From Plantibacter elymi (nom. nud.) (GTDB lineage: Bacteria; Actinomycetota; Actinomycetes; Actinomycetales; Microbacteriaceae): a stretch of 64,000 nt of DNA. The stretch covers positions 310,001 through 374,000 of the forward strand of contig NZ_FXWJ01000002.1 in assembly GCF_900177795.1 (NCBI RefSeq). The letters run 5' to 3'. Both the position numbers and the translations under genes were made by a program. Shown here piece by piece: positions 1 through 64,000 of the stretch (positions are counted from its first letter, which is position 1; each line of letters opens with the position of its first letter). The notes beneath the pieces are model-generated. The model was not told the DNA's origin, made no database searches, and saw only the letters and a program-made list of their open reading frames with translations.

Positions 1-104
1 TCGGCCGGGACGAACGCCGCGCGGTGTTCCGCGAGCGGGTCGGTCTCGTCGAGGACGCGTGCGTCCGGGCGGGCGGACGTGGTGGGGGCTGGGGCGTCGA
101 CCAT
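1..104 (-). CDS. Probable kynureninase, N-terminal fragment (cut by window edge)
   Basis: Only the first 34 codons lie in the window; the gene runs leftward off the edge. The peptide contains VLDETDPLAEHRAAFV, which resembles the 'LDxxDPLAxxRxxF' opening of actinobacterial kynureninases, the PLP enzymes that split kynurenine to anthranilate and alanine in tryptophan breakdown. That assignment rests on this short motif alone. The ATG at 104 has no Shine-Dalgarno, but reading leftward a TACCGT hexamer lies 6 nt upstream, as expected of a leaderless actinobacterial gene. It is divergent from the azoreductase-like gene, with about 70 bp between starts. Confidence 0.45.
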   Translation of the reverse strand, partial: MVDAPAPTTSARPDARVLDETDPLAEHRAAFVPA

Positions 105-175
105 CCTGCGACGGTAACCGCCACCAGTGCGTGCCGCAAGGAAGCGGACGGGACGCGGCTTGCTAGCGTTGCCGC

Positions 176-820
176 ATGCCCACCCTCCTGCACCTCGACT
201 CCTCCGCCGATCTCGACACCTCCCGGTCCCGCCGGCTCTCGCAGGCCGTCGTGGACGCCTGGTCGACCGCCGACCCCACCGGCATCGTCGTCCGTCGCGA
301 CCTGCATCTGGATCCGGTCCCCCACCTCGCCGACGCGAGTCTCCACTGGGCGCCGGCCGACCGCCTCCCCGGCGCGAACCCGCCCGCCGAGGCCGAGACC
401 CTCCAGCGCGTCCTGCTCGACGAGCTGCTCGGCGCCGACGTCGTCGTGATCGGCGCGCCACTCTACAACTTCTCGATCCCGTCGTCGCTCAAGGCGTGGA
501 TCGACCACATCCACGTGCCGGGCGTCACCTCCGCGGACACGGGAGCGCTCACCGGTCGGCCGGTCGTCATCGCCACCAGCCGCGGGATCGCCTACGACGC
601 GGGCAGCCCGACCGAGGGCTGGGATCACGAGGTGCCGGCGCTGCGGACGCTGTTCGGCGGAGCGCTCGGCATGGACGTCCACGTCATCACGACGAGTCTG
701 ACCCTCGCCGACCGTGATCCGGCGCTCGTAGCGCAGCGCGACCGGAGCGAGCAGGAGTTCGCCGAGGCCATCCGGCTGGCGTCCGAGACGGGACTGCGGC
801 TGGCCGTCTCGACGGCCTGA
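176..820 (+). CDS. FMN-dependent NADH-azoreductase-like flavodoxin-fold oxidoreductase
   Basis: A 214-residue protein of the AzoR/NAD(P)H-quinone reductase family. The N-terminus (MPTLLHLDSSADLDTSRSRR) has the beta-strand plus phosphate-binding loop with a Ser-rich turn expected for FMN binding. APLYNFSIPSSLKAWIDH is the diagnostic 'PMYNFxIPSxLKxWID' motif of the family. Its likely role is two-electron reduction of quinones or azo/nitro compounds by NADH in the cytoplasm; the physiological substrate cannot be read from sequence. The ATG at 176 has no ribosome binding site, but TAGCGT ends 6 nt upstream, consistent with leaderless transcription. Length matches the family (about 200 residues). 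Confidence 0.85.
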   Translation: MPTLLHLDSSADLDTSRSRRLSQAVVDAWSTADPTGIVVRRDLHLDPVPHLADASLHWAPADRLPGANPPAEAETLQRVLLDELLGADVVVIGAPLYNFSIPSSLKAWIDHIHVPGVTSADTGALTGRPVVIATSRGIAYDAGSPTEGWDHEVPALRTLFGGALGMDVHVITTSLTLADRDPALVAQRDRSEQEFAEAIRLASETGLRLAVSTA

Positions 821-910
821 CCGCCGAGGAGACGGGCGGACGACGAATCCGACCCGTCTGATCCGGGCAGTGCTCCGAACTCCTGTCGAGCCACGATCAG
901 GGAGAAGCAC

Positions 911-2482
911 ATGCCATCGAAGCACCAGACCGGCACCACGCGGAGCGGACGACGCCTCGTCTGGTTCGCGGCAGCACTGTCCGGCATCGTCGCAGCAGCG
1001 GTGTTCCTCGCGATCGCCGAGCTGGCGGCGCTGTTGTTCGCCCGAGGCAGCAGTCCTCTCCTCACCGTCGGATCGTTCGTCATCGACATCGTCCCGCGGT
1101 GGGCGAAGGAGTTCGCGATCGAGACCTTCGGTGGCAACGACAAGATCTTCCTCCTCGTGAGCCTCGGGGTCGCCGTCGTGATCGCCGCGGCGATCGCCGG
1201 GGTCCTGCAGCAGATCCGTCCACCGCTCGGTGTCGTGGTCCTCATCGCGGCCGGCGTCTTCGCCGGTGCGACGACCGTAACCCGTGCCGGCGCCACCCCG
1301 CTCGCCGTCGTCCCCGTGATCCTCGGTCTGGCGGCCGGTGTCGTGATCCTCGTCCTCCTGAGTCGTCGCCTGCCGAAGCGAGCCGCGAACGGCTCGGACG
1401 ACGAGCGCGCGGCGTTCGACCGCCGAGGCTTCTTCCGCGTGGCCGGCATCGCGGCGGCCGGTGCCGTCGTCGTCGGCGTGGGCGCACGCCTCGTGAACGT
1501 CACCACCTCGTCGATCACGGCCGTCCGCGACGCCCTCAAGCTCCCTGCGCCGAAGTCGACCGTCACGATCCCCGACGGAGCCGAGGCGGACGTCGACGGC
1601 CTCAGCCCGCTCTTCACACCGAACGACAAGTTCTACCGCGTCGACACCGCGCTGACCGTGCCGACGGTCGACCCGGCCACCTGGACGCTCACGATCGACG
1701 GCATGGTCGGCGAGCAGGTGCAGATCACCTTCGAGGAGCTCCTCGCCATGGGGCTCGACGAATACGTCATCACCATGACCTGCGTCTCGAACGAGGTGGG
1801 CGGCAACCTCCTGGGCAACGCGAAGTGGCTCGGTATCCCGGTGCGTGACGTCCTCAAGCGGGCGATGCCCGACTCGAAGGCCGACATGGTCCTGTCCACG
1901 AGCGTCGACGGGTTCACGGCGAGCACACCGCTCGAGTCGCTCACCGACCCGAACCTCGACGCGATCCTCGCCGTGGCGATGAACGGCGAGCCGCTGCCGC
2001 TCGAGCACGGCTTCCCCGTTCGCATGGTCGTCCCGGGCCTCTACGGCTACGTGTCGGCGACCAAGTGGCTGACGAAGCTGACGGTCACGACCTTCGACAA
2101 GGACGAGGCCTACTGGACCCCGCGCGGATACGACGCGAAGGCGCCGATCAAGCTCTCATCGCGGATCGACACGCCCCGCATCGACAAGCAGCTGCCGGCC
2201 GGACCGGCGAAGATCGCGGGTGTCGCCTGGGCCCAGACCGTCGGGATCGCCAAGGTCGAGGTCAGCATCGACAACGGCGACTGGCAGAGCGTCAACCTCA
2301 CGACCGCCATCAACGACGACACCTGGGTGCAGTGGTGGATGGACTGGGAGGCGACCGCCGGTACGCACTACGTCGCCGTCCGTGCGACCGACAAGGCCGG
2401 GAACCTCCAGATCGAGGAGCAGGCGCCGATCGCTCCCAACGGATCCTCCGGTTGGCAGCGCACGCTCGTCCGCGTCGGCTGA
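911..2482 (+). CDS. Membrane-anchored molybdopterin-dependent oxidoreductase (sulfite oxidase-like)
   Basis: A 523-residue protein with a membrane N-terminus and an extracytoplasmic catalytic part. Hydrophobic segments lie at about 17-43, 80-98, 105-121 and 129-150. A twin-arginine-like RRGFFRVAG (171-179) followed by a fifth hydrophobic stretch comes next, then the oxidoreductase molybdopterin domain (about 240-400) and a Mo-co dimerisation-like Ig fold (about 415-523). The molybdenum-ligand cysteine is C291 in MTCVSNEVGG. This layout matches known actinobacterial sulfite-oxidase-like proteins whose last helix is exported by Tat after Sec inserts the others. The substrate is unknown. A GGGAGAA ribosome site precedes the ATG, and a strong hairpin follows the stop. 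Confidence 0.85.
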   Translation: MPSKHQTGTTRSGRRLVWFAAALSGIVAAAVFLAIAELAALLFARGSSPLLTVGSFVIDIVPRWAKEFAIETFGGNDKIFLLVSLGVAVVIAAAIAGVLQQIRPPLGVVVLIAAGVFAGATTVTRAGATPLAVVPVILGLAAGVVILVLLSRRLPKRAANGSDDERAAFDRRGFFRVAGIAAAGAVVVGVGARLVNVTTSSITAVRDALKLPAPKSTVTIPDGAEADVDGLSPLFTPNDKFYRVDTALTVPTVDPATWTLTIDGMVGEQVQITFEELLAMGLDEYVITMTCVSNEVGGNLLGNAKWLGIPVRDVLKRAMPDSKADMVLSTSVDGFTASTPLESLTDPNLDAILAVAMNGEPLPLEHGFPVRMVVPGLYGYVSATKWLTKLTVTTFDKDEAYWTPRGYDAKAPIKLSSRIDTPRIDKQLPAGPAKIAGVAWAQTVGIAKVEVSIDNGDWQSVNLTTAINDDTWVQWWMDWEATAGTHYVAVRATDKAGNLQIEEQAPIAPNGSSGWQRTLVRVG

Positions 2483-2484
2483 CG

Positions 2485-2518
2485 ACCCGCGGCTGACCGG
2501 TGCCGGTCAGCCGCGGGT
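2485..2518. terminator. Bidirectional hairpin terminator between convergent genes
   Basis: A perfect 16-bp inverted repeat: ACCCGCGGCTGACCGG at 2485-2500 and its complement at 2503-2518. Allowing a sterically sensible loop, about 14 bp pair. It lies between the stop of the molybdoenzyme (+) and overlaps the stop of the GDSL hydrolase (-), so it can end both transcripts. There is no T-tract, as is common for actinobacterial terminators. Confidence 0.8.
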
Positions 2519-3283
2519 GTCGACCGGCTGCAGCTGGGCGATCTTCGGTTCGCGGCCGTCTCCGGAGGAACGTCCGGTCAGGCGGCGTCCGATCCAGGGC
2601 AGCACGTGCTCGCGGTAGTAGGCCGCGGTGCGACGTTGACGCGGACCGGGCGGCGCCGCAGCGACGTCATCGATCCCCCATTCCTCCGGGACCGGCACGT
2701 CGAGCGCCGTCAGCACATTGCTCGCCACCCGGGCGTGGCCGAGGGCGTTGAGGTGCAGGCGGTCCACCGACCAGTACCGGAGGTCGGCGAGCGTCCGATC
2801 AGCCCAGTTGTCGACGAAGGTCACCCCGTCACGCGGATACCGCACCCGCACGGCCTGGGCCAGCTGCTCGCCGCGGCGGGCGAGGAGCGAACCCATCGGG
2901 ATGTGAGCCGAGGGGTTCGCCCCGCTCAGCAGCAGCACGTGGGCTCCCCCGGCACGGAGGCGCTCGACCGCACCGTCCAAGCGGTCGGCGACACCGTCGA
3001 TCGACACCCGCGGGCGCATGATGTCGTTGCCGCCGCCGTTGAAGCTGACGAGGTCCGGACCCATCGCGATCGCACGGTCGAGTTGTTCGTCGAGGATCGG
3101 CAGGAGCTTCCGACCGCGGATGGCGAGGTTCGCGTAGCTGACGGTCTCCGTGGACGCCCGGGCGAGGCCGAGGGCCACGAAGTCCGCCCACCCGCGGAGG
3201 GTGCCGTCCTCGCGGATATCCCCGTATCCCTCACTGAAGCTGTCGCCGATGGCCACGTACCGTCTGAACCCGTGCTGCGTCAT
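2507..3283 (-). CDS. SGNH/GDSL hydrolase family protein
   Basis: A 258-residue SGNH hydrolase with all four blocks visible: block I IGDSFSEG (nucleophile S15), the block II glycine in the NLAIRGRK region, block III GGGNDIM (N86), and block V DRLHLNALGH (D174, H177). Such enzymes are esterases, deacetylases or lipases on small or polymer-bound esters. No signal peptide is seen, so it is probably cytoplasmic; the substrate is not predictable. Reading the minus strand, TACAGT lies 6 nt upstream of the ATG with no Shine-Dalgarno, the leaderless arrangement. Its stop lies inside the shared terminator hairpin. Confidence 0.88.
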   Translation of the reverse strand: MTQHGFRRYVAIGDSFSEGYGDIREDGTLRGWADFVALGLARASTETVSYANLAIRGRKLLPILDEQLDRAIAMGPDLVSFNGGGNDIMRPRVSIDGVADRLDGAVERLRAGGAHVLLLSGANPSAHIPMGSLLARRGEQLAQAVRVRYPRDGVTFVDNWADRTLADLRYWSVDRLHLNALGHARVASNVLTALDVPVPEEWGIDDVAAAPPGPRQRRTAAYYREHVLPWIGRRLTGRSSGDGREPKIAQLQPVDTRG

Positions 3284-3328
3284 ACCTGCACTGTACGCGC
3301 GACCGGAAGCCGTCTCCGACCGGTCCGC

Positions 3329-4372
3329 TCAGGCCGGACGGGACTCCCCGTCCGAGGCCGGTCGCCAGCCGAGGGCGGGCCCGAGCGCGCCGGCGATGTC
3401 GGTGAGCAGCTGCGTGTAGTCGTCCGGTTCGAGCGTGAACGGGAGCGCGAAGGCGACCTCGTCGACCTCCTGGAATCCGGCGTGCTCGTGCAGCCGCTCC
3501 GCGATCTCCGCACTGTTGCCGACGAGGTCCTCCGCGAAGAGCATCCGCCGCGGTCCGTGCGCGACGCCGACGCGGTGCCGTCTCGACTCGACGTACTCGT
3601 GGTACCGGGCTCGCTGGGACGCCGTCGCGGAGTCCGTCGGGATGACCACGAGCCCCTGCGACACGCGGGCCCGCTCACCGGCCGGGTGGAGCTCTCGGAA
3701 CCGACGGACCTGGGCGGCCTGGTTCGCGGCGAAGTCCGTCGTGCCGTCCTCGGCGGCGATGACGCTGCTCGTGAGGAGGTTGAAGGAATGCTCGCCGGCC
3801 CAAGCCGCCGACCGCAGGCTGCCGGCTCCGTACCAGAGCCGCTCCGCCAGACCGTCGGCATGCGGCTCGACCCGTGAGGAGTAGTCCTCCTGGCCCTCGC
3901 GCCCGGCGCTGTCACTGACGACGTCACCGCGGATGAAGGAGCGGAGGCGGAGGACGCGGTCGTACCCGAGGTCCTCCTGGTCGAGCGTCGACGGATAGAT
4001 CGCGTGCTTGAACGCGTCGAACCGCATCGGCTCCCCAGTGCTGAAGCCGGGAAGTAGTCTGCCTCCCGAGAGGACGTCGACCGTGCCCAGATCCTCCGCG
4101 AGCCGGAAGGGGTTCTCCGCGCCGAGCGGTGTGACCGCGGTGCCGAGTGCGATGCGCTTCGTGCGCTGCGTCGCCGCCGCGAGGACGGCGACCGGTGAGG
4201 AGATGCCGAACTGCAGGTGCCGGTGCCGCAGCCAGGCACTGTCGAACCCCAGGCGTTCACCGAGCTCGATGAGCTGCAGGGTCGCCTCGTGCCCCGCCGC
4301 CGGCTCCTCGGGGTCGAACAGGCCCATCGTGAGGAAGCCGAGTCTGCGGAGCGGTGCTGAGGATCGGGCCAT
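3329..4372 (-). CDS. LLM-class flavin-dependent oxidoreductase
   Basis: A 347-residue luciferase-like monooxygenase (TIM-barrel, FMN or F420 dependent). The early GLFDPEEPAAGHEATLQLIE, the LGTAVTPLGAENPFRLAEDL strand and the LSGGRLLPGFSTGEP segment (close to the family's 'SxGRxxxGxGxG') place it in the superfamily. The member and substrate cannot be told from sequence. No signal peptide or membrane segment is present. The ATG at 4372 has TAGAGT 6 nt upstream and no ribosome site, so it is probably leaderless. It shares direction with the small membrane protein and ThuA genes to its right but has its own promoter. Confidence 0.85.
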   Translation of the reverse strand: MARSSAPLRRLGFLTMGLFDPEEPAAGHEATLQLIELGERLGFDSAWLRHRHLQFGISSPVAVLAAATQRTKRIALGTAVTPLGAENPFRLAEDLGTVDVLSGGRLLPGFSTGEPMRFDAFKHAIYPSTLDQEDLGYDRVLRLRSFIRGDVVSDSAGREGQEDYSSRVEPHADGLAERLWYGAGSLRSAAWAGEHSFNLLTSSVIAAEDGTTDFAANQAAQVRRFRELHPAGERARVSQGLVVIPTDSATASQRARYHEYVESRRHRVGVAHGPRRMLFAEDLVGNSAEIAERLHEHAGFQEVDEVAFALPFTLEPDDYTQLLTDIAGALGPALGWRPASDGESRPA

Positions 4373-4422
4373 GCATCGACTCTACGACGACGCCGGAGCC
4401 GGACGTGCCCGCGCCGCGGGTG

Positions 4423-4758
4423 TCAGCTCGGCGACCCGGCCAGCACGGTGAACATGGCGCCGAGGCTTCCGAGGATGAACAGCATCGTTCCGAGCTGCAT
4501 GGTCAGCGACTTGTTCCGCGACGCTGTCGGGACGTCCACCTCGAGGATCGGACACCCGGACCAGCCCAGCAGGCCGATGCTCAGACCCACGATGACCGAG
4601 CAGCACCACCACACCACGCGGAGTCCCTCGGCGAGGACGGCCGGCCGCCAGCCAGAGCTGAGGAGGAGTCCGAGGACGATCGCGGTGCTCCCGACCGCGA
4701 CGCCGAACCAGACGGTTCCGGTGCGCATGATGCGCTGGACGTTGTTCTCGGGTGACAT
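4423..4758 (-). CDS. Small membrane protein of unknown function
   Basis: I do not recognise this 111-residue protein. It starts MSPENNVQRIMRTGTVWFGV; the chosen ATG (4758) has AGGAC a few bases upstream, whereas the longer reading from 4920 adds a basic, low-complexity extension typical of spurious frame. Three hydrophobic segments are visible: about 13-30 (VWFGVAVGSTAIVLGLLL), 38-58 (LRVVWWCCSVIVGLSIGLLGW), and 83-105 at the C-terminus (MLFILGSLGAMFTVLAG). It resembles the generic small 'hypothetical membrane protein' class common in Actinobacteria. No operon partner explains it; ThuA lies upstream on the same strand about 190 bp away. Confidence 0.65.
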   Translation of the reverse strand: MSPENNVQRIMRTGTVWFGVAVGSTAIVLGLLLSSGWRPAVLAEGLRVVWWCCSVIVGLSIGLLGWSGCPILEVDVPTASRNKSLTMQLGTMLFILGSLGAMFTVLAGSPS

Positions 4759-4950
4759 GAGGTCCTGTGACACGTGGTGCGGCTTTCTCGAGGTTCCGAT
4801 TCCTGACGCGGGCCGCGGCCGGCGATCATGGTCGCTCGCAGCCCCGAACAGGAGCTTAGACCTGCTCGAGACAGGTGCTTCCCGTTCGACGGGGGCTTGC
4901 GCCGAGGGGGGTCGCGACACAGACGAGGCCGGTCGAGGATGCGTGACGGA

Positions 4951-5610
4951 TCACGCAGACGGTGCCCGGGCCGCCCACCGTGCCAGGGTCGCGAGCAGGG
5001 CACGGTGCTCCGCCGAGGCGTAGGACCGCTCGTCGTGTCCGAGTGCGTCGACGGCGACGCGGGAGGTCCCCACCTCGCGGACCCACACCGCGGGGAACCG
5101 CTCGCCGTCGACGTCGTGCTCGGCGACGGTGGTGCTCCGACCGACCGGTTGCAGCCGCAGGTACTGTTCGTCGTCCACCGGGATGTCGCCGAGCGGTCCG
5201 CCTGCTGGGGACGCCATGCCGCGGACGACGATCGGGCCCATCGGCGGATGCCACGACACGCCGGGCAGCCAGAGCGCCCCGATCGTCGGCGCCCAGTCCG
5301 GGTAGTCGCGGAGTGAGGCGAGCGCCGCGTGCATGGCGAGTACGCCGACACCCCGACCGAGCGCCTCCGCGAAACCGTCGATCGCGGCCACCGGCGCTCG
5401 GCCCTGGTCCTCGGAGCGCCACGGGTCGCCGGCGTTGACCACCAGGAGCTCCACGCCCTCGAGTCGCGTCATCGCACGATCGACGTCCTCGTCGATCTCG
5501 ACCGCGAAGCCGGCCGTCCCCAGGACCTCGGCGATGAGCGGGCTCGTCTGCGCGTACGGGTGCCACGGATCCGCATACCGACCGCTCCCCGATGCGATGA
5601 GTGCTTTCAC
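4951..5610 (-). CDS. ThuA-domain (glutamine-amidotransferase-like fold) protein
   Basis: A 219-residue ThuA-family protein. It opens MKALIASGSGRYADPWHPYA, where the family normally has 'VLVxxGxxxxxH', followed by a Rossmann-like alternation (LLVVNAGDPW, GVGVLAMHAALASLRDYPDW) in which 'GVLAMHAALAS' corresponds to the ThuA 'GxxGxHxA' nucleophile-elbow region. ThuA proteins are linked to trehalose or other sugar metabolism in rhizobia and actinobacteria, but their activity is poorly defined. The start is GTG at 5610 with a GAGGGGGAA ribosome site. It is divergent from the metY-like gene across 211 bp in which I find no riboswitch or clear operator. Confidence 0.75.
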   Translation of the reverse strand: MKALIASGSGRYADPWHPYAQTSPLIAEVLGTAGFAVEIDEDVDRAMTRLEGVELLVVNAGDPWRSEDQGRAPVAAIDGFAEALGRGVGVLAMHAALASLRDYPDWAPTIGALWLPGVSWHPPMGPIVVRGMASPAGGPLGDIPVDDEQYLRLQPVGRSTTVAEHDVDGERFPAVWVREVGTSRVAVDALGHDERSYASAEHRALLATLARWAARAPSA

Positions 5611-5821
5611 GGTTCCCCCTCGTCCGATCCCTCGACGCCGGTCACCGTGTCCGCGGCCGACGCCTCTCCAGGGTACGGGGCCTCCCCCGACGGCTGCGTC
5701 GCCGGCCGATTGTGTCCGCGCATGTCGTCGTCACCTGCGCCCACCCCGGTGCCGACCGTAGAGTGCCTGTCACCGACGCCGGGGCGTCGACGACGGCCGA
5801 GCTGACGGAGAGGATGAGGCG

Positions 5822-7177
5822 ATGCACGAGCGGGACCGAGGGGGCTTCAGCACCCGACAGCTGCACGCCGGTGGCGCACCCGATGCGCCGCTCCAACCAC
5901 GGGCGCTGCCGATCTACGCGAGTGCCGGGTTCGTGTTCACGGACTTCGACGAGGCGGAGCGGCGGTTCGGTCCGGACCCTGGTGGATACAGCTACAGCCG
6001 GGTCGGCAATCCGACGATCGACGCCGTCGAGCGCCGCCTCGCGGCTTTGGAGGGTGGTGTGGACGCGCTGCTCCTCGGCTCCGGCCAAGCGGCCGTCGGC
6101 GTCGCCCTGCTCTCCCTGCTCGAGGCCGGCGACCACCTGCTCACCGCGCCGAGTCTGTACGAGGGCTCGCGCAGCCTCTTCACGGAGAACTTCGGTCGGC
6201 TGGGGATCACCACGAGCGAGGTCGCCGATCCGCTCGACGCCGACGCCTGGGCGCGTGCCATCCGACCCGAGACACGCGCGATCTTCGTCGAGTCCATTCC
6301 GAACCCCCGCAACGACCTCACGGACCTCCGTCTCGTCGCCGACGTGGCCCATGCGCACGGGGTCCCGCTCGTCGTCGACAACACCTTCGCCACCCCCTAC
6401 CTCCTGCGTCCCATCGAGCACGGCGCCGACATCGTCGTCCATTCGGCCAGCAAGTTCCTGGCGGGCCACGGCACCGTGCTGGGCGGGGTCGTCGTCGACG
6501 GCGGCACGTTCGACTGGGCAGCTCGCGCAGACCGCTACCGCCACCTCACCTCGCCGCTCGCCGCACTCGGCGGGCTCAGCCACGTCGAGGCGGACGGGCG
6601 TGCAGCGCTGGCCGCCTACGCACGGGCATCGGTCGCACTGCGTCTCGGCCCGACGCCCTCGCCGTTCAACGCGTTCCTCATCGCACAGGGCATCGAGACG
6701 CTGTCACTCCGCGTCCAACGGCAGAGCGAGAACGCCCTCGCCCTCGCGACGTGGCTGGCGGGACGGACGGAAGTGGCTTCGGTCGACTACTCGGGGCTCA
6801 ACGACAGCCCGTTCCGCGGCCTGGCGGACCGGTACCTGCCGGATGGACAGGGATCGGTGTTCTCGTTCACCCTGCACGGCGGACGGGACGCAGCACGGAC
6901 GGTCATCGACCACGTCGGTCTGTTCACACGGATGACGAACCTCGGCGACGTCCGGTCGCTGATCCTCCACCCGGCCTCGACCACGCACGCCCAGCGTTCG
7001 GCCGAGCAGCTCGCGGCCAGCGGCATCGGTCAAGGACTCGTGCGGATCTCCGTCGGCATCGAAGACGTCGCCGACCTCATCGCGGACCTCGCCTCGGCGT
7101 TCGACGCGCTCCCGGTCCGGGAACCGTCGACGAGCACCGCCGCGAGCGTCACGGCGGATGTGGCGGTCGCCGCATGA
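5822..7177 (+). CDS. O-acetylhomoserine sulfhydrylase-like Cys/Met-metabolism PLP enzyme
   Basis: A 451-residue fold-type I PLP enzyme of the cystathionine gamma-synthase/MetY family. YSRVGNPTIDAVERRLAALE (58-77) is the family signature. D186 in VVDNTFATPYL binds the pyridine nitrogen, and K211 in SASKFLAGHG is the Schiff-base lysine. Length and the insertion pattern fit O-acetylhomoserine aminocarboxypropyltransferase (sulfide or methanethiol plus O-acetylhomoserine) better than cystathionine synthases, but this is inference. A GGAGAGGATG ribosome site precedes the ATG. Its stop overlaps the start of the flavin monooxygenase (ATGA), so the two are translationally coupled. Confidence 0.85.
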   Translation: MHERDRGGFSTRQLHAGGAPDAPLQPRALPIYASAGFVFTDFDEAERRFGPDPGGYSYSRVGNPTIDAVERRLAALEGGVDALLLGSGQAAVGVALLSLLEAGDHLLTAPSLYEGSRSLFTENFGRLGITTSEVADPLDADAWARAIRPETRAIFVESIPNPRNDLTDLRLVADVAHAHGVPLVVDNTFATPYLLRPIEHGADIVVHSASKFLAGHGTVLGGVVVDGGTFDWAARADRYRHLTSPLAALGGLSHVEADGRAALAAYARASVALRLGPTPSPFNAFLIAQGIETLSLRVQRQSENALALATWLAGRTEVASVDYSGLNDSPFRGLADRYLPDGQGSVFSFTLHGGRDAARTVIDHVGLFTRMTNLGDVRSLILHPASTTHAQRSAEQLAASGIGQGLVRISVGIEDVADLIADLASAFDALPVREPSTSTAASVTADVAVAA

Positions 7178-8505
7178 GTGCCCGGCAACGCTTCGGCTGG
7201 TTCCTGTCACGTGGGTTCGGCCCGCACGGTTGGGGGCATCCGTACCTCGACTGGGACTACCGCTGGCAGGAACCCGCCCTCTACCAGCAGGCCGTCCGCG
7301 AGCTCGAGCAGGCCGGCCTGGACCTCCTGATCATCGAGGACGCCCTCTCGCTGGGGAACCCCGAGACGCTCGACCTCCGCATCCGCGGCGCCTACGGCGG
7401 GCCGAAGCACGACCCACTGAGCCTCGCCCCGTTCCTCTTCGCGGTGACGGAGCGCATCGGCATCATCCCGACCGTGAACCCGTTGCAACTGCCGCCGTAC
7501 CAAGCGGCACGGCAGTTCGCGACCCTGCAGCACCTCAGTCGCGGACGGTTCGGGGTGAACGTGGTGACCGACGTCGGCAGCAGCCGTCACTTCGGCGAGC
7601 CGGTCGTGCCGCACGACATCGCCTACGAGCGGGCGGAGGAATGGCTCGACGGCGTGCGCGCGCTCTGGCGGAGCTGGCGACCCGGCGCGTACGTCGGCGA
7701 CACCGCCTCCGGACGCTTCGCCGACGGCCGCCATCTCGACCGCGTCGAGCATCGCGGCGCACACTACGACTTCGACGGGCCGCTCAACGCCCTCCCCTTC
7801 GATGAGGACTCCGGTGGGGAGCCCGTCATCGTGTCGCCGGGCTCCTCGCCGCGAGGGCTCGCCTTCACCGGACGACAGTCGAACGTCCAGCTCGCCCTCG
7901 CGCCGCTCGACATCGCGAGCCTCCGCGCCTACCGGAAGCGGGTCCTCGACGCCTCGGCTGCCGTCGGTCGTGACACCCCTCCCGCGATCCTGTTCGTGTT
8001 CAAGCCCGTCATTGTGTCGAGCAGCGCCGAGGCCGATCGACTCGTCGCGGCCTCGGAACAGCCGGACGATGAGACCCTGCGCTCCGTCGCACTCGCGTGG
8101 TCGAGCGACCTGGAGACGGACCTCACCGCGCTCGACCTCGACCGACCGGTGGACCCGGCCGTCTTCGGTGACCACGTGTCGCGGGGCAGCCTCGACGCGT
8201 TGCGCGGACCACACGAGTCCTTCGCGGCGGCGACGCTCCGGGAGCTGCTCGTGCCCAAGGCACGCCTCGGGCGGATCACCGACGGCAGTGGTGTCGTCGG
8301 CACGGCGGCTGAGGTGGCCGACCACATCGAGCGCGCCGGCAGTGAGGCGGACAACGACGGGTTCATCTTCTCGGGCGACCTCCATCCGGTCACGGTGCAC
8401 CGCATGCTCGACGAACTCGTGCCGATCCTCCGGCGCCGCGGGATCCTCCGTCGGCCGGAGATCGACGCACCGCACGGACTCCGGAGCGCGTTGCGGGCCC
8501 CCTGA
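7174..8505 (+). CDS. NtaA/SnaA/DszA-type FMNH2-dependent monooxygenase
   Basis: A 443-residue member of the group that contains nitrilotriacetate, pristinamycin and dibenzothiophene-sulfone monooxygenases. Visible blocks are the N-terminal GWFLSRGFGPHGWGHPY, the middle HLSRGRFGVNVVTDVGSS typical of this subfamily, VIVSPGSSPRGLAFTGRQSN, and the C-terminal DDIxxHxxPEL-like segment. It oxidises an organosulfur or amine compound with reduced flavin supplied in trans; no flavin reductase is seen nearby. The ATGA overlap with the sulfhydrylase-like gene suggests a pathway that releases sulfur or a thiol from an organic compound for methionine or cysteine synthesis (inference). A longer upstream reading is frame overlap with the preceding gene. 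Confidence 0.83.
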   Translation: MSARQRFGWFLSRGFGPHGWGHPYLDWDYRWQEPALYQQAVRELEQAGLDLLIIEDALSLGNPETLDLRIRGAYGGPKHDPLSLAPFLFAVTERIGIIPTVNPLQLPPYQAARQFATLQHLSRGRFGVNVVTDVGSSRHFGEPVVPHDIAYERAEEWLDGVRALWRSWRPGAYVGDTASGRFADGRHLDRVEHRGAHYDFDGPLNALPFDEDSGGEPVIVSPGSSPRGLAFTGRQSNVQLALAPLDIASLRAYRKRVLDASAAVGRDTPPAILFVFKPVIVSSSAEADRLVAASEQPDDETLRSVALAWSSDLETDLTALDLDRPVDPAVFGDHVSRGSLDALRGPHESFAAATLRELLVPKARLGRITDGSGVVGTAAEVADHIERAGSEADNDGFIFSGDLHPVTVHRMLDELVPILRRRGILRRPEIDAPHGLRSALRAP

Positions 8506-8517
8506 CCGGTCCCGCCG

Positions 8518-9504
8518 TCAGCGGCTCGTCTGCAGCGCTGCTCGTGGTTCGGGCAGGTCCAACTCCCCGCGGGCGACGAGCGAACGGACGGACTCGAGGA
8601 CCGCCTCCGTCGAGGTGTAGGCGGGTTCGTATCCGAGCAGCGACCGTGCCTTGTCGATCGACGCGCAGTGGCTCCGGACCAGGTGCTCCCAGGTGGTGTC
8701 GGCGTGCTCCGTCGGTGTCTCGGCTCGGAACTGCTCCCAGGTCACCGACTCGAGGTCGGCCGAGCGTCCGAACCAGCCGGCGACGACGTCGGCATAGCCG
8801 CGGACGGTCACCGCTGCGGCCGAGGTGACGTTGAGGTCCTCGCCGGCGACACGATCCCGGTTCGCGACGGCGAGCTCGAACGCCTGCGCGACGTCGTCGG
8901 CGTGCACGTGGTGCAGCAGCTCGGCACCGAGTCCGGGGATGCGCAGCGGTGAACCGAGTGCGAGGGTCCGCCAGACCCCGGGGTCGAGGTTGCCCAACGG
9001 ATTGATGGGCGCCCACCCCGGTCCGACGATGTGCCCGGGATGCAGGGAGGTCGTCACCAGTCCGCCGTCGGCGGTCTCCTGCTGGAGCAGCCGGGCGATC
9101 TGGTCCTTCTGGACTCCGTAGTCGCCGAACGGCGCCGTCCCGGAGCCCTCGACGATGGGGACGGACGCGCTGGGACCGTAGCGCCAGATCGATCCGCAGT
9201 GGAGCAGCTGACCCGTGTTGCCGCGCAGTCCCTCGACGAGCGCCGTCGCCGAAGCGACCGTGAAGCAGACCAGATCGATGACGACGTCCGGGCCGAGGTC
9301 CGCGACGCGTCGCGCGAAGACACCCTCCCGGTCCTCGGCCTCCCGATCGGCCCGGATCCGCTCGACCTGGTCCCACTCGGGCGCGTCCGTGTACGGTGAC
9401 CGATCGCCGCGGCTCACGCTCACGACCTCATGGCCGGCCCGGACGAGTCGTGGGACGAGGAAGGTGCCGATGTGGCCGGTCCCGCCGATGACGACGATGC
9501 GCAT
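8518..9504 (-). CDS. NAD-dependent epimerase/dehydratase (extended SDR)
   Basis: A 328-residue extended short-chain dehydrogenase/reductase. It opens MRIVVIGGTGHIGTFLVPRL, with the GGTGHIG dinucleotide-binding loop, and a later LHPGHIVGPGW segment typical of NAD(P)-dependent epimerase-like proteins. In place of the usual YxxxK, the corresponding region reads GDYGVQKDQIARLL (Y..xK arrangement retained). The substrate, probably a nucleotide sugar or isoprenoid-type ketone, cannot be told. The ATG at 9504 is preceded by GGAGGAACACC, which settles the start over an ATG 21 bp upstream. Confidence 0.82.
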   Translation of the reverse strand: MRIVVIGGTGHIGTFLVPRLVRAGHEVVSVSRGDRSPYTDAPEWDQVERIRADREAEDREGVFARRVADLGPDVVIDLVCFTVASATALVEGLRGNTGQLLHCGSIWRYGPSASVPIVEGSGTAPFGDYGVQKDQIARLLQQETADGGLVTTSLHPGHIVGPGWAPINPLGNLDPGVWRTLALGSPLRIPGLGAELLHHVHADDVAQAFELAVANRDRVAGEDLNVTSAAAVTVRGYADVVAGWFGRSADLESVTWEQFRAETPTEHADTTWEHLVRSHCASIDKARSLLGYEPAYTSTEAVLESVRSLVARGELDLPEPRAALQTSR

Positions 9505-9615
9505 GGTGTTCCTCCGTTCGCGCACGACGACGGCGTCGACGGGTGCGCTCTCCGGGAACGCTAACGGACCGGACCGTTCGACGCACGCCCTTGCGGGAGG
9601 CGACGTCGCGACCCG

Positions 9616-10038
9616 CTAGTCGTCGGAGGGACGTCGTCGTTGCTGTTTGGTGGCGCTCCGCTGCTGTTTCGCGGCGAGGTGGCGTCGTGCCGATCCGCGG
9701 GTCGGACGCGTGGGTCGGCGCGTCGGCGCCGGCGGCGCGAGTGCCGACCTGATGCGTGTCGCGAGCGCTTCGAGCGCGAGTTCGCGGTTCCGGAGCTGCG
9801 ATCGCTCGCGGGAGACGGTCACGGTGATGGCGCCGCCGACCAGCCGAGCGCCGAGCCGCTCGAGCAGTCGGTCGCGCTGCTCGTCGGTGAGGACGGCCGA
9901 CTCGGCCACACTCCACGTCAATTGGACACGGCTGTCGGAGGTGTTGACGTGCTGTCCGCCCGGGCCGGACGACCGGGAGAAACGCCACTGCAGCTCGGCT
10001 GCTGGGATCGTCAGTCCGGGCGACACCTCGAGGTCCAT
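9616..10038 (-). CDS. arfB: Alternative ribosome-rescue peptidyl-tRNA hydrolase ArfB
   Basis: A 140-residue class I release-factor-like protein. SRSSGPGGQHVNTSDSRV carries the catalytic GGQ (G27-G28-Q29). The globular part ends near 105 and is followed by a basic tail rich in K/R/Q (RRHLAAKQQRSATKQQRRR) that in ArfB inserts into the empty mRNA channel of stalled ribosomes. The protein hydrolyses peptidyl-tRNA on ribosomes lacking a stop codon in the A site. Length equals E. coli ArfB. It is divergent from the lipid kinase gene, with 79 bp between starts. Confidence 0.92.
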   Translation of the reverse strand: MDLEVSPGLTIPAAELQWRFSRSSGPGGQHVNTSDSRVQLTWSVAESAVLTDEQRDRLLERLGARLVGGAITVTVSRERSQLRNRELALEALATRIRSALAPPAPTRRPTRPTRGSARRHLAAKQQRSATKQQRRRPSDD

Positions 10039-10117
10039 GGGGCAAGCGTCTCACGAACCCGCGGCACGGCTCGCGTCCACCGCTGGTTCCGAGCCGGTGC
10101 CTCCTATCCTTGACGCT

Positions 10118-11125
10118 GTGAACGAAGGACCAGCCGAACGCGGACGTCGACGCGCAGCCGTCGTCGTCAATCCCTCCAAGGTCGACATCAAGGTCCTCCG
10201 CTCGGCCGTCGCAGCCGCTGAATCGACGCACGGACTGGCACCCTCCACCTGGCACGAGACGAGCGCCGACGACGACGGCCGGGGTGCGTCCGCGGCGGCG
10301 ATCGCCTCGGCACCCTCGGTCATCCTGGTCGCGGGAGGCGACGGGACGCTGCGGGTCGCCGCCGAAGCCATCGCATCCACCGGCATCCCCCTCGGGCTCC
10401 TCCCGGCCGGAACGGGCAACCTCTTCGCCCGAGCGCTCGGCCTGCCGTTGGGCGACCTCAAGCGGTCGGTCGACATCGCCTGTTCAGGGCGTGACCAGGT
10501 GGTCGACGTCGGTCAGGTCAGTCTCGGGCGCAGCGACGGCACGAACCGGGACGAGGTCTTCCTCGTCATGGCCGGCATCGGCCTCGACGCGCACATGGCC
10601 GGCCACACCAACGAGCGACTGAAGCGACGGATCGGCTGGCTCGCCTACTCCGATCCGATCGCGCGGAGCATCATCGGCAACCGGCAGTTCGACCTGCACT
10701 ATCGGCTCGACAACCGTCCGGAGGCGGCTGCCCGAGCGCACACGATCATCGTCGGGAACTCCGGCACGCTCACCGGTGGGGTCCTGCTGCTCCCCGAGGC
10801 CGTCGTGGACGACGGCCTACTCGATGCCGTCATGCTGCGCCCGGGAAAGGGTCCGGGTTGGGGCAACATCGGCTACCGCCTGACGTTCAACCGGATGCTG
10901 CACCGCACGCGGTTCGGCCGACTGGTCGGTCAATTCTCGCCGAAGGCACGCGCGATCAGCTACGCACAGGCACGGACGATGCACCTCCGACTCGAGGAGC
11001 CGCAGGAGATTCAGCTCGACGGCGACTCGCACGGTTCGGTGATCTCGGTCTCGCTGACGAACCTGCACCACGCCCTGATCGTGCGGGTCCCGAGCGGCCC
11101 GGCTGCGCGCCCCGGCGGGCGCTGA
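10118..11125 (+). CDS. Diacylglycerol kinase-family lipid kinase
   Basis: A 335-residue DAGK/YegS/BmrU-type kinase. It starts with the AVVVNPSK strand. The nucleotide-binding loop LVAGGDGTLRVAAEAI holds the hallmark GGDGT, followed by PLGLLPAGTGNLFARALGLP, and the C-terminal half is the beta-sandwich ending in a DGD motif (IQLDGDSHG). It phosphorylates a lipid such as diacylglycerol or a sphingoid/isoprenoid alcohol at the membrane face. The GTG at 10118 is chosen because TATCCT (10105-10110) ends exactly 7 nt upstream with no ribosome site, a leaderless promoter; longer in-frame reading overlaps the arfB antisense strand. Confidence 0.88.
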   Translation: MNEGPAERGRRRAAVVVNPSKVDIKVLRSAVAAAESTHGLAPSTWHETSADDDGRGASAAAIASAPSVILVAGGDGTLRVAAEAIASTGIPLGLLPAGTGNLFARALGLPLGDLKRSVDIACSGRDQVVDVGQVSLGRSDGTNRDEVFLVMAGIGLDAHMAGHTNERLKRRIGWLAYSDPIARSIIGNRQFDLHYRLDNRPEAAARAHTIIVGNSGTLTGGVLLLPEAVVDDGLLDAVMLRPGKGPGWGNIGYRLTFNRMLHRTRFGRLVGQFSPKARAISYAQARTMHLRLEEPQEIQLDGDSHGSVISVSLTNLHHALIVRVPSGPAARPGGR

Positions 11126-11132
11126 CCACCGG

Positions 11133-11843
11133 CTACGACGCCGCGTCGGTGGGAGCGGCCTCGGGGTCGATCGACGCCGCGAGCCGGTCGATCCGCTCGA
11201 GGGCGCGGTCGAACACGGGGACCAGTTCCCAGAGGCGCGGCTCGTCGGCGCGGACCTCTTCGAGGGAGGCGTGTGCGCTGCGGACCGAACCGAGATCGAA
11301 GCTGACGTTGGTCCGCGCTCCCGTGATCGCGGCACGGAGTGCACCGATCGCCACCGCCACGTCGGCGATCAGCGCCGGGTTGCCGTGCACGGTCAGCCAG
11401 GCGAGATCGTCGATCGCGTCGACGGCATGCTCCCCGAGCCGCGCGGAGGCCGCGGCCGCCTCGATGGACGCGGCACGGATCGCTTCGTCGCGTTCGACGC
11501 CGGCCGGGAGCCGGAAGGCACTGCCGAACGCTCGCGAGGCATGGGCGTCCTCGTCGGCCAGACGCAACGCCAGCTCGGAGCGTGCCTCAGCGCGAGCGCG
11601 GAGTGCGGCGATCGTCGCCTCGGCCTTGGATCCGTTCTCGTCCTGCCCGCTCGCGTCCTCGGCGACATGCGTGGCCCGGGTGTAGCCGGCGACCATCGCG
11701 GTGAGACCGGCCGCGATCGCCAGCATGAGTCCGGATGCGGCCCCGCCGCCGGGGTTCCCGGTCGCCGTACCGAGCGCCTGCATCCAGGTCGACACGCTCG
11801 AATGCTCCGTCGACACCTCGTCGGTGTCCGATGATCCCGTCAT
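11133..11843 (-). CDS. Cyclodeaminase/cyclohydrolase-family protein
   Basis: A 236-residue all-helical protein of the formiminotransferase-cyclodeaminase (FTCD_C) family. TATGNPGGGAASGLMLAIAA is the family's 'PGGGSxAA' motif, and a long helix with MVAGYTRAT follows. In the known family it removes ammonia from 5-formimino-tetrahydrofolate or hydrolyses methenyl-THF; the bacterial stand-alone version often sits with folate enzymes, not seen here. I chose the second ATG (11843) because GGGAG lies 10 nt before it, while it is only 1 nt before the first ATG (11852). It converges on the lipid kinase gene with 7 bp between stops. Confidence 0.8.
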   Translation of the reverse strand: MTGSSDTDEVSTEHSSVSTWMQALGTATGNPGGGAASGLMLAIAAGLTAMVAGYTRATHVAEDASGQDENGSKAEATIAALRARAEARSELALRLADEDAHASRAFGSAFRLPAGVERDEAIRAASIEAAAASARLGEHAVDAIDDLAWLTVHGNPALIADVAVAIGALRAAITGARTNVSFDLGSVRSAHASLEEVRADEPRLWELVPVFDRALERIDRLAASIDPEAAPTDAAS

Positions 11844-11867
11844 GGCGACCATTCTCCCGCGTCAGCG

Positions 11868-12878
11868 TCAGCTCGAGGCGCGGACGATGAGTTCGGTCGG
11901 GAACTCCGCCCGGTCCCCTGGATCCGTCCCGGGTTCCGCCTCGAGGACGAGCTGGACCGCACGCGCGGCCATCGCACGCATCGGCTGTCGCACCGTCGTC
12001 ATCGGCGGCGGCATCAACCTGGACTGCGGGAGGTCGTCGAAGCCGACGACCCTGATGTCGTCGGGGATGCGGAGCTGCAGTTCTTCAGCGGCCCGGTAGA
12101 CGCCGTAGGCCATCTCGTCGTTGCAGCTGAACACCCCGATCGGGAGGCCCCCCTGCCTGAGCAGCTTGCGCACGGAGACGAACGCACTCTCCGAGGACCA
12201 GGGAGACGAGATCTCCTCGACCGTCGCCCCGTCGGCGTGCCGTTCGACCGCCGCTCGGAAACCGGCCTCCCTCGCGCGACCGAACCGGTACTTCGGCCGA
12301 CCGGTGATGATGAGGAACCGACGTGTTCCCCGCCGGGCGAGGTGCCGACCCGCGTCGAAGCCGCCCTGCCAGTCGGTGGACCCGACGCTCGGCAGACTCC
12401 GCGCCGGCTCCGCACGCGGATCGAGGAGCGCGACGGGGATGTTGGCCGAGGCGAGGATGTCGAGCTGGGAGACATTGGGACGGATGAGGCACACGACGAC
12501 ACCGGCCGAACCCCGCGCGCGTGCCCGACTGGGCCAGTCGTCGACCATCGACTCGCTCTCCGGCGTGAGCACCAGGTCGTAGTTCGCCGCAGCGGCCGCC
12601 CGCCGCACACTCGTCACGACCGTGTTCGCCCAGGGGTCGTCCCACTGACTCATCGCCAGGTCGAGCAGGCGCGGGACCGAGCGAGGTCGGCCGCGACGCT
12701 GTGCTGCTCGGTCGTACCCGAGGTCGTGCGCTGCAGCGAGGATGCGGTCCCGGGTGTCCGGGGACGCATGGCGCTTCCCGGCGAGCACCCGGGAGACGAG
12801 TGACACGGAGCATCCCGACTTCGCGGCGACGTCGGCGAGCGTCACGTTGAGGTCGTCCCGCTCCGGCGTCGTCGTCAT
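11868..12878 (-). CDS. LacI-family transcriptional regulator (glycan locus, distal)
   Basis: A 336-residue LacI/GalR repressor. The HTH at about 10-30 (TLADVAAKSGCSVSLVSRVL) is followed by the hinge helix region (AHDLGYDRAAQ), and a periplasmic-binding-like ligand domain runs to the end with the PDDIRVVGFDDLPQSRLMPP segment typical of the family. It is the last gene of the leftward glycan operon (49 bp after GH127), so it probably senses a sugar produced by these hydrolases. The start could be 12878 or 12896; neither has a clean ribosome site. A second LacI gene heads the rightward arm, giving the locus two candidate repressors. Confidence 0.88.
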   Translation of the reverse strand: MTTTPERDDLNVTLADVAAKSGCSVSLVSRVLAGKRHASPDTRDRILAAAHDLGYDRAAQRRGRPRSVPRLLDLAMSQWDDPWANTVVTSVRRAAAAANYDLVLTPESESMVDDWPSRARARGSAGVVVCLIRPNVSQLDILASANIPVALLDPRAEPARSLPSVGSTDWQGGFDAGRHLARRGTRRFLIITGRPKYRFGRAREAGFRAAVERHADGATVEEISSPWSSESAFVSVRKLLRQGGLPIGVFSCNDEMAYGVYRAAEELQLRIPDDIRVVGFDDLPQSRLMPPPMTTVRQPMRAMAARAVQLVLEAEPGTDPGDRAEFPTELIVRASS

Positions 12879-12927
12879 GGCTCCATGGTCCCGCATCCCG
12901 GGGTGCTGTGCGCGCCGGTCTCGGTGG

Positions 12928-15180
12928 TCAGGCGCCCTCGGCGGTCAACACTCGGAGCTCGGTGCACCGCGGGGTCTCGCGATCCGGCTGCGCGACGAGC
13001 GCGAACCGCCGGACACCCCACCCGGCGCTGGTCGGCGTCAGTGGGTACTCCGCCCACTCCAGGTCGTCGTCTCGCCCGCCCTCCTGCGGAGCGACCGGCG
13101 AGCCGTCGATCTCCAGGGTGAAACCGTGGCCAGCCGGGTCGTGCAGCCAGGTCACTCTGACGACCCGGCCGAGGAGATGCGGGTCGACGAGCGTCACGGA
13201 CAGACGCTCGGCCGTGCTCCGCCAGCGGACACCACCCACCGCGCCGCTGGCGCTGGCCACTCCCTCGAATCCGTGATCCGCCTCCGGCTGCTGCTCGCCC
13301 AGAGCGACCCGGTCGACCGTCCGTCCGTCGATGCTCGCGGCGCGTCGGTCCCGCTCGACCAAGGCCGTGCGGCGCCGAGCGACGGCATCCTCGTCCGCCG
13401 TGGACGCCACGGGGAACGTGACGGTGTACCGCGCGTCGTGCAGCCCGGCGAAGGGTTCCAACGGGATCGGTCCTCGGTCGGAGTCGATCCGGAGTCGCCC
13501 GTCGGCGTCCCGGTAGGGCACAGCCGACCGCGGGACGATCGGTGCCGAGGCGAGCGGGGTGAGCGGGCCGACGGCGGTATGCGGGGCGTGGGCGCGTCGG
13601 GCCAGCACCACGTCGGTCGGCAGCGACTCGCCACGGGCGGCCAGGACGGACGGACCCCAGAGGAGCGAGGTCCAGTCCGAGCCGTCCGGGTACGGTTCCG
13701 CACGACCGCCCATGGTGAGCTCGAATGACACCGTGTCGCCGTCGCTCCACTCACGATCCAGGACGAGATGGCCGCGTTCGAGTTCGGCGGTGACCGGAGC
13801 GCCGTTGAGGAACACCTCGGGTGTCGGATCACTCCACCCGGGGACTCGGACGCGGAGCCGGAACCGCCGCGAGCCGGTGAGCCCGAGGGTGAGTCCAACG
13901 ACGCCGTCGGACGGGAAAGCCGTCCGTTGCTCCAGCTCGAGACCGAGTTCCGGGAGCCGCACGACGGAGGGCGCGAAGAGCTCGACCGACAGCGTGTCGT
14001 CGTCGAACCGGTACAGCGACTCACCGTGTTTCGCGTGGCTCTCCAAGCCGGTCCCGACGCAGCACCAGAAGCTGTGCTCCGGCGCGGAGTAGACGCGGTA
14101 GTGGTCGGGTCGCATCGAGGTGAAGTAGACGAGCCCTCCGTGCTCGGGGTGCTGCGATGACAGGAGGTGGTTGAAGAGGATCCGTTCGAGCGCGTCGGCG
14201 ATCGCCGGGTCGGACTCGTCGGCACTGAGCCGTCGGCCCAGCTTGATGAGGTTGTAGCTGTTGCAGGTCTCCGGCCCCTCCCGATCCTCGGTCATCGGGG
14301 TGAAGTCGTCGATGGCGTGGAAGTGCTCGCGGACACTGTTGCCGCCGATCGCGACCGTGCGCCGGGTCAGGATCGTCTCCCAGGCGAACCGGGCCGCGCG
14401 GGCGAGGGCCGGATCACCGCTTCGTGTGGCGAGCGCGGCGAACCCGACGAACTGCGGGATGCGGGTGTTGGCGTGCAGGCCGGTCAGTTCGTCGGACCGG
14501 CGCGACAGCGGTTCGCTGAGGGCGGTGGACGTGAAGCGGGCCGCCATCGCGAGATGGCGGGGATCGCCCGTGAGGTCGAAGAGGTCGACGTACGCCTCGT
14601 TCATCCCGCCGATCTCCGTCTCGAGCATGAGCTGGAAGTGCTCGTCGTCGATCCCGGCGGCGAGTTCCTCCCACCAGGTGGCGAGGCGCAGGACGACGTC
14701 CCGTGCCACATGATTCCCGGTCAATCGGGCCGCGTCGATGAGACCGGCGTACAGCTTGTGCAGGTTGTACCAGGGCACCCAACGGCCGGCGCGGAAGGTC
14801 GACTCGGTGATCCCCGCTGCGACCTCGGACCAGAGTTCGGCACTTCGAGGGACGCCACCGACGTACCCGGACCCCAGGTGGTCCTGTGCGCGGGCCAGTT
14901 CGGCGACCGTGTACGCGAGCCGGGAGCGCAGGACGTCGTCCCCGGTGGAGGCGACCATCAGGGAGCAGGCCGAGAGGTAGTGCCCGGCGGTGTGGCCGTC
15001 GAGTCCGCGCACCTCCCAGTCGTCGTACGATGCTGCCCGAGGCTCCAGGCCCGCCTCACGGAGGAACGGGGCGAGCAGGCGATCGGGCTCGAGGGCTCGC
15101 AGGTACGCGCGGTCGGCTTCCTGCGCCTGGAACAGTGGCCCGCCCGTGAGGGTGACCTGGGAGATCGGGACGAACGGCAT
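12928..15180 (-). CDS. GH127/GH146-type beta-L-arabinofuranosidase
   Basis: A 750-residue (alpha/alpha)6-barrel glycosidase of the DUF1680/HypBA1 group. Catalytic-site residues are visible: GPETCNSYN (E304, C306) and FWCCVGTGLESH (C373-C374), equivalent to the Glu/Cys cluster that binds zinc and carries the cysteine nucleophile in HypBA1. Known members remove beta-L-arabinofuranose from hydroxyproline-linked or pectic arabino-oligosaccharides. A C-terminal region (about 620-750) carries an extra beta-rich module. There is no signal peptide, so it acts in the cytoplasm. It begins 2 bp after the GH3 stop, so the two are co-translated. Confidence 0.85.
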   Translation of the reverse strand: MPFVPISQVTLTGGPLFQAQEADRAYLRALEPDRLLAPFLREAGLEPRAASYDDWEVRGLDGHTAGHYLSACSLMVASTGDDVLRSRLAYTVAELARAQDHLGSGYVGGVPRSAELWSEVAAGITESTFRAGRWVPWYNLHKLYAGLIDAARLTGNHVARDVVLRLATWWEELAAGIDDEHFQLMLETEIGGMNEAYVDLFDLTGDPRHLAMAARFTSTALSEPLSRRSDELTGLHANTRIPQFVGFAALATRSGDPALARAARFAWETILTRRTVAIGGNSVREHFHAIDDFTPMTEDREGPETCNSYNLIKLGRRLSADESDPAIADALERILFNHLLSSQHPEHGGLVYFTSMRPDHYRVYSAPEHSFWCCVGTGLESHAKHGESLYRFDDDTLSVELFAPSVVRLPELGLELEQRTAFPSDGVVGLTLGLTGSRRFRLRVRVPGWSDPTPEVFLNGAPVTAELERGHLVLDREWSDGDTVSFELTMGGRAEPYPDGSDWTSLLWGPSVLAARGESLPTDVVLARRAHAPHTAVGPLTPLASAPIVPRSAVPYRDADGRLRIDSDRGPIPLEPFAGLHDARYTVTFPVASTADEDAVARRRTALVERDRRAASIDGRTVDRVALGEQQPEADHGFEGVASASGAVGGVRWRSTAERLSVTLVDPHLLGRVVRVTWLHDPAGHGFTLEIDGSPVAPQEGGRDDDLEWAEYPLTPTSAGWGVRRFALVAQPDRETPRCTELRVLTAEGA

Positions 15181-15182
15181 GG

Positions 15183-17537
15183 TCAGGCCTTCCTCGCGTC
15201 GACGCGCCGCCAGTCCACGCGGAGCTCGCGCGGCCCGACCAGCTCCCGCCTGCTGCCGGTCACCTCGATCGTGTGGGTGAGCGGACGCTCGAGTGCCGAC
15301 GGCCCGGCGGACAGGACGTACGTCCCAGGTTCGACCACCCGGCTGCCGTCGACCCCGGTGAAGGACAAGCGGTCGGCCGACACCGAGAAACGCACCGTGG
15401 CCGACGTCCCGGCAGCGACCGTGAGGCGTGCGAATGCGAGCAGTTCGACCGAGGGACGCACGACGGAGGCGACCGGATCCGTGCCGTAGAGCTGGATCAC
15501 CTCGACGGCGTCGTCGACGCCCATGTTCTGGACGGTGACGTCGACGAGGACCTCACCGTCGACGGCGAGCTCCGCTGCACTCGTGAGCGATCGGTAGCGG
15601 ACGTCCCCGGCGGTGAGGCCGTGACCGAACGGGAAGAGCGGCGTGGGGTCGAGCACGCTGATCCCGCGGGAGGCCAGACCGAGCGGCGGTTGCAGGTACG
15701 TGCCCGGCATGGCCGGTGAGCGAGGGATCTGCACGGGGAGCCGTCCGCTCGGCTGCACCCGGCCGGACAGCAGCCCCGCGACGGCCGCCGCGCCCTCCTG
15801 GCCGGGGAAGAACGCCTGGACCAGGGCATCGGCCCGGTCGTAGTCCCCCAGCGCGTAGGGTCGCCCGGACAGCACGGTCAGGACGACGGGCGTCCCGGTC
15901 GCGAGGACGGCGAGCACGAGATCGTGCTGACCCCCTGGGAGGCGCAGGTCCTCGGCGTCACAGCCTTCTCCCGAGGTGCCATCGCCGAACAGGCCCGCGA
16001 TGTCACCCACGGCCAGTACGACGACGTCGGCCGCACGGGCGGCCTCGACGGCGGCCGGAACGTCCTCCTGACCGATCTCGGTGATGCTGCATCCCGGTTC
16101 GACGACGATGTCCGCCGCGGGGAACTCGGTACGAACCGCGTCCAGGATCGTCGGGATGGTGATGCCGAGATCGTGCCCGGGGTGCTTCGACAGCACGTGG
16201 TTGGGGAACGCGTAGCATCCCACGAGACTGCGGAACTGGTCGGCCGCCGGCCCGATCACGGCGATGCGCGCTGGGGGCCGGAGCGGGAGCACTGCGCGGT
16301 TCCGGAGAAGGACGACCGACTCCTCGGCCAGACGCGTCGCTATGGCGCGGTTTCGGGGGCCGTCGAGATCGGTCGATGCGGCGTGCTCCGGCACGAGCGG
16401 ACTCCCGTCGAGCAGGCCGAGCTCGATCTTCTGCCGCAGGTGCCGGAGCACGGCCCGGTCGACGAGCCGCTCGTCGAGCGCCCCGTCCTGGACCAGCCCG
16501 ACGAGACCGGCGCCGTAGCCGGCGGTCTCCGGGAGCTCGACGTCGATCCCGGCGGTGAGGGCGAGCGCGCCGGCTTCCGTCGCCTCGCTCGCGACGTGGT
16601 GCATCGTCGCGAGGAACGGGATCGCCCAGTAGTCGGCGACGACGGTGCCGTCGAAACCCCAGTCGTCGCGCAGGATACCGGTGAGCAACTCGACACTGGC
16701 GCCCGCGGGGACGCCGTCGAGATCGGTGTAGGCGTTCATCACGCTTCGCGCTCCCCCGAGCCGGATCGCCGTCTCGAACGGCGGAAGCACGATATCGGCG
16801 AGCTCGCGGCGCCCCATGCTCACCGGGGCGTGGTTCTTCGCGCCTCGGGACGCGGCATAGCCGGCGAAGTGCTTGAGCGTCGCCACCACCCCGGACCGCT
16901 CGAGACCACGCACGTACGCGGCGCCGAGCTGACCCACGAGGTAGGGGTCCTCCCCCAGCGTCTCCTCGACCCGGCCCCAGCGGTAGTCGCGCACGACGTC
17001 GAGGACCGGCGCGAGTCCCTGATGGACCCCGACCGAGCGGAGGTCGTCTCCGATCGCCTCCGCCATCCGCTCCACGAGCTCCTCGTCGAACGAGGCGGCC
17101 CAGGCGAGCGGCGTCGGGAAGGCGGTCGCACCGTGCGCGGCGAACCCCGTCAGACACTCCTCGTGCGCGATCGCGGGGATACCGAACCGGTTGCCGGCCA
17201 CGACCTGTCGTTGCCGTTCCCGCAGGCGATCGACGCCCTCGGCCACCGTCACCGGTTCGGTCCCGAAGATGCGCGTCAACTGCCCGAGGCCACCGGTGAA
17301 GTCGCCGGTGGACGCCGATGCCGGCGCAGCCGGGTCGTCGGAGCCGTCCACGCTCGGCGCGAAGTCGCCCGCCGCGTCGGTGAACCAGACCGAACCGAGT
17401 TGCCCGACCTTCTCCTCGAGGGTCATCTCACCGAGGAGTGCTCGCGCCCGCTCGTCGGGTGACGCCCGTCGGTCGTTCCAGATGCCGCGGACGCTGCCCG
17501 ACGTGGTCGGCGTGACGCCGTCGTGTTGCAGGGTCAT
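15183..17537 (-). CDS. GH3 family beta-glycosidase (beta-glucosidase/beta-xylosidase type)
   Basis: A 784-residue GH3 enzyme in the usual order: TIM barrel (about 25-370), alpha/beta sandwich (about 390-590), fibronectin-III-like domain (about 650-750). The nucleophile is D302 in GFDGTVVADYWAIP; K222-H223 in TLKHFAGY and R188/E191 in RWGRVEETLGEDP bind substrate. There is no signal peptide. GH3 includes beta-glucosidases, beta-xylosidases and alpha-L-arabinofuranosidases; this subgroup is often annotated beta-xylosidase/beta-glucosidase, and sequence alone does not decide. The ATG at 17537 overlaps the permease stop (ATGA). An in-frame upward extension to 18314 lies across the permease and is spurious. 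Confidence 0.9.
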   Translation of the reverse strand: MTLQHDGVTPTTSGSVRGIWNDRRASPDERARALLGEMTLEEKVGQLGSVWFTDAAGDFAPSVDGSDDPAAPASASTGDFTGGLGQLTRIFGTEPVTVAEGVDRLRERQRQVVAGNRFGIPAIAHEECLTGFAAHGATAFPTPLAWAASFDEELVERMAEAIGDDLRSVGVHQGLAPVLDVVRDYRWGRVEETLGEDPYLVGQLGAAYVRGLERSGVVATLKHFAGYAASRGAKNHAPVSMGRRELADIVLPPFETAIRLGGARSVMNAYTDLDGVPAGASVELLTGILRDDWGFDGTVVADYWAIPFLATMHHVASEATEAGALALTAGIDVELPETAGYGAGLVGLVQDGALDERLVDRAVLRHLRQKIELGLLDGSPLVPEHAASTDLDGPRNRAIATRLAEESVVLLRNRAVLPLRPPARIAVIGPAADQFRSLVGCYAFPNHVLSKHPGHDLGITIPTILDAVRTEFPAADIVVEPGCSITEIGQEDVPAAVEAARAADVVVLAVGDIAGLFGDGTSGEGCDAEDLRLPGGQHDLVLAVLATGTPVVLTVLSGRPYALGDYDRADALVQAFFPGQEGAAAVAGLLSGRVQPSGRLPVQIPRSPAMPGTYLQPPLGLASRGISVLDPTPLFPFGHGLTAGDVRYRSLTSAAELAVDGEVLVDVTVQNMGVDDAVEVIQLYGTDPVASVVRPSVELLAFARLTVAAGTSATVRFSVSADRLSFTGVDGSRVVEPGTYVLSAGPSALERPLTHTIEVTGSRRELVGPRELRVDWRRVDARKA

Positions 17538-18427
17538 CCCTTGAACGCTCCGTCCATGATCCCGGTCACCATGCGCTTGCCGACGAAGATGAACGCGATG
17601 AGCAGCGGGATGGTGGCCAGGAAGGACCCGGCCATCGCCAGGCCGAGGTCGATCGACCGCTGCGACTGCAGGGCCTTGATCGCGATCTGGACCGTGTACA
17701 TCTCGGGCGACTTCAGGACGATGAACGGCCAGAGGAAGTCGTTCCAGGATCCGACGAAGCCGAGCAGTCCCAGGACGAACGCCGCCGGTCGGATGACCGG
17801 GAAGACGATCCGCCAGAAGATCTGCCAGGTGTTGGCACCGTCGAGCCTCGCCGCCTGGAGCAGCTCGTCGCTCACGGAGCTCGAGATGTGCTGACGCATC
17901 CAGAAGATGCCGAACGCGCTCGCGAGGCCGGGGACGATGAGTGCCTGCAAGGTGTCCACCCAGTCGAGCGCGGAGATGATCAGGTACTGCGGGATCACGC
18001 TCAGCTGCGTCGGCACGGTCATGGTGAGGACCACGAGGATGAACAGCGCGTTGCGGCCGCGGAACTCCAGTTTCGCGAAGGCGAATCCGGCCAGGGCGCA
18101 GAGCAGCGCCGATCCGACGCCGATCGACAGCGCGACGATGAGGCTGTTGATCATCGATTGGATGAACGGCACGGTCTCGAGCACGAGCCCCACGAGGTGG
18201 AACAGATTGTCGCCCGGGTACAGCCGCGGTGGCAGGGTGGTCGCCGTCGCCGAGTCCGTGGTCGCGACGACGAACATGAAGTACAGCGGGAACATGCTCA
18301 CGATGACGGCGCACACGAGGAGGACGTAGGTGTACCAGGGGATGCGGCCGATCCGGCCGCCGTTCCGTTTCCGGCCGGCGGAGGTCGCGCTCGCCATCAG
18401 CTGGGTGGAGTTGAGCGTCTCGGACAT
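17534..18427 (-). CDS. Carbohydrate ABC transporter permease, MalG type
   Basis: A 297-residue inner-membrane permease with six predicted helices, the first at about 32-56. The EAA loop reads LLQAARLDGANTWQIFWRIV, the MalG-class contact for the ATPase. It ends in the short KRMVTGIMDGAFKG tail typical of the CUT1 family. With the adjacent MalF-type permease and lipoprotein it forms an oligosaccharide importer. No ATPase gene is in the locus, so a shared MsiK/UgpC-type ATPase elsewhere must power it (inference from actinobacterial precedent). It is coupled to the upstream permease by a TGATG overlap and to GH3 by ATGA. Confidence 0.92.
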   Translation of the reverse strand: MSETLNSTQLMASATSAGRKRNGGRIGRIPWYTYVLLVCAVIVSMFPLYFMFVVATTDSATATTLPPRLYPGDNLFHLVGLVLETVPFIQSMINSLIVALSIGVGSALLCALAGFAFAKLEFRGRNALFILVVLTMTVPTQLSVIPQYLIISALDWVDTLQALIVPGLASAFGIFWMRQHISSSVSDELLQAARLDGANTWQIFWRIVFPVIRPAAFVLGLLGFVGSWNDFLWPFIVLKSPEMYTVQIAIKALQSQRSIDLGLAMAGSFLATIPLLIAFIFVGKRMVTGIMDGAFKG

Positions 18428-19383
18428 CAGCGTCCTCCTCGGGTGCGGGTGGACAGGAAGAAGTTCAGCAGGGCGACGAGGACGACGATCACGAACAGCG
18501 CGACGCCGATCGCCGAGCCGTATCCGAACTCGAACTGGCCGAAGCCCTGCTCGTAGAGGAACAGCGTGAGCGTCTGGCACTGTCGTGCCGCACCGCAGGT
18601 GAGGCCGGTGGCCGGGTTCACCAGCAGTGGTTCGGTGAACACCTGGAGCCCACCGATCGTCGAGGTGACGATCGTGAACACGATGATGGGACGCAACGAC
18701 GGGATGGTGATGTAGACGAACTGCTTCCAGCCGCCGGCGCCGTCGACGGCGGCCGCCTCGTACACGTCGCGAGGGATCGCCTGCAGTGCCGCCAGGTACA
18801 GCAGCGTCGTGTAGCCCGTCCACCGCCAGACGACCATGAGCGCGACGAGGAACCACGAGCCGACCTTGTCGTTGAGGAAGTCGACGTGGTCACCGCCGAA
18901 GAAGCTGATGAGGTAGTTGAAGAGCCCGTAGTCACGGTCGAACAGCTGGGCGAACACGATCGTGGTCGCGGCGACCGAGGTGATGTACGGCACGAGCATC
19001 GCCATCCGGAACCCGGTGGCGAAGCGAAGGCGGACGTGGTTCAGCAGATGGGCGAGGCCCAGGGCGATGACCAGCTGCGGCACCGTGGAGATGATGAAGA
19101 TCGCGAAGGTGTTGAGCATCGCGTTCCAGAACCGCGGGTCGGCCGCGAGCCTGGTGAAGTTGTCGAAGCCGATGAAGGTCTGCTGACCGATCGGGTTCCA
19201 GTCGAAGAGGGACACCACGAAGGTGAACAGGAGCGGGATTAGGCCGAAGACGGCGAAGATCAGGAAGAACGGGGCGATGTAGACGTAGGGGGCGAAGCGT
19301 TCCGGCAGGGTGTTGCGGATCCGCGTCCCGATACCGGGTGGCGACTGTTTCGGCAGCCGAGGTGGGGCGATGTGCGTGGTCAC
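18427..19383 (-). CDS. Sugar ABC transporter permease, MalF type
   Basis: A 318-residue permease with six predicted helices after a basic cytoplasmic N-terminus; the first helix is at about 33-60. The EAA loop is YEAAAVDGAGGWKQFVYITI, characteristic of CUT1 MalF-type subunits. The GTG start at 19383 has GAAGGA upstream. It follows the binding-protein gene after an 82-bp gap that holds a strong hairpin, and overlaps the MalG-type gene by one base. Its role is import of plant-glycan oligosaccharides. Confidence 0.92.
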   Translation of the reverse strand: MTTHIAPPRLPKQSPPGIGTRIRNTLPERFAPYVYIAPFFLIFAVFGLIPLLFTFVVSLFDWNPIGQQTFIGFDNFTRLAADPRFWNAMLNTFAIFIISTVPQLVIALGLAHLLNHVRLRFATGFRMAMLVPYITSVAATTIVFAQLFDRDYGLFNYLISFFGGDHVDFLNDKVGSWFLVALMVVWRWTGYTTLLYLAALQAIPRDVYEAAAVDGAGGWKQFVYITIPSLRPIIVFTIVTSTIGGLQVFTEPLLVNPATGLTCGAARQCQTLTLFLYEQGFGQFEFGYGSAIGVALFVIVVLVALLNFFLSTRTRGGR

Positions 19384-19395
19384 GATGATCCTTCA

Positions 19396-19431
19396 GGGGC
19401 GTTCCGGCGTGCTGCTCGGCCGGAACGCCCC
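19396..19431. other. Intercistronic hairpin between binding-protein and permease genes
   Basis: A perfect 13-bp inverted repeat (GGGGCGTTCCGGC at 19396-19408 and its complement at 19419-19431) with a 10-nt loop. It lies in the leftward mRNA right after the binding-protein stop and about 13 bp before the permease start. Such hairpins are known to protect the binding-protein message and partly terminate before the membrane subunits, giving an excess of binding protein. Confidence 0.75.
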
Positions 19432-19465
19432 GGGTCGGAGCGGACGGGTGGACGGGGTCGTCGGG

Positions 19466-20725
19466 TCAGCCGCCGAGGGCGTCCTTCACGGCCTTCATCG
19501 CGACGTCCCAGGCCTTGTCCGGTGGGGTGTTGCCGGCTTCGACGTCCGTCACGGTGTTGATCATCGCCGAACCGATCGTCGCCGTCTCCGGACCGTTGAA
19601 GAACGGCTTGAACTCCTGCAGGGACTTACCGAGCACGGCACCGATCTTCGAGTCGCCGAAGAACGGGTCGGTGTAGTCGGCGATCGCCGTGGACTCGTAC
19701 GCGGAGACCGTGCTGGGCAGGGCGCCGGTGTCGGTGAAGTTCTTCAGCTGCGACTCGGGCGACTGCATCTCCTTGATGTAGGCCCACGCCGCCTCCGGGT
19801 TCGCCGCGCGCTTCGGGATGGCGAGGTAGCTGCCACCCCAGTTGCCGGCGACCTTGGGGACCGTCGTCACGCGCCACTGGCCCGAGGTGTCGGGAGCGTC
19901 CGTCTTGATGCTCTTCAGCATCCAGGAGGGAGCTGCCATCGCGGCGAAGGCGCCGTTGGTCTTGCCCGTGCTCCAGCCGGTGGAGAAGGCGGGGACGTTC
20001 GCGGTGATACCGGCCTCGATCGCCTTGATCGAGATGTCGAACGCCTCCTTCACCTGCGGATTCGTGTCGTACACGAGCTCACCCTCGGGCGTGTAGTACT
20101 TCTCGTCGACCTGGTTCACGGTCTGGAAGAAGACCGAGGTGCCGGCGTTGTCGAGGAACGGCTTCCCGGTGGCGGCGACGTACTGCTGGCCGACGGAGAT
20201 GAAGTCGTCCCAGGTGGGCCAGAGCGCAGCGACCGCGTCCGGTTCCGACGGCAGGCCGGCGGCCTCGAAGAGGTCGGCTCGGTACGCCATCGACATCCCG
20301 CCCACGTCGGTCGGCACCCCGATGACGGCGTCGTTCTGGGCCACCGCCTGGTCCCAGACCCACGGCAGGTAGTCCCCTGAGATGTCGTCGGCGCCCATCG
20401 TGCTCAGGTCGACGAAGTTGTCGGGGTTCGCGACGAAGTTGGGCATGTCGTCCCCCTGGATGAGCACCAGGTCGGGGACCTTGCCGCCGGCCAACGCCGC
20501 GGTGAGCGCCTGGGCGGTCTCCTGCGTGCTGCCGACCTCGGTGAGCTTGACGGTGATGTCGGGGTGCGCTTCCTTGTACTTCTCGACATCGGCCTTCTGG
20601 TTGATGCCCGTGAAGGACCAGAACTGGAAGGTCTTGTCATCGCCGCCGCCGGACCCGGAACAACCGGTGACCAGGGCGCCGACCATGACGGCGACGGTTG
20701 CTGCTGCTGCAAGACGGAATTTCAC
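19466..20725 (-). CDS. Sugar ABC transporter substrate-binding lipoprotein (glycan locus)
   Basis: A 419-residue extracellular solute-binding protein, family 1. The signal peptide ends in a lipobox, LVTGC, with C22 the lipidated cysteine; a GSGGG linker follows, then the two-lobed binding fold. The GTG at 20725 is chosen because AGGAGGGGG lies upstream and the lipoprotein signal starts exactly there; the longer reading frame into the regulator region is spurious. It captures oligosaccharides outside the membrane for the two following permeases. The promoter faces the LacI gene across 258 bp with three palindromes. Confidence 0.93.
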   Translation of the reverse strand: MKFRLAAAATVAVMVGALVTGCSGSGGGDDKTFQFWSFTGINQKADVEKYKEAHPDITVKLTEVGSTQETAQALTAALAGGKVPDLVLIQGDDMPNFVANPDNFVDLSTMGADDISGDYLPWVWDQAVAQNDAVIGVPTDVGGMSMAYRADLFEAAGLPSEPDAVAALWPTWDDFISVGQQYVAATGKPFLDNAGTSVFFQTVNQVDEKYYTPEGELVYDTNPQVKEAFDISIKAIEAGITANVPAFSTGWSTGKTNGAFAAMAAPSWMLKSIKTDAPDTSGQWRVTTVPKVAGNWGGSYLAIPKRAANPEAAWAYIKEMQSPESQLKNFTDTGALPSTVSAYESTAIADYTDPFFGDSKIGAVLGKSLQEFKPFFNGPETATIGSAMINTVTDVEAGNTPPDKAWDVAMKAVKDALGG

Positions 20726-20786
20726 TGGAAATCCCCCTCCTATGCGGGATCGTGTTCCGCGGTGTCGCGCTACGTTGCGGTCACCG

Positions 20787-20806
20787 GCCGGAGATCGCTC
20801 TCCGGC
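20787..20806 (-). other. Leader hairpin upstream of the binding-protein gene
   Basis: GCCGGAGA at 20787-20794 and its complement TCTCCGGC at 20799-20806 form an 8-bp stem with a 4-nt TCGC loop, about 60 nt upstream of the GTG start in the leftward transcript. It could affect leader stability or early termination; no ligand-binding fold is recognised. Confidence 0.4.
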
Positions 20807-20853
20807 TCGCGCCGATGCCGACTGGATCGGGGAGCATCCGGACCGTTCGGGCG

Positions 20854-20865
20854 TGGTGATCACCA
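20854..20865. promoter_or_regulatory. Candidate LacI-type operator in the divergent glycan promoter
   Basis: A perfect 12-bp palindrome TGGTGATCACCA. On the minus strand a -10-like TATGGT (20867 to 20862) overlaps it, so a bound repressor would cover the start region of the binding-protein transcript. The neighbouring LacI gene starts 118 bp away on the other strand. Assignment to either LacI protein of the locus is inference. Confidence 0.45.
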
Positions 20866-20898
20866 TAGGCAGCGGGGTTCCAGGGCACCAGGGCAATA

Positions 20899-20906
20899 TT
20901 GCGCAA
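20899..20906. promoter_or_regulatory. Second palindrome (TTGCGCAA) in the divergent glycan promoter
   Basis: An 8-bp perfect palindrome TTGCGCAA within the AT-richest patch of the region (GCAATATTGCGCAAC). Its position, 78 bp before the rightward LacI start, suits an operator for the regulator or the -35 area of the leftward promoter. The site is short, so chance occurrence is possible. Confidence 0.3.
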
Positions 20907-20983
20907 CTCGGAGACCGCTCTCTCGGATTCTGCGATGCTCGTTGCCAGACCACCGGCAGGTGGAGGATCGCAAAGGAGCGAGG

Positions 20984-21982
20984 ATGCGCAAACCGACCCT
21001 GGTGGACGTCGCCCGAGAGGCCGGCGTCTCCCGAGCGACCGCATCGCGGGTCCTCGCCGGTGCCTCGACGGTCGACGCCTCGATGGTCGTCGCGGTGCGC
21101 GAAGCAGCCGTGAGACTGGCCTACCGCACGAACGTCGCAGCCCGGTCGCTCGCCGGCGGCAGGACGGGCGCCGTCGCGATCGTCCTCGCAGCGGGCGAGC
21201 TCGAGCCGTTCTCCGGATCGTTCGTCGCGGCACCGCTCAAAGGCGCCACCGCGGCGCTCCTCTCGGCAGCTCAGCAACCCGCACTCTTCCTCGCCGACCC
21301 GCGCCAACTCGACGCGCTCGTCGCCTACCTGGCGGCGCACTACGTGGACGGGGCGGTGGTGATCCTGCAGCACGAGATCAGCACCATCACCCAGGCGCTC
21401 GCCTCGGTGGACCTCCCCATCGTCTTCGTCGGCCGCCCGATGGGTGAGCACACGGAGGACGTCACCTTCGTCGACTCCGACAACTACGCCGGCGGTCGGC
21501 TCGCGGCGGAACATCTGATCGCGCTCGGCCGCACGCGGATCGGCGTCATCTCGGGTCCCGCCGACATGGCCGCCTCCAGCGACCGTGTCCGAGGCTGGCG
21601 GGACGTCCTCACCGAACGCGGCCTCGACACCCGTGCGGTCGCCCGAGGCGACTTCACCATGCCGAGCGGGTCGTCGGCCATGGCGCGGCTGCTCTCCCGG
21701 TACCCGGACCTCGACGCCGTCTTCGCGGGCTCCGACCTCATGGCTGTCGGAGCGATGCGCGTCCTCGAGGCCAGCGGCCGCACGGTCCCGCACGACATCG
21801 CGCTCGTCGGATTCGACGACACGGTCGTCGCGGCCACGGCGGAGCCACCGCTGACCTCGGTCCGCCAGCCGCTGGAGCAGATGGGCAGGGTCGCCGCGGA
21901 ACTCGTCATGGAGCTCATCGCCGGCCGGACGACCGCTCCGCGCTGGCTCGACACCACGCTCGTCGTCCGGGACTCAGCCTGA
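20984..21982 (+). CDS. LacI-family transcriptional regulator (glycan locus, proximal)
   Basis: A 332-residue LacI/GalR regulator. The N-terminal HTH is TLVDVAREAGVSRATASRVL, followed by the hinge (AYRTNVAARSLAGGRTGAV) and the sugar-binding domain, including the family segment VPHDIALVGFDDTVVAATAE. The ATG at 20984 follows AAAGGAGCGAGG. It heads the rightward arm (GH36, GH51, GH27, GH95) and is divergent from the transporter arm, so it is the best candidate for controlling both directions through the palindromes in the shared 258-bp promoter. The effector is probably an arabinose- or galactose-containing sugar (inference). Confidence 0.9.
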   Translation: MRKPTLVDVAREAGVSRATASRVLAGASTVDASMVVAVREAAVRLAYRTNVAARSLAGGRTGAVAIVLAAGELEPFSGSFVAAPLKGATAALLSAAQQPALFLADPRQLDALVAYLAAHYVDGAVVILQHEISTITQALASVDLPIVFVGRPMGEHTEDVTFVDSDNYAGGRLAAEHLIALGRTRIGVISGPADMAASSDRVRGWRDVLTERGLDTRAVARGDFTMPSGSSAMARLLSRYPDLDAVFAGSDLMAVGAMRVLEASGRTVPHDIALVGFDDTVVAATAEPPLTSVRQPLEQMGRVAAELVMELIAGRTTAPRWLDTTLVVRDSA

Positions 21983-22035
21983 CCTTCGGCCTGCCCGGCC
22001 GTCACACACGCCTCACCGACCGGTTCGGAGGAACC

Positions 22036-24246
22036 ATGTCCGACCTCGCAGCGACGCTCGAACACCGCGTCGTCCATCTGCAGTGCGACGGCGTCTCCGT
22101 CGTCCTCGTCCAGCACGGGACCCGTCTCCCGACGATCGCGCACTGGGGTGCCGCCGTCGAGGCCGACGACCTCGACTGGCTGGCCGCGGCCACGACCACC
22201 GTGCGGGGCGACCTCGTCGACGGCTCGGACGCGCCGTACGAACCGAGCCTGTTGCCCGAGCACGCGTCGGGCTGGCCTGGTCTCCCCGGTCTCCGCGCGC
22301 ATCGCGCCGGGACGGCCTGGTCGTCGCGCTTCGACGTTGCCTCGGTCGAGGTCGACGGGACGGCCCTCCCGGCCGGCGAGGTGCGGCAGTACGGCGCCGC
22401 GCTGGTCGAGGTGACCGCGCTCGACGACCAGACCGGCAGCGCTCTCCTCGTGGCGATCGAACTGACACCGAGTGGCTTGCTGCGCACGCGCGTGACGGTC
22501 ACGAACCGGGGCGACGACCTTCTGGAGATCGAGGGTGTCGTGCCGGCCCTCCCGATCCCGACGTCGGCTCGGGAGATCGTCGACTTCACCGGTCGGTGGG
22601 GCAACGAGAAGCTGCCGCAGCGGCTTCCGGTCACGACCGGGACGCACCTCCGCGAGTCGCGGCACGGTCGTCCCGGTCTCGACGCCACCGGGGTCACCGC
22701 GATCGGAACACCGGGGTTCGACAGCCGGACCGGCGACGTCTGGCTGTGCCATGTCGGTTGGAGCGGCAACCACACGATCGGCGTCGAGCGCACCGACGGA
22801 CACCTCGCGTTCCGTGGCGGCGAGATGCTCCTGCCCGGCGAGGTCCGACTCGGCCCTGGCGAGGACCACCGGACCCCATGGGTGTACGGGGCCCACGGCG
22901 TCGGCCTCGATGCCGCCTCGTCGCGATACCACCGGTGGCTGCGTTCGACCTCGCGGGCGGCTCGTCGTCCGCGACCCGTCACCCTGAACGTCTGGGAGGC
23001 GGTCCTGTTCGATCACGACCTCGACGTCCTCACCGAGTTGGCGACCCGGGCCGCGGCCATCGGCGTCGAGCGCTACGTGCTCGACGACGGATGGTTCCGC
23101 GGACGTCACGACGACACCCGCGGCCTCGGCGACTGGACACCGGACCCCGAGCGTTGGCCGGACGGTCTCGCGCCGCTCGCCGACCGGGTGCGATCACTCG
23201 GCATGGAGTTCGGGCTGTGGTTCGAACCCGAGATGATCAACGAGGACTCCGACCTGGCACGGGAGCACCCGGACTGGATCCTCCGGGCGCGGGACGAGCT
23301 CCCGTCGCCCGTCAGACATCAGCACGTGCTCGATCTCGGCAATCCGGCGGCCTTCGACCACATCCTGCAGGCCATCGATACGTTGGTCGTCGAGCTGGGG
23401 ATCGCGTACCTGAAGTGGGACCACAATCGCGACCTCGTCGACGCCGGCCATCCGTCGACCGGCCGGCCAGCCGTGCACGACCAGACCGAAGCCCTCTACC
23501 GGCTGCTCGACGAGCTCCGATCGCGGCACCCGCACCTCGAGATCGAGAGCTGCGCGTCGGGCGGAGGCCGCGTCGACCTCGGTGTCCTCGAGCGGTCCGA
23601 TCGTGTCCACACCTCCGACAACCACGACCCGATCGAGCGGGCCCGGATGCTCCGGTGGACGGGGCTCCTCGTCCCGCCCGAGATGCTCGGGTCGCACGTG
23701 GCCTCGGCCAGATCAGCCACGACCGGACGCACGCACACGCTCCACACCCGGTGCGCGGTCGCCCTGCTCGGGCACTTCGGTGTGGAGTGGGATCTGCGCG
23801 AGCTCGACGATGCGGATCGGACGACCCTCGCCAGATGGATCACCGTGTTCACGCGGCATCGCGGACTCATCGCCACCGGCCGCGTCGTCGGCGACGGCGA
23901 GTGGGACGACGACGCTCCGACCCTGCGCGGGGTCGTCGCGGAGGACGGCACCACCGCGCTGTACACCCTCGTGACTCCCCCGCGGTCGGCCGACTCCCGT
24001 CGTCGGGTGCGCCTTCCCGGACTCCGCCCGGATGGTCACTACCGCCTCGCTGTCGCGCAGGACGACTCCCTCGGCCCGCGCTGGGTGATCCCGCAGTGGC
24101 TCCGGGATGCGCCGCCACTCGACGCCGACCCGGCCACGCTCGCGGCGGCGCCCGTGCTGAGCGGTGGCCAGCTCGCCGTGATCGGCCTCGACCTCCCCAC
24201 CTTCCAGCCCGACCGCGCGATCACGATCCTCGTGACCGCCGTCTGA
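22036..24246 (+). CDS. GH36 alpha-galactosidase
   Basis: A 736-residue GH36 enzyme: N-terminal beta-supersandwich (about 1-310), TIM barrel (about 315-640) and C-terminal beta domain. Barrel motifs are YVLDDGWFRGRHDD, GLWFEPEMIN, the nucleophile D462 in AYLKWDHNRD, the substrate-binding ESCASGGGRVD (D514), and the acid/base D528 in RVHTSDNHD. It cleaves terminal alpha-1,6-linked galactose from oligosaccharides such as the raffinose family or galactosyl side chains. There is no signal peptide, so it is cytoplasmic. GGAGGAACC precedes the ATG. It starts 53 bp after the LacI stop. Confidence 0.93.
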   Translation: MSDLAATLEHRVVHLQCDGVSVVLVQHGTRLPTIAHWGAAVEADDLDWLAAATTTVRGDLVDGSDAPYEPSLLPEHASGWPGLPGLRAHRAGTAWSSRFDVASVEVDGTALPAGEVRQYGAALVEVTALDDQTGSALLVAIELTPSGLLRTRVTVTNRGDDLLEIEGVVPALPIPTSAREIVDFTGRWGNEKLPQRLPVTTGTHLRESRHGRPGLDATGVTAIGTPGFDSRTGDVWLCHVGWSGNHTIGVERTDGHLAFRGGEMLLPGEVRLGPGEDHRTPWVYGAHGVGLDAASSRYHRWLRSTSRAARRPRPVTLNVWEAVLFDHDLDVLTELATRAAAIGVERYVLDDGWFRGRHDDTRGLGDWTPDPERWPDGLAPLADRVRSLGMEFGLWFEPEMINEDSDLAREHPDWILRARDELPSPVRHQHVLDLGNPAAFDHILQAIDTLVVELGIAYLKWDHNRDLVDAGHPSTGRPAVHDQTEALYRLLDELRSRHPHLEIESCASGGGRVDLGVLERSDRVHTSDNHDPIERARMLRWTGLLVPPEMLGSHVASARSATTGRTHTLHTRCAVALLGHFGVEWDLRELDDADRTTLARWITVFTRHRGLIATGRVVGDGEWDDDAPTLRGVVAEDGTTALYTLVTPPRSADSRRRVRLPGLRPDGHYRLAVAQDDSLGPRWVIPQWLRDAPPLDADPATLAAAPVLSGGQLAVIGLDLPTFQPDRAITILVTAV

Positions 24247-24283
24247 CCCACGACCCGCTGCACAGAACAGGACCACATCACCC

Positions 24284-25819
24284 ATGGATTCCACTGCGAC
24301 CGTCACCGTCGACCTCGACCGGCCGGGCCCCACGATCAGTCGACACGTCTACGGCCACTTCGCGGAACACCTCGGGCGCGGCATCTACGACGGCTTCTGG
24401 GTCGGCGAGGACTCGCCCGTGCCGAACGTCGGCGGCATCCGGCTCGACGTCGTGGAGGCGCTCCGTGAACTGCGCATCCCGAACCTGCGCTGGCCGGGCG
24501 GCTGCTTCGCGGACCGCTATCACTGGACGAGCGGCATCGGACCTCGTGAGGATCGCCCGAAGCTCGTCAACACACAGTGGGGCGGGACGAGCGAGACCAA
24601 CGCGTTCGGCACCCATGAGTTCATGGAGCTGTGCGAGCTCCTCGGTGCCGACGCCTACGTCTCGGGCAACCTCGGCTCGGGCACGGTGCAGGAGATGGCC
24701 GACTGGATCGAGTACCTGACCGGTGCCGGGGAGACCCCGATGGCCGAGTTGCGTCGCGCGAACGGCCGGGAGGAGCCGTGGGACGTCCCGTTCTGGGGCT
24801 TGGGCAACGAGCCCTGGGGCTGCGGCGGCAACCTGCGCGCCGGCGCCTACGCGGACCTCGCACGCCAGTTCGGTACCTTCTGCGAGAGCGGCGGGAAGGT
24901 CCCGCTCTACCGGGTCGCCGCCGGCGCCGACGGGTTCGACGTGGCCTGGACCAAGACGCTGATGGAGGTCGTCGCCGACGTGGCCACCCACCCGTTCTCG
25001 GCGACCCCCTGGGAAGCCGTCTCGGTGCACTACTACACGATCGGCGGCAGCTGGAAGGCGAAGGGCAGCGCGACCGGGTTCGACGCCGCGGAGTACTGGA
25101 GCACGATCACCGCAGCACAGGGCGTCGAGCAGCTGCTGTCGTCGCACGCCGCCGTCATGGACGTGTACGACCCGGAGGAACAGTTCGGCATGGTGCTCGA
25201 CGAGTGGGGCACCTGGTGGGACGTCGAGCCGGGCACGCACCCCGGGCATCTGTTCCAGCAGAACACCATCCGCGACGCCATGGTCGCCGCCTGGCACTTC
25301 GACGTGTTCCACCGATTCGCGGGCCGGCTGCGCATGGCCAACATCGCGCAGACGGTCAACGTCCTGCAGGCGATGCTCCTGACCGATCCCGACGGCGGCG
25401 AGATGGTCCGGACGCCCACCTTCCACGTCTTCGAGATGAACAGCCCGCACCAGGACGCCACGTCCCTCCCGACGCACGTGGTCGGGCCGGTCCGCGACGC
25501 CGACGCCGCACACCCGGGTGGCATCCCGACCGTCTCCGCCTCGGCGAGCGTCAAGGACGGCGTCCTCCATTGCTCGCTGACGAACGTCGACCTCGACGCG
25601 CCACTCGTCATCGAGGTCGACGTCCGTGGCGGGTCCGTGGTCGAGCCGCACGGCCGGCTGCTCACCGCTGCGCGGCCCGACGCCCACAACCGTCCCGGTG
25701 AGACCGACGCCGTGTCACCGCGACCGCTCACGGGTCTCGACGTCACACCGACGGGTCTTCGCGTCACGCTCCCACCGCACTCGTTCGCCACGATCACGGC
25801 TCAGGTCGTCGCGCCATGA
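24284..25819 (+). CDS. GH51 alpha-L-arabinofuranosidase
   Basis: A 511-residue GH51 enzyme of normal length: TIM barrel (about 20-385) plus C-terminal jelly-roll. The acid/base is E176 in GLGNEPWGCGG and the nucleophile E307 in VLDEWGTWWD; N-terminal HVYGHFAEHLGRGIYDG and LRWPGGCFADRYHW are family hallmarks. It removes alpha-L-arabinofuranosyl groups from arabinan, arabinoxylan or arabinogalactan fragments. There is no signal peptide, so it works on imported oligosaccharides. Its stop overlaps the GH27 start (ATGA). The combination with GH127 in the other arm covers both anomers of arabinofuranose. Confidence 0.94.
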   Translation: MDSTATVTVDLDRPGPTISRHVYGHFAEHLGRGIYDGFWVGEDSPVPNVGGIRLDVVEALRELRIPNLRWPGGCFADRYHWTSGIGPREDRPKLVNTQWGGTSETNAFGTHEFMELCELLGADAYVSGNLGSGTVQEMADWIEYLTGAGETPMAELRRANGREEPWDVPFWGLGNEPWGCGGNLRAGAYADLARQFGTFCESGGKVPLYRVAAGADGFDVAWTKTLMEVVADVATHPFSATPWEAVSVHYYTIGGSWKAKGSATGFDAAEYWSTITAAQGVEQLLSSHAAVMDVYDPEEQFGMVLDEWGTWWDVEPGTHPGHLFQQNTIRDAMVAAWHFDVFHRFAGRLRMANIAQTVNVLQAMLLTDPDGGEMVRTPTFHVFEMNSPHQDATSLPTHVVGPVRDADAAHPGGIPTVSASASVKDGVLHCSLTNVDLDAPLVIEVDVRGGSVVEPHGRLLTAARPDAHNRPGETDAVSPRPLTGLDVTPTGLRVTLPPHSFATITAQVVAP

Positions 25820-27114
25820 GCGAGGTGGAGATCGCTGTCACCGAGGTGCGTGCAGCACGTCGGGCGCGGGCGGACCGCCCGCCGATGGGCTGGAACAGCT
25901 GGGACTGCTTCGGAGGGTCCGTCACGGAGGCCGAGGTACTTGCCAACGCCGCGTTCCTGGCCGAGCACCTGCTGCCCGTCGGCTGGGACACGGTGGTCGT
26001 CGACATCCAGTGGTACGAACCGGCGCCCGGGGTCGGCGACTACGAGCGCGTCTCCCAGCCGACGCTCGACGCCTGGGGCCGGCCGCAACCCGCGCCGAAC
26101 CGGTTCCCGTCTGCGGCGTCGGGCGGCTTCCGCGCGCTCGCCGACCGCGCGCACGCGCTCGGGCTCCGCTTCGGGGTGCATCTCATGCGTGGCGTGCCGC
26201 GGCGGGCCGTCGACCTCGACCTGCCGATCCTCGGCTCGACGGCCCATTGCGGGGAGATCGCCGATCCGACCAACGTCTGCCCGTGGAACCCTGACAACGT
26301 CGGCGTCGACATGACGGCCCCGGGTGCGCAGGCCTACTACGACTCGGTCATGGCGCAGCTCGCCGAGTGGGGCGTCGACCTCATCAAGCTCGACGACGTG
26401 CTCTACCCACCGATCCAGACCGCCGAGATCGAGGCCATCTCGCGCGCGATCGACGCGACCGGTCGACCGATGGTGCTCAGCCTGTCCCCGGGGAAGCGAC
26501 TCTCGACCGAGCACCTCGACACCCTTCGATCGACGGCGCAGCTGTGGCGGATCTCCGACGACCTCTGGGACGACTGGTCGGCGGTGCTCGAACAGTTCCA
26601 GCGCCTGGCCCGCTGGGCGCCCCTCCAGCGTCCGGGGGCGTGGGCCGATGCCGACATGCTCCCGCTCGGGCGGATCGGCATCCGGGCCCACGTCGGTTCG
26701 GACCGGCTGAGCCGCCTCACCCTGTCCGAACAACAGACGCTCATGACCCTCTGGTGCATCGGCCGGTCGCCGCTCTTCTTCGGCGGCCACCTCCCGGACA
26801 CCCCGGCGCACACGCTCGCGCTTCTGACGAACCCGGACGTGCTCGCACTGCTCGGCAGCGACGGGAGCCGGGAGATCATCCGCGACGGCGACCTCGTCGT
26901 TTGGGCGGCTGAGCTCGGCGAGACCCGGTGGCGCGCGGTGTTCTGGCTCGGCGATGCGGACACCGAGCTGCGGGTCCACCTGGCCGATCTCGGTTGCGCC
27001 GATCGATCGTCCGTCACGGAGCTGTGGAGTGGTCGGCCGTTGCCGGTCGTCGACGGTGCCGTCGACACGGCCCTGCCCGCGCATGGTGCCGTGCTGCTCC
27101 GACTCGACCACTGA
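25816..27114 (+). CDS. GH27-like alpha-galactosidase or beta-L-arabinopyranosidase
   Basis: A 432-residue protein of clan GH-D. PPMGWNSWDCFG (22-33) is the GH27 opening. The nucleophile is D193 in VDLIKLDD (the family usually has KYDNC) and the acid/base D248/D249 in WRISDDLWDDW. The signature LGLRFGVHLMRGVPRRAV is close to the eukaryotic-type 'GLKFGIHxMRGIPR' of bacterial GH27-like proteins. Related enzymes are alpha-galactosidases, and some are beta-L-arabinopyranosidases, which would fit the arabinose theme; the replacement of the KYDNC motif leaves activity open. There is no signal peptide. It is coupled on both sides, by ATGA with GH51 and TGATG with GH95. Confidence 0.82.
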   Translation: MSEVEIAVTEVRAARRARADRPPMGWNSWDCFGGSVTEAEVLANAAFLAEHLLPVGWDTVVVDIQWYEPAPGVGDYERVSQPTLDAWGRPQPAPNRFPSAASGGFRALADRAHALGLRFGVHLMRGVPRRAVDLDLPILGSTAHCGEIADPTNVCPWNPDNVGVDMTAPGAQAYYDSVMAQLAEWGVDLIKLDDVLYPPIQTAEIEAISRAIDATGRPMVLSLSPGKRLSTEHLDTLRSTAQLWRISDDLWDDWSAVLEQFQRLARWAPLQRPGAWADADMLPLGRIGIRAHVGSDRLSRLTLSEQQTLMTLWCIGRSPLFFGGHLPDTPAHTLALLTNPDVLALLGSDGSREIIRDGDLVVWAAELGETRWRAVFWLGDADTELRVHLADLGCADRSSVTELWSGRPLPVVDGAVDTALPAHGAVLLRLDH

Positions 27115-29504
27115 TGGATCACCGACAGCAGCGCGTCGAGCGTCATCGAATCGAACTCGACGGACCGGCCACCCGGTTCGTCGATCGGTTCCTCATCGGG
27201 AACGGGACGTTGGGCGCGGCGCTCGACGGCGTGCCCGGACGGGAGGGCATGGACCTCTCCCTGGACACGTTGTGGTCGGGAGGTCCGCGACGTCCTGGCG
27301 ACGGGCCGGCGGGCCGCTCGCTGCCCAGTCCGCTGGAGTCCGTGCGCCGGGCGATCGCCGACGGCGATCCCGTGGCGGCCGATGTCCGCTCGGCTGCACT
27401 GCGCGGGACCACGTTCACCGAGTCCTTCCAGCCGCTCGGGCGCCTCACCATCGACTACGCGTCGCCCGACAGCGGTTCGCGCTCGACACGGACCTCCGAT
27501 CTCGCGCGCGGCGTCGTCGAGACGACGTCCGCGAGCGGTGGCGAGGCGGTCACGCTCCACGCGTTCGTGTCGGCGGTGGACGACGTGCTGGTCGTCGAGC
27601 TGCTGGGTGACGGTGTCCGTGAACCGAGGGTCGGGTTCGCGACGCCGCACCCGTCGAGGACGGAGGAGCGCACGGTCGGCGACACCCGGTGGTGGTCGGC
27701 GACCGGCCGTGCGCCCGCGAGCGTGCGACCCTCGTATCTCGGCGGTGACGATGACGAGGCCATCCGGTACCCGACCGACGTCCCGGACGCCGACGGTCTC
27801 GTCGACACCGGCATGGCCTGGGCGCTGTCGATCGCGGTGCAACCGATCCCGGGCGGGTTCCGCCTCGTCGCCGGTGCACGATCCGGACACCGCGGGTGGC
27901 GAGATCGGCCGTTGGGCGACCCGTCCACGCTGCTGGAGCACGCCCGGGCGACGGTCTCGAGTGCGTTGCAGCGATCCGGCGAAGCGTTGCTCCATCGGCA
28001 CGTCGCCGACCATCGGTCGCTCTTCGACCGCGTCGATCTGGACCTCTCGGCATCGGCGTCCGCGTCGGCCGACCTCGCGGAGCGGTACTTCGACCTCGGA
28101 CGGGCGCTCCTCATCGGCAGCTCCCGACCGGGGACCGAACCGGCGAACCTCCAGGGGGTCTGGAACGATCAGGTCAGGCCACCCTGGAGCGCGAACTTCA
28201 CCACCAACATCAACCTCCAGATGAACTACTGGCCGGCGGAGAGCACCGGCCTGGGTGACCTGGTCGAGCCACTCACCCGGTTCATCGGCGAACTGGTTGA
28301 CGCCGGGCAGCGCACCGCCGGCGAGTCCTACGGCCTCGACGGGGCGGCAGCCCACCACAACAGCGACCTCTGGAGGCACACGGACGCCGTGCCGCTCGAC
28401 GCGCACTGGGCGAACTGGCCGAGCGCGCTCCCCTGGCTCGTCGCGCACCTCCACCGCCGTCTGGACGACGGCGGAGCTGATCACGCCGCACGCGTCGCCG
28501 TCCTGCAGGCCGTCGAGCCGGTGGTCTCGTTCGTCCTGGGAATGGTCGTCACGGATGCCGCCGGATCGCTGGTCGTGAGTCCGTCGACCTCACCGGAGAA
28601 CCGGTTCGTGGTCGACACGGATCACACGGCGGCGGTGACGGCCGGCGTGGCGATGGACCAGGAGCTGGCGCACGAGTGCCTCCGCGAGTACCTCGCCCTC
28701 GCGGAGAGGGTCGGCGACGGCATCGCGGACGTCGGGCTCCTGGCTCGAGCACGCGACACCGTGGCCACCCTCCGACTGCCGCAGGTCGGCCGCGACGGAA
28801 CACTCCTGGAGTGGGCCGAGGAGCGGGAGCCGACCGAGCCCGGCCACCGACACCTCTCCCACCTGTACGGTCTGTACCCGGGGACCCGGATCACCGAATC
28901 GGCCACGCCCGAGCAATTCGAGGCAGCCCGACGCGCACTGCGACGGAGACTCGCGAACGGCGGTGGCGGAACCGGGTGGAGCATGGCCTGGGTCCTCTGC
29001 CTGGCCGCACGACTCCGTGATCCAGGGCTCGCGTCCGAGGCGCTCGACACGCTACTCGGTCCGATGTCATCGGCCTCGCTGCTCGACCTGCACCCGATGG
29101 GCGACCTCGACGACGTGTTCCAGATCGACGGCAACCTGGGTGGGACGGCCGGTGTCGTCGAGCTGCTCGTCCAGGGGCACGGCGGTGTCCTGTCGCTGCT
29201 GCCGACCCTCCCGGCCGAGTGGTCGGCGGGACGGTTCCGAGGGTTCCGGGTCCGGGGTGGACACGTCGCGGATGTCGAGTGGAGCCGTCATCGCCCCGTC
29301 GCGGCGACCCTGCTTCTCACGGCCGGCGGCGTGCTCGTCGAGCTGCCGGACGACGGCTCGATGATCACCATCACGGGCCCTGGCGGCGCACTGCCGACCC
29401 GGTTGGAGGACGGCGCCCCGGCCGGGCGGCGGCGGATCGGGCTCGACGAGCCCGGTGTCCACCGGCTTGAGTTCGCGCGTCCGCCCGGCGATCCGGAAGA
29501 CTGA
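27114..29504 (+). CDS. GH95-family alpha-L-fucosidase/alpha-L-galactosidase
   Basis: A 796-residue GH95 protein: N-terminal beta domain, helical linker, (alpha/alpha)6 barrel, C-terminal beta domain. Residues matching the AfcA active site are N365 and N367 in TTNINLQMNYWPAE and the acid E495 in VSPSTSPENRF. GH95 enzymes remove alpha-1,2-L-fucose or alpha-L-galactose, both found on plant xyloglucan and rhamnogalacturonan or arabinogalactan side chains. There is no signal peptide. It is the last gene of the rightward arm and its start overlaps the GH27 stop by one base. It converges on thioredoxin with 20 bp between stops. Confidence 0.9.
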   Translation: MDHRQQRVERHRIELDGPATRFVDRFLIGNGTLGAALDGVPGREGMDLSLDTLWSGGPRRPGDGPAGRSLPSPLESVRRAIADGDPVAADVRSAALRGTTFTESFQPLGRLTIDYASPDSGSRSTRTSDLARGVVETTSASGGEAVTLHAFVSAVDDVLVVELLGDGVREPRVGFATPHPSRTEERTVGDTRWWSATGRAPASVRPSYLGGDDDEAIRYPTDVPDADGLVDTGMAWALSIAVQPIPGGFRLVAGARSGHRGWRDRPLGDPSTLLEHARATVSSALQRSGEALLHRHVADHRSLFDRVDLDLSASASASADLAERYFDLGRALLIGSSRPGTEPANLQGVWNDQVRPPWSANFTTNINLQMNYWPAESTGLGDLVEPLTRFIGELVDAGQRTAGESYGLDGAAAHHNSDLWRHTDAVPLDAHWANWPSALPWLVAHLHRRLDDGGADHAARVAVLQAVEPVVSFVLGMVVTDAAGSLVVSPSTSPENRFVVDTDHTAAVTAGVAMDQELAHECLREYLALAERVGDGIADVGLLARARDTVATLRLPQVGRDGTLLEWAEEREPTEPGHRHLSHLYGLYPGTRITESATPEQFEAARRALRRRLANGGGGTGWSMAWVLCLAARLRDPGLASEALDTLLGPMSSASLLDLHPMGDLDDVFQIDGNLGGTAGVVELLVQGHGGVLSLLPTLPAEWSAGRFRGFRVRGGHVADVEWSRHRPVAATLLLTAGGVLVELPDDGSMITITGPGGALPTRLEDGAPAGRRRIGLDEPGVHRLEFARPPGDPED

Positions 29505-29524
29505 CCGCCTCCTCCCGACGTCCG

Positions 29525-29902
29525 CTACTCGGCCTGTGCCTCGGCCTTCGCCGCTGCGATGGCGGCGTGCACCTCGGACATGTCGAGACCGCGCACCTGC
29601 GAGATGAGGTCCTCGAGTGCCGGCGCGGGGAGGGCACCGGCCTGCGAGAAGACGAGCACGCCGTCGCGGAACGCCATGAGCGTGGGGATCGACGTGATCT
29701 GCATCCCGCTCGCGAGCTCCTGGTTCGCCTCAGTGTCGACCTTGGTGAACACGACGTCCTGGTGCTGCTCGCTCGACTGCTCGAAGACGGGGCCGAAAGC
29801 CTTGCACGGGCCGCACCACTCGGCCCAGAAGTCGACCAGGACGATGCCGTCGGCCGACACGGTGTCCTCGAAGTTCGAGATGGTCAGTTCCTGCGTGGTC
29901 AT
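29525..29902 (-). CDS. Thioredoxin
   Basis: A 125-residue thioredoxin. DFWAEWCGPCKAFGPVF carries the redox pair C30/C33, and SIPTLMAFRDG contains the cis-proline. The cytoplasmic form has no signal peptide; the C-terminus has an unusual 20-residue acidic-alanine extension (VHAAIAAAKAEAQAE). It reduces protein disulfides with electrons from thioredoxin reductase. The ATG at 29902 has GAAGGG upstream; the longer in-frame reading across the next gene is spurious. Confidence 0.93.
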   Translation of the reverse strand: MTTQELTISNFEDTVSADGIVLVDFWAEWCGPCKAFGPVFEQSSEQHQDVVFTKVDTEANQELASGMQITSIPTLMAFRDGVLVFSQAGALPAPALEDLISQVRGLDMSEVHAAIAAAKAEAQAE

Positions 29903-29997
29903 CGTGTGCCCTTCGGATCGGTGGTCGGACGCGTCGCATCCGACTGACGAGCCTACCCGCGGACGACGGGCCGTCCTCCCCTTGTGCCGCGCCGCGG

Positions 29998-30885
29998 TCA
30001 GCGCCCGGGCGGCTGCTCCGGGAGGAGCAGGAGCCGGCGCTGTATCCGCGACATGATCAGGAGCACCCCGCCGAGGACCGCGAACAGGACACCGCCACCC
30101 ACGACGATGCCGCCGATGAACCCTCCGAGGAAGCCGTAGCCGTCGCCGCTGCTGTTGACGAGGATGACCACACCGACAATCACGGCGAGCACACCGATCC
30201 CGAGGACGACCCAGGACATGACGAGATAGGTGCGGAACGCGCGCGCTCCATGGAACGTCGGCCGGATGCCGTACTGGGTTCCGACGTACTGGGCCCAGCG
30301 TGAGCCGGTCCACCACCTCGTCGCCCGAGGCGACACGGAGTACCACCCGGCACCGGGGCCGTCCTGCTCACCGGGCAACGGACGGACCACGTCGACGACC
30401 ACCGGGGCACCGACCGGCTGCGGGATCCGCCGCACGGCGGTCGTCTGGGCGGCGATACCGAACCAGAGCAGCGTCAGGAGGAGCATCGGGAATCCGTTGA
30501 ACGACAGGTGGGTAGACAGCGCGCCGAGGCTGAACTGCGCGATCGCCAGCACGAGGAAGACCGATCCGAACACCCAGGCCAAGCTCGGCTGCTCGGTGGT
30601 CGCCCAATCGGTCCCGGGCTTCCCGTTCTTGACCCTGAGCCCCGTCCAATGCGAGCCGTCCCACCATCGGAGCTGATCCGGCCCGGTCGGATACCAGCCC
30701 AGCTGCGGTCCGGACGGCAGCTGCGACGGCGACACCATGGGAGTCGGCGCCAGCGGTGCGACCGGCACCTGCTGTTGCTGCACCGGTCGCGCGGCGTCGG
30801 CCTCCTGAGCAGTCCACCGCGTTCCATCCCACCAGCGCAGCTTGCCCGGCTTCCCCGCCTCGTACCATCCCGGTGCAGCGGTCAT
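29998..30885 (-). CDS. DUF2510-repeat membrane protein
   Basis: A 295-residue protein with three DUF2510-type modules, each built on 'GWY...LRWWDGxxWT': at about 5-28 (GWYEAGKPGKLRWWDGTRWT), 60-84 (GWYPTGPDQLRWWDGSHWTG) and 180-202 (GWYSVSPRATRWWTGSRWAQ). Hydrophobic segments lie at about 100-122, 130-148, 222-246 and 255-280. DUF2510 is a short actinobacterial module of unknown function, usually joined to membrane segments as here. An AAGGAG ribosome site precedes the ATG. I cannot name a function; the split placement of the third repeat between helix pairs is notable. Confidence 0.75.
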   Translation of the reverse strand: MTAAPGWYEAGKPGKLRWWDGTRWTAQEADAARPVQQQQVPVAPLAPTPMVSPSQLPSGPQLGWYPTGPDQLRWWDGSHWTGLRVKNGKPGTDWATTEQPSLAWVFGSVFLVLAIAQFSLGALSTHLSFNGFPMLLLTLLWFGIAAQTTAVRRIPQPVGAPVVVDVVRPLPGEQDGPGAGWYSVSPRATRWWTGSRWAQYVGTQYGIRPTFHGARAFRTYLVMSWVVLGIGVLAVIVGVVILVNSSGDGYGFLGGFIGGIVVGGGVLFAVLGGVLLIMSRIQRRLLLLPEQPPGR

Positions 30886-31028
30886 CGCTGCTCCTTCCCC
30901 CGAAGATCACGCTCATGACGTCCATGCAGCGACCCCAGTGTCCCGTCTGCGAGTCATCGCGGCAAGCCGCCGTTGTCGAACATCGTGCGAGCCAGGTAGG
31001 TTGACGGCGACGCGATGAAGGGACCACC

Positions 31029-31409
31029 GTGGCCAGACGCAAGACACCGGAGCAGATCGCCGACGAGCAACGTCGCTACGAGCTTGCGCGATCGGCGAGC
31101 ACGTTCGAGGAGTTCTCCGTCCTGGCGGAGGACCCCAATCAGGCGATCCGCGCCGCTGCGGCGCACAACCCGGCAGCCGACCCAGCGGCGTTGGAGCTCT
31201 TCCTCAAGGATCGCTTCTGGGGTGCGCGCATCGAGATCGCGCTGCACCCGAACGCGACCGACGAGCTCCTGCTCCGTCTCCTCGAAGCCGATCCGCGCAA
31301 GCGCGGCGTCGTCCACCACGAGGCGGAACGCCGGCTGGCAGCGAAGGGCGTCCACTTCGACGACGACGGCCTCCCGCTGATCGGCGACGCCGGCACGAGC
31401 GCGCGTTGA
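31029..31409 (+). CDS. Small leucine-rich-variant/HEAT-like repeat protein
   Basis: A 126-residue helical protein with repeats of the form 'LAxDPxxxIRxAAAxNPxAxxxAL' (EDPNQAIRAAAAHNPAAD, then DRFWGARIEIALHPNATDELLLRLLEADP), as in leucine-rich-repeat-variant proteins found in actinobacteria. The function is unknown; such repeats usually bind proteins. It starts with GTG at 31029 after a GAAGGGA ribosome site. Its stop overlaps the TTG start of the AraC-type regulator, so the two are likely co-translated even though their link is unexplained. Confidence 0.65.
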   Translation: MARRKTPEQIADEQRRYELARSASTFEEFSVLAEDPNQAIRAAAAHNPAADPAALELFLKDRFWGARIEIALHPNATDELLLRLLEADPRKRGVVHHEAERRLAAKGVHFDDDGLPLIGDAGTSAR

Positions 31410-32248
31410 GCCCGTACAGCCAGGTCGACTGGGACGCGAGCCCCGAGCATCCGTCGTCCGTCGCCGAACCGTATCTGATGGGCACCGGCGTCGTCACCGA
31501 CGAGGACACCGGGAGCCGACCGCTCTCGCCACCGCACCGTCATCCGGACGCCATGCTCGCCTGGTGCTACCGCGGCACCGTGTGGGTGCATCTCCCGAAC
31601 GCGATGTGGCGCCTCGCACCGGGTCAGGGCGTCTGGATCCCAGCACACACGCCGCACACCGCGCACCACGAACGCGACTCCACCGGGTGCTACACCTACC
31701 TCCCCGCCACCTCGCTGATCGCGCCCGTGGAGACCGTCACCCAGGTCCTGGTCCCGCGTGCGGTGCAGGAGATGTTGCTCCACCTCGGGATCAACGACAT
31801 GCCGACCGACCTCCGGGTCCGTGCACAGGCGGTGCTCATCGAGATGCTGCAGCAGCCCGCCGCGGAGTCGGCGGACGGCTGGGGCGAGATCCCGATGCCG
31901 TCCGACGATCGTGTCCGTCCGCTCGTCCGTGCGATCCTCGCCGACCCGGGTGACCTCCGGGGCGCGCGCGAGCTGTTCGACGTGCACGGCCTCCACGAGC
32001 GCACCGTGCTACGGATCTTCCAGCACGACACCGGGATGAGTTTCGCCCGGTGGCGGACGGGCGTCCGGATGACGCTGGCGGCGCGGCTGATCATCGACGG
32101 CATGCCGATCGGGGCGGCCGCGCACCGGTGCGGGTACGCGTCCTCGAGCGCCTTCTCCGCGAGCTTCCGAGCCCGGTTCGGCATGACCCCTCGGGAGTAC
32201 GTGGCACGGGTGCAGGCGGACCCCGCCCACCAGCTCTACTGGCGCTGA
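31406..32248 (+). CDS. AraC-family regulator with N-terminal cupin
   Basis: A 280-residue regulator: cupin-like sensor at about 40-95 (PPHRHPDAMLAWCYRGTVWV, then WIPAHTPHTAHHE with several histidines) and a C-terminal AraC double HTH at about 190-275 (ERTVLRIFQHDTGMSFARWR, then GYASSSAFSASFRARFGMTP). The TTG start at 31406 is chosen from the TTGA overlap with the preceding gene. It lies directly upstream of the siderophore-uptake operon in the same direction, so it may control it or respond to siderophore or iron status (inference from position). DNA target unknown. Confidence 0.82.
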   Translation: MSPYSQVDWDASPEHPSSVAEPYLMGTGVVTDEDTGSRPLSPPHRHPDAMLAWCYRGTVWVHLPNAMWRLAPGQGVWIPAHTPHTAHHERDSTGCYTYLPATSLIAPVETVTQVLVPRAVQEMLLHLGINDMPTDLRVRAQAVLIEMLQQPAAESADGWGEIPMPSDDRVRPLVRAILADPGDLRGARELFDVHGLHERTVLRIFQHDTGMSFARWRTGVRMTLAARLIIDGMPIGAAAHRCGYASSSAFSASFRARFGMTPREYVARVQADPAHQLYWR

Positions 32249-32341
32249 TCCACCCGGGCACGCACCACCGTGTCGGATCCGCGACAGAACTCGTCGGTTC
32301 CTCGACGCTGTCGCGCGCGGAAGCGCCCTACGATCGTTCTG

Positions 32342-32360
32342 TTAGGACATGCTTACCTAA
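32342..32360. promoter_or_regulatory. DtxR/IdeR-type iron box
   Basis: TTAGGACATGCTTACCTAA is a 19-bp interrupted palindrome matching the known DtxR/IdeR consensus (TTAGGTTAGGCTAACCTAA) at 15 of 19 positions, with both outer half-sites TTAGG and CCTAA intact. It lies 51 bp before the start of the siderophore-binding lipoprotein gene, just downstream of a -10-like TACGAT (32329-32334), where a bound iron-loaded repressor would block transcription. Confidence 0.85.
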
Positions 32361-32410
32361 CTTCTGGATCGCCAGCGGTGATCCCACTCCCCCCTCTTCA
32401 AAGGAGCCCC

Positions 32411-33472
32411 ATGCCGCACGCTTTCGCGCGCCCGAACGTCCGCCGAGGATCCACCCTCCTCGCCGCCGTCATCGCCACCGCTCTCGCCCTCGCCGGATGT
32501 TCGGCCGCCACCGGCGACACCGGATCGACGACGGCATCGACCGACGGCGTCGTCATCGAACACGCCCACGGTGAGACCGTCATCCCGGAGAAGCCGGAAC
32601 GGATCGTGGCTCTCGGGTGGATGACGCCTGACATCGTCGCCGCCCTCGGCACCAACCCCGTCGGCATCGAAGAGGTCTGGGGTGCCGGTGAGAGCGGCTA
32701 CCAGCCCTGGTTCGAGGACTACGTCTCCGAGGCGTACGGCGAGATGCCCGAGATCATCCCCTTCACGGACGACGGCCCGAACTACGAGGCGATCAAGTCC
32801 CTGAAGCCCGACCTGATCCTGAGCCTCTACTCCGGTGTCACCGACATCGAATACGAGCGGCTCACCGAGATCGCCCCGACCGTCCCCTACATCGAGGGAC
32901 CCTGGAACCCGGGCACCTGGGAGGGCATGACCCGCACCGTCGGGAAGGCGATGTCGGAGGAGGCCAAGGCCGAGGAGCTCATCGGCGAGACCGAGGACCT
33001 CATCACCTCCCTCGCCGACGCACACCCCGAGTTCGACGACAAGAGCTTCGTCTGGGGCCTCACCCTGAACGAGGGCGGGACGGACCTCGGCGTCTACCTC
33101 GAGTACGACCCGCGGGTCCGCATCACCGAAGCGCTCGGCTTCACCTCGACCTCGGCGATGGACAGCTTCCTCGCGAGCGCCGAGGGCGACAACTGGTACA
33201 CCGGCGTCAGCCTCGAACAGCTCTACGACGTGGACGCCGACCTGTTCGCCGCATGGGGCGGAAGTGCCGAGGAAGGGACGTACACGGTCGAGAACGCCGT
33301 GGTGTCGCGCTGGTCGCCGATCGCCGCCGGGTCCTACGTGATCTACGCCGACGCCGCCAAGGCCTCGGCGATCAGCGCGCCGACCGTCCTGTCCCTGCAG
33401 TACGTCCTGCCCGGCTACGTCGACGACCTCGCAGCGGCACTGCAGGGCGAGCCGACCATCGACGGCAAGTGA
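32411..33472 (+). CDS. Iron-siderophore ABC transporter substrate-binding lipoprotein
   Basis: A 353-residue type III periplasmic-binding-like lipoprotein. The signal peptide ends in LALAGC (C30 lipidated), followed by a Ser/Thr/Gly linker. The FhuD/FecB fold opens with ETVIPEKPERIVALGWMTPD, the usual 'IPxxPxRVVxLG' start. It captures ferric siderophores and hands them to the FecCD-type permeases downstream. The ATG at 32411 follows AAAGGAGCCCC. The gene stands under the DtxR box and overlaps the next gene by a GTGA, making it the first gene of a seven-gene iron operon. Confidence 0.93.
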   Translation: MPHAFARPNVRRGSTLLAAVIATALALAGCSAATGDTGSTTASTDGVVIEHAHGETVIPEKPERIVALGWMTPDIVAALGTNPVGIEEVWGAGESGYQPWFEDYVSEAYGEMPEIIPFTDDGPNYEAIKSLKPDLILSLYSGVTDIEYERLTEIAPTVPYIEGPWNPGTWEGMTRTVGKAMSEEAKAEELIGETEDLITSLADAHPEFDDKSFVWGLTLNEGGTDLGVYLEYDPRVRITEALGFTSTSAMDSFLASAEGDNWYTGVSLEQLYDVDADLFAAWGGSAEEGTYTVENAVVSRWSPIAAGSYVIYADAAKASAISAPTVLSLQYVLPGYVDDLAAALQGEPTIDGK

Positions 33473-34578
33473 CGTCGGAGATCTCCCGGTCCGCCGCCCC
33501 GTCAGCAGCGCCTGCTGCGGGCGGGGCGGCGGACGTCCCGATGCCCGGTTGGGCCGGACGCGCAGACGTCTCGCCCCACCGCACCGGGACCCTCGCCGTC
33601 GGGCTCCTCGTCGCCACGGTGGTGCTGATCGCCGCAGCCGTCGCCTCACTCGCCATCGGCAATCGGGCCATCGATCCACTGACCGTCGTCCGCGCGCTCG
33701 TCGCCTACGACGACGCGAACCCCCTGCACCTCATGGTCATGGAGCTGCGCGTCCCACGGACGCTGCTCGGCATCCTGGTCGGTGCGGCGCTCGCCGTCTG
33801 CGGCGGGCTCATCCAGGCCTTCACCCGCAACCCGCTCGCCGACCCGGGCATCCTCGGGGTGAACGCCGGCGCGTCGTTCGCCGTGACCTTCGCGGTCGGT
33901 GTCCTGGGACTGACGACTCCCGGCACCTACGTCCCGTTCGCCCTGGCGGGTGCGTTCATCCTCACGGTGATCGTCTACACGCTCGGATCCGTCGGGGCCT
34001 CGGGCGCGACCCCGATGAAACTGACCCTCGCAGGGGTCGCCCTCGGTGCCGCCTGCACCGGTTTCACCACCGCGATCGTGCTGCGGGACGAAGGCACCCT
34101 CCAGGTCATGCGCTTCTGGAGCGTGGGATCCATCGGTGGACGCACCCTCGACCAGCTCACGTGGGCTGCTCCGCTGATCGTCGCGGGCCTCGTGATCGGT
34201 CTGCTCTGCGCCCGGTCGCTGAATGCCCTGACCCTGGGAGACGAGCTCGCCCAGGCGCTCGGTGCGCGAGTGCGCAGCACCCGGGTGTGGGTCGTCGTGG
34301 CCGTCACCCTCCTGGCCGGCACGGGCGTCGCAGCCGCCGGTCCCATCGCCTTCGTGGGACTCATGATCCCCCATGTCGTGCGGTGGTTCACAGGCCCCGA
34401 CCAACGCTGGGTGCTGACGTACTCGATGGTGATCGGCCCCGCGTTCCTGCTGCTCGCCGACGTCCTCGGCCGGATCGTGCTGCCGTCCGGAGAGCTCCGG
34501 GTGGGGATCGTCACGGCCCTCCTCGGCGCCCCCATCCTGATCATGCTGGTGCGTCGGAAGCGGGTGAGCGGACTGTGA
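33469..34578 (+). CDS. FecCD-family iron-siderophore permease, first subunit
   Basis: A 369-residue permease with about ten hydrophobic helices. RTLLGILVGAALAVCGGLIQ and AFTRNPLADPGILGVNAGAS are the family's 'RxPRxLxAxLVGAxLAxxGxxxQ..NPLAxPxxLGxxxGA' signature. The GTG at 33469 overlaps the binding-protein stop (GTGA), giving a 45-residue Ala-rich cytoplasmic N-terminus; an internal ATG (33541) would give a more usual 345 residues. It forms the heterodimeric channel with the next gene product. Confidence 0.92.
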   Translation: MTSEISRSAAPSAAPAAGGAADVPMPGWAGRADVSPHRTGTLAVGLLVATVVLIAAAVASLAIGNRAIDPLTVVRALVAYDDANPLHLMVMELRVPRTLLGILVGAALAVCGGLIQAFTRNPLADPGILGVNAGASFAVTFAVGVLGLTTPGTYVPFALAGAFILTVIVYTLGSVGASGATPMKLTLAGVALGAACTGFTTAIVLRDEGTLQVMRFWSVGSIGGRTLDQLTWAAPLIVAGLVIGLLCARSLNALTLGDELAQALGARVRSTRVWVVVAVTLLAGTGVAAAGPIAFVGLMIPHVVRWFTGPDQRWVLTYSMVIGPAFLLLADVLGRIVLPSGELRVGIVTALLGAPILIMLVRRKRVSGL

Positions 34579-35621
34579 GCGTCATCGACCACGGACGACG
34601 GCTGATCCGCGTGGAGACCGCGCACATCGCGACGCTCGTACCCGTGCGGTCCGTCCTCGTGTGCCTCGCTCTCATCGTGGTGATCATCGGAGCAGGGCTG
34701 TTCGCGACGACGATCGGAGCGTACGAGATCGGCTTCGACGCGGTGATCCGGGCGATCGTCGACCCCGCATCCGACCCGGACGTCCGCCAGGTCGTGACCG
34801 AGTGGCGACTGCCGAGGGTGCTGTTCGCGGTGCTCTGCGGAGCGGCGCTCGCGCTCGCCGGGGGCATCTTCCAGTCGCTCACCCGCAACCCGCTCGGCTC
34901 ACCGGACATCATCGGGTTCGGTGTCGGCGCGCAGTTCGGCGTCACGCTGACGATGCTCGTCCTCGGGCTCAACACCTACCTGTTCAAAGCCGCCGGGGCA
35001 CTCGTCGGCGGTCTGCTGACAGCCCTCCTGGTCGCCCTCCTCGCGAACCGCCACACCATGTCGTCGTTCCGGCTGATCATCGTCGGCATCGGTGTCTCGG
35101 CCGGGCTCGGTTCCCTCACCTCCTGGATCCTCATCTCCGTCAGCGTCGAGCAGGCGATGATGGCGGCCACGTGGGGGGCCGGATCCCTCGCCTCGCTCGG
35201 CTTCGACCAGCTGCTCCCCGCCGCAACGGCCTTCGTCGTGTTCGCCCTGCTGGCGCGGCCACTCCGACGCTCGCTCCCCGTGCTCGAGATGGGCGACGAC
35301 ACCGCCATGGCCCTCGGAGTGCGCCCTGGACGCACCCGGCTGATCGCCATGGTCGTCGGTGTGGCCCTCGTGGCGCTCGTCACCGCCGCGGCCGGCCCGA
35401 TCTCGTTCATCGCCTTGGCAGCCCCGCAGATCGCTCAACGGCTCACCCGCTCGAACACTCCGATGGGCCTCGCGCCGGTGATGCTCACCGGAGCCGCCCT
35501 GGTCGTCGTCTCCGACGCCGTCGCCCAGCTGCTCGCGGTCCCGGTCGGCGTGGTGACGCTCTCGGTCGGGGGCATCTATCTGACCTGCCTGCTGGCCGCC
35601 CAGTTCGTGCGCCGCACGTGA
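34575..35621 (+). CDS. FecCD-family iron-siderophore permease, second subunit
   Basis: A 348-residue permease, starting GTG with a GTGA overlap on the previous gene. RLPRVLFAVLCGAALALAGG and SLTRNPLGSPDIIGFGVGAQ are the family signature, close to FepG-type subunits. About ten helices. With the first subunit it forms the membrane channel of the ferric-siderophore type II importer. The last ten residues (AAQFVRRT) are followed by an 11-bp gap to the ATPase gene. Confidence 0.93.
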   Translation: MSVIDHGRRLIRVETAHIATLVPVRSVLVCLALIVVIIGAGLFATTIGAYEIGFDAVIRAIVDPASDPDVRQVVTEWRLPRVLFAVLCGAALALAGGIFQSLTRNPLGSPDIIGFGVGAQFGVTLTMLVLGLNTYLFKAAGALVGGLLTALLVALLANRHTMSSFRLIIVGIGVSAGLGSLTSWILISVSVEQAMMAATWGAGSLASLGFDQLLPAATAFVVFALLARPLRRSLPVLEMGDDTAMALGVRPGRTRLIAMVVGVALVALVTAAAGPISFIALAAPQIAQRLTRSNTPMGLAPVMLTGAALVVVSDAVAQLLAVPVGVVTLSVGGIYLTCLLAAQFVRRT

Positions 35622-35632
35622 AAGGAACCCCC

Positions 35633-36421
35633 ATGACCACGTCGCTCCTCGCCCGCGACCTCACCCTGGGCTACGGGGATGCTCCGATCGTCTCCGAGCT
35701 GTCGCTCGAGGTGCCGGACGACTCGTTCACGATCATCATCGGACCGAACGCCTGCGGCAAGTCGACCCTGCTCCGCGGACTCGCGCGGCTCCTGCGCCCG
35801 ACCGCCGGCGCGGTCCTCCTCGATGGTGCTGACATCCGCGCGTCGAAACCGAAGGACACCGCCCGCCGACTCGGGCTCCTCCCCCAATCCGCCATCGCCC
35901 CCGACGGGATCACCGTCGCCGACCTCGTCGGGCGCGGGCGGTTCCCGCACCAGAGCGCGATGCGGACGTGGAGCAGCGCCGACGAAGCGGCAGTCTCGGA
36001 GGCGATGGCCGCGACCGGGGTCACGGAGCTGTCCCGCCGGCTGGTCGACGAGCTCTCGGGCGGCCAGCGGCAACGCGTCTGGGTCGCGATGGCACTCGCC
36101 CAGCAGACCAAGCACCTGCTGCTCGACGAGCCGACGACCTTCCTCGACATCGCGCACCAGATCGAGCTGATGGAGCTGTTCACGGATCTGCACCGCAACG
36201 GCACCACCCTCGTCGCGGTCCTCCACGACCTCAACCACGCCGCCCGCTATGCGACCCATCTCGTCGCGATGCGCGACGGCGCGATCGTCGCTCAGGGCGA
36301 TCCGCAGGAGATCATCACCGCCGACCTCGTGGAGGCCGTGTACGACCTGCCGTGCCAGGTCATCACCGACCCCGTCTCCGGCACCCCGCTGGTGCTCCCG
36401 CTCGGACGGCGGACCCGATGA
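35633..36421 (+). CDS. Iron-siderophore ABC transporter ATP-binding protein, FecE/FepC type
   Basis: A 262-residue ATPase with intact motifs: Walker A GPNACGKST (37-45), Q-loop LLPQ, signature ELSGGQRQRV, Walker B LLLDEPTTFLD, and the H-loop histidine in VLHDLNHA. It energises the FecCD channel. GAAAGGAACCCCC precedes the ATG. Its stop overlaps the start of the first exporter-fold half-transporter (ATGA), which ties the classical importer and the second transporter into one transcript. Confidence 0.95.
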   Translation: MTTSLLARDLTLGYGDAPIVSELSLEVPDDSFTIIIGPNACGKSTLLRGLARLLRPTAGAVLLDGADIRASKPKDTARRLGLLPQSAIAPDGITVADLVGRGRFPHQSAMRTWSSADEAAVSEAMAATGVTELSRRLVDELSGGQRQRVWVAMALAQQTKHLLLDEPTTFLDIAHQIELMELFTDLHRNGTTLVAVLHDLNHAARYATHLVAMRDGAIVAQGDPQEIITADLVEAVYDLPCQVITDPVSGTPLVLPLGRRTR

Positions 36422-38070
36422 GCAAGACGACGACCAGCACGCCGCGGCGCCTCTTCGGCATCGCGCTGGGAGCGGACGGTCGCGGCGCCATGCTCGTCGC
36501 CGCGACCGGCCTCCTCATCGTGCACGCTCTGTCGGAGGCGGCGATCCCCGTGATCATCGGGGCGACCATCGACCGTGCGGTGGTGCCGTCCGATCCGGTC
36601 GCCCTCGGGATCTGGATCGGGGTCCTGGTCGGAACCTTCCTCGTCCTGACGGTGAGCTACCAGTCGGCGTCGCGCCTCATGGTGTCGATCTACGGGCACG
36701 GCGAACAGGCGCTCCGGCACCTCACGCTGTCCCGGATGCTTCGGCCGCAGCTCTCGCGACAGAACCTTTCGGCGGGTGAGGCGCTGACGGTCGTCACGTC
36801 CGACACCTACCGGGTGGCCGGGGTCGCCTGGTCGGTCGCGCAGCAGTCGGCGACCATCGCGGCCATCATCGGAGCCGCCCTGGCGATGTCGGTGATCTCG
36901 CCGGTGGCGACGATCGTGGTGTTCGTGTCGACCATCGGGATGATGCTCGTCATGCGCGTCGTCTCTCGACCACTGGAACGCCGAGGCTTCGCCGAGCAAC
37001 GGGCGGCGACCGAGGCCGGAGCGGTGGCCGCCGACTTCATGAGCGGGTTCCGGGTGCTCGTGGGCATCGGCGGGCGTGCTGAGGCCGTTCGCCGCTATGA
37101 CGCCGCCAGTGACGTCTCACGACGCGCAGCGACGGCCGCCGGGCGGTCCCTCGCCCTCTTCGACGCCGTGAGCGGCACGCTGGCGGCATTCGTCATGGCC
37201 GCACTCGTCGGCCTGTCCGCCTGGTTCGCCGCGGAGGGGCGGATCAGCATCGGCGAGCTCGTGACGGTGCTCGGCCTCGCGCAGTTCATCAGCGGATACC
37301 TCGCACAGGCGGGAACATTCCCGTCCAACTGGATCCACAAGCTCGCCTCCGCCAAGCGCTTGGCCGCGGTCGTCGACGCCGACGACCTGCTCGAAGCGCG
37401 CGGTCGGCCGGACGAGCCGTCCGACTCCGGCCCTGCGACCGACGTCGTGCTGTCCTTCCTCCTCGAACACCAGGACCGACCGGTGGACGTCCGTGCTGGT
37501 GAACTCCTCGGCATCCGGCCGCCAGACAGCGACACCGCGCGCGCCCTCTCCCGCCTGCTCGGCATGCGGACCCCCGCGGAGCGCGGCAGCGTCTCGCTCG
37601 CCGTCGACGGCAGGCTCGTCGACCAGGTGGACCTCGACCCGGTGGCGTACCGCCGTCGTGTGGTCGCGCCACCGCATGGCCAGCGCATCATGAGCGGCAC
37701 CCTGGCGGAGGCGGTCCGCGGTCATGACGTGACCGGCGACCCGGACGCGGTGTTCGTGGGCATGGCGGCGCTCGACGATGCGGTCGTGCAGCTCGGCGGC
37801 TGGTCGTCACCGGTCGGTGAGGCGGGTAGGCGGCTCTCCGGCGGGCAGCGCCAGCGCATCGGCATCGCCCGGGCGCTCCATGCCGGTGCGGACGTGCTCG
37901 TCCTCGACGAACCGACGTCGGCCGTCGACGTCCTCACGGAGACCCGCATCGCCCGAGCACTCGCGGCGCACGACGGCACCGTCGTCGTCATCACCACCTC
38001 GCCTGTCCTGTTGAACGCTTGCGACAGAGTCGTCGAGCTCACTCCCGGTTCGGAGACCCGCCATGACTGA
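36418..38070 (+). CDS. Exporter-fold ABC half-transporter with degenerate P-loop (IrtAB-like, subunit 1)
   Basis: A 550-residue TMD-NBD half-transporter: six helices in about 20-300, NBD about 345-550. The NBD keeps the signature LSGGQ (473-477) and Walker B VLVLDE (493-498), but Walker A is lost (GIRPPDSDT at 365-373 where GxxGxGKST belongs), the Q-loop glutamine is lost (VVAPPHG) and the H-loop histidine is replaced (VVVITTSP). It therefore cannot bind ATP normally and must pair with the next gene product, whose losses are complementary. Position in an iron operon next to a siderophore-interacting protein suggests an IrtAB-type siderophore transporter; export of another compound is possible. 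It starts with an ATGA overlap. Confidence 0.85.
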   Translation: MSKTTTSTPRRLFGIALGADGRGAMLVAATGLLIVHALSEAAIPVIIGATIDRAVVPSDPVALGIWIGVLVGTFLVLTVSYQSASRLMVSIYGHGEQALRHLTLSRMLRPQLSRQNLSAGEALTVVTSDTYRVAGVAWSVAQQSATIAAIIGAALAMSVISPVATIVVFVSTIGMMLVMRVVSRPLERRGFAEQRAATEAGAVAADFMSGFRVLVGIGGRAEAVRRYDAASDVSRRAATAAGRSLALFDAVSGTLAAFVMAALVGLSAWFAAEGRISIGELVTVLGLAQFISGYLAQAGTFPSNWIHKLASAKRLAAVVDADDLLEARGRPDEPSDSGPATDVVLSFLLEHQDRPVDVRAGELLGIRPPDSDTARALSRLLGMRTPAERGSVSLAVDGRLVDQVDLDPVAYRRRVVAPPHGQRIMSGTLAEAVRGHDVTGDPDAVFVGMAALDDAVVQLGGWSSPVGEAGRRLSGGQRQRIGIARALHAGADVLVLDEPTSAVDVLTETRIARALAAHDGTVVVITTSPVLLNACDRVVELTPGSETRHD

Positions 38071-39877
38071 TCCCGCCATGGAGCCCACCACCGCCGAGAT
38101 GCTCCCCGTCGCCGACGGCTCCCGCGTCCGAACCGTCGTCGGTGCCCTCCTCCGACGACACCGCGGACGGACCGCCGCCGTGGTGGTCCTCTTCCTCGCA
38201 GCCGCCGCACTGGGTGTCGTGATGCCCGCGTGTCTCGGGCGGATCGTCGACGCCGTCGCTTCCGATACCGGGCTGAGCGTCGTCTCAGGCTGGGTGGCCG
38301 CAGCCGCCGTCGGCGCTGTCGGGGCCGTCGCGGTGACGCTGTGGGCGACTCGGGTGCTCACGGGGCTGGTGCAGGACCTGCTCGCCGAACTGCGCGAGGA
38401 CGTGTTCGCCTCGGCCATGCGGCTCCCGGTGAGCACCGTCGACGACGGCGAGCGTGCCGATCTCCTGTCCCGGGTCACCGGCGACGTCGATGCGGTCGCG
38501 GAGGCGGGCGGGAACGTCGCCCCGACACTCCTCTCCGCCGGGTTCGCGATCGGAGTGTCGGCCGTCGCCCTGGCAGCCGTCGACCCGTGGCTCGCGCTCG
38601 CCGGTCTCGCCTCGGTGCCGTGCTACGTCCTCGGGACCCGGGCGTTCCTCCGGCGATCCCGAGTGGTGTTCCGAACGGTCCGGATCCGCGAGGCATCGCG
38701 CAGTCAGGCCGTGCTGGACGCGGTCGACGGCGCGGAGACCCTCGCCGCGTTCGTGGGCACGGACCACGCGCTCGAACGTGTCCGGGAACGCGCGGCCGCC
38801 TCCATCGACGCGCAGATCGAGGGCGTGCGGGTCGCGAACCGCTTGTTCCGATGGATCAACTCGGGTGAGCTCGTCGGGCTGTCGGCGATCCTGGCGACCG
38901 GCTTCCTCCTCAACCTGCAGGGCACGATCACCGTCGGGCTCGTGACCACCGCCGCGCTCCTGTTCCACCGGCTGTTCGATCCGGTCGGCCGGCTCATCTT
39001 CGGGCTCGACGACATCCAGCGGGCCACGGTCGGGCTGGCTCGGCTCGTCGGGGTCATCGACCTCGCGGCGGCTTCGTCGTCCACAATGACGGATTCACGC
39101 TCGCCCGTCGGCGGTGCCGCAGACGGTGTCGCCGCACCGCCCGGGATCCGAGTGCGTGACCTGACATTCCGGTACCGGACCACGGACCGCGGGATCACGC
39201 AGGTCACCCTGGACGTGCCGCCCGGAACGACCACGGCGCTCGTCGGCACGTCCGGCTCGGGCAAGAGCACCCTGGCGCGGGTCGTCGCCGGACACCATCC
39301 CCCGACGTCGGGGCGTGTGCTCGTCGACGACACCCCGTACTACCTGTCGCAGGAGCTCCACCACTTCCGCGGCTCGATCGCCGACAACCTCAGGCTCGGG
39401 GCTCCGGACGCCAGCCGGGACGAGATGGTCTCGGCGCTCCGTGCCGTCGGAGCCGAGTGGGCGGTCACCGCGTTGCAGGACGACCCGGCGGCGGACCCGA
39501 CCGACTCGAGGGAGTCGCCCGTGCCGCTGGACGAGGGACGCATCCAGCAACTCGCGGTCGCTCGGGCGTTCCTGGCGGACCCGGCGATCGTGATCCTCGA
39601 TGAGGCGACGGCCGACGTCGGCTTGCACCATCGCGACGCCGTCGAAGCGGCGATCGCCGTCCTCCGGACGGACCGGACCGCGCTGCTGATCGCGCACCGG
39701 TTGGAGCAGGCCGCCACCGCCGACCGGATCGCGGTCTTCGCGGACGGTCGGATCGTCCAGCACGGCACGCACGCGGAACTCCTCGCCTCCCCCGGCCCCT
39801 ACCGCGAGTCCTGGCTCGCGCACAGGCCGCACCCGACCCAGCACACCGAACCGACCCGAGAGGCCGAGACGCCATGA
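38063..39877 (+). CDS. Exporter-fold ABC half-transporter with degenerate signature motif (IrtAB-like, subunit 2)
   Basis: A 604-residue TMD-NBD half-transporter: helices in about 28-315, NBD about 362-604. Walker A is intact (GTSGSGKST, 395-403), as are Q430 of the Q-loop, Walker B VILDE (510-514) and H545 of the H-loop. The ABC signature is degenerate: PLDEGRIQQL (488-497) replaces LSGGQ, and the D-loop reads ADVG. Pairing with the previous protein leaves exactly one complete ATP site. The gene overlaps the preceding one by 8 bp and the siderophore-interacting protein by ATGA. The function is inferred from context as siderophore import across the membrane, as in mycobacterial IrtAB. Confidence 0.86.
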   Translation: MTDPAMEPTTAEMLPVADGSRVRTVVGALLRRHRGRTAAVVVLFLAAAALGVVMPACLGRIVDAVASDTGLSVVSGWVAAAAVGAVGAVAVTLWATRVLTGLVQDLLAELREDVFASAMRLPVSTVDDGERADLLSRVTGDVDAVAEAGGNVAPTLLSAGFAIGVSAVALAAVDPWLALAGLASVPCYVLGTRAFLRRSRVVFRTVRIREASRSQAVLDAVDGAETLAAFVGTDHALERVRERAAASIDAQIEGVRVANRLFRWINSGELVGLSAILATGFLLNLQGTITVGLVTTAALLFHRLFDPVGRLIFGLDDIQRATVGLARLVGVIDLAAASSSTMTDSRSPVGGAADGVAAPPGIRVRDLTFRYRTTDRGITQVTLDVPPGTTTALVGTSGSGKSTLARVVAGHHPPTSGRVLVDDTPYYLSQELHHFRGSIADNLRLGAPDASRDEMVSALRAVGAEWAVTALQDDPAADPTDSRESPVPLDEGRIQQLAVARAFLADPAIVILDEATADVGLHHRDAVEAAIAVLRTDRTALLIAHRLEQAATADRIAVFADGRIVQHGTHAELLASPGPYRESWLAHRPHPTQHTEPTREAETP

Positions 39878-40764
39878 AGATCCACCGCGGCATCGTGACC
39901 GCAGCGACACCCCTGAGTCCGAACCTGATCCGCATCACCCTCGGCGGTCCGGGCGTCGAGGACTTCGTCAGCACCGGCACGGGCGATGAGTACGTCCGCG
40001 TCTTCTTCCCCCACGGTGCCGACCCGACGGAGGTCTCGCTCCCGGTACCGGCAGGCGACTGGTGGGAGACGCCGGAGGGCTCCCCGCAGGCACCGATGCG
40101 GACCTACACGATCAGCGCCGTGCGGCAGGACCCCCTCGAGATCGACATCGACTTCGTCGTGCACGAGGCCGGGGTCGCGGGGCCGTGGGCGGCTCGCGCC
40201 CAGCCCGGGCACGTGCTCGGCCTGAACTCGCCCACCGGCCTGTACGCGCCGCCCGCCGACATCGGTTGGCAGGTCCTCGTCGCTGACCTCACCGGTCTTC
40301 CCGCAGTCAAGCGCATCGTCGAACAGACACCGCCCGGACTGCGGACCCGCGTGGTGCTCGAGGTACCGAGCGAGCGGGATCGGATCGTCATCGAGACGAA
40401 CGACGATGTGACGGTGACCTGGGTGGTGGGCGGCAACGGACACGGCCCGAGTGCGCTGGGCCGGCTCGTCCGGAGTGTGGTGGACGAGCGCCTCCCGCTC
40501 GATCAGGGCTACATCTGGGTGGCGGGTGAGACGGTGGCCCTCCGCGACGTGCGCAAGTACCTGCGCAAGGAGCTCGGGCTACCCGCCACCCGGTTCAAGG
40601 TCGTCGGGTACTGGACGCCGATCGCCGCGTGGGACGAGAAGTTCGCCGCCCTCCCGGCGTCCGTCCAACAGGAGCTCGACGCGATCTGGAGCACCGAGGA
40701 GGACGCCGAGCCGGAGGACGTGCAGATCCGGTTCGAGGAGCAGCTCGACCGCCTCGGCCTCTGA
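39874..40764 (+). CDS. Siderophore-interacting flavoprotein (ferric-siderophore reductase)
   Basis: A 296-residue SIP-family protein. The FAD-binding domain comes first (RTYTISAVR is the flavin 'RxYTxR/S' motif; PAQPGHVLGLNSPTGLY) and the SIP C-terminal NAD(P)H domain follows (VTWVVGGNGHGPSALGRLV; YIWVAGETVALRDVRKYLRKE is highly diagnostic). It reduces Fe3+ bound to a siderophore in the cytoplasm, releasing Fe2+. In mycobacteria this domain is fused to IrtA; here it stands alone as the last gene of the operon, overlapping subunit 2 by ATGA. A hairpin follows the stop. Confidence 0.93.
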   Translation: MKIHRGIVTAATPLSPNLIRITLGGPGVEDFVSTGTGDEYVRVFFPHGADPTEVSLPVPAGDWWETPEGSPQAPMRTYTISAVRQDPLEIDIDFVVHEAGVAGPWAARAQPGHVLGLNSPTGLYAPPADIGWQVLVADLTGLPAVKRIVEQTPPGLRTRVVLEVPSERDRIVIETNDDVTVTWVVGGNGHGPSALGRLVRSVVDERLPLDQGYIWVAGETVALRDVRKYLRKELGLPATRFKVVGYWTPIAAWDEKFAALPASVQQELDAIWSTEEDAEPEDVQIRFEEQLDRLGL

Positions 40765-40782
40765 CCGCGGTGGGGCCCGCCG

Positions 40783-40801
40783 CCGGAGGGCCGTCCTCCG
40801 G
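40783..40801. terminator. Hairpin between the iron operon and the convergent LacI gene
   Basis: A CCGGAGG stem (40783-40789) pairs with CCTCCGG (40795-40801) around a 5-nt loop, between the stops of the siderophore-interacting protein (+) and the LacI gene (-). It is short but GC-only and well placed; there is no T-tract. Confidence 0.5.
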
Positions 40802-40812
40802 TTCGAGTCCGT

Positions 40813-41838
40813 TCAGCCGCGCGGTGGTTCGACGGACGAGCGCGACACCACCGGCATCGGGACGAGCACCGGCTCGCCCGATGCGCCCTCGAGCAGGAGT
40901 TTGACCGCACGACGGCCCATCTCCTCGTGGGGCAGCGCGATGGTCGAGAGCTCCGGGCGCAGATAGGAGGCGACCTCGTCGTTGTCGAACCCGACGACGG
41001 AGACGTCTCCGGGCACGGACAGACCGAGTTCGGCCAACGCTTGATAAGCACCGAAGGCGAGACGATCGTTGAGGCAGAGCAGGGCCCGGACGTCGTCCCG
41101 CCGAGCGAAGAGTTCGTGCACCGCGCGATAGCCGTGCTCGGGCTCCCAGACCGGGATGGACTCCTCCGCCACGAAGGTCAGGCCGCGCTCCCGCATCGCC
41201 CCGCGGATACCGGCCACCCGGGCCTCCACCGTCGCGGAACGGAAGCGGTCCCGCTCCACTTCGTCGTTCTGCCCGATGAGCGCGATGCCCGCTGAGTGAC
41301 CGTGGTCGAGGAGCAGTTCGATCGCTGCGCGTCCGCCGGCGAACTCATCCGGGAGGACGGAGACGGGATGATGCGAATTCGTCGCATTCAGCATGACGAC
41401 CGAGGTCGAGGTCGGAAGCTCGGGAACGAAGAACTCGCGCGATCGCATGGTCGCGAAGATGATGCCGTCGACCTGTCGATCGAGGACCGCGCCGATCGCC
41501 TCGGCCTCCCGTCTGGGATCACCGCCGGTCTCGAGGAGGAGGATGACGTGGCGAGCCTCCTCGGCGGCCTCGAGAGCGCCCTTGATCAGTCCACCGGCGT
41601 ACCGTGTGGTGGCGATCTCGTCGGAGATGAACCCGATCGTGCGGGTCTTGTCCGTCCGGAGTCCGCGGGCGGCCACGTTCGGCCGGTAGTTGAGCGCCTC
41701 GGCGGCGGCGAAGACACGATCATGGGACTCCTTCGACAGCCCGGTCTCCGGACGACCGTTGAGGATCATCGAGGCCGCGGTGATCGACAGCCCCGCCTCT
41801 CGCGCGACATCCGCCAGCGTCACCCTGTTTCGAGCCAT
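40813..41838 (-). CDS. LacI-family transcriptional regulator (GH32-like sugar locus)
   Basis: A 341-residue LacI/GalR regulator. The HTH is TLADVAREAGLSITAASMIL, the hinge lies in ALNYRPNVAARGLRTDKTRT, and the ligand domain has VPGDVSVVGFDNDEVASYLR. GAGGGGAG precedes the ATG at 41838. It is divergent from the binding-protein gene of a second sugar importer across 227 bp that hold a good operator candidate, so it probably represses that operon and itself. The inducer is likely the sugar released by the GH32-like enzyme (inference). Confidence 0.9.
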   Translation of the reverse strand: MARNRVTLADVAREAGLSITAASMILNGRPETGLSKESHDRVFAAAEALNYRPNVAARGLRTDKTRTIGFISDEIATTRYAGGLIKGALEAAEEARHVILLLETGGDPRREAEAIGAVLDRQVDGIIFATMRSREFFVPELPTSTSVVMLNATNSHHPVSVLPDEFAGGRAAIELLLDHGHSAGIALIGQNDEVERDRFRSATVEARVAGIRGAMRERGLTFVAEESIPVWEPEHGYRAVHELFARRDDVRALLCLNDRLAFGAYQALAELGLSVPGDVSVVGFDNDEVASYLRPELSTIALPHEEMGRRAVKLLLEGASGEPVLVPMPVVSRSSVEPPRG

Positions 41839-41923
41839 CGCTACTCCCCTCGGTTCCGGTCTCCGACCCGTCCATCAGATCACACTTGACAAACCTCGGG
41901 CCTCCGCAGAACATTACTGCTAT

Positions 41924-41937
41924 CTAAAACCTTTTAG
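41924..41937. promoter_or_regulatory. Candidate LacI operator (CTAAAA-CC-TTTTAG)
   Basis: CTAAAACCTTTTAG is an inverted repeat with 6-bp half-sites around a CC centre, the general form of LacI-family operators. It overlaps an extended -10-like TGCTATCTA (41918-41926) and is the most AT-rich spot of the divergent region. It lies 128 bp before the binding-protein start and 85 bp before the LacI start, so one site could control both. Confidence 0.6.
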
Positions 41938-42065
41938 TGACGAACTACATGGATTTAGGTAGGCCGGTCCGGTTACCCGCTCGTCCCCCTCAGGCGCGCG
42001 GCCGAGGCGGTTCGACGCGCTCGGCGCACGTCACAGCACTGCACCTTCGACAAAGGAGTCTCCTC

Positions 42066-43421
42066 ATGTTCACCCGTCCCTCCCGTCGGGGAGTCGTCCG
42101 CTCAGCGGTCGCCCTCACCTCGCTCGCCGCGGCCTCCGCGCTCGCCCTCACCGGCTGCGCTCCGGGCGGCTCGGCGCCCGCAGCCTCGTCATCGGTCGAC
42201 GTCAGCACCACGCTGACCAAGGACAAGGTCGAGCTCACCATCGCCGACGAGACCGGCTTCCCGGTCACCGAGAAGCTGGCCGACGAGTTCACGAAGCAAC
42301 ACCCGAACATCACCTTCAAGATCAACCGCGACACCTTCGCGAACCTCACGGCGAACGCGCCGAAACTCCTCGCGAGCGACACCCCGCCCGACCTCATCAG
42401 GCTCCCGACCATCGGCGACACGGTGAAGGACGGCCTGCTCGCCAATCTCGACCCGTACTCCGAGGCCTACGGCTGGGACGCCTGGTCAGAGTCGCAACTC
42501 GCGCCGCTGCGGGTCGACGCCGACGGCATCCGCGGCAAGGGATCGCTGTACCAGCTCGGCCTCGGCTACAGCGTGACGGGCATCTACATGAACCTGAAGC
42601 TGGCCAAGCAACTCGGAATCGACGCGCCGCCGGCGACGCTCGGCGAACTCGAGGACGACTTCGCCACCGCGAAGGCGGCCGGGGTCCTGCCGATCATGGC
42701 GGGAGACAAGGACGGCGTCGTCAACTTCGTCATCCAGGCGGCCATGAACCAGTACGGCGACAAGGCCGAGATGTCGGACTGGATCTTCAACAAGCCCGGT
42801 GCCACGTACGACACGAAGGGCAACGTCCAAGGCGCTGAGCTCATCCGGAGCTGGGCCGACGCGGGATACTTCCCGAGCGACATCAACGCGATCGACTACG
42901 CGTCGTTCGTGAGTCGGTTCCAAGGCGGCGAGGGACTCTTCACCTTCAACGGCAACTGGGCCGCAGCGGACACGCAGGCGAAGATGGGTGACGACGTCGA
43001 CTTCTTCCTCGTCCCGCCGGTGAAGGCGGGCGGCGATCACGTGGCCATGGGTGCCGCCAACTCCTTCTCGGTGGCGGCGAAGTCCAAGCACCTCAACGAG
43101 ATCGTGTACTTCCTCAACTGGATCCACACGGACGAGGCAGCCCGCCAGATCGTCGTGGACGTCACCGGAGCCGCTCCTGGAGGCGACCCCAGCCAGGCGC
43201 TGCCCACCGTGCCGGCCGGTTCCCTCCTCGAGGACGCCCTGAAGATGTCCGCGCAGATCGGCGCCGAGAACGGTCAGGTCGACTTCATGTCGAACGCGAC
43301 CGCCGGTATCTACGCGGGCGCCATCATCCCCGAGTCCCAGCTGCTCGTCACGAGCAAGATCACCGGCCAGGACTTCGTGGACGCCGTCCAGGACTTCTAC
43401 ACCAAGGAACTGGCCGGCTGA
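42066..43421 (+). CDS. Sugar ABC transporter substrate-binding lipoprotein (GH32-like locus)
   Basis: A 451-residue family-1 solute-binding lipoprotein. The signal peptide ends in LALTGC (C31 lipidated), followed by the linker APGGSAPAASSS and the two-lobe fold (KLADEFTKQHPNITFKINRD is the typical first lobe). AAAGGAG precedes the ATG. It binds the sugar imported by the two permeases that follow; from the GH32-like enzyme a fructose-containing oligosaccharide is plausible but unproven. Confidence 0.92.
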   Translation: MFTRPSRRGVVRSAVALTSLAAASALALTGCAPGGSAPAASSSVDVSTTLTKDKVELTIADETGFPVTEKLADEFTKQHPNITFKINRDTFANLTANAPKLLASDTPPDLIRLPTIGDTVKDGLLANLDPYSEAYGWDAWSESQLAPLRVDADGIRGKGSLYQLGLGYSVTGIYMNLKLAKQLGIDAPPATLGELEDDFATAKAAGVLPIMAGDKDGVVNFVIQAAMNQYGDKAEMSDWIFNKPGATYDTKGNVQGAELIRSWADAGYFPSDINAIDYASFVSRFQGGEGLFTFNGNWAAADTQAKMGDDVDFFLVPPVKAGGDHVAMGAANSFSVAAKSKHLNEIVYFLNWIHTDEAARQIVVDVTGAAPGGDPSQALPTVPAGSLLEDALKMSAQIGAENGQVDFMSNATAGIYAGAIIPESQLLVTSKITGQDFVDAVQDFYTKELAG

Positions 43422-43426
43422 GCACC

Positions 43427-43498
43427 ATGACCCGCAATCGACCGATCCTCTGCGTGCGGCTCACGCACGCCGACCTCCGACGTGGGCTGCCGGCATGA
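43427..43498 (+). CDS. Possible 23-residue leader peptide before the permease genes
   Basis: An ATG four bases after the binding-protein stop opens a 23-codon frame (MTRNRPILCVRLTHADLRRG plus LPA) whose TGA overlaps the permease ATG as ATGA. This would carry ribosomes across the 73-bp gap and the small hairpin inside it. There is no obvious ribosome site of its own, and I recognise no homologue. It may be chance. Confidence 0.3.
   Translation: MTRNRPILCVRLTHADLRRGLPA
43451..43467. other. Small intercistronic hairpin between binding-protein and permease genes
   Basis: TGCGTG (43451-43456) pairs with CACGCA (43462-43467) around a 5-nt loop, 28 bp before the permease start. Its position parallels the stronger hairpin of the glycan importer and could set the binding-protein to permease ratio. 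Confidence 0.4.
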
Positions 43499-44409
43499 CC
43501 GGCACGATTGCACCCCGTCGGGCCCGCGGACGCACCGCGGCCCGGCGGGCGGTCCTCATCGGGTGGCTCTTCACCATCCCCGCCCTACTCGCCTACATCG
43601 GGTTCGTCGTCTATCCGCTGTTGACGGGCGTGCAGTACTCCTTCTACCGATGGAACGGCGTCGGTCCGTCCGAATGGGTCGGGTTCGCGAACTACCTGCG
43701 GGTGTTCACCGACCCCGACCTGCTCGGGTCCATCGGCAACGCGTTCATCCTCATCGTCTTCTTCACCGCGATCCCGGTGTCCGCTGGGCTCGTTCTCGCC
43801 AACCTGATGCGGTCCATGCGTCCCGGCCCGTTCTCCACGGTGTCACAGACGATCCTCTTCCTCCCGCAGATCATCCCGCTCGCGGCAGCCGGTATCGCCT
43901 GGTCCTGGATGTACGCGCAGACGGGCGCCGTGAACCAGATCCTCGGCGCCGTCGGACTCGGCGGTCTGGCGCGTCCGTGGCTCGGTGACTTCCAGACGGC
44001 GCTGCCCGCGGTCGGACTCATCGGCTCGTGGGTGCTCACGGGCCTCTGCACCGTCCTGTTCCTCACCGGTATCGGCAAGATCGACTCGTCCCTGTACGAG
44101 GCGATCCGCTTGGACGGCGCCGGCTGGCTGCGCGAGTTCACCACCATCACCGTGCCGGGACTGCGTCAGGAGATCTCCGTGCTCGTGACGATCACGGTCA
44201 TCGCCGCACTCAGCAGCTTCGACATCATCTACACCACCACCCTCGGAGGCCCCGGCCGTTCGACCCTCGTGCCCGGCATCTCCATCTACCGCATCGGGTT
44301 CACCCAGAGCGACGTCGGCCTCGCCTCGGCGTTCGGCATCGTCCTCATGGTGCTCGTCCTCGCCTGCGTCCTCCCCCTGCAGCGTCTGGCGAAAGTGAGC
44401 GATCGATGA
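43495..44409 (+). CDS. Sugar ABC transporter permease, MalF type (GH32-like locus)
   Basis: A 304-residue permease, six predicted helices, the first at about 18-42 (GWLFTIPALLAYIGFVVYPL). The EAA loop is YEAIRLDGAGWLREFTTITV. It forms the CUT1 channel with the next gene product, which it overlaps by ATGA. No ATPase is encoded nearby. Confidence 0.92.
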   Translation: MTGTIAPRRARGRTAARRAVLIGWLFTIPALLAYIGFVVYPLLTGVQYSFYRWNGVGPSEWVGFANYLRVFTDPDLLGSIGNAFILIVFFTAIPVSAGLVLANLMRSMRPGPFSTVSQTILFLPQIIPLAAAGIAWSWMYAQTGAVNQILGAVGLGGLARPWLGDFQTALPAVGLIGSWVLTGLCTVLFLTGIGKIDSSLYEAIRLDGAGWLREFTTITVPGLRQEISVLVTITVIAALSSFDIIYTTTLGGPGRSTLVPGISIYRIGFTQSDVGLASAFGIVLMVLVLACVLPLQRLAKVSDR

Positions 44410-45230
44410 TCACCTCGAAGACCGAAGTCATCCTCGGCCGTGCCATCCTGGTCGTCGTCCTCGTCCTCACCGTCCTGCCCCTCCTCAACATGATCTCGGC
44501 GGCCCTGCAGCCTGCAGAGGTGAACCCGACGGGGCTGACCTGGCCCACCGACCCGCAGTGGGGCAACTTCGTCCTCGCGTTCGAGACCGGCCACGTGTGG
44601 CAGCTGATGGGCTCCAGCGCACTGATCGTCCTCGGCGTCGTACCGGTGAGTCTGCTGTTCGCGACACTGGCAGGGTACGCGCTCGGCAACCTGCGGATTC
44701 GAGGTGGAGGCTTCGTGTTCGTCTTCCTCATCGTCGGACTCACGATCCCGTTCGAGTCGCTCATCATCCCGCTGTACTACGAGATCCAATCGCTCGGACT
44801 GCTGAACACGCAGTGGGCGATCATCCTGCCGCTCATCGGCCTGTTCATGCCGTTCAGCGTGGTCTGGATGCGAGCACACTTCGTGCGGATCCCTTCCGAG
44901 CTCTCGGAAGCGGCTCGGGTCGACGGTGCGACGACCTGGCAGGAATTCGTGCGCATTCAACTGCCGCTCGCCCGCCCGGCGCTGTCGGCACTCGCCATCC
45001 TCCTGTTCCTGTGGACCTGGAACCAGTTCCTCCTGCCGGTGGTGCTCGTGTCCGACCCGCTCAACCGGACGGTCGCCGGCGCTCTCACGTTCTTCCAGGG
45101 GCAGTACAGCAACAGCATCCCGCTGCTGAACGCGGGCGCGCTACTCATCGTCGTCCCGACGATCCTCGTGTTCGTCGTCTTCCAGCGCCAGTTCATCACC
45201 GCGTTGCTGCAGGGCGCCGTCAAGGGCTGA
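44406..45230 (+). CDS. Carbohydrate ABC transporter permease, MalG type (GH32-like locus)
   Basis: A 274-residue permease; helices start at about 10-32. The EAA loop SEAARVDGATTWQEFVRIQL and the C-terminal QRQFITALLQGAVKG are typical of MalG-class CUT1 subunits. It starts with an ATGA overlap on the MalF-type gene. A 63-bp gap follows before the GH32-like gene. Confidence 0.93.
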   Translation: MITSKTEVILGRAILVVVLVLTVLPLLNMISAALQPAEVNPTGLTWPTDPQWGNFVLAFETGHVWQLMGSSALIVLGVVPVSLLFATLAGYALGNLRIRGGGFVFVFLIVGLTIPFESLIIPLYYEIQSLGLLNTQWAIILPLIGLFMPFSVVWMRAHFVRIPSELSEAARVDGATTWQEFVRIQLPLARPALSALAILLFLWTWNQFLLPVVLVSDPLNRTVAGALTFFQGQYSNSIPLLNAGALLIVVPTILVFVVFQRQFITALLQGAVKG

Positions 45231-45293
45231 CCCCATGACGGCTCCGCACCAGCGCCCTGAATCAACCCACTCCTTCCACGATCGGCTCCGTAC

Positions 45294-46286
45294 ATGACCT
45301 TCGAAATCGACGACCACTGGGTGTGGGACTTCTGGTTCGCCGACGACGGCGACACCTTCCACCTCTTCTACCTGCACGCGCCGAAATCGCTCGGCGACCC
45401 CCAGCGACGGCACCGCAACGCCCGGATCGGACACGCGACCTCGGAGGACCTGCGGACGTGGACCGATCTCGGGCCGGTCCTGTCGCCGGGCGAGCCGTCC
45501 GCCTTCGATGGGACGGCCACCTGGACCGGCAGCGTCGTGCTGGGGCCGAACGACCGCTGGTACCTCTTCTACACGGGCTCGCGGTTCCTCGACGCGGAGA
45601 GCCACGCGAACATCGAGACGGTGGGCGTCGCGACGTCGAGCGACCTGCACACCTGGTCGAAGCAGGACGGCCCCGTCCTGGCTGCCGACGGCCCGTGGTA
45701 CGAACGACTCGGTGACGGCAGCTGGCCGGAGGAGGCGTGGCGCGACCCGTGGGTGTTCGCCGATCCGGCCGGTGACGGCTGGCACATGCTCGTGACCGCC
45801 CGGGCGAATCGCGGTCCGGACTCGGACCGCGGCGTCGTCGGACACGCGGTCTCCCATGACCTCAGCTCGTGGCGTCCCGCTCCCCCGTTGAGTGAGCCCG
45901 GTGCCGGGTTCGAGCATTTGGAAGTCCTGCAACCGATCGAGACGGCGGAGGGCTGGTCCGTGCTGTTCTCCTGCGACACGTCGATGCTCGCCGGCTCGCG
46001 CAAGGTGTCCGGAGAGACGGGAGGGGTGTGGATCGCTCCCGCGGCGGGCCCTGCGGGACCGTTCTTCCCCGAGGACGCGAGGCTCATCTTCGACGAACGG
46101 CTCTACAGCGGGCGCATCATCACGGACCGATCAGGTAGGCAGGTGCTGCTCGCGTTCGTCAACCAGGACGACGACGGTCGGTTCGTCGGGACGATCAGCG
46201 ACCCGCTGCCGGTCGAGGATCTCCTCCCACCACGACCGGAACCCCCGAAGCCTCGACGTGCGACCATGGACGAGGTGGGCTCATGA
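45294..46286 (+). CDS. GH32/GH68-like five-bladed beta-propeller glycosidase
   Basis: A 330-residue clan GH-J-type protein. The three catalytic carboxylates can be matched: D12 in HWVWDFWFADDG (the family's WMNDPNG), D151 in WRDPWVF (the RDP motif) and E210 in FEHLEVLQ (the EC motif position). It lacks the C-terminal beta-sandwich found in full GH32 invertases and inulinases, so it is a propeller-only form. It probably hydrolyses beta-fructosides or a related furanoside imported by the adjacent transporter. There is no signal peptide. Its stop overlaps the beta-lactamase-like gene (ATGA). GH43 is the main alternative. Confidence 0.75.
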   Translation: MTFEIDDHWVWDFWFADDGDTFHLFYLHAPKSLGDPQRRHRNARIGHATSEDLRTWTDLGPVLSPGEPSAFDGTATWTGSVVLGPNDRWYLFYTGSRFLDAESHANIETVGVATSSDLHTWSKQDGPVLAADGPWYERLGDGSWPEEAWRDPWVFADPAGDGWHMLVTARANRGPDSDRGVVGHAVSHDLSSWRPAPPLSEPGAGFEHLEVLQPIETAEGWSVLFSCDTSMLAGSRKVSGETGGVWIAPAAGPAGPFFPEDARLIFDERLYSGRIITDRSGRQVLLAFVNQDDDGRFVGTISDPLPVEDLLPPRPEPPKPRRATMDEVGS

Positions 46287-47464
46287 CGGTAACGGTGCAC
46301 GGCCTGGTCTCCCCCGGCTTCGAGTCGGTCGCCGCCTCGTTCGAGCGTGCCTTCGACGGCCAGCCGACGATGGGTGCCGCGCTCGCCGTCCGTCACCGTG
46401 GCGTGTCCGTCGTCGACCTCTGGGCCGGGACCACCGATGCCGCGGCCTCCATCCCGTGGCGTGACGACACGCTGAGCGTGGTCTTCTCCTGTACGAAGGG
46501 TCTGATGTCGCTGTTGGCGGCGCGGCTCGTGCAGGAGGGACGGCTCTCCTACGATGCACCGGTTGTCGAGTACTGGCCGGAGTTCGCGGCTGCGGGCAAG
46601 TCGGCGGTGCGCGTGCGGGAGCTGCTCGCGCATCGGGCAGGGCTCTCCGCACCACGGATCCCGCTCACCCCCAGCGAGCTGCTCGCGTGGGACACGGTCA
46701 CCGGGCGACTCGCGGCGCAGGCGCCGCTCTGGGAGCCGGGAGCCGGATACGCCTACCACGCGATCACCCACGGTTGGCTGATCGGTGAGGTCGTCCGCCG
46801 AGTGACGGGGATGAGCGTCGGAGCAGCGTTCCAGGACCTGGTCGCGCGTCCGCTCGGCGCTGACGCGTGGATCGGTCTGCCTCCCTCCGAACACGGGCGG
46901 GTCGCCACCATGCTCGTCGGCGACTCGCTCGCGGAGCTGACGCGGGTCCAGGCGGCGGCCCGGACAGCGGGCGTCGTCGATTGGTCGGAGCAGGCGATGA
47001 CGCTCGGCGGTGCTCTGCCGCCCGAACTCGTCGGCCCGGAGGCCGGGTTCAACCGAACCGAGGTCCAGGCGGCGGAGATTCCCGGCGCCGGAGGGATCGC
47101 CAGCGCCCGGGCCCTGGCCGCAATCTGGTCGGCCTCGTTCCGCGAGACCGACGGCGTCCGGTTGCTCGACGTGCCCACCATCGCCGCGGCCACCACCGTG
47201 CAATCGTCCGGTCCGCCCGTCTGGGAGGTTCCCGGGCCGTGGCCGGCCTGGGGTATGGGGTTCCAGCTCGACAGCGAGGCCCGCCACTACCTGTCGTCGA
47301 GCAGCTTCGGGCACGACGGTGCCGGCGGACAGGTCGCGTTCGCCGATCCACGCCAGGACATCGGGTTCGCGTTCTTGACGAATCAGATGGAGGGCGTCGG
47401 CGACGTGCGCGCCTCGGCGATCATCGACGCCTTGCACGAGTCCCTCACCGGCACCGTTCGTTGA
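46283..47464 (+). CDS. Serine beta-lactamase-family hydrolase (class C/EstB-like)
   Basis: A 393-residue protein of the beta-lactamase/D,D-carboxypeptidase family. The S-x-x-K motif is S69-C70-T71-K72 in VFSCTKGLMSL; the tyrosine motif lies in AYHAITHGWLIGEV. The C-terminal SSSFGHDGAGGQVAFADP contains the 'HxGxGG' of EstB-type esterases. There is no signal peptide, so cell-wall or antibiotic substrates are unlikely; a cytoplasmic ester or amide hydrolase acting on an acylated sugar is a reasonable inference from its coupling to the GH32-like gene. A strong hairpin follows. Confidence 0.82.
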   Translation: MTVTVHGLVSPGFESVAASFERAFDGQPTMGAALAVRHRGVSVVDLWAGTTDAAASIPWRDDTLSVVFSCTKGLMSLLAARLVQEGRLSYDAPVVEYWPEFAAAGKSAVRVRELLAHRAGLSAPRIPLTPSELLAWDTVTGRLAAQAPLWEPGAGYAYHAITHGWLIGEVVRRVTGMSVGAAFQDLVARPLGADAWIGLPPSEHGRVATMLVGDSLAELTRVQAAARTAGVVDWSEQAMTLGGALPPELVGPEAGFNRTEVQAAEIPGAGGIASARALAAIWSASFRETDGVRLLDVPTIAAATTVQSSGPPVWEVPGPWPAWGMGFQLDSEARHYLSSSSFGHDGAGGQVAFADPRQDIGFAFLTNQMEGVGDVRASAIIDALHESLTGTVR

Positions 47465-47490
47465 CACGGATCGCTTCGCGACAATGGTCG

Positions 47491-47526
47491 GCTGATCGGG
47501 GCCAGGTCGATTCCGCCCCGATCAGC
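47491..47526. terminator. Bidirectional hairpin terminator
   Basis: A perfect 12-bp inverted repeat, GCTGATCGGGGC (47491-47502) and its complement (47515-47526), with a 12-nt loop. It separates the convergent beta-lactamase-like gene (+) and the GH13 gene (-), 10-26 bp from both stops. Confidence 0.8.
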
Positions 47527-47535
47527 GCTCGACGA

Positions 47536-49242
47536 TCACTCGAGCAGGCTCGGCGAGGCGATCCACACCGTCGACGCTCCGGCAAGCTCCCCGTCCACGA
47601 GCGCGCCGAGCACGACCGGTCCGGCCTCCGCGGGGAGTGGGAACGGCGCGGTGCCGAAGTTCGTCACGACCTGCCAACCGTTCGGCCGCACGAATCGGAC
47701 GACGTCGGGCCTCCCCGTTTCGATCCACTCGAGGCGCTCCTCGGTCTGCAGTAGTCGTCGCAGCCGGAGTGCCTCGCGGTAGAGCGAGAGCGTCGAGGTC
47801 GGATCCGCTGCCTCCACGTCGACCGCGTACTCGGCGAACCAGGCTGGTTGCGGCAGGTGCGCGACCGCACCTCCGAAGCCGAAGGCCGGTCCGTCCGCCG
47901 ACCATGGCAGCGGCACGCGGCAACCGTCGCGGCCCAGCCCGTCGTACTCGCCGCCGCGGAAGAACGCGGGGTCCTGACGCTGCTCCGCCGTGATCGCGGC
48001 GACCTCCTGCAGGCCGAGCTCCTCACCCTGGTAGAGGTAGGTGCTCCCGGGAAGCCCGAGGAGCAGGAGCGTCGCCGCTCTGGCGCGTTTGAGCCCCTGG
48101 TCGCGATCGATGTCGGACTCGGGACCACCCGCCGCGACCCACTCGGTGCCCTGCTTCACCGGTCGCCCGGCCAGGGGCGGGAGTCCGTACCGCGTGGCGT
48201 GACGGGTCACATCGTGGTTGGACAGCACCCACGTCGTCGACGACCCCGTCTCCGCCGCCTGTGCCAGGTTGTCGGTGATGACCGTGCGGAACTCGTCGGC
48301 ATCGAAGTCCGCCTCGAGCAGGTCGAAGTTGAAGGCCTGGCCGAGTCCCTCGGCCGATGCGTACTTCGCCCGGCGCTCAGGTGAACTCACCCACGCTTCG
48401 GCGACAGCGGTGCGCGGCGGGTCGTACTCCTCGAACACCCGCCGCCACTCGGCGTAGACCTCGTGCACGTCGTCGCGGTCGAGCAGCGGGTGGGTGCCGT
48501 CCTGCGGCATGAGCTCCAGTTCAGCACGACTCGGCAGCGGCTCGGTGAGGTCCTTCGTGAGCATGTGCGCGACGTCGATCCGGAAGCCGTCCACGCCCCG
48601 ATCCGACCAGAACCGCAACGTCTTCAGGAAGTCGGCGCGGACCTCGGGGTGGTCCCAGTTGAGGTCCGGCTGCTCGGTGGCGAAGTTGTGGAAGTACCAC
48701 TGGCCGTCCTCGACCCGCTCCCAGGCGGGGCCGCCGAAGACCGACTCCCAATCGGTGGGCGGTTCCTCCCCCGATGCTCCCTTCCCCTCGCGGAAGAGGT
48801 ACCGGTCGCGAGCCGCCGACCCGCGGCCGGCGGCGAGCGCCTCCTGGAACCACTCGTGTAGATCCGAGGTGTGGTTCGGCACGATGTCGACGATGACCCG
48901 GATCCCGCGGTCGTGCAGGGCGGCGATCAGCTCGTCGAAGTCCTCCAGCGTGCCGAGCCGCGGGTCGACGTCGCGGTAGTCCGCGACGTCGTACCCGCCG
49001 TCGGCCAGCGCCGAGGGATAGAACGGACTAAGCCAGATCGCGTCGATCCCGAGGTCCGTGAGGTAGTCGACCCGCGAGCGGATGCCCGGCAGGTCGCCGA
49101 GACCGTCCCCGTCCGCGTCGGCGAAGCTCCGCGGGTAGATCTGGTACACGGCGGCCTGACGCCACCAGCTGGCGGCGGCCGTCCGCCCGGCATCGGCGGA
49201 CTCGGTGTCGGTGTCGGTGTCGACGAGTAGTGCGTCGGTCAT
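47536..49242 (-). CDS. GH13 alpha-glucosidase (oligo-1,6-glucosidase/maltase type)
   Basis: A 568-residue alpha-amylase-superfamily enzyme. The barrel motifs read DIVPNHTSD (119-127), GFRIDVAH with nucleophile D223, AVAEAWV with acid/base E282, and SNHDVTRH with D344. AVYQIYPRSFADADGDGLGDL is the alpha-glucosidase subfamily opening. It hydrolyses malto-, isomalto- or related alpha-glucosides in the cytoplasm (no signal peptide). It is the last gene of a leftward operon with a binding protein and two permeases, 65 bp after the permease stop. The N-terminus has a short DTDTDTE repeat. Trehalulose or sucrose are possible alternatives as substrate. Confidence 0.9.
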   Translation of the reverse strand: MTDALLVDTDTDTESADAGRTAAASWWRQAAVYQIYPRSFADADGDGLGDLPGIRSRVDYLTDLGIDAIWLSPFYPSALADGGYDVADYRDVDPRLGTLEDFDELIAALHDRGIRVIVDIVPNHTSDLHEWFQEALAAGRGSAARDRYLFREGKGASGEEPPTDWESVFGGPAWERVEDGQWYFHNFATEQPDLNWDHPEVRADFLKTLRFWSDRGVDGFRIDVAHMLTKDLTEPLPSRAELELMPQDGTHPLLDRDDVHEVYAEWRRVFEEYDPPRTAVAEAWVSSPERRAKYASAEGLGQAFNFDLLEADFDADEFRTVITDNLAQAAETGSSTTWVLSNHDVTRHATRYGLPPLAGRPVKQGTEWVAAGGPESDIDRDQGLKRARAATLLLLGLPGSTYLYQGEELGLQEVAAITAEQRQDPAFFRGGEYDGLGRDGCRVPLPWSADGPAFGFGGAVAHLPQPAWFAEYAVDVEAADPTSTLSLYREALRLRRLLQTEERLEWIETGRPDVVRFVRPNGWQVVTNFGTAPFPLPAEAGPVVLGALVDGELAGASTVWIASPSLLE

Positions 49243-49307
49243 GACGGCGTGGTCCTCGGTCTCTCTGATGATGGATGGATCCGGTGTCGGGCGGTCGGTC
49301 GGGCGGG

Positions 49308-50201
49308 TCACCCCTTGACGGCACCCTGGGTGACGCCCGACATCACCCAACGCTGCGCGAACAGGTAGGCGATGATCGCGGGGGCCATCGCCATCAGGTA
49401 CGAGGCGAAGGCGACGTTGTAGTTGCTGCTGAACTGGGTCTGGAAGAGGTTCTGTCGCACCGGGAGGGTCTGCAGTCCCGCGTCCGAGATGATGAGCGAC
49501 GGCATCATGAAGTCGTTCCAGGCGTAGAGGAACGCGAAGATGCCGACCGTGGCGCTCATGGGAGCCAGGAGCGGGAAGATCAGTCTCCAGAACGTCTGCC
49601 AGGTGCTCGCACCGTCGATGCGCGCACTCTCCTCGAGTTCGATCGGGATCGATCGCAGGAACGCCGTGAACAGCAGCACGCTGAAGCTCAGCTGGAACAT
49701 CGTGGCGAGGATGATCACCCCGAACGGGTTGTCGAGTCCGACCCGACCGGTCAGCTGGATCTGCGGCAGTGCGACGACCGGGAACGGGATGAACATCGCG
49801 GCGAGCAGGTAGAAGAACGAGAAGCGGAACAGTCGGCGATCCCAGTTGCGCACGATGGCGTACGCGGCGAAGGAGGCGAGGATGATCGTCGCGACCACGG
49901 TCCCTGCTGTGACGAGGAGCGACATCGCGAAGCCGACCGGGAACTTCGTGAGCGTCCAGGCCTGGACGAAGCCGTCGATGCTGAACGGTGCCGGGAGCGA
50001 GAAGGCGTTGTCGTCGACCGACTGGGTGTCGGTCTTGAACGCCATCGAGATCGTCACGTAGAGCGGCAGCAGGACGGTCACGGCGCAGAGCAGCAGGATG
50101 ATCGTCGTCGACCAGCTCACCCGCTCTCCCCTGGTCCGCTGTTTCGGGGTGGCGTTCGCCGTGGTGATGGACTGGGTGCTGAGCACGGTTGGCGTGGCCA
50201 T
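49308..50201 (-). CDS. Carbohydrate ABC transporter permease, MalG type (alpha-glucoside locus)
   Basis: A 297-residue permease with six helices, the first at about 31-55 (TIILLLCAVTVLLPLYVTIS). The EAA loop is EESARIDGASTWQTFWRLIF and the tail QRWVMSGVTQGAVKG. It pairs with the MalF-type subunit, overlapping its stop by one base. It imports the alpha-glucoside cleaved by the adjacent GH13 enzyme. Confidence 0.93.
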   Translation of the reverse strand: MATPTVLSTQSITTANATPKQRTRGERVSWSTTIILLLCAVTVLLPLYVTISMAFKTDTQSVDDNAFSLPAPFSIDGFVQAWTLTKFPVGFAMSLLVTAGTVVATIILASFAAYAIVRNWDRRLFRFSFFYLLAAMFIPFPVVALPQIQLTGRVGLDNPFGVIILATMFQLSFSVLLFTAFLRSIPIELEESARIDGASTWQTFWRLIFPLLAPMSATVGIFAFLYAWNDFMMPSLIISDAGLQTLPVRQNLFQTQFSSNYNVAFASYLMAMAPAIIAYLFAQRWVMSGVTQGAVKG

Positions 50202-51112
50202 CAGAGTGCGTTCCTTCCGCGCGTCGCCGAGAGTTGCACGAGGGCGATGATGATCGTGATGATGAAGAACAGGGTGGCCGTGGCCATCTGGTAGGCGTAG
50301 TCACCGGTCTGGAACCCGCGGATGATCGTCATCGAGATGCTCCGCGTGGAGGTTCCCGGGCCACCGTTGGTCAGGCCGACGATGATGTCGTAGGCGTTCA
50401 GGTAGTTCTTGAAGCCGAGGATCACGTTGATGACGACGTATCCCATGACCAGTGGCAGGGTGATCCGCAGCAGCTGCTGGCGCTTGTTCGCGCCGTCGAG
50501 CGACGCCGCCTCGTAGACATCACCGGGGACCGCGAGGAGACCAGCGATGTAGATGAGCAGCGTGCCGGGGATCGACTGCCAGGCCGTCACGATCACGATG
50601 CCGAGCCAGGCCAGGTCCGGGTTGGAGAGGATGCTGGTCTCGAGGAACGGGATCCCGAGCGCCGAGCCGGCGGCCGGTACCGAGTTCATGAAGAGGAACT
50701 GGAACACGTAGGCGATGATGATGCCCGAGATGACCATCGGGATGACGAAGATCCCGCGGAGCCCCATCTTGAAGCGGATCTTCGCGGTCAGGCCGACCGC
50801 GAGCAGGAACGCGATGACGTTCACCGCGATGACCGTCACGAGCGAGAACCCGAAGGTGAAGAGGAAGCTCGTGAGGATGGCCGGGTCGCTGAACGCGGCG
50901 ATGTAGTTCGTGAAGCCGATGAACTCCCAGTCGCCGATCCCGATGGAGTCGGTGAAGCTGAAGAAGATGCCGACGACGCCGGGGAGCGTGATCGCGAGTG
51001 TGAACAGGATGACGGCCGGGAACAGGAAGAAGTAGTAGATCGGCTCGACCCGTTTGGTGCTGCGTCGGACCTTCGGGTTGCCTCCGGTCACGATCGATGT
51101 GGTGGCGCTCAT
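50201..51112 (-). CDS. Sugar ABC transporter permease, MalF type (alpha-glucoside locus)
   Basis: A 303-residue permease; helices begin at about 27-52 (YYFFLFPAVILFTLAITLPG). The EAA loop is YEAASLDGANKRQQLLRITL, and LTNGGPGTSTRSISMTIIRG is typical of CUT1 MalF-type subunits. The ATG at 51112 overlaps the binding-protein stop by four bases, so unlike the other two sugar loci there is no intercistronic hairpin here. Confidence 0.92.
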   Translation of the reverse strand: MSATTSIVTGGNPKVRRSTKRVEPIYYFFLFPAVILFTLAITLPGVVGIFFSFTDSIGIGDWEFIGFTNYIAAFSDPAILTSFLFTFGFSLVTVIAVNVIAFLLAVGLTAKIRFKMGLRGIFVIPMVISGIIIAYVFQFLFMNSVPAAGSALGIPFLETSILSNPDLAWLGIVIVTAWQSIPGTLLIYIAGLLAVPGDVYEAASLDGANKRQQLLRITLPLVMGYVVINVILGFKNYLNAYDIIVGLTNGGPGTSTRSISMTIIRGFQTGDYAYQMATATLFFIITIIIALVQLSATRGRNAL

Positions 51113-52407
51113 TCGGAACCCTCCTTGCTCGTGACGGGCGGCTGTCGGAACGCGAGTCGTGCCCAGTCCGCGTCCATGGTGCGGAGCATCGACGCCGCGT
51201 TGGTGCCGAGGACCAGCGACTGCGCGTAGTTCTCGGTCGGGATGGCGCGGGGGTTGAGCACGCCCGGCCCCTGGTAGAACGCGCCGGCGTCGTAGTACGG
51301 GATCATGCCCGCGACGCGCGGGTCGTCAGGAGCCTTGCCGTCGTCCGTCGGGACGAATCCGAGCTGGGACTCGTTGTAGGCCTGGATCACCTCCGGCTGG
51401 AAGAGGTACTCGAGGAAGTCGCGGGCACCCTCGGGGTTCTTCGCCTCCTCGGGGATGATGGTGACGAGGTCGAGGTTCACCCGGACCTTGAGGTCCTTCG
51501 GGTCTTCGGTCATCGGCAGCGGGAACGTCCCGAGGTCGAGATCCGGTGCGGTGAGTGCGATCTGGCTGAACGCCCACGGGCCCTGCAAGTACATGGCGCC
51601 CTTGCCCTCGGCGAAGGCGACGTTGCCGGCGTCGTAGGTGCGACTCGGCGCATCAGCCTGTGTGTACTCCTTGGCGAGCAGCTGCATCTTCTCGATGGGA
51701 TCCAGGAAGTCCTTCTCGAAGGAGACCGGAGCATCCGGTCCCACCTCGGTGCCTTCCTCCGCGAGCCGGTCGTAGAAGTCCGGGATGTCGACGGCACCAC
51801 CGACCGAGTAGTCGAACCAACCCTGGTTGGCGGTCCAGGCATCGGCGAACGTCGCGTAGAACGGCGCCACGCCGGCCGCCTTCAGTGTGTCGGAGACGGC
51901 GATGAGTTCACTCCAGGTCGTCGGCACCTCGAGGCCGTACTCGGCGAAGATCGTCTTGTTGTAGATGACGGAAGCGGCCATCACCGAGTAGGGCAGCGCG
52001 CTCGTGCGTCCCTCGCAGACGCCGTACTGGTCGAGCAACGGCTGGAGGTCGTTGCGGATGGACGCCGCCGCTGTCGTGTCGGACAGGTCGGAGAGCGCGC
52101 ACCGTTCGACGAAGCGCGACACCTCGTGGTTGTAGTTCGAGAGCATGAGGTCCGGCGGGTTGCCGCGGACGAAGCTGGCCGCGAGCGGATCGGGCCCCGA
52201 GGTGTCCATGACGACCTCGTACTGCTGCTGCGAGGCGTTGTAGTCCGCGACGGCCTGGTTCATGAAGGTGAACGCTTCACGCTTGCTGAACGTGAAGTGG
52301 ATGGTCTCGCGACCATCACTCGAGCAACCGACGAGGACGCTGGCCAGGAGCGCCACCCCCGCCACTCCGGCCGTGGCGCGTATCGCGCGTTTCAGTGGGT
52401 TCGACAT
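51109..52407 (-). CDS. Extracellular substrate-binding lipoprotein (alpha-glucoside locus)
   Basis: A 432-residue family-1 solute-binding lipoprotein. The signal peptide has a basic start (MSNPLKRAIR) and the lipobox VLVGC (C28 lipidated). The binding fold follows (TIHFTFSKREAFTFMNQAVA). Two ATGs stand in tandem; the second (52407) has GGAAGG 6 nt upstream and is preferred. The promoter region is shared with the divergent ROK regulator and holds a 12-bp palindrome. No ATPase is encoded in the locus. Confidence 0.9.
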   Translation of the reverse strand: MSNPLKRAIRATAGVAGVALLASVLVGCSSDGRETIHFTFSKREAFTFMNQAVADYNASQQQYEVVMDTSGPDPLAASFVRGNPPDLMLSNYNHEVSRFVERCALSDLSDTTAAASIRNDLQPLLDQYGVCEGRTSALPYSVMAASVIYNKTIFAEYGLEVPTTWSELIAVSDTLKAAGVAPFYATFADAWTANQGWFDYSVGGAVDIPDFYDRLAEEGTEVGPDAPVSFEKDFLDPIEKMQLLAKEYTQADAPSRTYDAGNVAFAEGKGAMYLQGPWAFSQIALTAPDLDLGTFPLPMTEDPKDLKVRVNLDLVTIIPEEAKNPEGARDFLEYLFQPEVIQAYNESQLGFVPTDDGKAPDDPRVAGMIPYYDAGAFYQGPGVLNPRAIPTENYAQSLVLGTNAASMLRTMDADWARLAFRQPPVTSKEGSE

Positions 52408-52424
52408 CATTGTCCTTCCGCGGC

Positions 52425-52436
52425 TCCATCGATGGA
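52425..52436. promoter_or_regulatory. Palindrome in the ROK/alpha-glucoside divergent promoter
   Basis: TCCATCGATGGA is a perfect 12-bp palindrome, 18 bp upstream of the binding-protein start. An AT-rich patch (CTAAATACAGAGAGTAAAT, 52443-52461) lies just beyond and may hold the promoter. Either could be the ROK operator; the sequence does not decide. Confidence 0.35.
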
Positions 52437-52633
52437 TCCGCTGACTAAATACAGAGAGTAAATCAACTGATGACAGAAACTCTGCCATCCGTTCGGCGTC
52501 TGGTCAAGCACCGGTTCCATCACGACATCCACGGGTCGGACACCGTGATCGTTCACGGTTCTGCGCACGGTGCAGTGCCTCCCCGGCTCGGCATCCGCGC
52601 GCGGCCTGCGGATCGTGGATATCGTTGTCGGTC

Positions 52634-53839
52634 ATGGAAGCGACGACGACGGAGCGGGCAGCGGAGCCGCGCTCTTCCAGCATCACCGCCGTCCTCGATC
52701 ACGCCTGGGCGACGTCCGCGTTCACCGCGGCCGACGTCATCACCGCCACCGGGTTGTCACGATCGACGGCGATCACGCTCTCCGACGAACTCATCGGACT
52801 GGGTTGGCTGACGGAGCTCGACGACGCACGTCAGGCCGGTGCCGCCTATCGGAAAGGTCGCCCCGCCCGTCGCTACGAGCTGCGCATCGACGCCGGGATC
52901 GTCGTCGGTGTCGACGCCGGAGCCCACTCCATCACCGCCATCGCTGCAGACCTGCGCGGTCGGGAACTCGCGAGGTCGCACCACACCGTCGATCCGGCGG
53001 CCACCGCTGAGGCACGGGTCGACGCCGTCGACGCGGCGATCGACGAGGCCCTGCGGCAGTGCGGGCCGAAACCGCCGCTCTGCATCGTGCTCGGCGTCCC
53101 GGCCCCCATCGACGCACTCGGGCGGTCACCCGAGGGCAACGTCTTCTGGGACCGCATGAACCCTCGGCTCGGTGAGCGCATCCGCGACCACGGCTGCGCG
53201 GTCGTCACCGACAACGACGCGAACCTCGCCGCCGTCGCCGAGGGTGCGATCGGCGCCGGCGTCGGCGTCGACTCCTACATCACGGTGGTCACCGGCGAGC
53301 GGCTCGGAGCCGGATACGTCGTCGACGGTCGACTCGTCCGCGGTCGCGGCCGGGCGGGCGAGCTGCACCTCCTCGACCTCGTCGACGGCGTCGGTTCGTC
53401 GCGAGGCATCGCCGCACTCCTGCGCGACTGGGGTCGCGAGTACCGCGAGAGCGGCGGGCTCCCGGAGAGCAGCCCGCTCAGCCGCATACCGGTTGCGCAG
53501 GTGGATGCGCAGTCGGTCCTCGCTGCGGCGGACCATGGCGACACGGTCGCGCTCGACCTGGTGCGCCGGATGGGTGATCGCATCGCGCGGATGAGCGCCA
53601 TCCTGGGCGGGTTGCTCGACGTCGAGCGCATCGTGTTCGCCGGCGGGATCGCTCCGTCGATGTCGCAGCTGCTCGAGGTCGCGTCGGAGCGCATCCCCGG
53701 CTACATGAGCGCGGAACCTCCCGTGCTCGTCGCGTCGGAACTCGGTGCCGACATGGTGGCGCAGGGTGCGGTCGCGACCGCGATCGACGACGTGCGTCGC
53801 AACGCACTGCGGATCGACCTCGCCCGACCAGTACGCTGA
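52634..53839 (+). CDS. ROK-family transcriptional regulator
   Basis: A 401-residue ROK repressor: winged HTH at about 17-65 (TAADVITATGLSRSTAITLS) and a ROK sugar-kinase-like domain from about 88 (VVGVDAGAHSITAIAADLRG; VTDNDANLAAVAEG). The usual zinc motif CxCGxxGCxE is absent: the region reads GRGRAGELHLLDLVDGVGSS (237-256) with no cysteine. It is divergent from the alpha-glucoside operon, which it probably represses. The ATG at 52634 has no ribosome site, and TATCGT lies 9 nt upstream, so it may be leaderless, though spacing is longer than in the other cases here. Confidence 0.87.
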   Translation: MEATTTERAAEPRSSSITAVLDHAWATSAFTAADVITATGLSRSTAITLSDELIGLGWLTELDDARQAGAAYRKGRPARRYELRIDAGIVVGVDAGAHSITAIAADLRGRELARSHHTVDPAATAEARVDAVDAAIDEALRQCGPKPPLCIVLGVPAPIDALGRSPEGNVFWDRMNPRLGERIRDHGCAVVTDNDANLAAVAEGAIGAGVGVDSYITVVTGERLGAGYVVDGRLVRGRGRAGELHLLDLVDGVGSSRGIAALLRDWGREYRESGGLPESSPLSRIPVAQVDAQSVLAAADHGDTVALDLVRRMGDRIARMSAILGGLLDVERIVFAGGIAPSMSQLLEVASERIPGYMSAEPPVLVASELGADMVAQGAVATAIDDVRRNALRIDLARPVR

Positions 53840-53865
53840 CGTCGTAGCCAGCCGGAAGGAGCACC

Positions 53866-54762
53866 ATGGCCGATGCGATCGTCCTCGTGTCAGGAGGTGC
53901 GGCCGTGACCCCGTTCACGGGTCCGGACCATGCCGCCGGCTCCGGCCTCGCCGCCGGGAACACCCTCACCGCGCTGCGTGCGCACCTGCTCGGGCGGGAG
54001 ATCCCGGTCTTCACCGCGCCGGCACGGATCGGTGCCGGGGAGGTGCACGAGGACGCGGGTTGGCAGGGGTTCGCCGACGTCCCGATCGTGCTGCCCGCCG
54101 AGGTGACCGTCAACGCCGTCGGTGGGATCGACGCCGGCGGGACGAGCCTGGCCGCGTTCCTGCGGTGGCTGTCCGACGAACACGGCTTCGCGAGCGTCGA
54201 CCTCGTCGCCCACTCCATGGGCGGTCTCTTCTCTCGTGCCGCGATCCGCGAGTTGCGCGGTTCCGGCCCGTCGATCGGCCGCCTCGTCACCCTCGGCACA
54301 CCATGGGAGGGATCGCTCCTCGGCGACGTGCTCACCGGTGAGGTCTCGGTCCACGACGCCCACGGCGACGAGGGGACCACGACGATCCTCGAGCGCTCGA
54401 GCGGCTATGCCGCAGAGAACTCCCAGGGCGCTGCCGACGAGGTCTCACGCCGGTTCCTGCGCGAGTGGAACACGACGCAGGCCGGCTTCCTCGATGGCGT
54501 CGCCGTCACCGCAGTCGGTGCGGGTCACTTCCACACGGCAGCCGAACCCCGGCAGCTGTGGCCACACGACGGTCTGGTGGCCCTGCGAAGCGCCCGAGCC
54601 GACGACGTCCCGGTCGACGTGCTCCCCCGCGTGGTCCGCCGTTCCTTCGAGGACGACGTCCACAGCATCTTCTTCGCCGACGCTTTCGACCTCCCGTGGG
54701 AGCGCGCGCTCACCTGGGATCCCGAGGTCTTCGCCGTGGTCGACGAGGCGCTCGACTCCTGA
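53866..54762 (+). CDS. Alpha/beta-hydrolase, lipase/PGAP1-like
   Basis: A 298-residue alpha/beta hydrolase. The nucleophile elbow is VDLVAHSMGG with S117; LVTLGTPWEGS is the lipase-type strand that follows. GHFHTAAEPRQLWPHDGLVA and DDVHSIFF supply likely acid and histidine residues. The family includes triacylglycerol-lipase-like and PGAP1-like esterases; no signal peptide is seen. GGAAGGAGCACC precedes the ATG. It follows the ROK gene by 26 bp and could be co-transcribed, without an evident functional link. Confidence 0.8.
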   Translation: MADAIVLVSGGAAVTPFTGPDHAAGSGLAAGNTLTALRAHLLGREIPVFTAPARIGAGEVHEDAGWQGFADVPIVLPAEVTVNAVGGIDAGGTSLAAFLRWLSDEHGFASVDLVAHSMGGLFSRAAIRELRGSGPSIGRLVTLGTPWEGSLLGDVLTGEVSVHDAHGDEGTTTILERSSGYAAENSQGAADEVSRRFLREWNTTQAGFLDGVAVTAVGAGHFHTAAEPRQLWPHDGLVALRSARADDVPVDVLPRVVRRSFEDDVHSIFFADAFDLPWERALTWDPEVFAVVDEALDS

Positions 54763-54778
54763 CCGGAAGGACCGTGCC

Positions 54779-55543
54779 TCAGCCCTGGTGCCAGCGGGTG
54801 AAGTCGGCGGCCGTGCTCGATCCCGCAGGTCCGATCCAGATCCGAGCGGTGTCCGAGGGTCGGGCCGGGTCGAACACGACCATGGCCGGATCGCCCGTCG
54901 CGGGCAGTTCCGCGCGCTTCCACTGGCCCAGCTTCGTCACCCAGCGGTCCACCCCGGCCGTGTCCGTGAACGTCGCCGTGATCTCGCCGACGAGGCCGCC
55001 GGAGGACGCGTCGATCTCGGGGATCTCGACGACGACCGCCGGCACGATCCGCCCCGTCGCGACCAGCTGACGGAGGCCGTCCTGACGTGATCGACGACGC
55101 GCTCTGACGATCGCTCCGATGATGAGGAGCGCGGCGGCGAGGCCCGTCAGAGCGGCCGGGACCAGCCACAGCTCGCCGACAGTGGTCATCGAACCGACGC
55201 CCCACCAGGCCCCGACGGCGAGACCGACGAACAGTATGGACCCGGGACCCACGCCGGGTGCGCTCAGGACCCGGCCGGTGAACCGGCGACTCGCTCCGGC
55301 ATGGATCAGGAAGCCCAGGATGATCGTCGGGAGGCCGGCGATCATCCCGAAGATCGCCAGGGGTGGCTCGTTCACCTCGTCCATCAGGTCGAACTCGGCG
55401 AATCCGAACATCGCACGGGCGACGAAAGCCGCACCGGCGGTGATCAACCCGAGCCCGACGGCGATCCCGACCGCAGCGCCCGGCGAACCGACCCGAGCCT
55501 CCGCCTGGCGACGACGGACTTCCCGGGGATCGACCGAACTCAT
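54779..55543 (-). CDS. Membrane protein of unknown function
   Basis: I do not recognise this 254-residue protein. Hydrophobic segments lie at about 25-43, 63-82, 97-115 and 122-145. A soluble C-terminal domain (about 155-254) has beta-rich sequence (VPAVVVEIPEIDASSGGLVG; AMVVFDPARPSDTARIWIGP) like the OB/Ig-type extracytoplasmic or cytosolic tails of DUF3592-like actinobacterial proteins. GGAG lies 6 nt before the ATG at 55543, settling the start over 55555. It is divergent from the XRE-cupin gene with only about 26 bp between starts. Confidence 0.6.
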   Translation of the reverse strand: MSSVDPREVRRRQAEARVGSPGAAVGIAVGLGLITAGAAFVARAMFGFAEFDLMDEVNEPPLAIFGMIAGLPTIILGFLIHAGASRRFTGRVLSAPGVGPGSILFVGLAVGAWWGVGSMTTVGELWLVPAALTGLAAALLIIGAIVRARRRSRQDGLRQLVATGRIVPAVVVEIPEIDASSGGLVGEITATFTDTAGVDRWVTKLGQWKRAELPATGDPAMVVFDPARPSDTARIWIGPAGSSTAADFTRWHQG

Positions 55544-55569
55544 CACGCGCTCCATTCACTCAGCCACCG

Positions 55570-56244
55570 TTGTCGGACAGCGTATCCAGTGCGAGCGACC
55601 TCGTCATCGTGGACAGCGGGATCAGAGCATTCCGCCACTCCCGCGGTTGGTCCTTGGACACGCTTGCGGAACGCAGCTTCCTGAGTCCGTCGAACCTCAG
55701 CCGGATCGAGACTGGAGCCCGGAGGATCGCCCTCGACCAGCTGATCCCCATCGCCCGGGCATTGGACGCGAGCGTGGATCAGCTCATCGAACCGACGGAC
55801 GACACCGACGTCGTGATCCGACCTCGTCAGGTGCACGAGCGCGGGATGACCGTGTGGACGCTCGCGAACAATCGCGCCCCGAACGGCCTGGGCGTGGCGA
55901 AGATGCGCATCACCACACCAGCACCACCGGCGGAGGAAGCGGGGGTGCATCCCGGACGAGACTGGTTCACCGTACTCACCGGCACCGCCGAACTCCGACT
56001 CGGCGAGAGGCTCATCATCGTCGAAGCGGGCGATGCCGCCGAATTCAGCACGATGATCCCGCACGCCATCGGTGCATATGGCGGGATCCCCGTCGAAGTC
56101 CTCACCATCCTGACCAACGACGGGCAGCACGCCCACCTGCCGGACCGAAACAGCTCGGTCCGCCGCCAGGCACGCGGATCAGACGAGCGGAATATACCCC
56201 TAAGGGGTATTGTTCGGGCTGATGGGCGAACCGAAGGAGTGCTC
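55570..56244 (+). CDS. XRE-family regulator with C-terminal cupin (frame open into DUF4396 gene)
   Basis: An N-terminal HTH (about 17-60: LDTLAERSFLSPSNLSRIET) and cupin domain (about 105-195: GRDWFTVLTGTAELRLGERL, AAEFSTMIPHAIGAYGG) are those of the ~190-residue XRE-cupin regulators. The usual end falls near HAHLPDR (about residue 192), but there is no stop: the frame stays open for another 33 codons and continues in phase into the DUF4396 gene, stopping only at 56727. The end given here is where the second gene starts. The start is uncertain: TTG 55570 has no ribosome site, and GTG 55609 is an alternative. The ligand is unknown. Confidence 0.7.
56194..56210. promoter_or_regulatory. CsoR-like operator palindrome upstream of DUF4396 gene
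   Basis: ATACCCCTAAGGGGTAT is a perfect 7-3-7 palindrome of the form recognised by CsoR/DUF156 metal- or persulfide-sensing repressors (C/G tracts flanked by ATA/TAT). It overlaps a -10-like TATTGT (56208-56213) and lies 35 bp before the DUF4396 start. No CsoR-type gene is in the window, so the regulator would act in trans. Confidence 0.65.
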
Positions 56245-56727
56245 ATGAGCGACCACACCCACCACAACCACGGCCACGCATCCGACAACGCGACCTCCTG
56301 GCGGATGGCGGCCACCGCCACCCTCCACTGCCTCACCGGTTGTGCCATCGGCGAGGTGTTGGGCATGGTGATCGGCACCGCCCTCGGACTGCACAATCTC
56401 GGGACCGTGGTGCTCTCGATCGCACTGGCCTTCGTCTTCGGCTACGCGCTCACGATGCGTGGTGTGTTGCGCGCGGGCCTGTCCTGGCGCGCCGCCATCG
56501 GTGTCGCGCTGGCTGCGGACACCGTGTCGATCGCGGTCATGGAGATCATCGACAACACCGCGATGCTCGCCATCCCCGGAGCGATGGACGCCGGCCTCAC
56601 CAGTGGTCTCTTCTGGGGCTCCCTGGTCGCCGCTCTCGCCCTGGCCTTCGTCGTCACCACACCGGTCAACCGTTGGTTGATCAGCCGCGGCAAGGGGCAC
56701 GCCGTCGTCCACGAGCTCCACCGCTGA
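56245..56727 (+). CDS. DUF4396 membrane protein with His-rich N-terminus
   Basis: A 160-residue integral membrane protein. It starts MSDHTHHNHGHAS, a histidine-rich metal-binding-like tail. Four hydrophobic segments follow at about 28-48 (ATLHCLTGCAIGEVLGMVIG), 53-73, 85-105 and 122-145; the second ends FGYALTMRGVLRAGL. This sequence pattern matches DUF4396 proteins, often found near copper or heavy-metal genes. GAAGGAG lies 5 nt before the ATG, and its own CsoR-like palindrome and -10 stand just upstream, so independent expression is likely even though the preceding regulator frame is continuous with it. Confidence 0.8.
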   Translation: MSDHTHHNHGHASDNATSWRMAATATLHCLTGCAIGEVLGMVIGTALGLHNLGTVVLSIALAFVFGYALTMRGVLRAGLSWRAAIGVALAADTVSIAVMEIIDNTAMLAIPGAMDAGLTSGLFWGSLVAALALAFVVTTPVNRWLISRGKGHAVVHELHR

Positions 56728-56793
56728 CGTCCCGCGGCTCGTCGGCCGGCCGGACAAGCAGGACCATCTCCCGCACACGGCCGACCGAGGCCA

Positions 56794-58026
56794 TCAGGTG
56801 GTCCCGACGCCGACCGCCAGTCCCTCCAGGACGTCCGCGAGTGCCACGGCGCCGGCCTCGGCGTCGGCGTCCTCGGCGCGCTCCTCCGGCGAATGGGAGA
56901 CGCCGGTCGGGTTCCGGACGAAGAGCATCGCGGTCGGCACGTGCGACGCGAGCACTCCGGCGTCGTGCCCCGCTCCGGTACCGAGCACGGGCGCCTCCGG
57001 CAGCATCCGTTCGAGACGCCCGCGGAGGAACGGGTCGAAGTCGGTCGTGGCGCTGAACGACTCCTCGGTGATCGCGGCCACGCAACCCTCCTCCGCTGCG
57101 ACGAGCGACAGGCGTTCGGTGATCGCCGCCACGATCGCGGCGGTCACGACGTCGTCGGGATGGCGGACGTCGATCCAGAAGTCCACGCTCGACGCGATCA
57201 CGTTCGTGCCTCCCGGCAACGGGAGCACCCGGCCGACGGTCGCCCGAGCGTCAGGCGTCGCGCTTCCGATCGCGCGGATATCGGTGATCATCCGAGCGGC
57301 CGCGACGAGCGGGTCCCGTCGATCCTGCATGAGGGTCGTCCCCGCATGGTTCCCTTCACCGCGGATCGACACCCGCCACCGTCCATGCCCCAGGATGTTC
57401 GAGCCGATCGCGACCGGGCGATCGAGGTCGACCAGCGCCCGACCCTGCTCGACGTGGAGCTCGACGAACGCGTCGATCGCTCCGAGCCCGGCCGGATCGG
57501 GCCCCACACCCCGCGGATCGACACCGTTGCGTGCGAGGACCTCGGCGAACGTGTCGCCCTCCACGTCGCGCAGGGCCAGCGCCCGCTCCGGACTGATCGC
57601 ACCGGTGAGGAGCCGTGAGCCGAGGCATGCGACGCCGAAGCGCGAGCCTTCCTCCTCGGGGAAGACGGCGACGACGATCGGCTTGGTCGGCTCGACGCCA
57701 CGCGAGCGCAGGTGATCGATAGCGACCAGCGCCGATGCGACCCCGAGTGGTCCGTCGTAGGCGCCACCGCCCGGCACCGAGTCGAGATGGCTCCCGGTGA
57801 CCACCGCACCCGCCGTCGAACGTGATGGCGCATGCCACCAGGCACGGATGACCCCGTTCCCGTCGATGTCCACGTCGAGGCCACGGCGCTCGGCCTGACC
57901 GACGAACCACTCCCGCAGCTCGAGTTCAGCCGCGGAATAGACAGGCCTCGAGTAGCCTCCCCGACGCTGATCCCGACCGATCCCCGCGATCTCGTCTAGG
58001 AGCGAGACCACGGTGTCGCGGGTCAC
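56794..58026 (-). CDS. M20-family Zn-dependent amidohydrolase (allantoate/N-carbamoyl-amino-acid type)
   Basis: A 410-residue hydantoinase/carbamoylase-family peptidase. Metal ligands are visible: H80 in TGSHLDSVPGGG, D91 in AYDGPLGV and the Glu pair E125/E126 in FPEEEGSRFG; a dimerisation domain occupies about 210-325. Known relatives hydrolyse allantoate, ureidoglycine, N-carbamoyl-amino acids or beta-ureidopropionate, releasing ammonia and CO2. It is the last gene of the nitrogen operon, overlapping the amine-oxidase-like gene by ATGA. Substrate assignment between the family members is not possible here. Confidence 0.87.
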   Translation of the reverse strand: MTRDTVVSLLDEIAGIGRDQRRGGYSRPVYSAAELELREWFVGQAERRGLDVDIDGNGVIRAWWHAPSRSTAGAVVTGSHLDSVPGGGAYDGPLGVASALVAIDHLRSRGVEPTKPIVVAVFPEEEGSRFGVACLGSRLLTGAISPERALALRDVEGDTFAEVLARNGVDPRGVGPDPAGLGAIDAFVELHVEQGRALVDLDRPVAIGSNILGHGRWRVSIRGEGNHAGTTLMQDRRDPLVAAARMITDIRAIGSATPDARATVGRVLPLPGGTNVIASSVDFWIDVRHPDDVVTAAIVAAITERLSLVAAEEGCVAAITEESFSATTDFDPFLRGRLERMLPEAPVLGTGAGHDAGVLASHVPTAMLFVRNPTGVSHSPEERAEDADAEAGAVALADVLEGLAVGVGTT

Positions 58027-59177
58027 CGGACCGCTGCCAGGCTCGGCCGGAACATCGCTGGCACAACGTCTCGCCCCTCGATCAGCGCGAGGGCGTATTC
58101 GCCGATGAGCGGGGCGAACTTGGCACCGTGGCCGGAGCAGGGCGCCAGGACAGTGATCCCGTCGACCCGGTCGATGACGAAGTCCTCCGTCGGGGTGTTC
58201 GTGAACAGGCAGGTCGTCTCCGCATACGGTTCCGGGACGAGGCTCGGGAGGAACTCGCGGACGTAGGCGACGACCCGTCGGCGGTTCGCGTCGTCGACGA
58301 CGCCGTCATGATCGGCTGCCGAGGGGATGCGCCTGCCGCCGTTGTACTCGGCGACCTTCTGACCACGCCACTCGGCGTCGCGCCCACCGGGGAGCCCGTA
58401 GACCTGCATCCGCTCGGACTTGTGGATGAAGGTGGGCCACACTGAACCGGATCGCGCCGGATCTTCCGCGTCGACGCCGATCCGGTCCCGATACGGGAAG
58501 TGGTACGCCTGCTCCTGACTGACCTCGAGGGCCGGGAACGCGTCGAGGAACCCGCCCGGCAGCGCGAGCTCGCCGAGGAGGTCCGGAAGCCAGCCGCCGG
58601 CTGCGACGACCACCTGCTCCGCATCGAACGCCCTCCCCCGAGACCCGAGCACCCGGTATCCGGTGGCAGTCCGCGCGACCCGCTCGACCGGCTGATCGTT
58701 CAGGACCGTGGCCCCGGCGCGGACGGCGGATTCGAGCATCGCCATCACCGCCCGCTCCGCGTCGATGACGCCGGCTCCCGGATGCCACAGAGTGGGCGTG
58801 TCGAAGCCGATGTCCCAACGGGCTCTGGCTTCGTCTCGGGAGAGCAGCTCGTGATCGATGCCGTGCTCCGCCAGCACTGACGCGAGGTGCTCCGGGCGGC
58901 GGGTCGTCCCGAAGTCGAGCGCCCCCGTCTGCGTGATCAGTGGACGCCCGTGTTCCAGGCCGAGCTCGTCCCACCCTGACGCCGCCGCGAGGACGAGACG
59001 GGTGTAGGACGCCTCCGGGTAGGCGTAGCGGAAGATCCGGGCCGATCCGTGGGACGATCCCCACTCGTTGGCCGGGCGACTCCGCTCGAGGACGGTGACG
59101 TCGTGCCCGGCCTGGGCGAGGCGCCAGGCCGCCGCAGCACCTGCGAGCCCGGCTCCGACGACGATGACGCTCGTCAT
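58023..59177 (-). CDS. Monomeric sarcosine/N-methyltryptophan oxidase-like flavoenzyme
   Basis: A 384-residue FAD-dependent amine oxidase of the MSOX/SolA family. GAGLAGAAAAWRLA (8-21) is the dinucleotide fold, and SSHGSARIFRYAY is a family segment. C323 in ETTCLFTNTPTEDFVID corresponds to the cysteine that covalently carries FAD in sarcosine oxidase. APCSGHGAKFAPLIGE follows. It oxidises an N-methyl amino acid or similar secondary amine to the imine with H2O2 release. Overlaps with the AmtB gene and the M20 gene (both ATGA) place it in an ammonia-yielding pathway. Confidence 0.87.
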   Translation of the reverse strand: MTSVIVVGAGLAGAAAAWRLAQAGHDVTVLERSRPANEWGSSHGSARIFRYAYPEASYTRLVLAAASGWDELGLEHGRPLITQTGALDFGTTRRPEHLASVLAEHGIDHELLSRDEARARWDIGFDTPTLWHPGAGVIDAERAVMAMLESAVRAGATVLNDQPVERVARTATGYRVLGSRGRAFDAEQVVVAAGGWLPDLLGELALPGGFLDAFPALEVSQEQAYHFPYRDRIGVDAEDPARSGSVWPTFIHKSERMQVYGLPGGRDAEWRGQKVAEYNGGRRIPSAADHDGVVDDANRRRVVAYVREFLPSLVPEPYAETTCLFTNTPTEDFVIDRVDGITVLAPCSGHGAKFAPLIGEYALALIEGRDVVPAMFRPSLAAVR

Positions 59178-60433
59178 GCGCGTGCTTCCAGGTCTTCGTC
59201 CTCGTAGGCGCGCTCGGCGTGCGCGTGCTCGTCGATCCCGGCGACCTCGTGCTCCTCGGGGATCCGCAGACCGATGGTGATCTGGATCAGCTTCGCGATC
59301 ACCCAGGTGACGATGAACGAGTAGGCGAGGACCGCGACGGTCGCGATCGTCTGCACGCCGAGCAGTTCGAATCCGCCGCCGTACAGCAGACCCGAACGTC
59401 CGTTCGGAGCCGCATCCGTCGCGAACACCCCGATGAGGAGCGTCCCGATGATGCCTCCGACGAGGTGGACCCCGACGACGTCGAGGGAGTCGTCGAAGCC
59501 GAGCCGGAACTTCCACTCGATGGCGAGGCAGCAGACGACGCCCGCGATGGCCCCGATGATGATGGCACCGATGGGCGAGACGGCACCGCAGGCGGGGGTG
59601 ATCGCCACGAGGGCGGCGATGATCCCCGATGCGCTGCCGAGGCTCGTGACCGCTCCGTGGCGGAGCCGGTCGACGATGGACCAGCCGATGAGCCCGGCAC
59701 AGGCGGCGACGGTGGTGTTGAGGAACACGACGCTTGCCGCGTTGCCGGCTGCCAGCGCCGAGCCGGCGTTGAAGCCGTACCACCCGATCCAGAGCAACCC
59801 GGCGCCGACGAGGACGAGCGGGCGGTTGTGCGGACGGAGCTTGCCGCCCCAGTCCTTGCTCTTCCCGAGCACGAGGGCCAGTGCGAGCGCCGCGACGCCG
59901 GCGTTCATGTGCACGGCCGTCCCGCCGGCGAAGTCGACGGCACCGAGGGTGTTCGCGATCCATCCACCGGTCGCCGTGTCGTTCGAGAAGGCGAACACCC
60001 AGTGCGCGACCGGGAAGTACACGAGCGTCGCCCAGAGCCCGGCGAACAACAACCAGGCGCCGTACTTCATGCGACCGGCGGCCGCGCCGGCGACGAGTGC
60101 CGTCGTCACCCCGGCGAACAGCAGTTGGAACGCCGCGAAGAGTGCGAGGGGAATGCCGGCATCGGGGTCGTCGACGAGTGCCTGGTCGAGCCCCGCGAAC
60201 TCGAACGGGTTCCCGATGAGTCCGAGCCCGCCGACGGAGTCACCGAAGACGAGCGAGTACCCGAAGGCCACCCAGAGCAGCGCGACGAGGCTGGCCCCGC
60301 CGAAGCACATGATCATCATGTTGAGGATGCGGCGGGACGAGACCATCCCGCCGTAGAACAGAGCCAGGGCCGGGATCATGAGGGCGACGAGCGCCGAGCT
60401 CGTCAGGATCCAGGCGACGTTTCCAGCGTCCAC
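59174..60433 (-). CDS. amtB: Ammonium transporter AmtB/Rh family
   Basis: A 419-residue Amt protein with about eleven transmembrane helices. ALFYGGMVSSRRILNMM and the FAGGTAVHMNAG segment, with the pore histidine, are diagnostic; a second pore histidine lies in GVHLVGGIIGTLLIG. It conducts ammonium/ammonia across the cytoplasmic membrane. The GTG at 60433 follows GGAGTGATTT. No glnK/glnD genes follow, unlike the usual actinobacterial amtB cluster; instead it sits within an amine-catabolic operon, perhaps to recapture ammonia. Confidence 0.93.
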   Translation of the reverse strand: MDAGNVAWILTSSALVALMIPALALFYGGMVSSRRILNMMIMCFGGASLVALLWVAFGYSLVFGDSVGGLGLIGNPFEFAGLDQALVDDPDAGIPLALFAAFQLLFAGVTTALVAGAAAGRMKYGAWLLFAGLWATLVYFPVAHWVFAFSNDTATGGWIANTLGAVDFAGGTAVHMNAGVAALALALVLGKSKDWGGKLRPHNRPLVLVGAGLLWIGWYGFNAGSALAAGNAASVVFLNTTVAACAGLIGWSIVDRLRHGAVTSLGSASGIIAALVAITPACGAVSPIGAIIIGAIAGVVCCLAIEWKFRLGFDDSLDVVGVHLVGGIIGTLLIGVFATDAAPNGRSGLLYGGGFELLGVQTIATVAVLAYSFIVTWVIAKLIQITIGLRIPEEHEVAGIDEHAHAERAYEDEDLEARA

Positions 60434-60526
60434 AAATCACTCCATCGTTCGAGGTGCACAGCGGCCTGGCGGCCACAGCGTCGGGTTCGGGTGGAACAGG
60501 TGTCGGTGCTCGGTGCCGGTCGGCGG

Positions 60527-61681
60527 TCAGGCCAGGTCCGGGGCGTCCCAGAGGTTGAGCTTCGTGCCGATCCCCTGCTCGACGGCGTTCTCGTAGATCG
60601 TCTTCGCCCACGCGACGTCCTCGACGCCCATCCCACCGACGCTGAAGAGCACCGGCTGCTCGGGGAACTCGCGCCCGACGGCGTTCCCATCGAAGACGTC
60701 TCCGATGTTGACCACGCGTGACTCGTCGAGTTCGCCGGTCCCGATGAGGTCCTGCCAGTGGAGGCCGATCATGCCGAACGCGGTCTCGTGTGACGGCGCC
60801 GGATACTCCTCGGCCCACGCCTCGTAGATCTTCTTCGCGTCCGCGATGAGGCGCGCCTTGCCGGAGAGGGTGTACTCCTTGTCCATCCGCAGGTTGGCGG
60901 GCAGGCTCAGGAAGGCGCCCGGCTTGATCCAGTCGCCGTCGATGAACGGGTAGTTCTCCGAGCCGACCAGGCCGGTGACGGCTTCGGACACGATGTCCGA
61001 GTCACGCACGGCGGCCTCGACCGTCTCGGCGATCTCGATCGTCGTGAACTGCGGGTAGTGCTCGCGGACGTAGTCGGCGAACGCCTCGGAGGTCGACCGT
61101 CGGCGCCCGTGGATGCGGATGGTGTCGAGCGAGGGACGGGCGGTGGTCATGGCGTGCAGGGCGCTCTTGTTCATGGCGCCGGGCCCGATGATGCCGAGTG
61201 ACTTCGCGTCCACCGGTGCCAGGAGCTTCGCGGCGGCTCCCGGCACGGCAGCGGTGCGGTAGGCGCTCTCGAGGTTGCCGGACATGATCGCGTAGGGCGC
61301 GCCGGTGTCCTTGTCGTTGAGCACGATGAGGTGGATGGAGCGCGGGAGGCCACGCTCGCGGTTGTCGACGTTCGACCCGTACCACTTGACGCCGGCGGTG
61401 TCGAAGCGTCCGCCGAGGTAGGCGGGCATCGCCATGAACCGGCGGTCGGCGGCGTCGAGCGGCATGCCGGGGAACGGTGAGGTGGAGGGGAACCCGATCG
61501 GTGCTCCGTGCGAGTTGGCGGTCGGGCCGGCCATCCGGTAGTCACCCTTCGCGACGAGCACCAACACCTCCTCCATGACCTCCATGCAGTGGGCCATGTC
61601 CTTCATGCCGGCGGCGATGACCTCCGGTTCGCTCAGGTAGAGCATGTCGATCCGGGTGTTCGGGGAAGCGTCTGCGGTCAC
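60527..61681 (-). CDS. Ornithine cyclodeaminase/mu-crystallin-family protein (tyramine oxidase subunit B-like)
   Basis: A 384-residue NAD(P)-binding protein of the OCD/mu-crystallin family. The central SLGIIGPGAMNKSALHAMTT is the dinucleotide-binding loop; the N-terminal MLYLSEPEVIAAGM and the KWYGSNVDNRERGLPRSIHL segment resemble the subgroup annotated tyramine oxidase subunit B. Family members deaminate ornithine or reduce cyclic imines. The GTG at 61681 follows GGAGGACCACCC. It is the first gene of the nitrogen operon and faces the LysR gene; no partner amine oxidase of the copper type is seen. Confidence 0.83.
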   Translation of the reverse strand: MTADASPNTRIDMLYLSEPEVIAAGMKDMAHCMEVMEEVLVLVAKGDYRMAGPTANSHGAPIGFPSTSPFPGMPLDAADRRFMAMPAYLGGRFDTAGVKWYGSNVDNRERGLPRSIHLIVLNDKDTGAPYAIMSGNLESAYRTAAVPGAAAKLLAPVDAKSLGIIGPGAMNKSALHAMTTARPSLDTIRIHGRRRSTSEAFADYVREHYPQFTTIEIAETVEAAVRDSDIVSEAVTGLVGSENYPFIDGDWIKPGAFLSLPANLRMDKEYTLSGKARLIADAKKIYEAWAEEYPAPSHETAFGMIGLHWQDLIGTGELDESRVVNIGDVFDGNAVGREFPEQPVLFSVGGMGVEDVAWAKTIYENAVEQGIGTKLNLWDAPDLA

Positions 61682-61805
61682 GGGTGGTCCTCCAGGTCGG
61701 GGTGTGTGGTCCTCAGCGAACACGGTCGCGATCGTCCTGGTCAAATACCGATTCGAACCTCGATTGAGAGCGTTCCGCTCGCAATCTGGACGAAACAGCG
61801 CGGTA

Positions 61806-61820
61806 ATACGAGGGTCGTAT
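61806..61820. promoter_or_regulatory. LysR-type T-N11-A operator in the lysR/nitrogen-operon divergent promoter
   Basis: ATACGAGGGTCGTAT is a perfect 6-3-6 palindrome that contains the LysR consensus T-N11-A (T61807, A61819). It overlaps the -10-like TATCGT (61818-61823) of the LysR gene, the classic place for autoregulation, and lies 125 bp upstream of the divergent operon's first start, where activation would take place. Confidence 0.75.
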
Positions 61821-61830
61821 CGTCGATGGG

Positions 61831-62736
61831 ATGGAGCTCCGCCAGCTGCGCTACTTCCTCGCCGTCGCCGAGGAGCTCCACTTCGGGCGCGCCGCTCGAC
61901 GGCTGCACATGTCGCAGCCACCGCTGAGCGTCCAGGTCGCACGGCTCGAGCAGGAGGTCGGCACCGCGCTGTTCGACCGTTCGACGAGGCGGGTGGCGCT
62001 GACCCCCGCTGGACGACATCTCCAGGCGCGGGCGAGACACATCGTCGAGGAGCTCGACACGGTCCGGGGTGAGATGCGCGACTTCGTCGACGGTCTCGCC
62101 GGGGAGCTCACCGCGGGGTTCGTGAGTTCGGCCAACTACACGGTCCTCCCCGGTGTCGTGCAGCTGTTCCGGGCGAGCCGCCCCGGGGTGACGCTACGCC
62201 TGGTGCCGTTGACCTCAGGAGAACAGTTCGACCGGCTCCGCGACGGCACGCTCGACGTCGGGATCGTCCGTGACGAGGTCCCGCAGACGCCATCCGACAG
62301 CTCTCCAGCGCTCACCACCGAGGTCGTCTTCGAGGAGCGTCTCGTGGCGTGCCTCCCGGTGGGTCATGCGCTGGCGGGCCGACCCGAGGTCACCGCGGAG
62401 GAGCTCATGGACGTCCCGATGATCTCCTACCCGCGGGCGCTCATGCCAGGATTCGTGGACCGCGTCGCGGAGGTCCTCGGCACGTCGAGTCGGACGCAGG
62501 TGGTCGAGGAGGTCGTCCATCAGGAGACCGCACTCGGGTTCGTCGCGGCCGGCGTGGGCATGACGATCCTGCCCGAGTCGGTGCGGCAGCTGGTGCCGCC
62601 GTCGATCGTCGTCGTGCCGCTCGCCGGGTCGCCGACGACACGCCTGCTGGCCGCTCGTCAGGAACGGGCGGACGACAGCCCGGTCCACGAAGCGTTCATC
62701 GCGTGTCTCCGCGACGCGGCCGCGCAGCTCGGGTGA
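61831..62736 (+). CDS. LysR-family transcriptional regulator
   Basis: A 301-residue LysR regulator. The winged HTH occupies 1-60 (MELRQLRYFLAVAEELHFGR; AARRLHMSQPPLSVQVARLE) and the inducer-binding domain about 90-295. The ATG at 61831 has TATCGT 7 nt upstream and no ribosome site, so it is leaderless. It is divergent from the ornithine-cyclodeaminase-like/amtB/amine oxidase/amidohydrolase operon and shares a T-N11-A palindrome with it, so it very probably controls it. The inducer may be an amine or amide substrate (inference). Confidence 0.92.
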   Translation: MELRQLRYFLAVAEELHFGRAARRLHMSQPPLSVQVARLEQEVGTALFDRSTRRVALTPAGRHLQARARHIVEELDTVRGEMRDFVDGLAGELTAGFVSSANYTVLPGVVQLFRASRPGVTLRLVPLTSGEQFDRLRDGTLDVGIVRDEVPQTPSDSSPALTTEVVFEERLVACLPVGHALAGRPEVTAEELMDVPMISYPRALMPGFVDRVAEVLGTSSRTQVVEEVVHQETALGFVAAGVGMTILPESVRQLVPPSIVVVPLAGSPTTRLLAARQERADDSPVHEAFIACLRDAAAQLG

Positions 62737-62839
62737 AGGTCAGCCGGAGACAGTCTCAATGCGACGGGTATCCTCGGGAAGGCCAGGCTCGGCGAGGCCG
62801 GGAATCCGGTCGGCAGCTCACCACCAGGAGAGGAACAGC

Positions 62840-63601
62840 ATGACGTCTCTCGCGTCCGCAGGACGACGGGTCGCATTGGTGACCGGCGCATCCAGAGGCC
62901 TCGGCGCGGGGATCGCCCGGCGACTCGGTGCCGAGGGCTATTTCGTCGCCGTCAACTACCGCTCCGGGGCCAACCAGGCTGCGGAGGTCGTCGAGTCCAT
63001 CCGCCAGGCCGGCGGTGCCGCCGACGCGTTCAGCGCGGACGTGACGGATGAGGAAGCCGTCTCCTCGCTCGTCGAGCGCATCACGGGAACCGCGGGTCCC
63101 CTCGCGGTCCTGGTCGCCAACGCCACCGGGCCGCAACCGACGGTCGCGATCGACGACCTCGACTGGGACGACCACCTCGCCCAGTTGGACTTCTTCGTGA
63201 AGAGCCCGACACTGCTGGTGCGGGCGGCCGTCCCGCACATGCGCGAGCAACGATTCGGCCGGATCATCCAGATCGGATCCGACATGTTCGAGCGGGCCCT
63301 GCCGGAGATGTCCGCCTACGTCGCGGCGAAGGGCGCGCAGCTCGGCCTGACCCGTTCGTGGGCTCGGGAACTCGGACCGTCCGGGATCACCGTGAACCTG
63401 GTTGCACCCGGATGGATCCCCGTCGAGCGCCACGCCGATGCCTCCCCGCAGGAGATCGCCGCCTACCTGGCCGAAGTGCCGATGGGGCGGATGGGCACCA
63501 TCGACGACATCGCGGAGACCGTCGCCTTCCTCGCCTCGGACCGGGCCGGCTTCATCACCGGGCAGCGGATCACCGTCAACGGCGGCCACACCATCGACTA
63601 A
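62840..63601 (+). CDS. SDR-family oxidoreductase (classical)
   Basis: A 253-residue classical SDR. The cofactor loop is TGASRGLGAGIA (15-26), the catalytic S147 is in IQIGSDMFE and Y160-x3-K164 in SAYVAAKGAQLGL; NNAG is replaced by VANATGP. It resembles FabG-type 3-oxoacyl reductases, but the asparagine motif VANATG and absence of fatty-acid genes leave the substrate open. GGAGAGGAACAGC precedes the ATG. It follows the LysR gene by 103 bp. Confidence 0.87.
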   Translation: MTSLASAGRRVALVTGASRGLGAGIARRLGAEGYFVAVNYRSGANQAAEVVESIRQAGGAADAFSADVTDEEAVSSLVERITGTAGPLAVLVANATGPQPTVAIDDLDWDDHLAQLDFFVKSPTLLVRAAVPHMREQRFGRIIQIGSDMFERALPEMSAYVAAKGAQLGLTRSWARELGPSGITVNLVAPGWIPVERHADASPQEIAAYLAEVPMGRMGTIDDIAETVAFLASDRAGFITGQRITVNGGHTID

Positions 63602-63697
63602 GTGGGCAACCTCTCGCGCGTCCCGCCGCTGGCGACGGCGCGCCGGGCTTGCGGCATGGCCTGGACAAACGAGTCGCGCCTGTCCAAGCTGGAACCG

Positions 63698-64000
63698 ATG
63701 ACCGACACCCGCGACGACTTCACCATCCGACGAGCCACCCTGGACGACGTCCCCCTCCTGCAAGCGTGGAGCTGCGACGAACCCGTCGCCTGGATCGACT
63801 CGGAACGACTGACCGCCGAACTCGGGAGTCGGAACTATCGGCCGGAATGGTCGTGGATCGCCGAGCAGGACGGTCGCCCGGTGGCACGAGCACTCTGGTG
63901 GGGCCAGGCGGACGCGAACCGGCCCGCCACACTCGACTGCGTCACCACCACGGTCGAAGTCGCGGAGCCCGAACGTGTCGGTGCCGCGCTCATCCGTGCC
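63698..64000 (+). CDS. GNAT-family N-acetyltransferase, truncated at window edge
   Basis: The first 101 codons of a gene running off the right edge. FTIRRATLDDVPLLQAW is the GNAT beta1/alpha1 start; WSWIAEQDGRPVARALWW fits beta2-beta3 and the partial C-terminus ERVGAALIRA is the start of the acetyl-CoA helix region. It acetylates an amine of unknown identity. The ATG at 63698 is chosen from the start of homology-like sequence; an in-frame ATG at 63656 would add 14 residues. No clear ribosome site precedes either. Confidence 0.65.
   Translation, partial: MTDTRDDFTIRRATLDDVPLLQAWSCDEPVAWIDSERLTAELGSRNYRPEWSWIAEQDGRPVARALWWGQADANRPATLDCVTTTVEVAEPERVGAALIRA

Follow-up and report, generated by a model that had tools for sequence, protein, structure and literature searches.

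Organization of the locus

The window, a 64,000-nucleotide stretch of a Plantibacter elymi contig, carries on its forward strand one tightly packed operon in which an ABC pair is combined with a full binding-protein-dependent importer and a separate gene for a siderophore-interacting flavoprotein (SIP). The importer consists of a siderophore-binding lipoprotein (32411..33472; Peripla_BP_2, with the lipobox LAGC), two FecCD permeases (33469..34578 and 34575..35621), each with a GTG start taken from the sequence and a GTGA overlap, and a FepC-like ATPase (35633..36421) whose own motifs are complete. The genes of subunit 1 (36418..38070; 550 aa) and subunit 2 (38063..39877; 604 aa) follow side by side, both encoding exporter-fold half-transporters in which Pfam identifies PF00664 and PF00005, and after them comes the stand-alone SIP (39874..40764), which matches PF08021 (108.1 bits) and PF04954 (104.6 bits) well over the cut-off. 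The original prediction, that the SIP gene is next in line with a 4-bp overlap and that the pair shares its operon with a classical binding-protein-dependent importer, is borne out by this layout, and its coordinates and motif readings for both subunits are correct. The operon order of the window was found again in the same-genus loci L051-L053 and also in L065 and L074.

Some 50 bp ahead of the start of the binding-protein gene lies TTAGGACATGCTTACCTAA (32342..32360, forward strand), a putative DtxR/IdeR/DmdR-like iron box with three mismatches to a degenerate consensus. It is the sole site with five or fewer mismatches in the 64 kb, five shuffled sequences yielded no site with three or fewer, and the identical 19 bases are present in three same-genus loci; a search with a single fixed consensus, allowing up to three mismatches, found no match. 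The site is likely to be an iron box, and the operon would then be iron-regulated. Directly upstream is a gene for an AraC-family protein (31406..32248, forward strand; HTH_18 and AraC_binding cupin domains by Pfam), a candidate regulator and possibly a member of the operon. Homologues of this protein (E of 1e-10 or better) occur in 14 other loci of the 122 searched, mostly close relatives of the window. In these relatives the AraC-cupin regulator lies near the pair, including in L054 and L071, which have no FecCD in the flank.

Motif losses in the ABC pair

Subunit 1 has GIRPPDSDT at the Walker A position, a His in the Q-loop column (VVAPPHGQRI) and an H-loop that reads VVVITTSP, with no His; it retains LSGGQ and LVLDEPTSAVD, i.e. 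the Asp-Glu of Walker B is present. Subunit 2 retains Walker A (GTSGSGKST), the Q-loop (YYLSQELHHF), the Glu stretch (ILDEATADVG) and the H-loop His (LLIAHRLEQ), with LDEGR replacing the LSGGQ signature. Since subunit 1 is without Walker A, Q and H and subunit 2 is without the signature, all losses fall in one composite ATP site, as had been proposed. The contrary possibility, that the losses lie in different sites, was examined, and they map to one site both in the window and in its homologues.

The same split of losses was observed in 111/111 homologous paired loci (110 of them distinct, as L088 and L264 are one locus; the window itself is counted as L077). In every pair, Walker A and the H-loop His are absent from subunit 1, the signature is absent from subunit 2, and the ATP motifs of subunit 2 itself are complete. 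No subunit-1 homologue contains GxxGxGK[ST] (0/111), and 107 have an acidic residue at that place. Most subunit-1 members have also lost the Walker B Asp that the window subunit 1 keeps, and the D-loop Asp is often lost from subunit 2. For comparison we used 110 full-length exporter-type ORFs from a generic ABC-pattern scan of named genomes, taken from the 80 loci listed. The Walker A lysine was lost in five of these, all of them subunit-1 homologues, and was kept in the remaining 105, five of which had one glycine altered; five family members were recognised among the 80 scan loci listed (L096-L099 and L101). A long two-domain ORF inspected separately (L112) has both Walker A motifs. Judged by these motifs, the asymmetric loss is a family trait, far above chance, and the same dismantled design is recurrent in many actinobacteria.

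That subunit 1 might be a decaying pseudo-subunit, leaving the pair inactive or on its way out, would suit the variation of the Walker A stretch among subunit-1 homologues, but we consider it highly improbable: the LSGGQ-type signature of subunit 1 is kept in 110/111 and its D-loop Asp in 111/111, the reading frames of the listed homologues are open throughout the class, and by eye the trees of the two subunits correspond in their general branching.

Clades and genomic neighbourhoods

Each window subunit falls in one supported clade, with SH-aLRT values of 100 and 100 for subunit 1 and of 100 and 99 for subunit 2, and in two trees both clades also contain L290, the pair of a coelichelin-type cluster, which has the same motif losses as the window pair. 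Within the shared clade, the window sits in a subclade of seven rows and the L290 pair on another branch. L290 comes from one of four genomes in which the FecC-FecD-FepC-PBP genes lead into that of subunit 2, then a large NRPS, then subunit 1; because this gene order matches cchCDEF-G-H-I, these pairs were likened to CchGI, which is "presumed to export coelichelin" (PMC12161575). As to the origin of the family, our first tree placed subunits 1 and 2 beside the two half-transporters of a conventional asymmetric exporter encoded in the same genome (support of 91 each), a placement that the wider tree retained for subunit 1 only (92) and lost for subunit 2.

FecCD, PBP or SIP genes lie within about 9 kb of the pair in 31/60 fetched loci of the siderophore-linked clade and in 0/20 loci of a group that scored lower but shares the asymmetric design (Fisher p of 9e-6). 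It had also been considered that the closest homologues could be drug exporters from non-iron loci; this identity we reject for the window, as iron neighbours are frequent in its clade, about half of whose fetched loci are iron loci, against none in the lower-scoring group. The siderophore link of the clade is not universal, however: in 20/60 loci, no iron-uptake label and no NRPS A-domain motif was seen.

The lower-scoring group, being without iron neighbours, indicates that the asymmetric machine itself is not siderophore-specific. It lends something to the idea that the window pair expels another cargo, either sideromycins or other harmful chelators that enter via FecCD, or a metabolite that the AraC regulator senses. 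The exporter fold agrees with such a role, as does the regulator, which stays near the pair in close relatives even where the flank is free of FecCD. A homologue of the regulator occurs in only 2/60 clade loci. The iron box and the conserved operon order, on the other hand, favour a core role in iron, and efflux of another cargo seems to us distinctly unlikely.

The search for siderophore synthesis covered the NRPS condensation domain and IucA/IucC, and found neither in this genome or in six others of the same genus. Export of a home-made siderophore is therefore unlikely here, and the pair persists where neither of the main siderophore pathways was found. Among 30 chosen pair-bearing genomes, both markers were absent in 16 and at least one was present in 14.

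Relationship to IrtAB

IrtAB is the mycobacterial carboxymycobactin importer, and the window pair resembles it in having an exporter fold, a presumed heterodimeric state and a siderophore-interacting flavoprotein nearby. The original prediction had gone further and suggested that the pair looks like an unfused IrtAB-type transporter, an identity that the trees, the ATP sites and the similarity of the SIP all contradict and that we reject. In two trees, IrtA/IrtB form a supported clade distinct from both window subunits. Five orthologous IrtA/IrtB pairs, recognised by their SIP-ABC fusion, have Walker A, signature, Asp-Glu and H-loop His in 10/10 chains, so that both sites are complete in 5/5, whereas the window pair has one site dismantled; the IrtAB structure has ATP bound at both sites (PMC10246721). 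The SIP, fused to IrtA in the mycobacterial system and a separate gene in the window, is much closer to the stand-alone protein 4yhb (E of 1e-29) than to the IrtA domain (3.5e-12). In L218, L223 and L233, moreover, an unfused IrtAB-like pair with 6/6 chains complete is found beside the degenerate pair.

A serious rival, if on balance an unlikely one, is that the pair nonetheless takes up ferric siderophore in the manner of IrtAB and YbtPQ, giving two entry routes, and hands its cargo to the neighbouring SIP. Siderophore importers with an exporter fold are known, as described in PMC10246721, the SIP gene adjoins and overlaps the pair, and in 7/60 clade loci a PBP and/or SIP lies beside the pair while FecCD is absent from the flank (2.8 to 9 kb). 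Against import, the pair lies outside the IrtAB clade, whose members keep both ATP sites, the SIP is unlike that of IrtA, the operon already has a full importer, and the named relatives, CchGI, are presumed exporters. The claim of two routes for iron in one transcript is unproven.

A possible bind-import-reduce-expel cycle

The reading that we favour, though we hold it with a little less than even confidence, is that this is an iron-regulated xenosiderophore operon in which the pair expels the emptied siderophore. Import of the ferric siderophore would fall to the lipoprotein together with the FecCD permeases and the FepC-like ATPase, the SIP would reduce and free the iron, and the asymmetric exporter-fold pair would send the emptied siderophore back out. 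We infer the direction of transport, the substrate, the heterodimer and a cycle that uses one ATP: a single working composite site would take its Walker A, Q-, B- and H-motifs from subunit 2 and its signature from subunit 1. The second site, having lost both the phosphate-binding loop and the signature, should bind no ATP and serve only as a fixed hinge.

Several lines of evidence point to expulsion of the emptied siderophore, namely the site-split losses in 111/111 pairs, the recurring operon order, the enrichment of iron neighbours, the putative iron box, the clade shared with L290 and a genome in which neither main siderophore pathway was found. Others weigh against it: export by CchGI is itself a presumption, the window and the coelichelin-type pair are on separate branches of the clade, the seven loci with FecCD-free flanks would suit import by the pair, and 20/60 clade loci lack both iron-uptake labels and the A-domain motif. 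The step that handles the emptied siderophore is, to our knowledge, seldom assigned in Gram-positive bacteria, and the operon is a candidate for its fate after the reductase, including in bacteria that use only foreign siderophores.

A broader version, that a widespread family of one-ATP-per-cycle heterodimers of actinobacteria, placed in iron operons, forms the return limb of a bind-import-reduce-expel cycle, also in organisms that make no siderophore, is conceivable but more doubtful. Given the losses in the degenerate site, the second ATP, which is the glue in current models, could on this broader version not be held.

Comparison with known systems

In degenerate-site ABC transporters, unhydrolysed ATP in the weak site is thought to hold the nucleotide domains together, as set out in PMC7756269. 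Like them, the window pair has a consensus site and a degenerate one, and it differs, as far as sequence can tell, in that the phosphate-binding loop of the weak site is missing; a family of this kind offers a direct test of the need for a second ATP. A description of a siderophore-linked ABC pair without one Walker A was not found in the open-licence papers searched. In one half of Pdr5, the Lys of Walker A has become Cys, the Glu of Walker B Asn and the His of the H-loop Tyr, and the other half has LNVEQ at the signature (PMC7756269), so that the changes are confined to one composite site, as in the window pair. Pdr5 is, however, a fused fungal drug pump of the ABCG type rather than a bacterial exporter-fold pair, and its degenerate site is still occupied by ATP in the structures described in PMC8421411, whereas in window subunit 1 the glycine-lysine loop is replaced outright and the Walker B Asp-Glu is kept. 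TM287/288-like exporters likewise combine one consensus with one degenerate site, and two such pairs are encoded in this genome (L296 and L297), but these have Walker A in both chains and carry Glu to Asp changes and SAG signatures instead.

The pair CchG/CchI of the Streptomyces coelichelin cluster is alike in being an exporter-fold pair with FecCD, a FepC-like ATPase and a binding protein, a likeness that rests on gene order and on L290 rather than on the sequences of CchGI itself. In that cluster the genes of the pair lie on either side of an NRPS, and the pair is the presumed exporter of a home-made siderophore; here the genome has no NRPS condensation domain, the two genes of the pair are adjacent and the SIP follows.

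A dismantled composite ATP site recurs across the sampled family

With subunits 1 and 2 taken as a heterodimer, one composite site has all the ATP motifs and the other is without Walker A, Q-loop, H-loop and signature. This partitioning of the losses by site, originally noted for the window pair, recurs across 111 paired loci (110 distinct, L088 being the same as L264; the window is L077). The loci come from class-level relatives and from a small number of named contigs, with motifs taken from alignments; the count excludes L250, L265, L270, L286, L288 and L289, where one of the halves fell short in length or score. Subunit 1 has Walker A and the H-loop His in 0/111 pairs, the Q-loop Gln in one and the Walker B Asp-Glu in 17, among them the window and its near relatives, and an LSGGQ-type signature in 110, the exception being L072 (RSGGE). 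Subunit 2 has Walker A, Gln, His and Asp-Glu each in 111/111 pairs and the signature in none. Membership was set by profile score, motifs not being used, and intact members are possibly under-sampled because the search profiles came from members already lacking the motifs.

The D-loop, a motif that the original prediction did not list, obeys the same site-by-site rule, on what we take to be its geometry within the composite sites: the final residue is Asp in all 111 copies of subunit 1, whereas 75 copies of subunit 2 end the loop in Gly, 35 in Asp and one in Glu. The stretch that replaces Walker A in subunit 1 contains an acidic residue in 107/111 and a lysine in 5/111. Among 110 full-length exporter-type control ORFs, drawn from loci in named genomes and from a further two pairs in the host genome, the Walker A lysine is absent solely in five subunit-1 homologues; the other 105 have it, with one glycine altered in five. 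The host's ordinary asymmetric pairs (L296 and L297) differ from the window pair in having Walker A in both chains, their asymmetry consisting of Asp in place of Glu and SAG-type signatures.

The pair is distinct from IrtAB

The proposal that the pair is an unfused IrtAB-type transporter was rejected on tree grouping, ATP sites and flavoprotein similarity. Both trees had 88 rows, with 34 family pairs in the first and 18 in the second. Subunit 1 forms one side of a branch in both (SH-aLRT 100 and 100), as does subunit 2 (100 and 99), while IrtA/IrtB, represented by five SIP-ABC fusion genes and their partners from relatives, fall with an unfused intact pair in a separate group (99 in the first tree, with L218, L223 and L233 as the unfused rows; 96 in the second, with L218 alone). 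Walker A, signature, Walker B Asp-Glu and H-loop His are intact in 10/10 IrtA/IrtB-type chains. IrtAB binds two ATP, and its authors contrast it with the degenerate-site TM287/288 (PMC10246721). The two trees therefore indicate that unfused IrtAB-like pairs do occur and that the window pair is not among them. The nearest PDB entry to the window's siderophore-interacting flavoprotein (SIP) is 4yhb (E 1.1e-29), IrtA being far weaker (E 3.5e-12).

In each of the siderophore clusters L218, L223 and L233, the degenerate pair and FecCD genes neighbor an unfused IrtAB-like pair that is intact, and these clusters offer a natural setting for telling the roles of the two pairs apart.

Organization and regulation of the operon

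The coordinates and motifs originally given for the two subunits were correct. As read from the sequence, the siderophore-binding lipoprotein (PBP; 32411–33472, with a lipobox) is followed by FecC (33469–34578) and FecD (34575–35621), whose GTG starts were picked from a reading of the gene overlap, FepC (35633–36421), subunit 1 (36418–38070, 550 amino acids), subunit 2 (38063–39877, 604 amino acids) and SIP (39874–40764; PF08021 and PF04954), all overlapping or almost touching. Both subunits combine PF00664 (ABC exporter membrane domain) with PF00005 (nucleotide-binding domain). The run ends at a LacI-type gene on the opposite strand (40813–41838). Operons of the same order are present in L065, in L074 and in three loci from the genus. 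The next block (40813–47464) has a sugar-use look, with the LacI regulator, an SBP_bac_1 binding protein, a permease and a GH32-type glycosidase, followed by a beta-lactamase-fold protein (PF00144). The host genome is 4.12 Mb, the GC content of the window is ~70%, and the pair clusters with actinobacterial sequences, e.g. from Kibdelosporangium.

A candidate iron box (32342–32360), ~50 bp upstream of the PBP start, is the window's sole match, with three mismatches, to what we take to be the degenerate DtxR/IdeR/DmdR consensus, scanned in one orientation of the near-palindrome with up to five mismatches allowed. Five shuffled windows contained no box with three or fewer mismatches; the match is moderate, since a search of the window with one fixed consensus at the same limit found nothing. 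The identical 19 bases precede PBP in same-genus loci L051–L053, and L065 and L074 have two-mismatch boxes upstream of theirs. A cupin-domain regulator of the AraC type (31406–32248), which may be a siderophore sensor, lies upstream of the operon. Of 122 loci searched, another 14 have a homologue of it (E 1e-10 or better); most are near relatives of the window, and just two are among the 60 loci taken from the pair's siderophore-linked clade. Such a regulator also lies near the pair in L054 and L071, whose flanks have no visible FecCD.

Neither PF04183 (IucA/IucC) nor PF00668 (NRPS condensation domain) had a match in the host genome, and both are absent from 16 of 30 genomes selected among pair carriers, including all seven of the genus. 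The host has five SIP-domain genes, though neither siderophore pathway sought was found; besides the window's, at least two adjoin FecCD genes (L298 and L300).

Gene neighborhoods and direction of transport

At least 91 matches score 426 bits or more, above a clear gap (next match 376 bits), and neighborhoods of ~9 kb per flank, some ending with the contig, were taken for 60 of those listed. FecCD is found in 24/60, PBP in 20/60 and SIP in 9/60, with at least one of these in 31/60; an NRPS A-domain motif, in the form we presume for it, occurs in 19/60, and 20/60 have none of the four. An independent search located condensation domains inside L208 and L212. FecCD, PBP and SIP were found in 0/20 below-gap loci (31/60 versus 0/20, Fisher p 9e-6), which have a FepC-like ATPase in two and an A-domain motif in one. 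These lower-scoring loci (L266–L285) have the same dismantled site and a class-wide spread.

Four genomes (L286+L265, L287+L288, L289 and L290) have the order FecC, FecD, FepC, PBP, subunit 2, large NRPS, subunit 1, with an NRPS frame of ~3,650 amino acids where complete (L289 and L290) and cut at the ends of the sequence stretch in the others. In gene order this matches the cch locus, whose NRPS is presumably SCO0492. Import there is the task of CchCDEF, and CchGI (SCO0491, SCO0493) is "presumed to export coelichelin" (PMC12161575). L290, the sole one of the four in the trees, lies inside the window's larger clade (support 99, 25 rows per subunit, first tree), in a different subclade.

The clade shared with a presumed exporter, the complete importer within the same operon and the fact that ordinary asymmetric ABC pumps are exporters argue for expulsion of the emptied siderophore, the role that we tentatively rank first. 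Import, to which the adjoining SIP and the seven of 60 clade loci that have PBP and/or SIP with FecCD absent from the flanks point, seems a less probable role, and other efflux an improbable one.

Whichever the direction, subunits 1 and 2 would pair up and hydrolyze ATP at one composite site only, the dismantled site presumably binding no nucleotide. Pdr5 follows the same one-site logic, but through point changes, and its dead site still holds ATP (PMC7756269, PMC8421411); in the window pair, unlike Pdr5, the Walker A loop itself is replaced.
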